Below are positions 1-37,425 of a DNA stretch of 37,425 nt, piece by piece. The notes beneath the pieces were generated by a model. It ran no database searches. It was not told the DNA's origin and worked only from the letters and a program-made list of their open reading frames with translations. Position numbers and translations under genes: made by a program. The DNA lies in contig ONJM01000032.1 of the NCBI GenBank assembly GCA_900318145.1, positions 1 through 37,425 on the forward strand. The letters run 5' to 3'. Each line of letters begins with the position of its first letter. Position 1 is the first letter of the stretch. Source of the DNA: an uncultured Eubacteriales bacterium (GTDB taxonomy: Bacteria > Bacillota > Clostridia > Christensenellales > Aristaeellaceae).

Positions 1-138
1 ACCCTGAGAGCCAACATTGATTACGGTTTCGCGGAAGCGAAGACCACCTACGGACGGCTGGGAATCAAGGTCTGGATCTACAAGGGACAGATCCTGCCCC
101 GGGCCAAGAAAGCCCCGGCCGGGAAGGAGGGAAAGTAA
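1..138 (+). CDS. rpsC: 30S ribosomal protein S3, C-terminal end (partial)
   Basis: The window opens inside this gene; 45 codons and a TAA stop at 136-138 are visible. The translation includes [13 protein letters not shown], a stretch typical of the S3 C-terminal domain, followed by a basic Lys/Pro-rich tail. S3 lines the mRNA entry channel of the 30S subunit. It lies directly upstream of rplP, as in nearly all S10 operons. Identification is firm despite the truncation, which is only the window edge. Confidence 0.93.
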
Positions 139-141
139 GCC

Positions 142-585
142 ATGTTGATGCCCAAGAGAGTGAAACACCGCAAGCAGTTCCGCGGCCGCATGAAGGGCAA
201 GGCCCAGCGCGGCAACGTGCTGGCTTACGGTGAATACGGCCTGCAGGCGACGGAACCCCACTGGGTTACCAGCCAGCAGATTGAAGCCGCACGTATCGCC
301 CTGACCCGCTATACCAAGCGCGGCGGCCAGGTGTGGATCAAGATTTTCCCCGACAAGCCTGTAACGGCGAAGCCCGCCGAGACCCGCATGGGTTCCGGTA
401 AAGGCGCTCCCGAATACTGGGTAGCCGTGGTCAAGCCCGGCAGAGTGCTGTTTGAAATCGCCGGCGTATCCGAAGAGATCGCCCGCGAAGCGCTCCGTCT
501 CGCCAGCCACAAGCTGCCTCTGAAGACCAAGCTCATCATGAAGAAGGATGAGTCCAAGACAGAAGCGGGTGGTGAAGAAGCATGA
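142..585 (+). CDS. rplP: 50S ribosomal protein L16
   Basis: 147 residues, the usual L16 length. The N-terminus [20 protein letters not shown] is the family signature. L16 binds 23S rRNA near the tRNA elbow in the A site and is needed for late 50S assembly. A GGAAGGAGG ribosome-binding site at 121-130 sits inside the end of rpsC. The stop overlaps the rpmC start by four bases (ATGA), indicating translational coupling. The C-terminal tail is acidic. Confidence 0.98.
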
Positions 586-773
586 AGGCAAGCGAATTGA
601 GCTCCATGTCCGTGGAACAGCTGGAAGAAAAGGTTAAGGAACTGAAGAGCGAGCTGTTCGGCCTTCGCTTCCAGCTCGCGACAGGCCAGCTGCAGAACAC
701 CATGCGCCTGAGCGAAGTCAAACGTGATATCGCGCGGTGCAAGACCATCCTTCGCCAGAAGGATGAGGCCTGA
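582..773 (+). CDS. rpmC: 50S ribosomal protein L29
   Basis: 63 residues, typical for L29, with the short two-helix pattern ([20 protein letters not shown], then [21 protein letters not shown]). L29 lies at the polypeptide exit and forms part of the docking site for trigger factor and SRP. The start overlaps the rplP stop. The Shine-Dalgarno sequence must lie inside rplP, consistent with coupled translation in the S10 operon. Confidence 0.97.
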
Positions 774-799
774 TAACGGGAAAGGAGGCAGCTGGAACC

Positions 800-1057
800 A
801 TGGAAGAAAGAGGACTGCGTAAAACCAGGATCGGCGTTGTGGTCAGCGACAAGATGGACAAGACCTGTGTCATCCAGATCAAGACCCGCGTACGTCATCC
901 GCTGTACGGAAAAATCATGAATCAGACCAGCAAGCTGAAGGTTCATGACGAAAATAACGAATGCGGCATCGGAGACACCATCAAAGTGATGGAAACCCGT
1001 CCGCTGAGCAAGGATAAGCGTTGGCGTCTCGTTGAGATCATCGAGAAAGCGAAGTAA
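800..1057 (+). CDS. rpsQ: 30S ribosomal protein S17
   Basis: 85 residues with the S17 core ([18 protein letters not shown], then RHPLYGKI) and a basic C-terminus. S17 is a primary 16S rRNA binder in the 30S body. An AAAGGAGG site (780-787) precedes the ATG. This is the last gene before a hairpin-containing gap, so it may close an S10-type transcription unit, as it does in E. coli. Confidence 0.97.
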
Positions 1058-1061
1058 GACC

Positions 1062-1084
1062 AGGGGGCTTTCCGATCGCCCCCT
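1062..1084 (+). terminator. Hairpin between rpsQ and rplN, possible weak terminator or attenuator
   Basis: A perfect 7-bp stem (AGGGGGC at 1062-1068, GCCCCCT at 1078-1084) with a 9-base loop starts a few bases after the rpsQ stop. The sequence that follows is only loosely T-rich (TGCTTTTTA near 1103-1111), so full termination is doubtful. The 84-base gap otherwise holds an A/T-rich stretch and the rplN ribosome-binding site AGGAGG. The position matches the S10/spc operon border of E. coli. Confidence 0.5.
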
Positions 1085-1141
1085 GAACCCCTTCGGGAAA
1101 AATGCTTTTTAACGCTATTTGATAATAGGAGGAAAACCGCT

Positions 1142-1498
1142 ATGATTCAGCCGCAAACCCGGCTTAAGGTAGCCGACAATTCCGGCGCCAAGGAAATCAT
1201 GTGCATCCGTGTTCTGGGCGGTTCTTTCCGGCTCGGTGATATCATCGTCGCCAGCGTCAAGACCGCAACCCCCGGCGGCACCGTGAAAAAGGGCGAGGTC
1301 GTCAAGGCCGTAATCGTCCGGATGCGCAAGAACAAACGCCGCCCCGACGGCAGCTACATCAAGTTTGACGACAATGCCGCCGTAATCATCAACGACCAGA
1401 AAATGCCCCGCGGGACCCGTATCTTCGGGCCTGTGGCTCGCGAGCTGCGTGAGAAGGACTTCATGAAGATCGTCTCCCTGGCTCCCGAAGTACTGTAA
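1142..1498 (+). CDS. rplN: 50S ribosomal protein L14
   Basis: 118 residues; starts [20 protein letters not shown] and carries the L14 signature around [17 protein letters not shown]14 joins 23S rRNA at the intersubunit face and contacts 16S rRNA; it is also the docking site of RsfS. An AATAGGAGG site sits 6-8 bases before the ATG. It is slightly shorter than the common 122 residues, but both ends look complete. Confidence 0.97.
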
Positions 1499-1513
1499 GG
1501 AGGCGGACGGTAA

Positions 1514-1849
1514 ATGCATGTAAAAACCAAGGATACCGTAATCGTCATCAGCGGAAAGGACAAGGGCAAGAAGGGCAAAATTACCGCCGCTTTCCCGAAG
1601 CTGAACCGTGTGACGGTTGAAGGCGTGAACGTGGTGACCAAGCATCAGAAAGCCCGCAACGCCCAGCAGCCCGGCGGCATCATCCACAAGGATATGCCCA
1701 TCGACGCCAGCAACGTGATGCTGGTGTGCCCCAAGTGCGGCAAGCCCACCCGCGTTTCCCACAAGATCGAGCGCGGCACCAACGACAACGGCAAGGCGAC
1801 CCGCAGCATGATCCGCATCTGCAAGAAGTGCGGAGCCGATATCGACTGA
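1514..1849 (+). CDS. rplX: 50S ribosomal protein L24, zinc-ribbon form
   Basis: 111 residues. The N-terminal KOW motif is clear ([17 protein letters not shown]). The C-terminal half has CPKC and CKKC pairs, consistent with the Cys-containing L24 variant that can bind zinc. L24 starts 50S assembly by binding the 5' end of 23S rRNA. The start follows AAGGAGGCGG after rplN. No anomaly is seen. Confidence 0.96.
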
Positions 1850-1866
1850 TAAGGAGGAAAAGCCAA

Positions 1867-2412
1867 ATGGCAACACGGATCAAAGAAAAGTATCTGGCCG
1901 AGGCTGTTCCTGCCCTGAAGCAGAAGTTCGGCTACAAGAACGTCATGGAAGTCCCGAAGCTGGCCAAGATCGTGATCAACATGGGTCTGGGCGACTGCAA
2001 GGACAACGCCAAGGCCATGGAAATGGCCGTGAATGAACTGACGACCATCGCCGGCCAGAAGCCCATGGTTACCAAGGCCAAGAAGAGCATCGCGAACTTC
2101 AAGGTCCGCGAAGGCATGAACGTCGGCGCCAAGGTCACCCTGCGCGGCACGCGCATGGAAGAGTTCATGGACAAGCTGGTTTCCGTGGCTCTGCCCCGCG
2201 TCCGCGACTTCCGCGGTGTGAGCGCCAAGGCCTTTGACGGCCGCGGCAACTATTCCCTGGGTATCCGCGAACAGCTGCTGTTCCCCGAAATCGAATACGA
2301 TAAGGTGGAAAAGATTCGCGGAATGGAAATCGTTTTTGTGACGACCGCGAAAACGGACGAAGAGTGCAAGGAGCTGCTGAGTCTCCTGGGCATGCCCTTC
2401 GAGCAGGCGTAA
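1867..2412 (+). CDS. rplE: 50S ribosomal protein L5
   Basis: 181 residues from the ATG at 1867; the reading frame is open further upstream, but AAGGAGGAAAAGCC just before 1867 fixes this start. Diagnostic stretches are [17 protein letters not shown] and [21 protein letters not shown]5 binds 5S rRNA in the central protuberance and contacts P-site tRNA. Neighbours rplX and rpsZ are in canonical order. Confidence 0.97.
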
Positions 2413-2427
2413 GGAGGAAAAGACAAA

Positions 2428-2613
2428 ATGGCGAAACTGAGCTTGAAACTCAAACAGAAGAGAGATCCGAAATTCTCCACACGCGCCTACACCCGTTGCC
2501 GCATCTGCGGACGGCCTCACAGTGTGCTGCGCAAGTACGGCGTATGCCGCATCTGCTTCAGAGAGCTGGCCTATAAGGGCCAAATCCCCGGTGTCCGCAA
2601 GGCCAGCTGGTAA
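2428..2613 (+). CDS. rpsZ: 30S ribosomal protein S14, zinc-binding (type Z)
   Basis: 61 residues, the short zinc form of S14 rather than the ~89-residue Cys-free form. The ligands are CRIC and CRIC, separated by a basic loop that includes RKYGV. S14 sits in the 30S head near S3 and S10. It starts after AAGGAGGAAAAG, 15 bases past rplE. Zinc dependence is inferred from the four cysteines. Confidence 0.97.
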
Positions 2614-2644
2614 GCGGGGAAATACGGAAGGAGGTTTACAACAC

Positions 2645-3046
2645 ATGGTAGTGAACGATCCCATCGCCGATATGCTCACCCGCATCCGGAACGGACAGGT
2701 TGCGCGGCACGACGCCGTGACCATGCCCGCCAGCAACACGAAGAAGGCCATTGCCAAGATCCTTCTGAACGAAGGCTACATCAAGGCTGTGGATTTCATT
2801 GATGACGGTCTGCAGGGCGAAATCAAAATTACCCTTAAGTATCTGGACGGCAAACAGACTCCCGTGATTGCGGGTCTGAAGCGCATCTCCAAGCCCGGCC
2901 TGCGGGTGTATGCCCGCAGTGAAGAGCTGCCCAAGGTTCTGGGCGGCCTGGGCATCGCGATCATCTCCACCAGCAAGGGGCTGATGACCGACAAGGAAGC
3001 GCGGAAGAACGCCATCGGCGGCGAAGTGCTTGCCTACATCTGGTAA
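2645..3046 (+). CDS. rpsH: 30S ribosomal protein S8
   Basis: 133 residues from the ATG at 2645 (AAGGAGG at 2629-2635). The frame extends upstream, but the S8 start motif [14 protein letters not shown] begins here. The C-terminal signature, [20 protein letters not shown], is present. S8 binds the central domain of 16S rRNA and, in E. coli, represses the spc mRNA near rplE; whether that control exists here is not visible. Confidence 0.97.
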
Positions 3047-3077
3047 TCCGACACGCACGTAAAGGAGGAAAAAGACT

Positions 3078-3617
3078 ATGTCTCGAATCGGAAAAATGCC
3101 GATTACGGTCCCCGCGGGCGTGACGGTGAACGTTGACGAGAACAACCTGGTGACCGTGAAGGGCCCCAAGGGAACCCTCTGCCAGCAGGTGAATCCCGAC
3201 ATCACCCTGAAGCAGGAAGGCAACATCCTGACTCTGGAACGCCCCACTGATTCCAAACCCCACAAAGCCATGCACGGCCTGTACCGGGCGCTCGTGCACA
3301 ACATGGTGGTGGGCGTGACCGACGGCTTCAGCAAGACGCTGGAAATGGTCGGCACCGGCTACCGCGCCAGCGTGGAAGGCAAAACCCTGACGATCAACAT
3401 CGGTTTCAGCCATCCCGTGGTTCTGGAAGCTCCGGAAGGAATCACCTATGAAACGCCCAACCAGACCACGATCGTGGTCAAGGGCAGCAACAAGCAGCAG
3501 GTCGGCAATCTTGCCGCGGACATTCGCGCCATTCGGAAGCCGGAACCCTATCTGGGCAAGGGCATCAAGTACCAGAATGAGCATATCCGCCGCAAGGAAG
3601 GCAAGACCGGCAAGTAA
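3078..3617 (+). CDS. rplF: 50S ribosomal protein L6
   Basis: 179 residues with two tandem L6 repeats; it begins MSRIGKMPITVPAGVTV and ends in the conserved motif EPYLGKGIKY. L6 lies near the sarcin-ricin loop and is needed for late 50S maturation. An AAAGGAGG site precedes the ATG. Length and order are normal. Confidence 0.97.
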   Translation: MSRIGKMPITVPAGVTVNVDENNLVTVKGPKGTLCQQVNPDITLKQEGNILTLERPTDSKPHKAMHGLYRALVHNMVVGVTDGFSKTLEMVGTGYRASVEGKTLTINIGFSHPVVLEAPEGITYETPNQTTIVVKGSNKQQVGNLAADIRAIRKPEPYLGKGIKYQNEHIRRKEGKTGK

Positions 3618-3635
3618 GAGAGGGAGTGACTGCAG

Positions 3636-4004
3636 ATGTTTAAAAGACGTGACCGGAATGAGATTCGCGTGATTCGTCACGCGCGGGTACGGAAAAAGAT
3701 CAGCGGCACCCCCGAGGTACCGCGCCTGAGCGTGTATCGCTCCAACAAGCACATCCAGGCCCAGATCATCGACGACGTGAAGGGTACGACCCTGGTCAGC
3801 GCCAGCACCATGGATCCCGCGCTGAAGGGACAGCTGGATGAAGTGGACAAGAAGGGTGCTGCCAAACTGGTGGGCAAGCTCGTTGCCGAGCGCGCTGTCC
3901 AGGCCGGCATCAAGACCGTGGTTTTCGACCGCGGCGGGTATATGTATACCGGCCGTGTGGCGAGTGTTGCCGACGGTGCCCGTGAAGCCGGACTCGAATT
4001 CTGA
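3636..4004 (+). CDS. rplR: 50S ribosomal protein L18
   Basis: 122 residues; basic N-terminus followed by the L18 core ([18 protein letters not shown]) and the ending [21 protein letters not shown]18 binds 5S rRNA with L5 and anchors it to the 50S subunit. AGAGGGAGTG precedes the ATG. It leads directly into rpsE with an 18-base gap carrying AAGGAGG. Confidence 0.97.
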
Positions 4005-4022
4005 TAAGGAGGACAACGCAAG

Positions 4023-4485
4023 ATGCAACGGTTTGAACAGGTCAGCGAATTCAAAGAGCGTCTGGTTGCCGTGAACCGCGTCAGCAAGACCGTTCGTCGT
4101 AGGCGACGAGAACGGCCGCGTCGGCGCCGGCATGGGCAAAGCTGCCGAAATTCCGGAAGCGATCCGCAAGGCCAACGAAGACGCCAAAAAGCACCTGGTG
4201 AACGTGCCGCTGGACGGCACCACCATTCCGCATGAAATGACCGGATACTATTCCACCGCCAAATCCGTGCTGATCCCCGCCCCCGAAGGAACGGGCGTGA
4301 TCGCCGGCGGCGCCGCCCGCGCGGTGCTGGAACTGGCCGGAGTGAAGGACATCCGGACCAAGAGCTTCGGGACCAACAATCCCATCAACATGGTCAAAGC
4401 TACGCTGGAAGCCCTCAAGCAGGTGCGCAGCGCGGAGCAGGTCGCCAAGATGCGCGGCAAGACTGTGGAAGAAATTCTGGGCTGA
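4023..4485 (+). pseudogene. rpsE: 30S ribosomal protein S5, frame broken by an apparent 35-base deletion
   Basis: Codons 1-24 give a normal S5 start (MQRFEQVSEFKERLVAV, then NRVSKTV). At 4092-4098 the frame breaks; from 4096 a second frame gives [18 protein letters not shown] and the rest of S5 down to VEEILG. Compared with E. coli S5, the conserved KGGRxFxFxAL segment (12 codons) is replaced by one base. The open length is 463 bases; adding 35 gives 498, that is 165 residues, the normal S5 size. S5 is essential for decoding fidelity and this segment is part of the double-stranded-RNA-binding fold. An assembly error is the likeliest cause. Gene identity is certain, its state is not. Confidence 0.9.
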
Positions 4486-4498
4486 GGAGGAGAAAGAG

Positions 4499-4681
4499 AT
4501 GAAACTGAAGATTACTCTGGTGAAGTCTCCTATCGCCAGCCTGCCCAAGCACAAGGCGACCGTGGCGGCGCTGGGCCTGCACAAAGTAGGTCAGACCGTG
4601 ACGCAGCCGGACAATCCGGCTGTCCGCGGACAGATCTTTGCCGTGAAGCACATGGTAAAGGTCGAGGAAGTTGACGAGTAA
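4499..4681 (+). CDS. rpmD: 50S ribosomal protein L30
   Basis: 60 residues, usual for bacterial L30. It reads [20 protein letters not shown] and then [10 protein letters not shown], the family pattern. L30 is a small protein on the 50S surface near the 5S region. GAGGAGG precedes the ATG, 13 bases after the rpsE stop. The rpsE-rpmD-rplO order is canonical. Confidence 0.96.
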
Positions 4682-4697
4682 AGGAGGGTTTTCACCC

Positions 4698-5139
4698 ATG
4701 AAACTGCATGAATTGCATCCCGCCGAAGGTTCCACGGCTTCCCAGAAGCGTCTGGGCCGCGGCAGCGGATCCGGTCTGGGCAAGACCTCCGGTAAAGGTC
4801 ACAAGGGCGCCAAGGCCCGCAGCGGCGGCGGCAAGCGGCCCGGTTTTGAAGGCGGCCAGATGCCCCTGTACCCGCCGGGTTCCCAAGCGCGGATTCAACA
4901 ATGTGTTCGGCACCGAATACGCCGAAGTGAACGTGGAACGTCTGGAAGCCTTTGAGGACGGCGCTGTGGTGGATGCCAAGGCTCTGCTGGAAGCGCGGAT
5001 CATCCGCAAGGAACTGGACGGCGTTAAAATCCTGGGCACCGGCGAGCTGACCAAGAAGCTCACTGTGAAAGCTGCCAAGTTTACCGCCAGCGCCAAGGAA
5101 AAGATCGAAGCCGTCGGCGGAAAGGCCGAGGTGATCTGA
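4698..5139 (+). pseudogene. rplO: 50S ribosomal protein L15, frame shifted by one extra C
   Basis: The first frame from the ATG at 4698 (AAGGAGGG upstream) gives a normal L15 start, [18 protein letters not shown], and the Gly-rich loop through [10 protein letters not shown]. At 4871-4873 there is CCC where two Cs would keep the frame; thereafter the +1 frame reads [20 protein letters not shown] down to GGKAEVI. Removing one C gives 441 bases and 146 residues, the usual L15 size. L15 is a late 50S assembly protein. A one-base run-length error in the consensus is likely; a real null allele would be unexpected. Confidence 0.92.
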
Positions 5140-5140
5140 G

Positions 5141-6418
5141 ATGGTTGAAAGTATCCGGAAGATGTGGAAGATTCCCGAGCTTCGCAAAAAGATAATCTAT
5201 ACCTTCCTGATGCTGGTGCTTTACCGCCTGGTGAGCGTTATTCCCGCTCCCGGCGTTAACGTGGCCAATATCAACAAGGAAATTGCGAACCTCCCGCTGC
5301 TGGATCTGGTCAACATGATGACCGGTAACGCGTTCAGCCAGATGACGCTGATGGCGATGGGCATTACGCCCTACATCAACGCCAGCATTATTATGCAGCT
5401 GCTGACCATCGCGATTCCCGCGCTGGAAAGAATCAGCAAGGAAGAGGACGGCCGCCAGAAGATCAACCGGATCACCCGGTATGTGACGGTCGGCCTGGCT
5501 GCCCTGCAGGCCATCGGCCTGGTCCGGGGCATGAGCGGTATTGACACCGCGCGGTTCGGCTGGCTGGCCTATGTGCTGGTCGGCGTGAGCATGGCCGGCG
5601 GCACCGCACTGGCGATGTGGATCGGCGAGCGGATCACGGAAAAGGGCGTCGGCAACGGCGTCAGCCTCCTGATCTTCGTCGGTATCATCTCCAACCTGTT
5701 CAACGGCATCGTTTCCGGGTTCAGCACCGCTGTTACCCAGGGAACCACCAGCGGATGGGTCAACGTCATCGGAATCATTGTCACCTGTATCATCATGACG
5801 GTGGTCGTCACCTTCGTGGAACTGGGCGAACGGCGGATCCCGCTGCAGATCGCCAAGCAGGTGAAGGGACGCCGCGTATACGGCGGTCAGAATACCCACA
5901 TGAGCCTGAAGGTCGTATCCGTGGGCGTGCTGCCCCTGATCTTCGCGTACAGCTTCCTGGCTTTCCCGGGAACCATCGCGCAGCTGGTGGCCCCCAACGG
6001 CGGGTTTACCCAGTGGTGGAACCGGACCATGTATACCGGCAGCGTCTGGTACATGATCGTGTCCGCGCTGCTGATCATCGCCTTCACGTTCTTCTACTCC
6101 TCCATCAGCTTCGATCCGAAGCAGCAGGCGGAGCAGCTGCAGCAGCAGGGCGCCGTAATCCCCGGACAGCGGGGCAAGAATGTGCGCCAGTATCTGCAGA
6201 ATATCGTGGGACGGCTGAATCTTTTCGCGGCGCTGTTCCTGGCCATTCTGGCCGCGGTGCCGACGCTGCTGCTGCGGCTCGCGGGCGTGAGCGTGCCCTT
6301 TGCCGCCAGCTCGATCCTGATCGCTGTGAGCGTATCGCTGGAAACCATCCGTACCATCCAGGGCGAGATGAGCGTGCGCGGCATCGACATGGATATGGAC
6401 AACGTAGGCTTTATGTAA
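5141..6418 (+). CDS. secY: Protein translocase subunit SecY
   Basis: 425 residues with about ten membrane segments. It forms the core channel of the Sec translocon in the cytoplasmic membrane. Family marks include MGITPYINASIIMQLLTI in the early region, GNGVSLLIFVGI midway and the cytosolic loop carrying QVKGRRVYGGQ. The ATG comes one base after the rplO stop, so translation is probably coupled. The secY-adk-map order matches Firmicutes spc operons. Length is normal. Confidence 0.98.
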   Translation: MVESIRKMWKIPELRKKIIYTFLMLVLYRLVSVIPAPGVNVANINKEIANLPLLDLVNMMTGNAFSQMTLMAMGITPYINASIIMQLLTIAIPALERISKEEDGRQKINRITRYVTVGLAALQAIGLVRGMSGIDTARFGWLAYVLVGVSMAGGTALAMWIGERITEKGVGNGVSLLIFVGIISNLFNGIVSGFSTAVTQGTTSGWVNVIGIIVTCIIMTVVVTFVELGERRIPLQIAKQVKGRRVYGGQNTHMSLKVVSVGVLPLIFAYSFLAFPGTIAQLVAPNGGFTQWWNRTMYTGSVWYMIVSALLIIAFTFFYSSISFDPKQQAEQLQQQGAVIPGQRGKNVRQYLQNIVGRLNLFAALFLAILAAVPTLLLRLAGVSVPFAASSILIAVSVSLETIRTIQGEMSVRGIDMDMDNVGFM

Positions 6419-6445
6419 GCAACGCATGAAGAGGAGGAAACCTGA

Positions 6446-7075
6446 ATGAACATTATCTTCTTGGGACCTCCCGGGGCAGGTAAGGGCACACAGGCGCAGA
6501 AGATCTGCGACGCCCTGAAGATTCCCCAGATTTCCACAGGCGATATCCTTCGCCGGGCCATGAAGGAAGGCACGGAAACGGGCCTGAAGGCCAAGGCTTA
6601 CATCGACGCCGGACAGCTTGTGCCGGACGGTGTGATCATTGACATCGTGAAGGAACGGCTGGCCATGGCGGACTGCGCGGGCGGCTATATCCTGGACGGG
6701 TTCCCCCGGACGGTGCCGCAGGCGGAAGCGCTGGACACCTTTGCCACCATCGATACAGTCATCGAGCTGGACGTGGCGGATCAGGTGCTGGTGGACCGGC
6801 TGAGCGGACGCCGCGTATGCCTGAAGTGCGGAGCAACGTATCACCTGAGTATGCTGAACGGCGAAACGAAGTGCGCCAAGTGCGGAGACGAGCTGATTCA
6901 GCGGAACGACGACAAGGCCGAAACGGTCCTGAATCGCCTGGAAGTTTATCATGCGCAGACGGCTCCCCTGATCGGCTACTATGAGCAGAAGGGCCTGCTG
7001 AAGAAAGTGGACGGCGCGCAGGGGCTTGAAAACACCTTTGCCGCCATCATGAACGCGCTGGGGGTCCGGGCATGA
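6446..7075 (+). CDS. adk: Adenylate kinase, zinc LID form
   Basis: 209 residues. It interconverts ATP + AMP and 2 ADP in the cytosol. The P-loop GPPGAGKGT is at residues 7-15, the AMP-binding region includes STGDILR, and LDGFPRT is at about 83-89. The LID domain has CLKC (125-128) and CAKC (143-146), the four-Cys zinc site common in Gram-positives. AGAGGAGG precedes the start. The stop overlaps the map start by four bases. Confidence 0.97.
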   Translation: MNIIFLGPPGAGKGTQAQKICDALKIPQISTGDILRRAMKEGTETGLKAKAYIDAGQLVPDGVIIDIVKERLAMADCAGGYILDGFPRTVPQAEALDTFATIDTVIELDVADQVLVDRLSGRRVCLKCGATYHLSMLNGETKCAKCGDELIQRNDDKAETVLNRLEVYHAQTAPLIGYYEQKGLLKKVDGAQGLENTFAAIMNALGVRA

Positions 7076-7842
7076 TCAGCCTGAAGAACCCTTCGCAAAT
7101 CGCCAGGATGCGGGAAGCGGGAAAAATCCTGCGCGAGGTGGAAGACGAGGTCCGGCTGGCCATCCGGCCGGGCGTCTCCACCGCCGAGCTGGACGAGCTG
7201 GCGGAGAAACTGATCCGCAGGCACAACGCGATTCCATCCTCCCTGCACTATGAAGGCTATCCCTGTTCCATCTGCGCCAGCATCAACGACGAAGTGGTGC
7301 ACGGGATTCCCAGCCGGAAAAGGATTCTGCAGGAAGGCGATATTCTCAGCGTGGACTGTACGCTGCTGCTGGACGGCTGGCAGGCGGATTCCGCCTTTAC
7401 GGCGGGCGTCGGCCGGATCAGCGCGGAAGCCGAAAAGCTGATCCGCGTAACCGAGGAATGTTTCTGGGCAGGCGCGCGCCAGTGCGTCGTCGGAAACAGG
7501 CTGGGGGACGTGGGAGCGGCGATTGAAAGCCACGCCCGGAGAAACGGCTTTTCCGTGATCCGTGAGTTTACCGGCCACGGAATCGGACGGGAGATGCACG
7601 AGGACCCCGCGGTTTACAACTTCGGGGATCCGGGCAGGGGACTGCGGCTGCGCCGTGGAATGACACTGGCAGTGGAACCCATGATCGCCATGGGGGACTG
7701 GCACCTGTCCATCGACGACGACGGCTGGTGCGCCAGGACAAAGGATCATTCCTGGTGCGCTCACTATGAACATACCATCGCGGTAACCGAAGAGGGACTG
7801 CCGGAAATCCTGACGTTCCCGGGATTTACATGGGAGGCGTAA
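7072..7842 (+). CDS. map: Methionine aminopeptidase, type I
   Basis: 256 residues. It removes the initiator Met from nascent proteins. All five metal ligands of the family can be placed: Asp95, Asp106, His169 (in TGHGIG), Glu202 (in VEPM) and Glu233 (in YEHTIAV), with the same spacing as in E. coli MetAP. His77, the substrate-contacting histidine, is present in EVVHGIP. The start overlaps the adk stop. Length is typical. Confidence 0.96.
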   Translation: MISLKNPSQIARMREAGKILREVEDEVRLAIRPGVSTAELDELAEKLIRRHNAIPSSLHYEGYPCSICASINDEVVHGIPSRKRILQEGDILSVDCTLLLDGWQADSAFTAGVGRISAEAEKLIRVTEECFWAGARQCVVGNRLGDVGAAIESHARRNGFSVIREFTGHGIGREMHEDPAVYNFGDPGRGLRLRRGMTLAVEPMIAMGDWHLSIDDDGWCARTKDHSWCAHYEHTIAVTEEGLPEILTFPGFTWEA

Positions 7843-7844
7843 GG

Positions 7845-8147
7845 ATGAAGGAACCCTTTTCCCTCGAAAGAGGACGCGTAGTGGAGAGCACACAGGGCCG
7901 GGACAAGGGAAAAACCTTTCTGGTTCTGGAACAGTGCGGGGAGGACCTGGTGACCATTGCCGACGGCATGCACCACAAGCTGTCCAACCCGAAAAAGAAG
8001 AAGACGAAACATCTGCGCGCGAAGCCCGTTCTGATTTCCTGGGACACCATCCGCCCCGAAGGCGGAAGGGTGCAGGACAGCGACCTGAGAAGAGCGCTGG
8101 AAGCGAACGGATTTGCCGTGGAACGCTCGCTGTGCAAGGAGGGCTGA
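7845..8147 (+). CDS. KOW-domain RNA-binding protein (L14e/L6e/L27e-like)
   Basis: 100 residues from the ATG at 7845; GGAGG at 7832-7836, inside the map end, fits this start. The N-terminal half is a KOW-type module ([21 protein letters not shown]), followed by a basic linker KKKKTKHLR. Genes of this kind, often annotated as L14e-like, sit between map and infA in many Clostridia. The exact role is unknown; an rRNA- or ribosome-associated job is inferred from the fold and the operon. It is not part of the standard bacterial ribosome set. Confidence 0.85.
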
Positions 8148-8151
8148 TCTT

Positions 8152-8373
8152 TTGTCCAAGAGCGACGTAATCGAAATGGAAGGCAAGGTCGTTGAAGCTT
8201 TGCCCAATGCCATGTTTCAGGTGGAACTGCAGAACGGACACCAGATTCTGGCGCATATCTCCGGAAAGATGAGGATGAACTTCATCCGTATTTACCCAGG
8301 GGATAAGGTAACGATTGAATTATCGCCCTATGATCTGACCAGAGGCCGGATCACCTGGCGCAGCAAAAACTGA
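8152..8373 (+). CDS. infA: Translation initiation factor IF-1 (TTG start)
   Basis: 73 residues from a TTG at 8152, 8 bases after AAGGAGGG (8136-8143). An upstream in-frame ATG at 8113 exists, but the family start [12 protein letters not shown] lies exactly at the TTG. The S1/OB fold is intact ([20 protein letters not shown], then IRIYPGDKV). IF-1 binds the 30S A site during initiation. The rare start codon may lower its translation, as for infA in other Firmicutes. Confidence 0.96.
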
Positions 8374-8395
8374 TCCTGACAAGGAGGGAACGACA

Positions 8396-8481
8396 ATGAA
8401 GGTTCGTCCGTCTGTGAAGCCGATCTGTGAAAAGTGCAAGTCATCTGCGAAAATCCGAAGCACAAGCAGAAGCAGGGCTGA
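8396..8481 (+). pseudogene. rpmJ: 50S ribosomal protein L36, apparent 28-base deletion
   Basis: The start is a normal L36 (MKVRPSVKPICEKCK). Right after that Lys, at 8440/8441, the frame changes; the remainder read two bases on gives ICENPKHKQKQG and a stop at 8479-8481. The middle VIRRKGxVMV block of about nine codons is missing. The open length is 86 bases; adding 28 gives 114, which is exactly 37 residues and a stop, the normal L36 size. L36 is a small zinc ribbon protein of the 50S subunit. AAGGAGGG precedes the ATG. As with rpsE and rplO, an assembly error is favoured. Confidence 0.88.
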
Positions 8482-8497
8482 AAAACAGAAAAAGAAG

Positions 8498-8528
8498 CGC
8501 CGGTGGGAACGCACCGGCGTTTTTCTTT
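8498..8528 (+). terminator. Intrinsic terminator of the spc operon
   Basis: A perfect 8-bp GC-rich stem (CGCCGGTG at 8498-8505, CACCGGCG at 8512-8519) with a six-base loop is followed by TTTTTCTTT. It lies 16 bases after the rpmJ stop and ends the ribosomal protein transcript. Confidence 0.92.
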
Positions 8529-8554
8529 ACGAAAACGGCCTCATGTGGTAGAAT
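8526..8554 (+). promoter_or_regulatory. Sigma-A-type promoter for the 8579 gene and uvrC
   Basis: TTTACG (8526-8531), a 17-base spacer and TAGAAT (8549-8554). The -35 box overlaps the T tract of the terminator. GGAGG and an ATG at 8579 follow, so the distance to the start codon suits a short leader. Confidence 0.65.
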
Positions 8555-8578
8555 GATGGCGAACGGAGGAAAAAAATA

Positions 8579-9058
8579 ATGTACAGACGATATTCCCAGA
8601 CAAACGGGAACGCCGTTTCCCTCTCGCAGCTGAAGCGAAGCCGCATGAAGGATATCCTGATCCTGCTGCTGGCGGCGCTGCTGATCGCGGCCCTCGCGGT
8701 CGGCATCCCCGCGATGCAGCAGCGGGACGGAACGCGCACGGCATATATTCAGCGGGTGCTCGCGGAGTGCGACGAAGCCATCCGGCAGACGTCCGGCCTC
8801 AGCCGGAACGCAGGCGCGGATTCAGCGGCGATCCTGGCCAAGATCCGCAGCAACCTGTACGCAATCCGGGTGATCAGCGACCTGAACGCCGTCCGCGGCG
8901 GCGGAGCGCTGGTGTCGGAGGAAAGGATCATGACGCTGCAGAACAACGTGGACCGGTACCTGACCTACCTGACGACAGGCATGGATACCGGCGAATACCA
9001 GACCGGGCTGCAGACCTCGCTGGAAGAGCTGCAGACGGAACTGAGCGGACTGCACTGA
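8579..9058 (+). CDS. Unknown membrane-anchored protein upstream of uvrC
   Basis: 159 residues, not recognised. A basic N-terminus of about 25 residues is followed by one hydrophobic segment (DILILLLAALLIAALAVGIP, about residues 25-44); the rest looks extracytoplasmic and helical, rich in Arg, Gln and Leu. The topology suggests a type II membrane protein or an uncleaved signal anchor. GGAGG at 8565-8569 supports the start. It ends five bases before uvrC, so the two are probably cotranscribed. No function is claimed. Confidence 0.75.
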   Translation: MYRRYSQTNGNAVSLSQLKRSRMKDILILLLAALLIAALAVGIPAMQQRDGTRTAYIQRVLAECDEAIRQTSGLSRNAGADSAAILAKIRSNLYAIRVISDLNAVRGGGALVSEERIMTLQNNVDRYLTYLTTGMDTGEYQTGLQTSLEELQTELSGLH

Positions 9059-9063
9059 AGAAG

Positions 9064-10920
9064 ATGAAAAACTGGGGAGAAAAACTGGACGAGAAAATCG
9101 CCATGCTGCCGGATTCACCGGGGTGCTACCTGATGAAAAACCGGGGCGGCGAGGTGATATATGTCGGGAAAGCGGTCAATCTGAAGAATCGCGTGCGAAG
9201 CTATTTCAGGGACACGGCGCACACCCCGAAGGTGGAAGCCATGATTTCCCATATCGACGATTTTGAGATTCTCCTTTGCGAAACAAATCTGGAAGCGCTC
9301 ATCCTGGAGTGCAACCTGATCAAGCATTACAAACCGTACTACAACATCCTGCTCAAGGATGACAAGCACTATCCCTACCTGAAGGTGGATCTGCAGCAGC
9401 CTTTCCCGCGGCTGGAGATTACCCGGCGGATGGAACGGGACGGCGCGAAATATTTCGGCCCGTATATCGGCGCCAACGCGGTCCGGCAGGTGATCGAAGC
9501 CGTGCGGGATGTGTTTCCGCTGCGTTCCTGCCGCCAGACGCTGCCGCCGGCGGCGCCGAAGCGGCCGTGCATGAACAGCGAACTGGGGCGGTGCATGGCG
9601 CCCTGCGCCGGAAAATGCACGGAGGCGGAATACGGGGAAATGATGGCCGGGGTGATGAGCTTCCTGAACGGGGACTACGGCAGCGTGCTGGCGAAGCTGC
9701 AGAAGGACATGGAGGAAGCGGCGTCAGCCATGCGCTACGAGAAGGCGGCGCGGATCCGGGACAAGATCCGGGACGTCCGGGGACTGATGGAACGGCAGAT
9801 CGCCCTGCGCACGGACAACAGCGAGCAGGACCTCATCGCGCTGGCCCAGGACGGGCTGGACGCCATGGTGCAGCTGCTCTACGTCCGGGGCGGTCGGATG
9901 ATCGGCGGAGACCACTTCACCCTTCCGCGGGAAGGCGCGGAGGATCCCGGCGAGGTGCTGGCCGGCTTTATGATCCAGTACTACGAGAACGCCGGGCTGA
10001 TTCCCAGGAATGTGCTGTGCCAGGCGCTGCCGGAGGGAATGGCGGAGCAGCTGGAGGGCTGGCTGCGGCAGAAGAAGGGTTCCGCGGTTACCGTGGCGAC
10101 GCCCCGGCGGGGAGAGAAACACGACCTGATCCTGCTGGCGGAACGGAACGCGGCGGACGCGCTGGGAAAGCGCAACGCCCGGAGAACGGTACACGAGGAA
10201 CGCACGGTGGGAGCGGCCCGGAAGCTGGGCGAGATCCTGGGGATGGACCGGGAGCCCAGGCGCATCGAAGGATACGACATTTCCAATACCCAGGGCGTGC
10301 AGAGCGTGGCCGCCATGGTGGTATTCATTGACGGAGAACCCGCGAAAAAGGAATACCGGCACTTCCGGATCCGGACAGTGGAAGGGGCGAACGACTTCGC
10401 ATCCCTGTACGAGACCATACAGCGGCGGTACGCGCACGCCATGAAGGAACAGGAGGAGGGCGGGAGCGGAAAGTTCTCGGACCTGCCGGACCTGATCCTG
10501 ATCGACGGCGGCCCGCAGCAGCTGCGCTTCGCCCGGCAGGCGATCCTGGACCTGGGGCTTGAGCCGCCGGCCATGTTCGGCCTGGCGGAAAGGCTTGAGG
10601 AAATCTGGACGCCGGGAGCGGAGGAACCCATCCTGCTGGACCACCGGACGCCCGAACTGCAGCTGGCGCAGCGGATCCGGGACGAAGCCCACCGGTTCGG
10701 CATCATTCATCACCGGGCGCTTCGCGGAAAGGCCTCGATTCATTCCAGGCTGGAGGATATTCCCGGAATCGGGCCGGCCAGGCGGAAGGAGCTGCTGAAG
10801 GCTTTCGGCAGCCTGAAGGCCATCCGGGAGGCGGACACCGACGCGCTGGCAAAGGTAAAGGGCATGAACCGCGCGGCGGCGGAAGCCGTTGCCGCATATA
10901 TGAAAGAACAGACAAAATAG
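9064..10920 (+). CDS. uvrC: Excinuclease ABC subunit C
   Basis: 618 residues from the ATG at 9064; the frame is open upstream but overlaps the previous gene there. UvrC makes both incisions in UvrABC nucleotide excision repair. The N-terminal GIY-YIG nuclease is clear (PGCYLMKN, VIYVGKAVNLKNRVRSYF). A UVR-type helical region lies around residues 195-235, then the RNase H-like C-terminal nuclease (EGYDISNTQG, DLILIDGGPQQL), then a helix-hairpin-helix pair near the end (IPGIGPARRKELLKAFGS, VKGMNRAAAEAV). The Shine-Dalgarno is weak (GAAGAAG), consistent with coupling to the upstream gene. Confidence 0.97.
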   Translation: MKNWGEKLDEKIAMLPDSPGCYLMKNRGGEVIYVGKAVNLKNRVRSYFRDTAHTPKVEAMISHIDDFEILLCETNLEALILECNLIKHYKPYYNILLKDDKHYPYLKVDLQQPFPRLEITRRMERDGAKYFGPYIGANAVRQVIEAVRDVFPLRSCRQTLPPAAPKRPCMNSELGRCMAPCAGKCTEAEYGEMMAGVMSFLNGDYGSVLAKLQKDMEEAASAMRYEKAARIRDKIRDVRGLMERQIALRTDNSEQDLIALAQDGLDAMVQLLYVRGGRMIGGDHFTLPREGAEDPGEVLAGFMIQYYENAGLIPRNVLCQALPEGMAEQLEGWLRQKKGSAVTVATPRRGEKHDLILLAERNAADALGKRNARRTVHEERTVGAARKLGEILGMDREPRRIEGYDISNTQGVQSVAAMVVFIDGEPAKKEYRHFRIRTVEGANDFASLYETIQRRYAHAMKEQEEGGSGKFSDLPDLILIDGGPQQLRFARQAILDLGLEPPAMFGLAERLEEIWTPGAEEPILLDHRTPELQLAQRIRDEAHRFGIIHHRALRGKASIHSRLEDIPGIGPARRKELLKAFGSLKAIREADTDALAKVKGMNRAAAEAVAAYMKEQTK

Positions 10921-10923
10921 GAG

Positions 10924-10952
10924 TTGCCACAGGATTCCATTCATGAGATAAT
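10924..10952 (+). promoter_or_regulatory. Promoter upstream of the 10992 gene
   Basis: TTGCCA (10924-10929), a 17-base spacer and GATAAT (10947-10952), just past the uvrC stop. The ATG at 10992 lies 40 bases downstream with AAGGGAGG before it. Confidence 0.65.
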
Positions 10953-10991
10953 AATACAGTTAACGCACTGAACGAAAAGGGAGGTCGCGCC

Positions 10992-11285
10992 ATGGCAACA
11001 TCGCTGTGGGTCCGGACGATCCGGCATCACCAGACGGACCGGCAGGCAACGGTTCCCTGCACGCGGGGCGACGCGCACGCGGCGCTGCGGGACGCGTGCC
11101 ACGAGCTGGACCTTCCGGAACCGATCTGGCTGGACAAGAACGAGCGGGACTGGGCGGAATTCGGGATGACCCGGTTCCTGCCGGACGCTTTTTTTGAGCC
11201 GGTGCCCTTTGACCGGCTGGAAATCGAATACATCGATCCGGACGCGCCGAAAAAGAAAAGCAGGGATCCGAGAAACGCCTTCTGA
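10992..11285 (+). CDS. Unknown small protein, 97 residues
   Basis: Not recognised. It is a soluble, charged protein with no membrane segment. It has a His/Arg-rich N-terminus (TIRHHQTDRQATVPC), a Trp-containing middle (PIWLDKNERDW) and an acidic-then-basic tail (IEYIDPDAPKKKSRDPR). A strong AAGGGAGG at 10977-10984 and its own promoter support a real gene. It stands alone between uvrC and the dipeptidase gene. Confidence 0.75.
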   Translation: MATSLWVRTIRHHQTDRQATVPCTRGDAHAALRDACHELDLPEPIWLDKNERDWAEFGMTRFLPDAFFEPVPFDRLEIEYIDPDAPKKKSRDPRNAF

Positions 11286-11338
11286 TCCGCCGGCGGCGGA
11301 AAGCGGAAGGACAACCGCAGGGAAGGGAAGAGACGGGA

Positions 11339-12703
11339 ATGGAACAAAAAGTATACGACCTGATTGACAGCAGCAGGGAAGCGTTCACGGAGACGCTGCG
11401 GAACTGGATCCGTACGCCTTCCGTAAAGGGAGAGGCGGCTCCGGGCGCTCCCTTCGGGACGGACGTAAGGAAGATGCTGGACCGCGCCATGGCGGACGCC
11501 CGGGAGATGGGCTTCGCGGTGCGGGACTTTGACGGATACGCCTGCGATATCACCCTTGGGGACGCGGAAGAGAAGATCGCGGTGCTGGGACACCTGGATG
11601 TCGTACCCGTCGGAGACGGATGGACAAAACCGCCCTTTGAGGGGGAAACGGAAGGCAGCCGGATTTACGGCCGCGGCGCCATTGACGACAAAGGGCCGTC
11701 CCTGGCGGCGCTGTTCGCCATGCGCGCAATCCGGGAAGCGGGCGTTCCGCTGAAGAAGGGAATCCGGATGATCCTGGGCTGCGACGAGGAAAGCGGCTGG
11801 GAGGACATGCAGTACTACGGCGCGCACGAACAGATTCCGGACGTTGGATTCAGCCCGGACGCCGCGTTTCCCCTGATCAACACGGAGAAGGGAATGCTCG
11901 GGCTGGAGCTGCGGGCGCCCGCGGCGCGGACAGGGCTGAAGATCCTTGAGCTGTCCGCCGGGGACCGGGTGAACGTGATCCCGGGCAAATGCAGCGCGCT
12001 GGTTGAAGGCGGGGAGGAACTGATCCGGAAGACGGAAGCATACGCCGCCCGGACCGGCCTTCCGTACACCGCGGAGAAAACCGGACGGGGAATCCTGCTG
12101 AAGGCGGAGGGCATTCCGGGGCACAGCGCCTATCCGGAAGGCCGGCGGAACGCGATCGGGATGATGCTCCTGCTGCTGCGGGAGCTGGGCGCGGAAGGCC
12201 CCGTCGCGACGCTGGCGGAAGCGGTCGGGACGGAAAGCGACGGCGGAAGCCTGGGATGCGCGTGCCGGGACGAGGTATCCGGCGGGCTGACCTGCAACAT
12301 GGGAATCCTGCGGCTGGAAAACGGCGCGTGGTTCGGCACGCTGGATATGCGCTGCCCGGTGAACGCGGATCTGGAAGCGCTGCGGGAAGCCGCGGCGGCG
12401 CACCTGCCGGGATTCGCGGCGGAGACCACGACGATGAAACCGCCGCATCACGTGCCGGCGGAAGGCTGTCTGGTGTCGAGCCTGCTGGCGGCGTACCGGG
12501 AGGAAACGGGAACGGAAGGAAAGCCCATGTCCACCGGCGGCGGCACCTACGCGAAGGTGCTGAAACAGGGCGTCGCTTTCGGAGCGGCGTTCCCGGACGA
12601 GAAAGACCTTGCGCATCAGGCGGACGAATTCGCGGATCTGGACCGCCTGATGCTGGCCGCGAAAATCTACGCGAACGCGCTGATCCGGCTGGCCGGTGAA
12701 TAA
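11339..12703 (+). CDS. pepV: M20 family dipeptidase, PepV/Sapep-like
   Basis: 454 residues, the PepV size. These cytosolic di-zinc or di-manganese peptidases cut dipeptides and help recycle amino acids. Metal-site motifs are present: GHLDVVPVGDGW (His85, Asp87), GRGAIDDKGP (around Asp116) and GCDEESGWED (Glu150/Glu151). A C-terminal LAHQADEF supplies the late His. A lid domain is inserted in the middle, as in the family. GGAAGGGAAG precedes the start. It is followed after 21 bases by the ABC-F gene, perhaps in one transcript. The exact substrate is not readable. Confidence 0.88.
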   Translation: MEQKVYDLIDSSREAFTETLRNWIRTPSVKGEAAPGAPFGTDVRKMLDRAMADAREMGFAVRDFDGYACDITLGDAEEKIAVLGHLDVVPVGDGWTKPPFEGETEGSRIYGRGAIDDKGPSLAALFAMRAIREAGVPLKKGIRMILGCDEESGWEDMQYYGAHEQIPDVGFSPDAAFPLINTEKGMLGLELRAPAARTGLKILELSAGDRVNVIPGKCSALVEGGEELIRKTEAYAARTGLPYTAEKTGRGILLKAEGIPGHSAYPEGRRNAIGMMLLLLRELGAEGPVATLAEAVGTESDGGSLGCACRDEVSGGLTCNMGILRLENGAWFGTLDMRCPVNADLEALREAAAAHLPGFAAETTTMKPPHHVPAEGCLVSSLLAAYREETGTEGKPMSTGGGTYAKVLKQGVAFGAAFPDEKDLAHQADEFADLDRLMLAAKIYANALIRLAGE

Positions 12704-12724
12704 GAGACAGGAGTTGTACCAGAT

Positions 12725-14332
12725 ATGATTACAGTAAGCAACGTATCCCTGACCTTCGGCGGACAGAAGCTGTTTTCCGGAGCGGACCTGAAATTCCTGC
12801 CGGGCAACTGCTACGGCATTATCGGCGCCAACGGCGCCGGGAAGTCCACCTTCCTCAAAATCCTCAGCGGCGAGCTGGAACCCACCACGGGATCCGTGAC
12901 GATTCCGCCGAACGAGCGGATGAGCACCCTGAAGCAGGACCAGTTCATGTACGACGCCTATCCCGTCATGGATACGGTCATCATGGGGAACCAGCGGCTG
13001 TACGACATCATGAAGGAGAAGGATGAGCTGTACGCCAAACCGGACTTCAGCGAGGCGGACGGGGAGAAGGCCGCGGAGCTGGAAGGCGAGTTCGCGGAGA
13101 TGGACGGCTGGAACGCCGAGAGCGACGCGGCGACGCTGCTGACGGGACTGGGTATTCCCGCGGAGGAGCACACCATGAAGATGGCCGACCTGCAGGCCGG
13201 CGACAAGTTCAAGGTGCTGCTGGCCCAGGCGCTGTTCGGCAATCCGGACATCCTGCTGCTGGACGAACCCACCAACAACCTGGACAACCGGTCCGTGGCC
13301 TGGCTGGAGGACTTCCTGATGGATTTCCCCGGAACGCTGATCGTCGTCAGCCATGACCGGTGGTTCCTGAACAACGTGTGCACCCATATCGTGGATATCG
13401 ACTATAACCAGGTAAAGATGTACGTCGGCAACTACGATTTCTGGTACGAATCCAGCAAGATCATGCAGGCGCTGATGAACGACCAGAAGAAACGCCGGGA
13501 GGACAAGATCCGGGAACTGCAGGCATTCATCCAGCGGTTCTCCAGCAACAAGTCCAAGGCGAAGCAGGCGACCAGCCGCCGGAAGCTGCTGGACCAGCTG
13601 TCGATCGAACAGATGCCCGCTTCCAGCCGGCGGTATCCCTGGGTGGCTTTCACTCCGGACCGGGAGGCCGGAAAGGACATCCTGCAGGTGACGGACCTGA
13701 ACTATACGCAGGACGGCGTGCAGCTGCTGAAGAACGTGTCCTTCCTGGTGACCAAGGGACAGAAAATTGCCCTGGTGGGCAACGAGCAGGCGCAGACCGC
13801 CCTGTTCCGGATCCTGGCGGAGGAAATCCAGCCGGACAGCGGCACGGTGAAATGGGGCGTCACCATCTCCACCAGCTATTTCCCGAAGGACAACAGCAGG
13901 TTCTTCGACGGATGCGACCTGAACATGATGCAGTGGTTCGCCCAGTATTCCCCGGAACAGCTGGAAACCTACATGCGCGGGTTCCTGGGCCGGATGCTTT
14001 TCAGCGGGGACGACGTGTACAAGCCCGTGAGCGTGCTCTCCGGCGGCGAGAAGGTGCGCTGCATGCTCAGCCGGATGATGCTTTCCGGCGCCAATTTCCT
14101 GATGCTGGACCAGCCCACGAACCACCTGGACCTGGAATCCATCACCGCCGTGAACAACGGCCTGATCAATTTCCCGGGCAACGTAATCTTCACCAGCCAG
14201 GACCACCAGTTCATTTCCACGGTGGCGGACCGGATCATTGAAATCCACGCGGACGGCACCATCTCGGACTACCTGTGCAACTACGAGGAATACCTGGAGA
14301 AGATGAAGGAAACGTTTGCGCCCGCAAAATAA
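12725..14332 (+). CDS. ABC-F family ATPase with a degenerate second ATP site
   Basis: 535 residues: two ABC domains, no membrane segments. ABC-F proteins bind the ribosome E site and tune translation or resist antibiotics; sequence and length suggest the YkpA/YbiT group. Domain 1 has Walker A GANGAGKS (34-41) and Walker B LLLDEPTNNLD, but its signature is LQAGDK rather than LSGGQ. A basic linker lies around 240-290. Domain 2 has a proper LSGGEK signature, but its Walker A reads GNEQAQTA (352-359, Gln357 where Lys is expected) and its Walker B ends in DQPTNHLD (Gln463 in place of the catalytic Glu). One site may therefore not hydrolyse ATP. Resistance function is not shown. Confidence 0.9.
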   Translation: MITVSNVSLTFGGQKLFSGADLKFLPGNCYGIIGANGAGKSTFLKILSGELEPTTGSVTIPPNERMSTLKQDQFMYDAYPVMDTVIMGNQRLYDIMKEKDELYAKPDFSEADGEKAAELEGEFAEMDGWNAESDAATLLTGLGIPAEEHTMKMADLQAGDKFKVLLAQALFGNPDILLLDEPTNNLDNRSVAWLEDFLMDFPGTLIVVSHDRWFLNNVCTHIVDIDYNQVKMYVGNYDFWYESSKIMQALMNDQKKRREDKIRELQAFIQRFSSNKSKAKQATSRRKLLDQLSIEQMPASSRRYPWVAFTPDREAGKDILQVTDLNYTQDGVQLLKNVSFLVTKGQKIALVGNEQAQTALFRILAEEIQPDSGTVKWGVTISTSYFPKDNSRFFDGCDLNMMQWFAQYSPEQLETYMRGFLGRMLFSGDDVYKPVSVLSGGEKVRCMLSRMMLSGANFLMLDQPTNHLDLESITAVNNGLINFPGNVIFTSQDHQFISTVADRIIEIHADGTISDYLCNYEEYLEKMKETFAPAK

Positions 14333-14344
14333 GTATGCTATACT
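14315..14344 (+). promoter_or_regulatory. Possible promoter of the cellobiose phosphorylase gene
   Basis: TATACT at 14339-14344 with a weak -35 (TTTGCG, 14315-14320) at 18 bases. It overlaps the end of the ABC-F gene. The -10 box is good and the -35 is poor. Confidence 0.4.
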
Positions 14345-14395
14345 GGCAAATAGTCCGATTCCGGAAATACAAACCTGAGGAGGGAGATCTGTTCC

Positions 14396-16840
14396 ATGAA
14401 ATTCGGCCATTTTGACGACAAGGCGCGCGAATATGTGATTGAGACGCCCCGTACGCCTTACCCCTGGATCAACTATCTCGGTTGTGAAAAATTCTTCGGC
14501 ATCATCAGCAATACGGCCGGCGGCTACTGCTTCTACCGCGACGCGCGGCTTCGCCGGATTACCCGTTACCGCTACAACAATATGCCGGTCGACAACGGCG
14601 GCCGTTATTTCTACATCAACGACAACGGAACGGTCTGGAATCCCGGATGGAAACCCGTCAAGACGGATCTGGACGAGTATTCCTGCCGCCACGGCATGGG
14701 CTACACCGTTATTACGGGCAAAAAGAACGGCCTGAAGGCCTCCCAGAAGAGCTTTGTGCCCATGGGCTACGACGCTGAAATCCATCAGATCACCCTCGAA
14801 AACGAATCCGGCGCGGCGAAGGACGTTATCCTGACCAGCTTTGTGGAGTTCTGCCTGTGGAACGCGCAGGACGACATGCTGAATTTCCAGCGCAATTTCT
14901 CCACCGGCGAAGTGGAAGTGGAGGACGGCGTGGTTTACCACAAGACGGAATACCGGGAACGCCGGAACCATTATTCCTTCTATGCCGTCAATACGCCGAT
15001 CGACGGGTTTGACACCGATATGGAAACCTTCCTGGGCATGTACAACGGATTTGAGAATCCGCAGGCCGTCATGACCGGAAAGATGGGGAACTCCGTGGCT
15101 TCCGGCTGGCAGCCCATGGCCGCCCACCAGATCAAGGTGCACCTGGAAAAGGGTGAAGCGAAGAAGTTCAACTTCGTGCTGGGTTATGTGGAACTGCCCG
15201 TGGAAGAAAAGTGGGAGAAGAAGGGCGTCATCAACAAGAAGCCCGCGAAGGCCATGCTGGCCGAGCTGTCCACGGACGCACAGGTGGATAAGGCGTTCGC
15301 GGACCTGAAGGCCCACTGGGACAACCTGCTGAGCGCCTACACACTGACCTCCTCCGAGGAAAAGCTGAACCGGATGGTGAACATCTGGAACCCCTACCAG
15401 TGCATGGTCACCTTCAATATGAGCCGCAGCACTTCCATGTTCGAGAGTGGCATCGGCCGCGGCATGGGCTTCCGCGATTCCAGCCAGGACCTGCTGGGCT
15501 TTGTCCACCAGATTCCGGAACGCGCGCGGGAACGGATTCTGGACATCGCCGCGACCCAGTTCCGGGACGGCGGATGCTATCACCAGTATCAGCCCCTGAC
15601 CAAGAAGGGCAACAACGACATCGGCGGCGGCTTCAATGACGACCCGCTGTGGCTGATCGCCGGCACGGCCGCCTACATCAAGGAAACCGGCGACTTCGGC
15701 ATCCTGGATGAAGCGACGCCCTACGACTGCAATCCCGAGGACTGCGGCACGCTGCTGGAGCACCTGGAAGCCAGCTTCATGCACGTGGTGAACAACCGCG
15801 GACCGCACGACCTGCCCCTGATCGGCCGGGCGGACTGGAATGACTGCCTGAACCTGAACTGCTATTCCGACACGCCGGACGAGAGCTTCCAGACCTTCTC
15901 CAATCCCAACGCGCCGGACGACCGGGTCGCGGAATCCGTGCTGATCGCCGGCATGTTCGTGTCCATCGGGCCGGAACTGGTGGCCATCGAGCGCCGGAAG
16001 GGCAACAACGCGAAGGCGGACGAGTACCAGGCGCATATCGACGCCATGACGAAGGCCATCGAGAAGGACGGCTGGGACGGCGAATGGTTCGTCCGCGCCT
16101 ATGACGCGATGGGCAACAAGGTCGGCAGCAGGGAATGCGAGGACGGCAAGATCTTCATCGAATCCCAGGGCTACTGCGTCATGGCCGGCGTGGGCGTTGA
16201 AAACGGCATGGCCGAAAAGGCGCTGGAAAGCGTTCACAAGTATCTGGAGACGGAGCACGGCATCGTGCTGCTGCAGCCCCCGTACAGCGAGTATCACCTG
16301 GAGCTGGGCGAAGTCAGCTCCTACCCGCCGGGATACAAGGAAAACGCCGGCATCTTCTGCCACAACAATCCGTGGGTGATCGCCGCGGAGACCGTGGTCG
16401 GGCACGGCGACCGGGCTTTCGACCTGTACAGCCGCATCGCTCCGGCCTGGAGAGAAGAAATCTCCGACCTGCACAAGCTGGAGCCCTATGTCTACAGCCA
16501 GATGATCGCGGGCAAGGACGCCAAGAACTTCGGCCAGGCAAAGAACAGCTGGCTGACCGGTACGGCAGCCTGGAACTTCTACGTCATCAGCAACTACATC
16601 CTGGGCATCAAGCCCGACTGGGACGGCCTGAAGATCGATCCGTGCATTCCGCACACCTGGGACGGATACCAGGTCAGCCGCCGGTTCCGCGGCGCTGTGT
16701 ACGCGATCGAAATCCGGAATCCGCAGCATGTCTGCCGCGGCGTGAAGGAAGTCACCGTGGACGGAAAGAAGATCGAAGGCAATGTTCTGCCCGCGTTCGG
16801 CGACGGAAAGACCCACAAGGTGGAAGTCGTTCTGGGATAA
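14396..16840 (+). CDS. Cellobiose phosphorylase (GH94)
   Basis: 814 residues, matching known cellobiose phosphorylases (about 811-822). It cleaves cellobiose with phosphate to glucose and glucose-1-phosphate in the cytosol, saving ATP. Architecture: N-terminal beta-sandwich, linker, (alpha/alpha)6 barrel, C-terminal beta domain. The active-site region has [17 protein letters not shown] and [16 protein letters not shown], both typical of the cellobiose rather than the chitobiose branch, and the DWND motif (480-483) that holds the general acid. GAGGAGG lies 11-17 bases before the ATG. There is no signal peptide, so the substrate must be imported. It converges on the ABC transporter genes. Cellodextrin phosphorylase is less likely from the motifs. 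Confidence 0.9.
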
Positions 16841-16865
16841 ACAGGGCGCAGCCAATTCAATACAG

Positions 16866-16898
16866 ACAGAAAACGGGTCCCGGCATCCGCCGGGGCCC
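16866..16898 (-). terminator. Terminator of the ABC transporter operon
   Basis: A 10-bp stem with one G-T pair (GGGTCCCGGC at 16875-16884, GCCGGGGCCC at 16889-16898) and a four-base loop. On the minus strand it is followed by GTTTTCTGTCTG, so it ends the leftward operon. On the plus strand there is no T run, though it may also slow transcripts of the phosphorylase gene. Confidence 0.8.
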
Positions 16899-16921
16899 TG
16901 CGCTGTATAAAGCAGCCGGGA

Positions 16922-18451
16922 TTATTCTCCGAGGAAGGCTTTCAGCTGGGCATTGGCTTCGTCGACAATTTTCTGCATGCCGGCGTCTTCCAGCTTGGAA
17001 AGGAGCTCGGGCAGCGCGGTGTCCACGTCGACCGCGCCGGTGCACAGGCTCAGCGCATAAGCTTCCCTTACGTTTGCGACTGCGCCGATTTCAGTTTCCA
17101 GGGGCTTCGTGTCGAAAGCGAAACCGACAATGGGAAGCGTTTTGGCGTTGCCGTAGAAATCGGCGAACTTCTGCTGATAATCCGCGCCCTGGCCTTTCTG
17201 CGGAGGCAGGAGAGTCACATTGCCAAGACCGTTGGTCCAGGGGGAGTAGGTGGCGCGGGCATCCGCGTTGAATTCCACTTCACCTTCAGCGTTCAGGTTG
17301 TAGTGGATGCCTTCCACACCGTAGTTGAGCAGGGTCATCACATAGGGATCTGTGTTAAGCAGGGCGAGGAATTTCATGGCCTCTTCAGGATGACTGCTCT
17401 TGGAGGAAATGGCCATCATGGCGCCCTGGAGGGAAGTGGTGTCGATATAGGGGGTTGCGGTGGTCCAGACATAGTCCAGATCAATGCCGCGCTGAGCGCG
17501 GGTGGTGGCTTCATAACCGTAGGAGTACACTTCAGTGGAGATCAGATAACGAGCCGTATTCTGCGCATTGCGCCAGGTATCGGTGGCTGTTTCGCCGATA
17601 GCAATGGCGGGATCGATATAGCCGGCCAGATAATATTCACGCATCTGCCTGGCGAATTTTTCAAATTCAGGAGTAGCGTACTTGTTGAAAAGTACGTTGC
17701 CGTACGCTCCGGGTGCGGATACGTCCTCCACATTCATGTAATAGCTCAGCAGACTGTTGGCATCGCCGGTCACGATGGGTGTGCCGTTCACGCAGCGCTC
17801 CGCCACCAGGCCTTCAAACACGAAGGGGTAGAATACTTCGCCCTCATGCTCTTTCTCTTCGCCTTCCTTTACTTTGGCGAAGATATCGCCCCATCCGTAG
17901 AAACCGGCGCTTTTCACGTCATCCAAAGTATAGCCGTATTTTTCCAGCAGGGTTACGTTCACGTCCCAGGTGTTCAGGGTGGCAATATCCTTGAATCCGG
18001 GTACGGCATAAATGCCCTTTTCGCCGTCGATACCCTCGGTTTTCGCGCCTTCGATGAGCATAACGGGCAATACGTTATACAGATCCTGGCCGTACTTCTC
18101 CAGCAGGTTATCCTCCGGATCATCCAGACGCACATAAGCGTCTTTTTTAGCGAATTTGGCGTATTCGTTTTTGGTCCAGGAGCAGGTGAAAAGGATATCG
18201 TATTCGTCATTGGCGCTGGTCACATAATCCAGGGCAAGATCATCAAAGTTGCCCCAGGTGCCCCAGGTGGGTTTCAGGGTGACGCCGATTTTCTCGGTCA
18301 GGTAGGCGTTGAGCTTTTCCAGTACGGCGGTGTCATCGGTCACGTTATTGCCTTCGAGCAGCATGGTGATTTCCACGGGGCTGTCCGCCATCGCGGGAAC
18401 CAGGGTCAGCAGCATGACGGCTGCCAGGATGAGAGCAAGGAACTTCTTCAT
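16922..18451 (-). CDS. Extracellular sugar-binding protein of a Lpl-type ABC transporter
   Basis: 509 residues. A clear signal peptide (MKKFLALILAAVMLLTLVPA, cut likely after AMA near residue 22) is followed by a large binding-protein fold of the type found with LplB/LplC permeases. These proteins bring oligosaccharides to the permease pair. There is no Cys near the cleavage site, so the usual lipid anchor is missing. GGAGGT at 18458-18463 supports the start. It is the third gene of the leftward operon. The substrate is unknown; the GlcNAc and cellobiose enzymes on both sides make a beta-linked disaccharide likely. Confidence 0.88.
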   Translation of the reverse strand: MKKFLALILAAVMLLTLVPAMADSPVEITMLLEGNNVTDDTAVLEKLNAYLTEKIGVTLKPTWGTWGNFDDLALDYVTSANDEYDILFTCSWTKNEYAKFAKKDAYVRLDDPEDNLLEKYGQDLYNVLPVMLIEGAKTEGIDGEKGIYAVPGFKDIATLNTWDVNVTLLEKYGYTLDDVKSAGFYGWGDIFAKVKEGEEKEHEGEVFYPFVFEGLVAERCVNGTPIVTGDANSLLSYYMNVEDVSAPGAYGNVLFNKYATPEFEKFARQMREYYLAGYIDPAIAIGETATDTWRNAQNTARYLISTEVYSYGYEATTRAQRGIDLDYVWTTATPYIDTTSLQGAMMAISSKSSHPEEAMKFLALLNTDPYVMTLLNYGVEGIHYNLNAEGEVEFNADARATYSPWTNGLGNVTLLPPQKGQGADYQQKFADFYGNAKTLPIVGFAFDTKPLETEIGAVANVREAYALSLCTGAVDVDTALPELLSKLEDAGMQKIVDEANAQLKAFLGE

Positions 18452-18490
18452 GGGAATACCTCCATTATAAAATATTGATGTATTTGCAAG

Positions 18491-18512
18491 CAGCGGTTTG
18501 AGACCCCCGCTG
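18491..18512 (-). other. Hairpin between permease and binding-protein genes
   Basis: CAGCGG (18491-18496) and CCGCTG (18507-18512) form a 6-bp stem with a 10-base loop in the 64-base gap of the leftward operon. It could protect mRNA ends and raise the level of the binding protein relative to the permeases, as is common in such operons. There is no T run, so it is not a terminator. Confidence 0.45.
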
Positions 18513-18515
18513 TTC

Positions 18516-19445
18516 TTACCCCTTTACGCTGCCGATCGTCAGGCCGGCCACCACGTAGCGCTGGAAGAAAGGATACGCGCAGGCGATCGGCAGTACGATG
18601 AAGACGACGACGGCCATGCGCATGGTCTGGCTGGGAAGGTTGCGGATGGCGTCAGCTCCGGACGCACCGATCATGCTGGAATTACGTGCCAGGAATTCAG
18701 CGTTGCGCTGCATTTCCATCAGAAGATACTGCAGGGGATACAGCTTGCGGTCCGTCACGTAGAGGAGGCACAGGAACCATTCGTTCCAGTAACCCAGGGC
18801 GGTGAGCAGTGCTACCGTGGCGATACCGGGCTTCATAATGGGCAGTACGACGCGCACAAGCGTGGTGTATTCTCCGCTCCCGTCGATGGTGGCTGCCTCG
18901 ATCAGGTCGAAAGGTACGGTGGTCTGAAAAAAGGTGCGCATGATGATAATGTAGAAAGGACTGACCAGCATTGGGACAATCAGGGCATAAAAATTATTGC
19001 TCATTCCCAGCAGATCCTTGCACACGATGTAGGTGGGGATCAGGCCGCCGCCGAAGATCATCGTGAAGAAACTGAAGAAGCTGAAAAAGCCGCGGTATTT
19101 ATAATCCTTGCGGTACAGCGGGTATGCATACAGGATGCACATGGCAACACTGACCACTGTGCCGACGACGGTAATGAAGAAACTGTTGAAGTAGCTGCGC
19201 CACAGGGCATCACCCAGCTTCAGCACCTGCTCGTATGCCGCAAGGGACCATGACTGCGGCAGGAACGAATAGCCAATTCTCCGGATGCTGTCTTCCGATG
19301 AAAATGAGATGATGATGACAAAGACAAAGGGAATGATGCAGGCAAGGGCAAAGATTCCCAGGACGATGTGGAAAACGGCCTCGGTTTTGCGGCTTACCAT
19401 ATTCAGGCGGAAGGTGCCCGGCGCTTTCTTTACTGCGGTCGTCAT
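18516..19445 (-). CDS. Carbohydrate ABC transporter permease (LplC/YtcP type)
   Basis: 309 residues with about six membrane segments. The ATG at 19445 is chosen because GGAGG (19455-19459 region) precedes it; the open frame continues upstream into the other permease gene. The ATPase-contacting EAA loop is clear: EAATIDGSGEYTTLVRVVLP. It belongs to the second permease type of Lpl systems and pairs with the gene at 19462. No ATPase gene is nearby, so a shared MsmK-like ATPase encoded elsewhere is probable. Confidence 0.92.
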   Translation of the reverse strand: MTTAVKKAPGTFRLNMVSRKTEAVFHIVLGIFALACIIPFVFVIIISFSSEDSIRRIGYSFLPQSWSLAAYEQVLKLGDALWRSYFNSFFITVVGTVVSVAMCILYAYPLYRKDYKYRGFFSFFSFFTMIFGGGLIPTYIVCKDLLGMSNNFYALIVPMLVSPFYIIIMRTFFQTTVPFDLIEAATIDGSGEYTTLVRVVLPIMKPGIATVALLTALGYWNEWFLCLLYVTDRKLYPLQYLLMEMQRNAEFLARNSSMIGASGADAIRNLPSQTMRMAVVVFIVLPIACAYPFFQRYVVAGLTIGSVKG

Positions 19446-19461
19446 GATGCTTCCCTCCTTC

Positions 19462-20439
19462 TCAGAACAGGCTGCTGTCAGGATCCAGCCGGCGGACAAT
19501 CCCGTTTGCGGCCATGATGCAGATGAAGCCGACCAGATTCTGCAGGAAGCCGGCGGCGGTGCTCATACCGACATTGCCGGTGGATGTGTAGGCGCGGTAT
19601 ACATAGGTATCCACGACCTGGGTAACGGGGAACAGCGGCGCGGAGTTCATCGGGACAGACCAGAACAGGCCGAAATCGGCGTTGAAGATTTTGCCGACAT
19701 TCATGATGAGCAGAATAATAATCATGGGTTTCAGGTGCGGCAGGGTCACATGGGTCATCTGCTGCCATTTTGTCGCTCCGTCTACAGCGGCCGCCTCATA
19801 CTGGGTGCGGTCGATACCGGTGATGGCGGAAAGATACAGCACTGTGGAATATCCGGTATTCTTCCATATGGAACAGATGGTGAGAATGTATGGCCAGTAC
19901 GCGGGAGTGTTGTACCAGTCGATCGCGTTGCCGCCGGCAGCCCTTTGAGCCCGTGAAATCATGCCGTTGGTGGGGTCCAGGAAAGCGAAGAGAAAGTAAG
20001 CAACCACAACCCAGCTGAGGAAATAGGGAAAAAACATCATGGTCTGGTACGTCTTGGCAAGGAACTTTTTCGTCAGTTCGCTCATCAGGATAGCGAACGT
20101 TACCGAAATAAGCAATCCCAGCACAATCCACAGCGCGTTGTAGCCGATGGTGTTGCGGATCATGGCCACGCTTTCGCCGGTGAACAGGAAGTTAAAGTTC
20201 TTAAGGCCAATCCATGGGCTTTTGAAAAGATTGGCGGGGAAAGGCAGCTTGCGTGTCGGCAGCCTGTAATCCAGGAAAGAGAGCGAAATACCGAACATTG
20301 GCAGATACCGGATCAGCAGCAGCCAGATTGTTGCGGGAAGCATCATGGTCGTCAGCCAGATTGTCTTTTTGCGCGGGGCAAATGTGCCGCGGCGGAGACG
20401 GGATCCGGCCGGGCTGGCCTTGGCTTTCATCAGGGTCAT
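19462..20439 (-). CDS. Carbohydrate ABC transporter permease (LplB/YteP type)
   Basis: 325 residues, six membrane segments after a basic N-terminal tail. Typical features are the early motif RYLPMFGISLSFLDYR and the EAA loop YEAAAVDGATKWQQMTHVTLP. First gene of the leftward transporter operon. The start at 20439 has AAGGAGG 11 bases away. It lies 16 bases upstream of the partner permease gene. Substrate is inferred from neighbours only. Confidence 0.92.
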   Translation of the reverse strand: MTLMKAKASPAGSRLRRGTFAPRKKTIWLTTMMLPATIWLLLIRYLPMFGISLSFLDYRLPTRKLPFPANLFKSPWIGLKNFNFLFTGESVAMIRNTIGYNALWIVLGLLISVTFAILMSELTKKFLAKTYQTMMFFPYFLSWVVVAYFLFAFLDPTNGMISRAQRAAGGNAIDWYNTPAYWPYILTICSIWKNTGYSTVLYLSAITGIDRTQYEAAAVDGATKWQQMTHVTLPHLKPMIIILLIMNVGKIFNADFGLFWSVPMNSAPLFPVTQVVDTYVYRAYTSTGNVGMSTAAGFLQNLVGFICIMAANGIVRRLDPDSSLF

Positions 20440-20484
20440 GGAATGAGCCGCCTCCTTTTTTATTTTGTCCTATCTGGTGATCAA

Positions 20485-20514
20485 ATTCTACAAAACATAC
20501 ATGCGCTGTGTCAT
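20485..20514 (-). promoter_or_regulatory. Promoter of the ABC transporter operon
   Basis: On the minus strand: ATGACA (20514-20509), an 18-base spacer and TAGAAT (20490-20485), 46 bases before the permease ATG. It lies in the 205-base divergent region shared with nagA, where a common regulator could act on both operons. Confidence 0.6.
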
Positions 20515-20576
20515 TATCTCCTGTTGTGAATTCTTGCCTCCGGTTGTCCTGTTGGCCGGCGGAAGACAAATTACGG

Positions 20577-20605
20577 TTGAAAAGAACCGGAAACTGCGGT
20601 ACGCT
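20577..20605 (+). promoter_or_regulatory. Possible promoter of nagA
   Basis: TTGAAA (20577-20582), 17-base spacer, TACGCT (20600-20605), which keeps only the key T, A and T positions of a -10 box. The weak -10 would suit activation by a regulator such as the YesN-like protein at 28702. Confidence 0.45.
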
Positions 20606-20644
20606 ATGAACCGAAGGAAACAACCAAAGACGGGAGCGCTGCAC

Positions 20645-21778
20645 ATGCTGATCCGAAATGCCGCGGTATATAATGGAAACGAATTTGTCCGCGTCCTGGA
20701 CGTCCGCGTCCGGGACGGAAAAATAGCCGAAACCGGCACAGGCCTGCGCCCGGAACCGGGAGAGAGGACCGCGGACCTGGAAGGCGATTTCCTGCTGCCT
20801 GGCTTTGTGGACGTGCATATCCATGCCTTCGGCGGGCACGACACCATGCAGGGCGAAGCGGCGGTCCGGGCCATGAGCAGGGAACTGCTCCGGCTGGGCG
20901 TGGCCGCGTTCTGCCCGACGACGATGAGCGCGGATCCGGAGGAGACGCTCCGGGCGGTCCGGGGGATCCGGGCCGTGATGGACCGGCCGGAACCCGCGGG
21001 GGCCCGGGTGCTCGGGGCGCACATGGAAGCTCCGTTCCTGCAGGAGAGCAAGGCGGGAGCCCAGCGGAAGGAATACTTTACGGATCCGTCCATGGAAGCG
21101 CTGGAGAAACTGACCGGCGGGGATACCGCCGCGGTGAGGCTGATTACTGTGGCGCCGGAAAGGAACGGCAGCGAGGCCTTCATCCGGCAGGCGTCGGCGG
21201 CCGGAATCCATGTTTCCGTCGGCCATACCGCGGCGACGGCGGAACAGACGCACCTGGCCGCGGACTGGGGCGCGGATCACGTGACCCATACCTTCAACGC
21301 GCAGACGCCGCTGCATCACCGGGCGCCGGGCGTTCCGGGGGCTGCCCTGACGGACAGCCGGCTGTACTGCGAAATGATCTGCGACGGAATTCACCTCCAC
21401 CGGGACACTGTGCGCCTGCTGGCCCGGTGCAAAGGGCCGGAACGGGCGGTGGCAGTCACGGACGCGATGGAGGCCGCGGGCCTTCCGGACGGCGAATACG
21501 CGCTGGGCGGGCAGAAGGTGACCGTCCGGAACGGCGAGGCCCGGCTGGCGGACGGAACGCTGGCGGGCTCTGTGCTGACAATGCCCGGAGCGCTGGAAAA
21601 CCTGATCCGCCTTTTCGGGATCCGTCCGGAGGAGGCGTGCGCCATGTGCACCTGTACGCCGGCGGATTCCGTGGGGGAGGCGCTGGCAGGAAGAATCATC
21701 CCGGGCGCTCCGGCCGTACTGACGCGCTGGAGCCGGGACTGGCGGATGACCGGCGTGCTGACGGAAACGGCGGAATAA
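20645..21778 (+). CDS. nagA: N-acetylglucosamine-6-phosphate deacetylase
   Basis: 377 residues from the ATG at 20645 (GGGAG at 20632-20636); the frame is open further upstream but family homology starts here. It converts GlcNAc-6-P to GlcN-6-P and acetate in the cytosol. Amidohydrolase marks are HIHAFGGHD (His58, His60), the metal Glu in AHMEAPF, GHTAAT and HTFNAQTPLHHR, and the catalytic Asp in VTDAMEAAG. First gene of a rightward set with chitobiose phosphorylase and a phosphomutase, which together make a complete route from chitobiose to GlcN-6-P. No nagB is in the window. Confidence 0.93.
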   Translation: MLIRNAAVYNGNEFVRVLDVRVRDGKIAETGTGLRPEPGERTADLEGDFLLPGFVDVHIHAFGGHDTMQGEAAVRAMSRELLRLGVAAFCPTTMSADPEETLRAVRGIRAVMDRPEPAGARVLGAHMEAPFLQESKAGAQRKEYFTDPSMEALEKLTGGDTAAVRLITVAPERNGSEAFIRQASAAGIHVSVGHTAATAEQTHLAADWGADHVTHTFNAQTPLHHRAPGVPGAALTDSRLYCEMICDGIHLHRDTVRLLARCKGPERAVAVTDAMEAAGLPDGEYALGGQKVTVRNGEARLADGTLAGSVLTMPGALENLIRLFGIRPEEACAMCTCTPADSVGEALAGRIIPGAPAVLTRWSRDWRMTGVLTETAE

Positions 21779-21842
21779 ACAGAATGCCAAAGAGAGGCAA
21801 GAAAAAGCAAGAACGTTCCTGTGATCCCGGATTGCCGGCTGA

Positions 21843-21848
21843 TATAAT
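21843..21848 (+). promoter_or_regulatory. Possible internal promoter before the chitobiose phosphorylase gene
   Basis: A perfect TATAAT lies in the 100-base gap after nagA, with no good -35 at the usual distance. It may be an activator-dependent promoter or chance. TGAGGAG (21864-21870) follows as the ribosome-binding site. Confidence 0.35.
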
Positions 21849-21878
21849 AAAACCGACAAAACCTGAGGAGATGTGAAT

Positions 21879-24272
21879 ATGCGTTACGGTTTCTTCGATG
21901 ATCAGGCGCGTGAATACGTGATCGACCGGGTGGACGTTCCCCAGTCGATGACAAACTATCTGGGTACGCAGCGGATGGGGACCGTGATCTCCCACTGCGC
22001 CGGAGGGTACTCCTGGCTGGACAGCCCGCAGCATCACCGGATCACCCGCTTCCGGCCCAACGGCGTGCCGATGGACTGGCCGGGGCATTATGTGTATCTG
22101 CGGGATGACGAAAGCGGGAAATACTGGTCCCTGAGCTGGCAGCCCACCGGGCTTCCCCTGGACAAGGCAAAATATGAAGCGCGCCACGGCATGAGCTATT
22201 CCCGCTTCCGGTGCGAAACGGAGGGAATCCGGGGAGAGCAGACGCTGTTTATTCCCCGCGAGGACGGGGACGAGGATCCCGTGGAGATCTTTGACGTGAG
22301 GGTCCGCAACGAATCGGACCGGACAAGAGCCCTGAGCGTGTTCGGCTATGTGGAATTTTCTTTCCATGAAATCGATATGGACAACCAGAATTTCCAGATG
22401 AGCCTGTATGCCGCCGGATCCCATTATCAGGAGAACGCGGTGCTGTGCGAGCTGCATTACGAGCCGGGCGCCTGGCAGTTTTTTGCCGGGGACTTTGTGC
22501 CGGACGGATTCGACGGCGTGCGGGAAGCGTTCATCGGGCCTTACCGTACGGAGCGGAATCCGCTGGGCGTGGCGGAAGGGAAGCTGGGCGGCTCCCTGGA
22601 ACTGGGCGGAAATCCCTGCGGCGCGCTGCAGAAGAAGATAACGCTCCGGCCGGGAGAGGAAGCCCGGGTGCTCTTCTACCTGGGAACCGGCAGCGGGGAA
22701 GCCGCGCGGAAGGTACGGGAACGGTATGATACAGCCGGGACGGACCGCGCCTTCGCGGAACTGCGCAGGTTCTGGGGCGAAAAGCTCGGCATGCTGCAGA
22801 TTTCGACGCCGCATGAAAACATGAACCGGTCCCTGAACATCTGGAACCTGTATCAGAGCGAGATCAACGTGCTGTTTTCCCGTTTCTCCTCCTTCATTGA
22901 AGTCGGAGGCCGGACCGGCCTCGGATACAGGGACACGGCGCAGGACGCCATGTGTATTCCGCACGCGGAACCGGACATGTGCCTGAAACGGATCCGGCAG
23001 CTGCTGCACGGGCAGATGCGCATGGGATACGGCCTGCACCTGTTTGATCCGGCAGTACTGGAACAGGGGGAGGAGGACGGTTTCAGATCGCCCACGGTGA
23101 TTCCGGAAACGGACCGGAAAAGCATGCTGCACGGTCTCCGGGACGCCTGCGCGGACGACGCCCTGTGGCTGATCCCGGCAATTGTCGAAAACGTGCGGGA
23201 AAGCGGACGCACGGATTTCCTTGACGAGGTGATTCCTTTCGCGGACGAGGGCCGCGGCACCGTATGGGAACATATGAAGGCGGCGCTGGACTTCTCCTAC
23301 GCGCAGACGGGCGCTCACGGCGTGACAAAGGGCCTGCGGGCGGACTGGAACGACTGCCTGAACCTTGGCGGCGGGGAAAGCGCGATGGTCGCCTTCCTGC
23401 TGGTCTGGGCGACAAACCATTTCCTGGACGCCGCCCGGGCGCTGGGCCGGACGGAAGACGCGGAAAAGTACGCGAAACTGAAGAAAGCCATGGAGGAAAC
23501 CTGCCGGAAGGAACTGTGGGACGGCGAATGGTTCCTGCGGGGATTCACGGCGGACGGCCGGGCGATCGGATCCCGGGAAGCCCGGGAAGGCAAGGTGCAT
23601 ATGGAAAGCAATACCTGGGCGGTCATCAGCGGGGCGGCGACCCGGGAACAGGGGTTTTCCTGCATGGACGCGGTGGACGAATGGCTGTACACCCCCTGGG
23701 GTCTGATGCTGAACGCGCCGTCCTTTGTGACGCTGGACGACAGTATCGGATTTGTGACCCGGGTATACCCGGGGGTCAAGGAAAACGGAGCGATCTTCAG
23801 CCATCCGAATCCCTGGGCCTGGGTGGCGGAATGCATGCTGGGCCGCGGAAGCAGGGCGATGAAATTCTACGACGCGCTGCTGCCGGAAAACCAGAATGAC
23901 AAAATGGAAATCCGGCAGGCGGAACCGTACACCTACTGCCAGTTCATCATGGGCCGGGACCATACGGCCTTCGGCAGGGCCAGGCATCCCTTCATGACCG
24001 GATCCTCCGGATGGGCCTATTACGCGGCAACGCGGTATATGCTCGGCATCCGGCCCGGGTTTGAAACGCTGACGGTTGATCCGTGCATTCCGGCTGAATG
24101 GGACGGATTTGAAGCTGTCCGGAAGTGGCGCGGGGCGGAATACCGGATTTCAGTCCGGAATCCGGATCACGTGGAAAAGGGTGTCAGGAAGATTCGCGTG
24201 GACGGCGCGGAAACGGCGGAGATCCCCGCTTTCGGCAGCGGAGTTCACAGCGTGGAAGTTCTCATGGGCTGA
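21879..24272 (+). CDS. chbP: N,N'-diacetylchitobiose phosphorylase (GH94)
   Basis: 797 residues from the ATG at 21879; a GTG at 21873 is too close to TGAGGAG. It splits (GlcNAc)2 with phosphate to GlcNAc and GlcNAc-1-P. From recall, the sequence resembles Vibrio chitobiose phosphorylase along its whole length: [39 protein letters not shown] (general acid in DWND, 489-492), GVKENGAIFSHPNPWAWVAE and AEPYTYCQFIMGRDH. It differs from the cellobiose-type enzyme at 14396 in these same places. It is cytosolic with no signal peptide. nagA upstream and a phosphohexomutase downstream support the GlcNAc assignment. Activity on related N-acetyl disaccharides cannot be excluded. Confidence 0.9.
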   Translation: MRYGFFDDQAREYVIDRVDVPQSMTNYLGTQRMGTVISHCAGGYSWLDSPQHHRITRFRPNGVPMDWPGHYVYLRDDESGKYWSLSWQPTGLPLDKAKYEARHGMSYSRFRCETEGIRGEQTLFIPREDGDEDPVEIFDVRVRNESDRTRALSVFGYVEFSFHEIDMDNQNFQMSLYAAGSHYQENAVLCELHYEPGAWQFFAGDFVPDGFDGVREAFIGPYRTERNPLGVAEGKLGGSLELGGNPCGALQKKITLRPGEEARVLFYLGTGSGEAARKVRERYDTAGTDRAFAELRRFWGEKLGMLQISTPHENMNRSLNIWNLYQSEINVLFSRFSSFIEVGGRTGLGYRDTAQDAMCIPHAEPDMCLKRIRQLLHGQMRMGYGLHLFDPAVLEQGEEDGFRSPTVIPETDRKSMLHGLRDACADDALWLIPAIVENVRESGRTDFLDEVIPFADEGRGTVWEHMKAALDFSYAQTGAHGVTKGLRADWNDCLNLGGGESAMVAFLLVWATNHFLDAARALGRTEDAEKYAKLKKAMEETCRKELWDGEWFLRGFTADGRAIGSREAREGKVHMESNTWAVISGAATREQGFSCMDAVDEWLYTPWGLMLNAPSFVTLDDSIGFVTRVYPGVKENGAIFSHPNPWAWVAECMLGRGSRAMKFYDALLPENQNDKMEIRQAEPYTYCQFIMGRDHTAFGRARHPFMTGSSGWAYYAATRYMLGIRPGFETLTVDPCIPAEWDGFEAVRKWRGAEYRISVRNPDHVEKGVRKIRVDGAETAEIPAFGSGVHSVEVLMG

Positions 24273-24292
24273 ACCGGAGGGAGGAAACGGAT

Positions 24293-25714
24293 ATGATTCA
24301 GTTTGGCACAGGCGGCTGGAGAGCCGTCATCGGAGACGGATTTACCCGGGAAAATATCCGGCGGATTGCGGCGGCGCTCGCGCGGAGAATGGTCCGCGAA
24401 AACTGCGCGGAACAGGGCATCTGCGCGGGGTATGACCGGCGTTTTCTGAGCCGGGAAGCCCTGATCTGGTTCTGCGAGGTGCTGGCCGGGGAAGGCGTGA
24501 AGGTCCGGTTCGTCAATATGTCCTGTCCCACGCCGCAGGTTATGTACACCGTGAAGCATCTCGGACTGCCCTACGGCGCCATGGTCACGGCCAGCCACAA
24601 CCCGGCCATCTGGAACGGAATCAAACTGTTCACCGCCGGGGGAAGGGACGCGGCGGAAAACTATACCCGGGAGATCCAGGACGAAGCCAACGCGATTGAC
24701 GGGGCAGGGATCCGGTCCGTTTCTTTCGAACAGGCGCTGGCGGAAGGAAAAATCGTGGTGATCGATCCGCGGGACGACTATCTGGACTCCATTCTCCGGC
24801 AGCTGGATACGGACGCGATCCGGAAACGCCGGCTCCGGATCGTGCTGGACCCCATGTTCGGCGTGAGCCTGACCGGGCTGCAGACGATTCTCTACACAGC
24901 CCGGTGCGATATCGACGTGATCAACGACCGGCACGACGCGTTTTTCGGCCGGCACCTTCCGGCGCCGAACCCGGACACGCTGGTGGACCTTCAGTACGCG
25001 GTGAAGGAACACCGGGCGGACGTGGGAATCGCCACGGACGGCGACGCGGACCGGCTCGGGATCATCGACGAAAAAGGGCGTTATGTGACAGCGAACGAAA
25101 CGCTGGCGCTGCTGTACTATTATCTGATGGAATATAAAGGCTGGCGGGGCGCCGCGGTGCGGAACATCGCGACGACGCACCTGCTGGACCGGATCGCCGC
25201 TGCCTACGGGCAGGAATGCGTGGAGGTGCCGGTGGGCTTCAAACATATTTCGGCAGGCATGGAGGAATATGACGCGCTGATCGGCGGGGAATCCTCCGGC
25301 GGCCTGACGGTCCGGGGACATATTTCCGGCAAGGACGGCCTGTATGCCGCGAGCCTGCTGGTGGAAATGCTCAGCGTTACGGGGAAAAAGATGAGCGAAC
25401 TCGGATACGAAGTGTTTTCCCGGTTCGGGGAACTGCATTCGGCGGAATATGACTGGCCGCTGACACCGGAGAAAAAGGAAGAGATTTTCCGGCTCGTCAT
25501 GACGGAGAAGCGGCTGCCGGATCTCGGCCGCAAGGTGGAGAAAGTCAGTTATATGGATGGATGCAAGGTCTACCTGGACGGCGGATGGGTCATCGTCCGG
25601 TTCTCCGGAACCGAGCCGCGCGTCCGGATTTTCGCGGAGGCCGAAACGGAAAAGGCGGCCCGGGAGCTTGTGGAAATCATGGCCCGGCATACCGGACTGG
25701 CCTGGGAGGCCTGA
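24293..25714 (+). CDS. Phosphohexomutase, probably acting on GlcNAc-1-P
   Basis: 473 residues from the ATG at 24293 (GGAGGGAGG upstream); the open frame before that lies inside the previous gene. Alpha-D-phosphohexomutase superfamily: phosphoserine loop TASHNPAIWNGIK (Ser101), metal loop DGDADRLG, sugar loop GGESSGG and phosphate loop RFSGTEPRVR. Members interconvert hexose-1-P and hexose-6-P. The sequence resembles bacterial phosphoglucomutase/phosphomannomutase; its place 20 bases after the chitobiose phosphorylase gene suggests it turns GlcNAc-1-P into GlcNAc-6-P for NagA, as in the Vibrio pathway. It could also serve Glc-1-P from the cellobiose enzyme. Confidence 0.87.
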   Translation: MIQFGTGGWRAVIGDGFTRENIRRIAAALARRMVRENCAEQGICAGYDRRFLSREALIWFCEVLAGEGVKVRFVNMSCPTPQVMYTVKHLGLPYGAMVTASHNPAIWNGIKLFTAGGRDAAENYTREIQDEANAIDGAGIRSVSFEQALAEGKIVVIDPRDDYLDSILRQLDTDAIRKRRLRIVLDPMFGVSLTGLQTILYTARCDIDVINDRHDAFFGRHLPAPNPDTLVDLQYAVKEHRADVGIATDGDADRLGIIDEKGRYVTANETLALLYYYLMEYKGWRGAAVRNIATTHLLDRIAAAYGQECVEVPVGFKHISAGMEEYDALIGGESSGGLTVRGHISGKDGLYAASLLVEMLSVTGKKMSELGYEVFSRFGELHSAEYDWPLTPEKKEEIFRLVMTEKRLPDLGRKVEKVSYMDGCKVYLDGGWVIVRFSGTEPRVRIFAEAETEKAARELVEIMARHTGLAWEA

Positions 25715-25744
25715 GGAAGAAACAGGGAAGGAACGGACGGAAGC

Positions 25745-27487
25745 ATGGCAAAGGAAAAGGACCGGGAGCGGGCAGGGGGCGGATTCCGGAACCGGGTGAA
25801 CTCGCTGCGTGTTCAGGTCGGCCTGATGATCCTGCTCAGCTATCTGATCCCCGTGGCGCTGCTGGGCTTTTTTACCGGCAGCATCCTTCTGGGCAGCCTG
25901 GAGGAGAAGACGGAAGCGGCGGTAACCTCCAGCGCGGAGCATGCCTTTGCCATGACCGAACAGAATATCAGTAGGACGGTGGACCTGGCACGGGACGCCA
26001 CCTATGACGGGGAACTGACGGCAGCCTGGGAAAAATGGAACAGCGGGGCAGCGGGAGACGCTGAATTCCTGAAGCTGTGCCGGGGATATCTGGACCGGAA
26101 ATACAGCCGGGAGCCCTTATTCCTTTTTGCGGGCTGCTTTCCCGTAAACAAGCCGGAGCTGCTGATCAGCAACCGGGGAAGCACCCATGATTCGCCGGCT
26201 TATCTGCAGGAACTGCAGCAGGCGGTGACGGAACTGGGCGAAACGCTGGACACCCGTTGCTGCTTCTTCAGCTTCGGCGGACGGATGTATCTGGTCCGCA
26301 ACCTGCTGAACCAGCGGATGGAGCGGTACGGCATGCTGATCCTGGGCGTGAATCAGGATGAGCTGTTCGGGCCGCTGAACAGCCTGAAAAATGAATGGGA
26401 CGCGGCGGTTTCCGTCCGGCTCGACGCCTACGGGGATTTCCCGGAGGACTGGGAAAACCTGACCGCCGGACTGACGGACGACCGGCGGGCGGAGAAGCTG
26501 CTGTATGTCCGGCTGGCGCGGGGGGAGGAAAACGTACCCGACCTGAAGCTGACCGTGGACCGGCGGCAGCAGTACCGGGAGGTGTATGAATTCCGCCGCC
26601 TGCTGACGCTGGTGTATCTGCTGCTGATTCCGATCCTGATCCTGATGGCGGTCTTTCTCCGGAAACGGATCACAAAGCCGATTTCCCTGCTTTCAGACGC
26701 CAGCCGGCGGATTGAGAGCGGAGAACTCGGCGTCACCGTGCCCATGCACGGCAGCGATGAGCTCGGCCAGCTGGGAGAAGCCTTCTCCCATATGTCCCTG
26801 CGGCTGAAAGAACTGATCGACAGGACCTACAAGGAAGAGATCGAACTGAAGAACGCCCAGATCCTGGCGCTTCAGAGCAGGATCAATCCGCACTTCCTGA
26901 ACAACGCGCTGGAGGACATCAACTGGCAGGCGCGGATCGAAGGGTCTGAAACAATCTCCTCGATGGTATCCGCCCTGTCGGTACTGCTGAACGCCACCAT
27001 GGACCGGAAGAACCGCCGGCTTGTGACGCTGCGGGAGGAAATGGAGGTGGCGGACGCCTACATCTTCTTTGTGCAGCAGCGTTTCGGGCCGGAACTGACC
27101 GTGAACAGGCAGATTGATGAACCGGCGCGGGAAAGCATTCTGCCGCTGCTGACCATTCAGCCGCTGCTGGAAAACGCCGTGGAGCACGGGATTGCCCGGG
27201 CCGGCGGAGGGACCATTTCGATGGAGTGCACACGCGCCGGAAAATGCCTGCATCTGGCAATCCGCAATACCGGCATGGGCGCCGGAAAGGAAGACCGGGA
27301 GCGGATCGACGCCGCGCTGCGGGGCCGGCCGACGGAAAACCATCTGGGGCTTGCAAACATTGTGAACCGGCTGCGCCTGATTTACGGGGAAAACGTCGGA
27401 ATCCGGGTGGATACGGACCGGCCCGGGGAAACCGCGGTCCTGATCGATATTCCCCAGGAATTCGAAACGGAGAGGAGTACACAATGA
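25745..27487 (+). CDS. YesM-like sensor histidine kinase
   Basis: 580 residues. TM1 is at about 25-48, an extracytoplasmic sensor domain at about 49-285, TM2 at 286-305 and a HAMP domain at about 306-358. The His_kinase module follows, with the phosphorylated His383 in INPHFLNNALEDINW, then the ATPase domain with N box QPLLENAVEHG and LGLANIVNRLRL. YesM kinases pair with YesN-type AraC regulators to control sugar uptake. The stop overlaps the next gene's start (ATGA). Gene order kinase, binding protein, regulator suggests the binding protein feeds the signal to the sensor domain. The ligand is inferred to be a chito-oligosaccharide. Confidence 0.92.
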   Translation: MAKEKDRERAGGGFRNRVNSLRVQVGLMILLSYLIPVALLGFFTGSILLGSLEEKTEAAVTSSAEHAFAMTEQNISRTVDLARDATYDGELTAAWEKWNSGAAGDAEFLKLCRGYLDRKYSREPLFLFAGCFPVNKPELLISNRGSTHDSPAYLQELQQAVTELGETLDTRCCFFSFGGRMYLVRNLLNQRMERYGMLILGVNQDELFGPLNSLKNEWDAAVSVRLDAYGDFPEDWENLTAGLTDDRRAEKLLYVRLARGEENVPDLKLTVDRRQQYREVYEFRRLLTLVYLLLIPILILMAVFLRKRITKPISLLSDASRRIESGELGVTVPMHGSDELGQLGEAFSHMSLRLKELIDRTYKEEIELKNAQILALQSRINPHFLNNALEDINWQARIEGSETISSMVSALSVLLNATMDRKNRRLVTLREEMEVADAYIFFVQQRFGPELTVNRQIDEPARESILPLLTIQPLLENAVEHGIARAGGGTISMECTRAGKCLHLAIRNTGMGAGKEDRERIDAALRGRPTENHLGLANIVNRLRLIYGENVGIRVDTDRPGETAVLIDIPQEFETERSTQ

Positions 27488-28692
27488 GGCTGACGAGGAT
27501 TCGGGCGCTGCTTCTCGCGGTGATTCTGGCTGCCTGCTGCGTTTCCGGCGCCGCCGCGGAAGGGATCACCCTCCGTACGGTAAGCTGCTTTGCCGGGGAT
27601 GATTCGGCGGCAAGCGTATATGTGGATATCCTGAACCGGTATGAATCGGAGACCGGCAATACCGTCCGGGATACATCATCCAGCAGCGATGAGGCATGGA
27701 AAAGCTCCGTGCTGAATGACTTCGCGGCGGGGAATGAACCGGATATCCTGTTCTTCTTTGCCGCGGGAGCGGATTCCGCGCCGCTGCTGTCCCGGGTTGT
27801 GCCCCTGGAGGAGATCAACGCGGCGTATCCCGGGATCCGGCTGACGGAAAACGACGCGCTGCGGGAATCGGACGGAAAAACTTACGCGGTCCCGGTGCGG
27901 GGATACTGGGAAGGGCTGTATGTCCACACGGACCTGTTTGAAAAATACGGCGCGCCGCTGCCGGAGGACTGGGATTCCCTGCTGGAGGCAATCCGTATTT
28001 TCCGGGAGAACGGTATTACGCCGATCGCTGTTTCCCTCTCGGATATTCCGCATTACCTGGCGGAGATGGCAGTGCTTTCCTGCGCCGCAAAGGAGGAACA
28101 GGAGGCCCGGCCGCGCTCCGCGGGAGAGGTTCCGGAATCCTGGCTGGAAGCGATGCGCGTGATCCGGGAACTGACCGAAGCCGGCGCGTTCGCGGACAAT
28201 GCCGCGGCCACGTATGAAAGCGCGTCCACGGCGCAGTTCCTCGCGAAGGAAGCGGCGATGCAGTTTGACGGGAGCTGGATGGCCTCCTCGATTGCTCCGG
28301 ACCAGATGGACACGATCGCTGTGCTTCCGATGCCCCGGAGAGACGGAAAGGGGACGGCGGACTGCTACATCGGCGGCGTATCCATGGGGTTTTATCTGAC
28401 GCGCCGGGCCTGGAACTCCGGGCGCCGGGACGCGGCGGTGCAGCTGCTGGCGGACCTAACAAGCCAGGACAGCCTGCAGCGCCTGGGGAATATCATGCTC
28501 TCCGGCAGGCTGCAGGCGTCGGCGGAACAGATGCAGGCGGGGCGGGCAATGGTCAGCCCTCTGCAGGACGCCATGAACAGGAATGCGCGGGAGGTCTGGC
28601 TGCTGGAATGCATTCCGGCGGTGGCGGACGGAAGCATGACGGCGGAACAGTGCTGGGAAACGGTGATGGCGCTTGCTCCTTTCGGAGAGTGA
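27484..28692 (+). CDS. Sugar-binding (lipo)protein between kinase and regulator
   Basis: 402 residues. The signal peptide has a possible lipobox, LAAC (Cys18), or could be cut after AAA near residue 25. The mature part fits the family-1 type of sugar-binding proteins (NRYESETGN, FAAGNEPDILFF, AAMQFDGSWMASS). There are no permease genes beside it. The start overlaps the kinase stop and it ends nine bases before the regulator. This placement resembles XylFII-LytS-YesN of Clostridium, where a binding protein presents the sugar to the kinase. A sensory rather than transport role is inferred; it could also serve the transporter at 18516-20439. Confidence 0.85.
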   Translation: MRLTRIRALLLAVILAACCVSGAAAEGITLRTVSCFAGDDSAASVYVDILNRYESETGNTVRDTSSSSDEAWKSSVLNDFAAGNEPDILFFFAAGADSAPLLSRVVPLEEINAAYPGIRLTENDALRESDGKTYAVPVRGYWEGLYVHTDLFEKYGAPLPEDWDSLLEAIRIFRENGITPIAVSLSDIPHYLAEMAVLSCAAKEEQEARPRSAGEVPESWLEAMRVIRELTEAGAFADNAAATYESASTAQFLAKEAAMQFDGSWMASSIAPDQMDTIAVLPMPRRDGKGTADCYIGGVSMGFYLTRRAWNSGRRDAAVQLLADLTSQDSLQRLGNIMLSGRLQASAEQMQAGRAMVSPLQDAMNRNAREVWLLECIPAVADGSMTAEQCWETVMALAPFGE

Positions 28693-28701
28693 GGTGAGCA
28701 G

Positions 28702-29448
28702 ATGTACCGGGTGATTCTGGTGGATGACGAACGGCTGATTATCCGGGGACTGTCCAGCGTGGTTCCCTGGGCGGAGCTTGGCTGTGAGGTGGCGGGGGTC
28801 GCCTATGACGGGAAGAGCGGACTGGAACAGATCCGCAGCCTGAAACCGGATATTGTCCTGACGGATATCCGCATGCCGAATATGGACGGCCTGACCATGC
28901 TCGCGGCAATCCGCAGCGAGCATCCCGAGATCCAGACGGCCGTGCTGACGGCATACCGTGATTTTGATTATGCCCGGCAGGCGCTGACCCTGGGTGTCTG
29001 CCGCTATCTGCTGAAGCCGAGCAATCTGGAGGAACTCAAGGAAGCTGTCCGCATGATGGTTTCCCGGCTGGACGCCATGCCGGCGCGGAAGGAGGAACAG
29101 GAGGAGGAAACGCTTCAGGCGGCAGGAAATCACCTTGTCCGGGCTGCGCTGGCCTTTATGAAGGAACACTGCTCTGAACAGCATCTTTCTCTGGGCGAAG
29201 TGGCGGATCATGTTTACGTAAGTCAGTGGCACCTGTCCAAGCTGCTGAACCGGGAAACAGGGCAAAGCTTTTTTGACCTGCTGGGCTCCCTGCGGATCGG
29301 AAGAGCGAAGGAGCTGCTGGCGGACCCTTCCATGAGAATTCAGGATGTCGCGGAAGCCACGGGCTTTTCAGATGTCGCGCACTTCTCCCGCAGCTTCAAG
29401 CGCATTGCCGGCTGCACTCCCGGCGAATACAGAAATCAGCGTGAGTAA
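28702..29448 (+). CDS. YesN-like response regulator (receiver + AraC DNA-binding domain)
   Basis: 248 residues. Receiver domain 1-120 with acidic pocket Asp8/Asp9, phospho-acceptor Asp55 (TDIRMPNMDG), a conserved Thr in LTAY and Lys in YLLKPS. After a short acidic linker come two AraC helix-turn-helix units (SLGEVADHVYVSQWHLSKLL; IQDVAEATGFSDVAHFSRSF). It is shorter than many YesN proteins, which carry a long middle region. GAGGTGAG precedes the ATG. It likely activates the nagA-chbP set and the divergent transporter, but no binding site could be defined by eye. Confidence 0.92.
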   Translation: MYRVILVDDERLIIRGLSSVVPWAELGCEVAGVAYDGKSGLEQIRSLKPDIVLTDIRMPNMDGLTMLAAIRSEHPEIQTAVLTAYRDFDYARQALTLGVCRYLLKPSNLEELKEAVRMMVSRLDAMPARKEEQEEETLQAAGNHLVRAALAFMKEHCSEQHLSLGEVADHVYVSQWHLSKLLNRETGQSFFDLLGSLRIGRAKELLADPSMRIQDVAEATGFSDVAHFSRSFKRIAGCTPGEYRNQRE

Positions 29449-29529
29449 ATAAAAATGTTCTAACTGGTAAAAAAATTTCCGAAATTTCCAAAAATCAGGA
29501 AGGAATCCGAAAAACGGCGTCGAAATTAA

Positions 29530-29650
29530 TAAACAGAAGATAACGGAAGGGCGTGGTGCCAATGGCACACATAGAGTCACGGAGCGGCCAGGAGGACTGA
29601 TTCCGCGTCCGTGAAAGGTGGTAACCCGAATCACAAATGTGAAAGGAGCC
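29530..29650 (+). ncRNA. Structured leader upstream of hpf, possible raiA-motif RNA
   Basis: The 212-base gap between the regulator gene and hpf holds several hairpins: GTGCC/GGCAC (29556-29560, 29564-29568); a 10-bp stem with one bulge, CACGGAGCGG/CCGCGTCCGTG (29578-29587, 29603-29613); GGT/ACC near 29617-29626; and CACA/TGTG (29632-29641) next to the AAAGGAG of hpf. The raiA-motif RNA is a known conserved RNA often found upstream of raiA/hpf genes in Firmicutes. Position and density of structure fit, but I could not match the consensus, so the boundaries are approximate. The 5' part of the gap (29449-29530) is A-rich with no clear promoter. Confidence 0.5.
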
Positions 29651-29660
29651 CGCTGGATCT

Positions 29661-30197
29661 ATGAAACTGTCCATTACGGCACGCAGCATGGTGGTGACAC
29701 CCGCCATCACCAAGAGGATTGAGAAAAAGACGGATACCATGAGCCGTTATCTCTGGCCGGAAACGGAAATGCAGATCAAGATGACCAGGGATAAAGCCCG
29801 CCGCGAGGTTGAAATCACGGTTCCCATGGGGAAGAACGTGATCCTGCGGAGCGAGGCCTCGGCGGATGACAACCTGTTCCTCGCGATCGATAAAGCGCTG
29901 GCGAAAATGGAACGCCAGATCCGGAAGCACCGGACCAAACTCGGAAAGAACCTGAGGGACGAACTGCCGGACATTCCGGAATACATTGAAGAAGACACCG
30001 CGGAGGAGGAAACCGAGCGGAAGATTGTTAAGCGGAAGACCTTCCCGGTACGGCCCATGAGCGTTGAAGACGCGATACTTGAAATGGAACTGCTGGGACA
30101 CAACTTCTTCGCTTTTGTAAATATCGATACGGAACGGACCAACGTGCTGTATCTCAGAAAGGACGGAGATCTGGGGCTGCTGGAACCCGAAGCATAA
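29661..30197 (+). CDS. hpf: Ribosome hibernation promoting factor, long form
   Basis: 178 residues. The N-terminal domain (about 1-95) binds the 30S decoding region; the C-terminal domain (about 120-178, RKTFPVRPMSVEDAILEMEL, GHNFFAFVN) drives 100S dimer formation, as in long HPF proteins. An acidic linker (EEDTAEEETER) separates them. AAAGGAG at 29642-29648 supports the start. It is preceded by a structured leader. A 157-base gap to the next terminator holds no convincing gene. Confidence 0.95.
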   Translation: MKLSITARSMVVTPAITKRIEKKTDTMSRYLWPETEMQIKMTRDKARREVEITVPMGKNVILRSEASADDNLFLAIDKALAKMERQIRKHRTKLGKNLRDELPDIPEYIEEDTAEEETERKIVKRKTFPVRPMSVEDAILEMELLGHNFFAFVNIDTERTNVLYLRKDGDLGLLEPEA

Positions 30198-30354
30198 AAC
30201 AAGGCCAAAGCGTTCGGATTGCGAATCAGGAAAGGACTGTACTGTTTATTGAACACGCATCCAGAGGGATGAAACGTGAAACAGAGCGCGTTTAGCGCAG
30301 CATTACAGGCAGTCTGCCGACAGTTTCCCGAGATCCGGACGAACAATATGACCC

Positions 30355-30385
30355 GGGGCCGCACGGTGCGGCCCCACTTTTTTTT
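30355..30385 (+). terminator. Intrinsic terminator downstream of hpf
   Basis: A perfect 9-bp stem (GGGGCCGCA at 30355-30363, TGCGGCCCC at 30367-30375) with loop CGG is followed by eight T residues (30378-30385). It ends the hpf transcript. Confidence 0.95.
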
Positions 30386-30392
30386 GCCTTTC

Positions 30393-30421
30393 TTGAATAT
30401 CCTTCCGGGGTCTGGTATAAT
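30393..30421 (+). promoter_or_regulatory. Strong sigma-A promoter of the zinc-ribbon gene
   Basis: TTGAAT (30393-30398), exactly 17 bases, TATAAT (30416-30421). It starts eight bases after the T tract of the hpf terminator. GAGGAGG and the ATG at 30455 follow at a normal distance. Confidence 0.85.
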
Positions 30422-30454
30422 CCCGATGTTGTGTCTGAAAGAGGAGGTGGCGGT

Positions 30455-30709
30455 ATGCGCTGCAGCTGCAAGGAATGCGGAACCTATATGATTCAGGCGG
30501 AAAGCGATCATCTGGGATGCGTCTGCCCGGACTGCGGGTACCGCTGCAGGGACTGCCTGGGCACCGATACGGTGGTCAGCAGGGAACAGCTGAAGGACCT
30601 GGCTTTTGATCCCCGGTTTGACCCGGAACGGATTGCAGCTTCCTTTGAACAGGACGGGGACGAAGAGTGGCCTGAGGACAGGACGGCGGACAGAGGGTCC
30701 GGATTCTGA
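30455..30709 (+). CDS. Small zinc-ribbon-like protein
   Basis: 84 residues from the ATG at 30455 (GAGGAGG at 30441-30447). The first 34 residues hold eight cysteines: C3, C5, C8, C22, C24, C27, C31 and C34, in CxxC-type spacings suitable for one or two zinc sites. The C-terminal half is acidic (EQDGDEEWPEDR) and probably disordered. The family is not recognised beyond a zinc ribbon. It has its own strong promoter and is followed by another promoter, so it is a single-gene unit. Confidence 0.75.
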   Translation: MRCSCKECGTYMIQAESDHLGCVCPDCGYRCRDCLGTDTVVSREQLKDLAFDPRFDPERIAASFEQDGDEEWPEDRTADRGSGF

Positions 30710-30714
30710 TCAGC

Positions 30715-30743
30715 TTTACACGTTTTTGCGGTTATGCTATAAT
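30715..30743 (+). promoter_or_regulatory. Strong promoter of the COG2426-popT pair
   Basis: TTTACA (30715-30720), 17 bases, TATAAT (30738-30743). It lies just after the stop of the zinc-ribbon gene. A GGAGG-like site precedes the ATG at 30796. Confidence 0.85.
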
Positions 30744-30795
30744 GCCGACGTTGTTTTTGCGCCGGGACACTCAGCGCTGACCGCCGGAGGGATAT

Positions 30796-31275
30796 ATGCT
30801 GAAGCATTATGTGATTTCATTCCTGATTTCCATGGTTCCCCTGATCGAACTCAGAGGAGCCCTGCCTTACGCGCTGGCCAACGGTATTCCCACGCTGCCG
30901 GCTTATGCCGTGTGCCTGATCGGGAATATGCTGCCGGTGCCGGTTATCTTTTTTTTCGCGCGCAAGGTGCTCGAATGGGGCGCGGATAAAAAATACATCG
31001 GCCGTTTCTTTACCTGGTGCCTGGAAAAAGGCCACAAAGCGGGCAGAAAGCTTCAGGAAAAGGCCGGTACCAAGGGGCTTTTCATCGCGCTGCTGCTGTT
31101 TGTCGGCATCCCGCTTCCCGGCACCGGCGCCTGGACGGGAACCCTGGCCGCCAGCATTCTGGATATGGATTTCAAATCCAGCATCGTGGCGGTTCTGCTG
31201 GGCGTCCTGCTGGCTGCCGTGATTATGGGCGTGGGAAGCCTGATCGTAATCAACGGCGTACATCTGTTTGCCTGA
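30796..31275 (+). CDS. Small membrane export protein family (COG2426)
   Basis: 159 residues, mostly hydrophobic, about four to five membrane segments. It matches the COG2426 (Sm_multidrug_ex) family through ISMVPLIELRGALPYALANG near the N-terminus and VGIPLPGTGAWTGTLAASIL. The true substrate of this family is not established; the multidrug name is historical. The start has a CGGAGGGAT site. It sits 13 bases ahead of popT under a strong promoter, suggesting a shared membrane role. Confidence 0.85.
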   Translation: MLKHYVISFLISMVPLIELRGALPYALANGIPTLPAYAVCLIGNMLPVPVIFFFARKVLEWGADKKYIGRFFTWCLEKGHKAGRKLQEKAGTKGLFIALLLFVGIPLPGTGAWTGTLAASILDMDFKSSIVAVLLGVLLAAVIMGVGSLIVINGVHLFA

Positions 31276-31288
31276 AGGGAAGAATTGT

Positions 31289-32179
31289 ATGTTAAAGTGG
31301 ATTCTTGATGTTCTGCGCGGTGCCGTAATCGGCGTTTCCAATATTATTCCCGGCGTATCGGGCGGAACCATGGCCGTGTCCATGGGCATCTATGACCGTG
31401 TGATCTACGCGGTGAACAACCTTTTCAAACAGTTCAAAAAAAGCTTCCGGGAGATCCTGCCGATTCTCATCGGCGTGCTGATCGGCCTGTTTGCTTTCGC
31501 CGCGCTCATCGGCACCCTGCTGGGGACGAAGTCCGATGAGATTCCGATTACCCGCCTTCCCACCAATTTCGCGTTCATCGGCCTGATTCTCGGCGGCCTT
31601 CCCGCAATTTACAAGCGGGTCAATATGAAGAGCGCCAAAATACCCGGCATCGTCCTGTTCCTGATCTTCCTGGCGCTGGTGGTGGTCCTGCCTTTGCTGA
31701 GCCCGCCGGAAGCGCGGACAGTGGATCATTCCGTCGGCACCATTCTGCTGATGGTCCTTCTGGGCGCCATTGCTTCTTCCACCATGGTCATTCCGGGAAT
31801 CTCCGGATCGATGATTCTGATGCTGCTGGGCTACTACAACCCGGTGATCAACGCCATGAACGATCTGCGGGGCGGGGACTGGTCCAGTCTGGCGATTCTG
31901 CTGCCTTACGTGGTCGGCCTTCTCGCGGGCATCGTGTTTATCGCGAAGCTCATGAATTTCCTGCTGAAAAAGCATGGGGCGCTGACCTTCTGCGCAATTT
32001 TCGGACTGGTGATCGGATCGCCTGTGGCGCTGCTTATGCAGAACCGCGAATGCTTCCAGCTGGCAAACGCCGGGAACTGGATTGCCAGCATTGTCTGCCT
32101 GATCATCGGGTTCGCGATTGCCTGGTTTATGTCCACGCTTGACAGGAAGGAATCGCCGGACACATCGGCGCAGGGCTGA
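31289..32179 (+). CDS. popT: DUF368 protein, PopT-type polyprenyl-phosphate transporter
   Basis: 296 residues, about eight to nine membrane segments. The start at 31289 follows GAAGGGAAG; the open frame before it overlaps the previous gene. The DUF368 signature VIGVSNIIPGVSGGTMAVSM is at the N-terminus and recurs inverted as MVIPGISGSMILMLLGYY in the second half, so the protein is an internal repeat. DUF368 proteins (PopT) are reported to flip undecaprenyl phosphate back across the membrane for cell-wall precursor synthesis. Cotranscription with the COG2426 gene is likely. Symbol assigned by family, not by test. Confidence 0.85.
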   Translation: MLKWILDVLRGAVIGVSNIIPGVSGGTMAVSMGIYDRVIYAVNNLFKQFKKSFREILPILIGVLIGLFAFAALIGTLLGTKSDEIPITRLPTNFAFIGLILGGLPAIYKRVNMKSAKIPGIVLFLIFLALVVVLPLLSPPEARTVDHSVGTILLMVLLGAIASSTMVIPGISGSMILMLLGYYNPVINAMNDLRGGDWSSLAILLPYVVGLLAGIVFIAKLMNFLLKKHGALTFCAIFGLVIGSPVALLMQNRECFQLANAGNWIASIVCLIIGFAIAWFMSTLDRKESPDTSAQG

Positions 32180-32237
32180 TTCAGCGCGCTTTTCCGGAGC
32201 TGCGCCCGTCCGCGGCAGAAATTGATCCGGCACGGAT

Positions 32238-32259
32238 ATTTTTCCGCAAAGGGAAAAAT
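32238..32259. other. A/T-rich palindrome between popT and the tRNA promoter
   Basis: ATTTTTCC (32238-32245) and GGAAAAAT (32252-32259) form an 8-bp stem with a six-base loop. It sits where a terminator for popT would be expected, but the stem is A/T-rich with no following T run on the plus strand. It may be a weak bidirectional terminator. Confidence 0.4.
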
Positions 32260-32265
32260 TAGTGA

Positions 32266-32294
32266 TTGACAATCGCTTAAGATTCGTGTATAGT
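32266..32294 (+). promoter_or_regulatory. Strong promoter of the tRNA cluster
   Basis: A consensus TTGACA (32266-32271), 17-base spacer and TATAGT (32289-32294), 40 bases before the first tRNA. A GC-rich stretch follows the -10 box, as is usual for stable-RNA promoters under stringent control. Confidence 0.9.
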
Positions 32295-32334
32295 ATCAGA
32301 GTCGCCTGCGGGAACAACCGCGGGAAGGATGCAC

Positions 32335-32412
32335 CGGGGTGTAGCGCAGTCTGGCTAGCGCACGTGCTTTGGGAGCATGGGGCCGGGGGTTCGAATCCCT
32401 TCACCCCGACCA
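32335..32412 (+). tRNA. tRNA-Pro (TGG)
   Basis: Acceptor CGGGGTG pairs with CACCCCG; the anticodon loop is CTTTGGGAG with TGG; the T arm has GGTTCGAATCC; CCA is encoded. 78 bases, normal cloverleaf. Confidence 0.95.
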
Positions 32413-32428
32413 AACTTACCCTGTACGT

Positions 32429-32501
32429 GGCTCCGTGGTCAAGAGGCCTAAGACACCGCCCTTTCACGGCGGCTACCCGGGTTCGAATCCCGGCGGAGTC
32501 A
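32429..32501 (+). tRNA. tRNA-Glu (TTC)
   Basis: Acceptor GGCTCCG pairs with CGGAGTC (one G-T pair). Anticodon stem CCGCC/GGCGG encloses TTC. CCA is not encoded (the discriminator A is followed by CTT), so it must be added enzymatically. Confidence 0.92.
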
Positions 32502-32521
32502 CTTTTCTTCCTTTCCGATAT

Positions 32522-32595
32522 GGGCCTTTAGCTCAGTTGGTCAGAGCGGCCGGCTCATAACCGGTTGGTCCGGGGTTCAAGTCCCTGAAGGCCCA
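32522..32595 (+). tRNA. tRNA with CAT anticodon (elongator Met or Ile2)
   Basis: Acceptor GGGCCTT pairs with AAGGCCC; the loop is CTCATAA. The CAT anticodon could be elongator Met or, if modified by TilS, Ile2; sequence alone does not settle it here. It is not an initiator because the acceptor starts with a closed G-C pair. CCA is not encoded. Confidence 0.88.
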
Positions 32596-32607
32596 CAGCC
32601 TTTTTAA

Positions 32608-32684
32608 GGCCCGGTAGCTCAGTTGGTTAGAGCGCCAGCCTGTCACGCTGGAGGTCGAGGGTTCGAGCCCCTTCCGGGTCGCCA
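32608..32684 (+). tRNA. tRNA-Asp (GTC)
   Basis: Acceptor GGCCCGG pairs with CCGGGTC; anticodon loop CTGTCAC; discriminator G and encoded CCA. 77 bases, normal. Confidence 0.95.
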
Positions 32685-32726
32685 CTTACAGTTCGGATCC
32701 GCCGGCTGTTTTGGGAAGAGCTTCGT

Positions 32727-32802
32727 GCTGGCGTAGCTCAATTGGCAGAGCAGCTGATTTGTAATCAGCAGGTTGCGGGTTCGAGTCCCATCGCCAGCTC
32801 CA
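32727..32802 (+). tRNA. tRNA-Thr (TGT)
   Basis: Acceptor GCTGGCG pairs with CGCCAGC; anticodon stem CTGAT/ATCAG with TGT; encoded CCA at 32800-32802. The next tRNA starts right behind it with no room for a spacer. Confidence 0.95.
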
Positions 32803-32887
32803 CCCTTTGGGTCAAGAGGGACAAAGGGAGCAGACTGTAAATCTGCCGCTATCAGCTTCGGTGGTTCGAATCCACCCCTGCCCACCA
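32803..32887 (+). pseudogene. tRNA-Tyr (GTA) with damaged 5' half
   Basis: The 3' part is a normal tRNA-Tyr: the last part of the D arm (CAAAGGGAGC), anticodon loop with GTA, long variable arm, T arm GGTGG/CCACC, 3' acceptor strand CCTGCCC, A and CCA (32885-32887). The matching 5' acceptor GGGCAGG and the first D-stem strand are absent; instead there is GGGTCAAGAGGGA. Only 19 bases separate the CCA of tRNA-Thr from CAAAGGG, less than an intact tRNA needs. A deletion of at least several bases has occurred, probably an assembly error. Confidence 0.8.
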
Positions 32888-32893
32888 TCTTCT

Positions 32894-32980
32894 GCGGGAA
32901 TGGCGGAATTGGCAGACGCGCATGATTCAGGTTCATGTGTACGTACGTACTTGCAGGTTCAAGTCCTGTTTCCCGCACCA
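32894..32980 (+). tRNA. tRNA-Leu (CAG), likely integration site
   Basis: Acceptor GCGGGAA pairs with TTCCCGC; loop TTCAGGT gives CAG; long variable arm GTAC/GTAC; encoded CCA ends at 32980. It is the last tRNA of the cluster and stands directly before an integrase gene pointing toward it, the usual arrangement at a tRNA attachment site. Confidence 0.92.
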
Positions 32981-32981
32981 C

Positions 32982-33017
32982 AGAACCCTTGATTTTTCAA
33001 GGGTTCTGCTTCTTTTT
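32982..33017 (+). terminator. Terminator of the tRNA cluster
   Basis: A perfect 11-bp stem (AGAACCCTTGA at 32982-32992, TCAAGGGTTCT at 32997-33007) with a TTTT loop is followed by GCTTCTTTTT. It begins two bases after the tRNA-Leu CCA. Confidence 0.93.
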
Positions 33018-33035
33018 GGCGGCCTTCCACCCCAA

Positions 33036-33068
33036 CCCCACCCCAACGGACCTGATATTGGGGTGGGG
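33036..33068. other. G-rich inverted repeat next to the integrase stop
   Basis: CCCCACCCCAA (33036-33046) and TTGGGGTGGGG (33058-33068) form an 11-bp stem with an 11-base loop, touching the integrase stop codon (33069-33071). Another CCACCCCAA lies just left (33028-33035 region), so the minus strand has several GGGG runs in a row. It may act as an RNA 3' end, a G-quadruplex or an arm site for recombination; no T run follows. Confidence 0.6.
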
Positions 33069-34187
33069 CTATACGCCATGGCGGTTCGCGCTTTCCTTCT
33101 GCATGGTGGCGGTGACGTGTGCGTAGCGATCCAGTGTGAATGCCGAGGAGTAATGCCCGGCGTTCTGCTGGATCGTTTTTACGTCATCCCCCGCCATAAT
33201 GGAACTGACCACATAAGTGTGTCTCAGATCGTGGAAGCGGTGCGCGTCGATACCCGCTGCCACCAGGATCTTGTGAAGAATCTTCCATGCGGTCGGCTGG
33301 GACAGGTGGCTGCCATCCGGATGCGTGAACACCAGGTTGGGGAAGCCGCCATCGTTCCATGCCGGCCCCAGCGCTTTCCGCTGTGCTTCCTGCTCTTCCT
33401 TGTGCTTCTTCAGCACCTGGAAGACCGTAGGAGCGGGAGCGATGGTGCGGGGCTTGCTGTTCTTCGGTGTCGCAAACCGGAAGACTTCGCCTTTCTTTCT
33501 CGGCTGAGCCAGCTGCTTGGTGACCCGAATCAGACCGTTCTCAAAGTCCACAGAATCCCAGGTCAGCCCCAGCAGCTCGCCGGACCGCAATCCGGTGAAG
33601 ATTGCGGTCACGATGAGCGCCTCATGCTCGTGGCCTTTCAGAAAGGCCAGCAGCTTGGAAAGTTCCGGCGTATCCAGCGGATGAATCTCCGCTTGCTCGA
33701 TCCGGGGCAGGATGCAGTTGCTGGATGGATTCTTGCTCAAGTAGCCTATTCTGACAGCCACATCCAGTGCCTTATGCAGGCAGCCGTGAATGTTCTTGAT
33801 GGATTTCGGACTGAGCCCTTCCTCCCGCTTCTTATTGTAGAGGCGCTGAATCATGGGCGTTCGGAGTGCCGACAGTTTGACGTCTCCGAGCGCGGGGATG
33901 ATGTGCACCCGGATCTGCATTTCGTAGGTATCAGCAGTGCCGAGCTTCACATTCCCCAGGTAGTCGCGGTGCCACATGGTCAGCCATTGGCCGAGGGTCA
34001 GGCCGCTGTCCTCTCTGAAATCACCATGGTCGATGGTGACGGAGACTTCGGTCAGCTTCTTCCGGACTTCCGCCTGGGTTCGTCCATAGACCGAATGCCG
34101 TTTTCCATCGGCACAGTATCGGGCTTCCCAGCTTCCGTCAGCCCGTTTTCTGATGGTTCCTTCGCCGTTAGCACGCTTTCTTGCCAT
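33069..34187 (-). CDS. int: Tyrosine site-specific integrase
   Basis: 372 residues. An N-terminal arm-binding region (GEGTIRKRADGSWEARYCAD) and a SAM-like core-binding domain at about 63-160 precede the catalytic domain. Catalytic residues can be placed: Arg201 (TGLRSGEL), Lys at about 242-245 (PKNSKPRT), His319 and Arg322 (HDLRH), His345 (GHYSS) and the nucleophile Tyr355 (LDRYAHV). The family resembles Tn916/phage-type integrases. It points toward tRNA-Leu(CAG), the presumed attachment site. Its start overlaps the end of the excisionase-like gene by 20 bases. Confidence 0.95.
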   Translation of the reverse strand: MARKRANGEGTIRKRADGSWEARYCADGKRHSVYGRTQAEVRKKLTEVSVTIDHGDFREDSGLTLGQWLTMWHRDYLGNVKLGTADTYEMQIRVHIIPALGDVKLSALRTPMIQRLYNKKREEGLSPKSIKNIHGCLHKALDVAVRIGYLSKNPSSNCILPRIEQAEIHPLDTPELSKLLAFLKGHEHEALIVTAIFTGLRSGELLGLTWDSVDFENGLIRVTKQLAQPRKKGEVFRFATPKNSKPRTIAPAPTVFQVLKKHKEEQEAQRKALGPAWNDGGFPNLVFTHPDGSHLSQPTAWKILHKILVAAGIDAHRFHDLRHTYVVSSIMAGDDVKTIQQNAGHYSSAFTLDRYAHVTATMQKESANRHGV

Positions 34188-34491
34188 TGTTTTCTCCTTT
34201 CGACAGCCAATCCAGGAGAGCCTGACGGGCGATCACGATCTTTTTGCCAGCATGGATGCTCGGAATCTGATTCTCCCGAATAAGTTGGTACATCGTTGGC
34301 CTGCTGATACCGATCAGCTCCGCTGCTTCCCGGACGGACAATGTCATCTTCGTGCCCGGCGATGATTGCTGAGGTATGCTGTTGTCAAGGTGCTCTGGCT
34401 CCTGCAGAGCCGCGGTGCTGTCCAGCATGCGGAGAACCTCGTCCACAACCTGGTGTACCTGCTCTTCAGTATATAGCCTGTTTCTCATCAT
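34168..34491 (-). CDS. xis: Excisionase-family helix-turn-helix protein
   Basis: 107 residues. A MerR/excisionase-type helix-turn-helix (LSVREAAELIGISRPTMYQLIRENQIPSIHAGKKIVIARQALLD region, about 50-95) is preceded by a variable acidic N-terminus. Proteins of this kind bind DNA beside att sites and steer the integrase to excision, or regulate it. It overlaps int by 20 bases, so the two are translated together. AAAGGATAT precedes the start. The gap beyond it, 34492-34679, holds the 118-base folded element and an A/T-rich stretch, with no gene. Confidence 0.85.
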   Translation of the reverse strand: MMRNRLYTEEQVHQVVDEVLRMLDSTAALQEPEHLDNSIPQQSSPGTKMTLSVREAAELIGISRPTMYQLIRENQIPSIHAGKKIVIARQALLDWLSKGENNGKKAC

Positions 34492-34561
34492 GGCAATATC
34501 CTTTCATGCTTTAAAGTGATGTAAAGTTGTAAACTATCTCTTTCCCGAATGCTCCTGCCGT

Positions 34562-34679
34562 TTTGTTACCGGTTAGAATCCGATTTTTAACGGGGATGAT
34601 TCATTCTTCATCTCCCGTCTGAACAAGCCACGAAAAGCCCTGCTCTGGAAGGCTTTCTGACAGGCTAACCGGTAACAAA
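34562..34679. repeat. 118-base element with 15-bp terminal inverted repeats and two inner hairpins
   Basis: TTTGTTACCGGTTAG (34562-34576) and its exact reverse complement (34665-34679) enclose 88 bases. Inside are a 10-bp hairpin with one bulged T (ACGGGGATGA at 34590-34599, with 34608-34618) and a 6-bp hairpin (AAAGCC at 34634-34639, GGCTTT at 34651-34656). The whole can fold as a three-way junction. It lies exactly between the Cys-rich gene stop and the excisionase gene. Candidates are a single-strand replication origin, a structured RNA, a transcription attenuator or a small inverted-repeat insertion. Confidence 0.8.
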
Positions 34680-35069
34680 TTACGTGCGTTTCATTTGCTT
34701 TCGCTGATAGTAGCTGCGCTGTTTGACCCGGTTGCGGAGTCGCTCGTGAAGAGGTTTGCAGTGCGGGCAGTATCGCTGTCGACCGCTGTTGGGGATGAAA
34801 GCTCCTCCGCACCAGGCGCAGGTTCTTTCATTCGGCCGGGTCACATCTTCTTCCCGAAGCAGTTCTGTCCAGATGATCCGATTCAATTCCGGATTGATGG
34901 GCAGCACGCATTCCAGAAAATAATCGCAGTCAATAGCGCCGTCGTGAATCGTCGGATAGCGGGGATTGATGATGGTGCACTCTCCATCCTCAATACATTT
35001 CCCACCGATGTAATTGCAGCATTCTCCATGCGCCAGAGTTCTGACATTCCGGATTAACATGTTGTTCAT
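34680..35069 (-). CDS. Cysteine-rich VLP-type protein of mobile elements
   Basis: 129 residues from the ATG at 35069 (GAGGAG at 35081-35086); a longer frame reaches 35108. The pattern fits the Cys_rich_VLP family common on Clostridia conjugative elements: an N-terminal Cys cluster (ECCNYIGGKC, ECTI), CDYFLECVLPINPEL, then CAWCGGAFIP and RYCPHC as a zinc ribbon, ending in a basic tail. The function of the family is unknown; nucleic-acid binding is plausible. It is followed at once by the 118-base inverted-repeat element. Confidence 0.82.
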   Translation of the reverse strand: MNNMLIRNVRTLAHGECCNYIGGKCIEDGECTIINPRYPTIHDGAIDCDYFLECVLPINPELNRIIWTELLREEDVTRPNERTCAWCGGAFIPNSGRQRYCPHCKPLHERLRNRVKQRSYYQRKQMKRT

Positions 35070-35115
35070 TCTTTTGGACTCTCCTCGTTTACATTCATCT
35101 TCCATCATGATCTGG

Positions 35116-35266
35116 CTGTGTGTCCGATTACACAGTCAGGAACAGTTGCGGCGCTGCTCTGCGTTCGGATCATGCTTCGCGGCTGCATGACGCAGAGCAG
35201 TGTGTATCTGAACGCACAGGATAGCTTTTCCTGTACGGGAAGTCATAGAGGCAATTCGTATGACTT
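35116..35266. other. Array of inverted repeats upstream of the Cys-rich gene
   Basis: Four stems in 151 bases: CTGTGT/ACACAG (35116-35121, 35130-35135); CTGCTCTGCGT/ACGCAGAGCAG (35154-35164, 35190-35200) enclosing CATGC/GCATG; ACAGGA/TCCTGT around 35216-35234; AAGTCATA/TATGACTT (35240-35247, 35259-35266). TGCGTTCGGAT (35160-35170) can pair instead with ATCTGAACGCA (35206-35216), so two folds compete. On the minus strand this would be the 5' leader of the Cys-rich gene. It may be a regulatory leader, an oriT or a replication origin. Confidence 0.65.
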
Positions 35267-35269
35267 TGG

Positions 35270-35682
35270 CTTCCGCTGACAGCATATCACATGGTTTCCA
35301 AAATCGTTTTCATGTTTTGAAAACTTCAGAAAGCGTTGCAGCTTAAGGCTTTGTTGGCATTTTTGCGTCTGGCTAAATTTCTAAAATGACGGTTTTACTG
35401 GGGTTCCCGGGCCAAAAGTTTTCACGAAATGAAATTTATTTTTTCAGAAGACCGTCTTCATGCTCTCCTGAAAACAGCCCCGGAGAATAGTAGCAAGCAA
35501 TGCAAATCTGCTAGATTTTGCAAAAAGCTTGTTGGTAGGCTCCGCCCCCAAGCCCCTGATCTGCCAGCGCAAGCGCTGTGGTTGTGCAGGTTCCCTGCGC
35601 TTTGTCCCGTCCCAGATATCATGAAATAACGTGATTGCTTCCGCTGGATCGGAGCAAAATTGCCGTGTAAGGAAAGCCATTA
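35270..35682. other. Gene-free A/T-rich stretch where a relaxase would be expected
   Basis: No convincing gene. Seen here are a GTTTTCA/TTGAAAAC hairpin near 35308-35326, a palindrome TGCAAATCT/AGATTTTGCA (35501-35509, 35513-35522), and GCTTGTTGG paired loosely with CCCCAAGC across 35527-35553. A minus-strand frame of 80 codons (35444-35686) runs through these palindromes and overlaps the mobC end; it looks like a shadow. In related elements a relaxase gene often follows mobC here. Confidence 0.5.
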
Positions 35683-36027
35683 TCACTCGTAAAGTACCTC
35701 CAACCGTTCATAGATTTGTCTTATCAATTGAGTAATCTCCTCCTGCTTTTCCAGGATCTCATCGATTTCTGTTTCATAGATACTTCCATGTTCGTTCATT
35801 CGCTTGGCAATCTGATTTACGTTATTTGAAAGAATACTCATCTGCCGAGAGGCTTCCCGAAGCTCAGGCAGGTCAAGCCGCAATAGATAACCATTCAGCA
35901 CCATCGCGCGAAAGAATCCTGATTTGTTTTTGACGCCGGCATTTTTCATTTTCTGCTGAATGATAGCGGCCTGTTCTGGAGTGGTATCGAAACTGAAGTG
36001 AACAGTGTGGTTTTGCATTTCGCTCAT
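35683..36027 (-). CDS. mobC: Mobilization protein MobC
   Basis: 114 residues from the ATG at 36027, which has AAGGAAG six bases upstream; a longer frame to 36120 lacks such a site. The middle and C-terminus match the MobC relaxosome family: GFFRAMVLNGYLL, then the signature MSILSNNVNQIAKRMNEHGS and a helical coiled tail. MobC proteins bind near oriT and help a relaxase open the DNA strand. The expected downstream relaxase gene is absent, so mobility of this element may depend on one elsewhere. Confidence 0.87.
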   Translation of the reverse strand: MSEMQNHTVHFSFDTTPEQAAIIQQKMKNAGVKNKSGFFRAMVLNGYLLRLDLPELREASRQMSILSNNVNQIAKRMNEHGSIYETEIDEILEKQEEITQLIRQIYERLEVLYE

Positions 36028-36204
36028 GTGTATCTTCCTTTCTGAATCCAATAAACTCAGGTGCATTGTTTCATTGCTGTTGTTTGGTTCGGGCTTATTT
36101 TTCACTGCTGCCTCTGGCAAGAAACCTTGTTTGGCTCACTGCCGGTCCTTTCGGCGCTCCCTTCCGAAGAGGAAGATCATGGCGGTTTGGACAGATCTGG
36201 AAAC

Positions 36205-36247
36205 GTGGCCCTGATTGTCAAGGTGCGCTTCGTTGGCGATGCCAACG
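36205..36247. other. Candidate origin of transfer (oriT)
   Basis: A perfect hairpin CGTTGGC-GAT-GCCAACG (36231-36247) is directly preceded by AAGGTGCGCTT (36220-36230), which recalls the GTGCGC core of IncQ/IncP-type nick regions. It lies upstream of mobC in the gap between the replication-type gene and mobC, the usual place for oriT. Assignment rests on position and shape only. The rest of the 36028-36291 gap holds two small stems (CTTCC/GGAAG, GCCG/CGGC) and no gene. Confidence 0.4.
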
Positions 36248-36291
36248 ACTAATGACGGGAATGGCTCAGCTCTTTCGTCTTGGTTAATTGC

Positions 36292-36726
36292 TTACCACGA
36301 TTCCCATTGTTCTTCATTATCTGAAACCTGGGGAATCGAGGTTGCATCCACATAGTTCCGCCATGGTTCCCGCTGCAGCCATTTCACAATGCCGGGGACA
36401 TACTGACCATTCGCTGTCAGCCAATCCACGGTTTGTTTTTCCGCTTCCAGGGCGGACAGGATAGCTTCAATCGTCGCGCCGTCATTCAGTGCCTTCTCCA
36501 CCAGCACTGCTGCAGCCTCACGGTTTGTCCGCCTGTTCTGCGGATAAGCAAGCCATATCTCTGAAAAACGATCCGGTTCAGTCTTCGTCCCATACCCTAA
36601 AGAAGAATATATATTCTTTTTATATGGGTTAGGTCTTGCCAGCGTACCGGTTTGGGCGGAACTGAGCATCCCATGCCTCTGCGCTGGCTCCATCATGGAT
36701 ACAGGTCGCTCCAGCTTCTGGTCCAT
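36292..36726 (-). CDS. Possible C-terminal part of a replication-type protein
   Basis: 144 residues by the ATG at 36726, with a 98-base overlap to the upstream gene in another frame. The region from about residue 50 on looks like a real domain: FSEIWLAYPQNRRTNREAAA, then a helical stretch and VPGIVKWLQREPWRNYVD, a motif seen at the C-terminus of helix-turn-helix replication proteins on Clostridia elements. The first 30 residues look unconstrained. It is therefore either a separate overlapping gene or the second half of the 36629-37051 gene after a frameshift. Confidence 0.6.
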   Translation of the reverse strand: MDQKLERPVSMMEPAQRHGMLSSAQTGTLARPNPYKKNIYSSLGYGTKTEPDRFSEIWLAYPQNRRTNREAAAVLVEKALNDGATIEAILSALEAEKQTVDWLTANGQYVPGIVKWLQREPWRNYVDATSIPQVSDNEEQWESW

Positions 36727-37051
36727 TTTTCACACCGGCAGGATCGGGCCAATTCACCACATGCAGCATCGTTCCCACGTTAGGGATCGACCGGATTGTT
36801 ACCATGCCCTGTGCTTCCAGCATCCGCATTCTGCGGCGCAGCTTGTCCCTGGACCAACAGAGTGCTTTTGCCGTTTTCCGTTCTGACAGGGGCATGTCGC
36901 CCGGCTGAAGCTGCAGCCCGCGCCAACAATACTGATTGTGGCTCGCCATGGCCAGGCAGTGAAGATACAACTTCACAGCTCCATCGTCAGCCCATATCGG
37001 GCTTCTCATGAGCTGCCGGATTGCATCTGCGTTTCGTCTCGTGTTCATCAT
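36629..37051 (-). CDS. Winged-helix replication-type protein (N-terminal part)
   Basis: 140 residues from the ATG at 37051; AAAGG at 37061-37065 is too close to the first ATG (37060). The sequence has a winged-helix layout: LMRSPIWADDGAVKLYLHCL, LQPGDMPLSERKTAKALCWS, RDKLRRRMRMLEAQGMVTI, then a wing ending LHVVNWP. This resembles the N-terminal DNA-binding part of DnaD-like or replisome organizer proteins of integrative elements. After that the frame becomes less convincing, while the neighbouring frame carries the expected C-terminal domain. Confidence 0.65.
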   Translation of the reverse strand: MMNTRRNADAIRQLMRSPIWADDGAVKLYLHCLAMASHNQYCWRGLQLQPGDMPLSERKTAKALCWSRDKLRRRMRMLEAQGMVTIRSIPNVGTMLHVVNWPDPAGVKNGPEAGATCIHDGASAEAWDAQFRPNRYAGKT

Positions 37052-37116
37052 CGTTTCCATCCTTTCTTTTCTCTGGTGTTATCCCCGCCACCCCCCTATA
37101 TGGGGAATAAGGCGCA

Positions 37117-37170
37117 AAGTGACACCGGTCATCGGAAATAATCTTTGCAGTCCGCTTCATCTCGCTTTCT
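37117..37170. repeat. Imperfect direct repeat, copy 1
   Basis: AAGTGACACCGG (37117-37128) begins a segment of about 50 bases that recurs at 37331. Shared blocks after the start are an A/T-rich GAAA-AAT-TTT part, GCAGT-CGCTT and ATC-CGC-TTTC. It lies 60 bases upstream of the winged-helix gene. The rest of the end region, 37061-37425, shows no gene. Confidence 0.6.
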
Positions 37171-37330
37171 TCTGATGCATATCATCGTTCATTCAAGATC
37201 ACCTCTAAGCACCCATAAATGGCAAAATAACATCGATTTTGGAAACACCTGCAGAAATTTTTTTCGGGATTGAAGCCCATGCCATGCATTTTCCAGCTAC
37301 CTCCCACCCTTCAATGTAAAAATCAAGGCT

Positions 37331-37382
37331 AAGTGACACCGGCTTTAGAAAATTTTCTGAGCAGTACGCTTATCGCATTTCC
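37331..37382. repeat. Imperfect direct repeat, copy 2
   Basis: AAGTGACACCGG (37331-37342) followed by the same order of blocks as copy 1, 214 bases further on (GCAGTACGCTTATCGCATTT here, GCAGTCCGCTTCATCTCGC there). Two such units upstream of a replication-type gene could be iteron-like binding sites or a duplicated promoter. Confidence 0.6.
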
Positions 37383-37425
37383 ACTGAATGGCGTTCATCG
37401 GCAGCCATGCTGGTTTACCTCCTCA

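Follow-up and report, generated by a model that had tools for sequence, protein, structure and literature searches.

The stretch of DNA analysed here (the window, 37,425 nucleotides from an uncultured Eubacteriales bacterium) quite probably carries a regulon for chitobiose catabolism, in which import by an Lpl-type transporter, phosphorolysis and sensing by a binding protein (SBP2), a kinase and a regulator are joined by shared predicted regulator sites. An earlier note had claimed consecutive genes for nagA, a diacetylchitobiose phosphorylase (ChBP), a phosphohexomutase, a YesM-type kinase, a binding protein and a YesN-type regulator, with a divergent Lpl-type transporter, and all of these are present, the six genes lying on the forward strand at 20645..29448 in the claimed order with domain matches that agree (Table 1). 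When the same order was sought in other genomes the core of ChBP, mutase, kinase, SBP and regulator was found to recur in many members of a set of 122 loci, thus the gene order is not due to chance. Two points escaped that note, namely that the binding protein lacks permeases of its own and that the transporter appears to be an exchangeable module.

Table 1. Genes and predicted sites of the chitobiose locus, with positions in the window
Feature	Position	Strand	Evidence
SBP1, Lpl-type substrate-binding protein of the divergent transporter	16922..18451	-	DUF3502, PF12010, 79 bits
Permease B, Lpl-type transporter	18516..19499	-	PF00528 (BPD_transp_1)
Permease A, Lpl-type transporter	19462..20439	-	PF00528 (BPD_transp_1)
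Promoter-like site, transporter	20485..20514	-	10/12 matches
Predicted regulator site A, facing the transporter promoter	20530..20549	+	motif 20.4 bits, second best in window
nagA, GlcNAc-6-phosphate deacetylase	20645..21778	+	TIGR00221 above cut-off
Predicted regulator site B, upstream of ChBP	21785..21804	-	motif 21.9 bits, best in window
GH94 N,N'-diacetylchitobiose phosphorylase (ChBP)	21879..24272	+	1020 bits to 1v7v
Phosphohexomutase, probable GlcNAc-1-P to GlcNAc-6-P mutase	24293..25714	+	PGM_PMM I-IV domains; linkage to ChBP
YesM-type sensor histidine kinase	25745..27487	+	ectodomain without Pfam match, then HAMP, His_kinase
SBP2, sugar-binding protein without own permeases, probable chitobiose sensor	27484..28692	+	SBP_bac_1
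YesN-type response regulator	28702..29448	+	receiver and AraC-type HTH

The Lpl-type transporter may import chito-oligosaccharides, chiefly the disaccharide. Judging by homology, ChBP would then convert (GlcNAc)2 and phosphate to GlcNAc-1-P and GlcNAc, the mutase would turn GlcNAc-1-P into GlcNAc-6-P, and NagA followed by a NagB-like enzyme encoded elsewhere would lead it to glycolysis, with the free GlcNAc perhaps taken by a ROK kinase that is also encoded elsewhere. From the anatomy of the locus and from precedent, SBP2 is expected to bind the disaccharide outside the cell and, by way of the YesM-type kinase, to pass a signal on to the YesN-type regulator. The latter may act on TTGTCTnnnnTTG sites, a motif defined statistically, to activate the transporter as well as the ChBP operon.

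The product of the gene at 21879 carries the GH94 domains PF17167 (549 bits) and PF06165 (252 bits) and scores 1020 bits to the ChBP of V. proteolyticus (1v7v), against at most 466 bits to cellobiose phosphorylases. In the alignment it keeps Asp492 of 1v7v, which we take to be the general acid and catalytic Asp. By homology it is a GH94 diacetylchitobiose phosphorylase, as had been claimed. Another GH94 gene, resembling those for cellobiose phosphorylases, lies 5 kb away at 14396, and the enzyme could be a second copy of that kind, acting on cellobiose or another non-acetylated sugar, but this is hardly credible given that it is more than 550 bits nearer to the characterised chitobiose enzyme than to any cellobiose phosphorylase, that ChBP stands beside nagA in the window's clade, that a GH20 gene follows the mutase in locus L136 and that the top profile matches of SBP2 are chitin SBPs.

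The case for diacetylchitobiose phosphorolysis extends to the phosphohexomutase, which is found near ChBP in 108 of the 113 loci having more than 1.8 kb downstream. It scores 161 bits on TIGR01455 (GlmM), where the cut-off is 447.55, and its best model, Arch_GlmM, is likewise below cut-off (311 against 439 bits); a separate mutase of the genome reaches 534 bits on TIGR01455 (cut-off 448). By homology, then, the mutase beside ChBP is distinct from the GlmM of the genome, and its superfamily domains and linkage to ChBP make it a probable GlcNAc-1-P mutase.

The identity of nagA is borne out, its product scoring 288 bits on TIGR00221 (cut-off 225.65), and it is the only nagA found in this genome, which is 88% complete. 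Its place in the set holds for the window, where it is directly upstream of ChBP, but not for the locus at large, as this is so in only five of the 122 loci, the window counted, and nagA was rejected as a core gene. Inserted locally between the two predicted sites of the regulator, it probably lies outside the regulated core. It had also been noted that a GlcNAc kinase and nagB were missing, which holds for the locus; a gene resembling nagB and two kinase genes of the ROK family lie elsewhere in the genome. The nagB-like gene is below the cut-off of TIGR00502 (217.5 against 236.9 bits), and each of its four top-scoring models bears the name glucosamine-6-phosphate deaminase or is called deaminase-like. 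The best model for both ROK kinases is glucokinase, with one above and one below the cut-off, hence neither is named here as a GlcNAc kinase; a search of this genome with PF01869 for such a kinase gave only weak partial matches below cut-off.

That one regulator serves the transporter as well as the enzyme operon is suggested by the motif TTGTCTnnnnTTG, whose top two matches in the window lie one at each of the two promoters, these being predicted sites at which the regulator may bind. Promoter-like sites in the region are themselves not in excess, with 4 found against a shuffle mean of 4.8. The log-likelihood of the motif is 249 compared with 63-69 in four shuffles, which moved two-base blocks and so are weaker than true dinucleotide shuffles. 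In the scan of the window for the motif, single shuffled windows scored up to 21 bits. The motif is present at 56 of 62 loci that have the sensor genes and at two of eight that do not. For this comparison 41 out-of-family loci, five duplicates and one locus without the 5' end of the gene were dropped to leave 75, of which five (four with a site) were too short downstream for sensor genes to be judged and stood outside the test. Beyond the training set, all 19 co-directional transporters that could be evaluated are also preceded by the motif, and a strict pattern, designed so as to include the two sites of the window, had nine of its 11 matches in 16 genomes at ChBP loci. Applied to the remaining loci, with regions cut differently, the family matrix gave low scores at many loci of other families. 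Beside the loci that lack sensor genes no substitute regulator was found by Pfam among 20 chosen ORFs.

The sensing set that the note had placed beside the enzymes is supported by homology, with the kinase carrying His_kinase (PF06580) and HAMP and the regulator a receiver and an AraC HTH, as in the YesM and YesN families. SBP, sensor kinase and regulator are adjacent and the SBP is without its own permeases, the layout of a three-component system. By profile SBP2 is nearest to two chitin-oligosaccharide-binding proteins, NagB2 (E 1e-32) and NagB1 (E 6e-32) of Paenibacillus sp. FPU-7, the best-matching solved SBPs; a comparison of folds gave a tie with a xylan SBP. In FPU-7 NagB1, which binds (GlcNAc)2, adjoins a kinase and a regulator, and NagB2 adjoins permeases (PMC8233162). 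The residues given as ligand contacts in NagB2, Phe116, Phe166, Glu168, Trp217, Trp296, Ser334 and Asp408 (PMC8233162), map in our own alignment to F92, Y141, E143, Y191, W265, S300 and D362 of SBP2, positions that are mostly conserved across 50 rows, with one that is not. The 50 rows listed from a fold search with the kinase model, in which the ectodomain was not singled out, were mainly kinase, phytochrome and chemoreceptor entries, with the kinase domain of GanS at rank 2-3. The idea that SBP2 is a lipoprotein was set aside, as by a simple rule 46 of 52 SBP2 proteins of the family's Lpl-type loci lack a lipobox, with a possible lipobox in that of the window. LGT and LspA were nevertheless found in every one of 11 genomes.

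SBP2 is most likely a dedicated sensor. The retention of its fold and of most ligand-site residues would also suit a protein still engaged in uptake, docking on the Lpl-type or on distant permeases, with the kinase sensing the sugar directly, and a CuaSR pair deprived of CuaD is indeed still responsive to cellobiose in R. cellulolyticum (PMC10384115). This is improbable however, in that the Lpl transporter already has SBP1, there is no permease pair beside SBP2 in 64 of 88 loci (54 with Lpl and 10 unclear, duplicates included), and calorimetry showed no binding of three sugars by the ectodomain of CuaS, which did bind CuaD but not the transport protein CuaA (PMC10384115).

Among relatives from other families than that of the window, 21 of 25 loci provide SBP2 with a permease pair; the window itself and the majority of its family have lost these permeases, and as a rule an Lpl-type transporter lies close by. 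In all, Lpl alone occurs at 54 loci and permeases alone at 24, and no locus has both, an exclusivity that rests on this zero, since the two states were defined as complements, which leaves an independent-pairs run on the tree without meaning as a test; at L069, where genes are rearranged, the permease state was assigned by hand. The permeases of L020, a locus inside the family, have 46-59% identity to those of the operons of other families against 24-32% to unrelated permeases. It may be that SBP2 derives from an ordinary transporter-binding protein, that its permeases were lost in this lineage, and that meanwhile the same regulator took control of another transporter. On a broader reading we are evenly divided, namely that the enzyme-plus-sensor core is a stable platform on which import systems are swapped, with the SBP freed by permease loss to become a dedicated sensor and replacement transporters, varied in type, position and orientation, each carrying or gaining a site for the same regulator, so that one orthologous set would hold both one-SBP and two-SBP designs and show the conversion between them.

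Systems of this kind are known for other sugars, with AraPST, GanPST and XylFII-LytS-YesN each using an SBP, a kinase and a regulator to control sugar uptake genes, with other transporters. The ChiS system of Vibrio switches chitobiose metabolism, including a chitobiose phosphorylase, by a kinase that reads a chitin-oligosaccharide-binding protein, with a single SBP for both transport and sensing and with kinase and SBP families that differ from those of the window. Two three-component sugar sensors are cited in PMC10384115, and the coupling of chitobiose use to a kinase and a binding protein in Vibrio is likewise described (PMC10384115, PMC8233162). The closest precedent is CuaDSR/CuaABC-CbpA of Ruminiclostridium cellulolyticum (PMC10384115, PMC6720390). 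As in the window, a second SBP adjoins the sensor kinase and YesN/AraC regulator there, transport falls to a distinct system that has an SBP to itself, and the output is a phosphorylase of family GH94. The sugar is cellobiose there and predicted to be chitobiose here, and the sensor and transporter-phosphorylase genes are in two operons there, whereas in the window sensor and enzyme genes are together; unlike in Cua, permease-bearing relatives of the window suggest an origin for the sensor SBP. For FPU-7 the sections of the source consulted place a GlcNAcase gene near nagB1 and mention no phosphorylase, which the window does have (PMC8233162).

The earlier note was wrong to regard a Clostridia version of the enzyme with such a sensing pair as unusual. 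Almost all of the 122 loci are from Clostridia by title or kinship, a ChBP orthologue occurs in 90 of the 308 genomes of the window's family, and there are further records in Lachnospiraceae and Oscillospiraceae. The titles and abstract portions returned by a literature search named no regulated chitobiose phosphorylase operon for Clostridia. GH18 was not found in this genome, and a link between GH18 chitinases and ChBP that appeared in a first count of 11 genomes of the genus (seven of eight with ChBP, none of three without) was discarded, having gone in the 308 family genomes (31/90 against 87/218, p 0.44), with no association within the genus either (15/34 against 3/11, p 0.48). The solved structures nearest to SBP1 by sequence are 5swa, 5mlt and 5suo, which we take to be structures of a pneumococcal N-glycan SBP. 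It is possible, if rather unlikely, that the sugar used in nature, GlcNAc-beta-1,4-GlcNAc, is set free from the cores of N-glycans or from some other GlcNAc glycan and not from chitin, leaving chemistry and regulation unchanged, but the match of SBP1 to these structures is just 117-118 bits, incomplete assemblies may hide GH18, and rumen neighbours could free chitobiose from fungal or insect chitin.

Chitobiose phosphorylase genes are thus common far beyond Vibrio. For a group of gut Clostridia that are known mainly from metagenome assemblies, the locus predicts a testable regulon for chitobiose use, complete with sensor, substrate and DNA sites. The locus and its relatives also form a natural series along which the binding protein of a transporter is seemingly turned into a stand-alone sensor, and the origin of such sensors could be studied by comparing the permease-bearing L020, L032 and L033 with the permease-less window and its neighbours.

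The open reading frames and gene families that an earlier note had read from this stretch were borne out by ORF calling and by family matches within the window (see table). The second GH94 gene is 35-38% identical to the gene for N,N'-diacetylchitobiose phosphorylase (ChBP), is presumably cellobiose-phosphorylase-like, and lies outside the chitobiose set; it is kept upstream of the transporter in 10 other loci, at 92-96% identity, and has no regulator site above 12 bits in the window. The tRNA run and the integrase may mark the border of an integrated element.

Features of the window in and around the chitobiose locus
Feature	Position	Strand	Remark
Second GH94 gene	14396-16840		
Transporter	16922-20439	-	two permeases and SBP1
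SBP1	16922-18451	-	Lpl-type (DUF3502) binding protein
Predicted regulator site	20530-20549		5' of transporter
nagA	20645-21778	+	
Predicted regulator site	21785-21804		just 5' of ChBP
GH94 (ChBP)	21879-24272	+	
Phosphohexomutase	24293-25714	+	
YesM-type kinase	25745-27487	+	
Binding protein SBP2	27484-28692	+	
YesN-type regulator	28702-29448	+	
Six tRNA genes	32335-32980		possible element edge, 32335-34187
tRNA-Leu	32894-32980		last of the six
Phage-type integrase	33069-34187	-	follows tRNA-Leu

In a search of solved structures the ChBP protein matched the V. proteolyticus chitobiose phosphorylase with 1020 bits and 8bou, likewise labelled a diacetylchitobiose phosphorylase, with 532 bits, compared with at most 466 bits for cellobiose phosphorylases. 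The 'DWND' motif with Asp492 of the V. proteolyticus structure (1v7v), which we take to be the general acid, is conserved. Three characterised enzymes with this activity, from V. furnissii, V. proteolyticus and Ignavibacterium album, are named in an extract of a 2022 review (PMC8950772). An orthologue is found in 90/308 genomes of the window's family, the Aristaeellaceae (cut at roughly 57% identity; fragments and the genome that holds the window are counted), and in 11/391 genomes of an even sample of the class (E 1e-240 or better, own genome counted). The best 80 of 124 loci from a contig search are, by record title, mainly from ruminant-gut Clostridia and also include Lachnospiraceae, Oscillospiraceae, a spirochaete and a Leptolinea. 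An association of ChBP with chitinase (GH18) was looked for in the 308 family genomes and was not found.

The three enzymes had been proposed as a full route from (GlcNAc)2 to GlcN-6-P; by homology the GlcNAc-1-P half would be sound, whilst the free GlcNAc half still costs ATP. The mutase is close to ChBP in 108 of the 113 loci having more than 1.8 kb downstream, and its specificity within the GlcNAc-1-P route is putative. Its identification as GlmM was rejected (161 bits, cut-off 448), the best model being Arch_GlmM with 311 bits, below the cut-off of 439. A proper GlmM (534 bits) is found elsewhere in the genome, adjoining a nagB-like gene that is below its model cut-off (237) in 11/11 genus genomes searched, and the genome has two ROK kinases, both glucokinase-like. 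Each of the 11 genus genomes has one nagA above cut-off, and because the single copy in the window's genome is that adjoining ChBP, it is suggested that nagA was relocated to the locus rather than duplicated. It lies immediately 5' of ChBP in 5/122 loci (the window, L004, L005, L007 and L103). At one locus without sensor genes (L136:1403-3229) a GH20-type glycosidase is immediately 3' of the mutase.

These 122 loci (the best 80 of 124, a further 40, L143 and the window, with 5 duplicating others) supplied the proposed search for the same gene order, in which ChBP, mutase, kinase, SBP2 and regulator do recur; 34 are incomplete or without the sensor genes (kinase, SBP2 and regulator). Loci outside the family typically read ChBP, mutase, kinase, SBP2, permease A', permease B', regulator, with the permeases in 21/25 SBP2-bearing loci, a count in which the rearranged locus L069 was placed by hand. 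In L069 the genes form two divergent runs: ChBP stands apart, and the opposite strand carries kinase, SBP2, permeases, regulator, mutase and nagA. In most loci of the window's family A' and B' are absent and an Lpl-type transporter is close by, although in draft genomes a missing gene may be an artefact. Over all 122 loci, 54 have the Lpl-type transporter without permeases, 24 the permeases without Lpl and none both, and in another 10 SBP2 is accompanied by neither of them within the sequence at hand, which for some is short. The permeases are retained within the family in L020, L032 and L033, those of L020 sharing 46-59% identity with operon permeases from other families (one alignment short), as against 24-32% with unrelated nearby permeases; therefore the permease-bearing order is most simply ancestral. 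At least three changes between the two states are needed on a 118-row ChBP tree, on which such counts cannot separate gain from loss.

The transporter cassette itself appears to have been exchanged repeatedly, since closely related loci carry one or the other of two types of its binding protein, SBP1, in the same position, and the ChBP tree requires at least seven changes of type. Identity to the window's SBP1 is either at least 73% (14 rows) or at most 55% (46 rows), and L004 and L005, whose ChBPs are both about 90% identical to that of the window, differ in type (81 vs 54%). Transporter position or orientation also requires at least seven changes.

A candidate operator, TTGTCTnnnnTTG, was obtained from 26 family upstream regions, taken as for all motif work from raw ORF starts (log-likelihood 249 against 63-69 in four shuffles). 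Nineteen regions from other families gave a similar motif (111 against 58-62 in shuffles), and the family matrix scores many of the other-family regions low. With a matrix made without the window's own sites, two places in the window exceed 12 bits, the predicted regulator sites of the table, and nagA sits between them. As 20 shuffled windows gave 0-4 such places each, scoring up to 21 bits, the evidence in the window is the placement of the sites, not their number or score. The same holds for a strict pattern in 16 genomes, because a reversed control gave 25 matches against its 11; of these 11, 9 lie at ChBP loci, and in the window's genome the two known sites are its sole matches.

It is apparent that a site lies 5' of ChBP in 56/62 family loci with sensor genes versus 2/8 without (Fisher p 1.7e-4, for loci that share ancestry, with close relatives excluded from the matrix and 5 undecided loci, 4 with a site, omitted), at a median of about 102 bases ahead of the start (shuffles 9/1240). 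Corrected for relatedness this is a trend only (4.3/7 pairs agree, 0.5 opposite, median p 0.22). A second site faces the transporter in 34/38 divergent loci, in regions partly within the training set. The strongest and independent test of the motif is that of the co-directional loci, whose regions were outside the training set and in which a site is 5' of permease A in 19/19 evaluable loci (of 23 rows so oriented; shuffles 5/380), three of them (L065, L131, L140) with sensor genes not in view. Six sensor-bearing loci are without the ChBP site, and four of these (L040, L113, L133, L134) have that of permease A.

The predicted structure of SBP2 (pLDDT 93) and its alignment profile were compared with solved binding proteins. 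The profile best matched Paenibacillus FPU-7 NagB2 (E 1e-32) and NagB1 (6e-32), followed by the xylan-utilisation protein 4g68 (4e-31), which ranked first in a single-sequence search, and the structure scores are a tie (NagB2 37.1, 4g68 36.3). NagB1 and NagB2 bind (GlcNAc)2 and (GlcNAc)3, and a kinase and regulator adjoin NagB1, according to an extract of their description (PMC8233162). In our own mapping from printed alignments (offset 19), which do not extend to Asp92 and Arg96, Phe116, Phe166, Glu168 and Trp217 of NagB2 correspond to F92, Y141, E143 and Y191, the last a replacement of Trp by Tyr, and Trp296, Ser334 and Asp408 to W265, S300 and D362, Asp408 requiring a one-residue shift. F92, E143, Y191, W265 and S300 are invariant in 50/50 rows and Y141 is Tyr or Phe, whilst D362 is retained in 27/27 Lpl-type and 15/20 permease-bearing rows. 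The Glu, Trp and Ser contacts are absent from 4g68, as read by eye. NagB2 Asn335 is Met301 in SBP2, therefore the site of the second sugar differs. A simple rule finds no lipobox in most SBP2, SBP1 and related proteins, yet LGT and LspA occur in 11/11 genus genomes.

A tested three-component system for cellobiose, CuaDSR/CuaABC-CbpA, is known from R. cellulolyticum, and an extract of its description (PMC10384115) has CuaS bound by CuaD and the CuaS ectodomain without affinity for cellobiose. The window's kinase ectodomain gave 0 matches in a Pfam search, a likeness to that of CuaS as reported in the same extract (PMC10384115). By analogy the window's locus would work like this system; it has the gene anatomy of the CuaDSR kind, with ligand, contact between binding protein and kinase, and regulator binding all putative. 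It is distinctive in its sugar, in an unbroken series of genes for sensing and phosphorolysis, and in having relatives that still keep the permease-bearing order.
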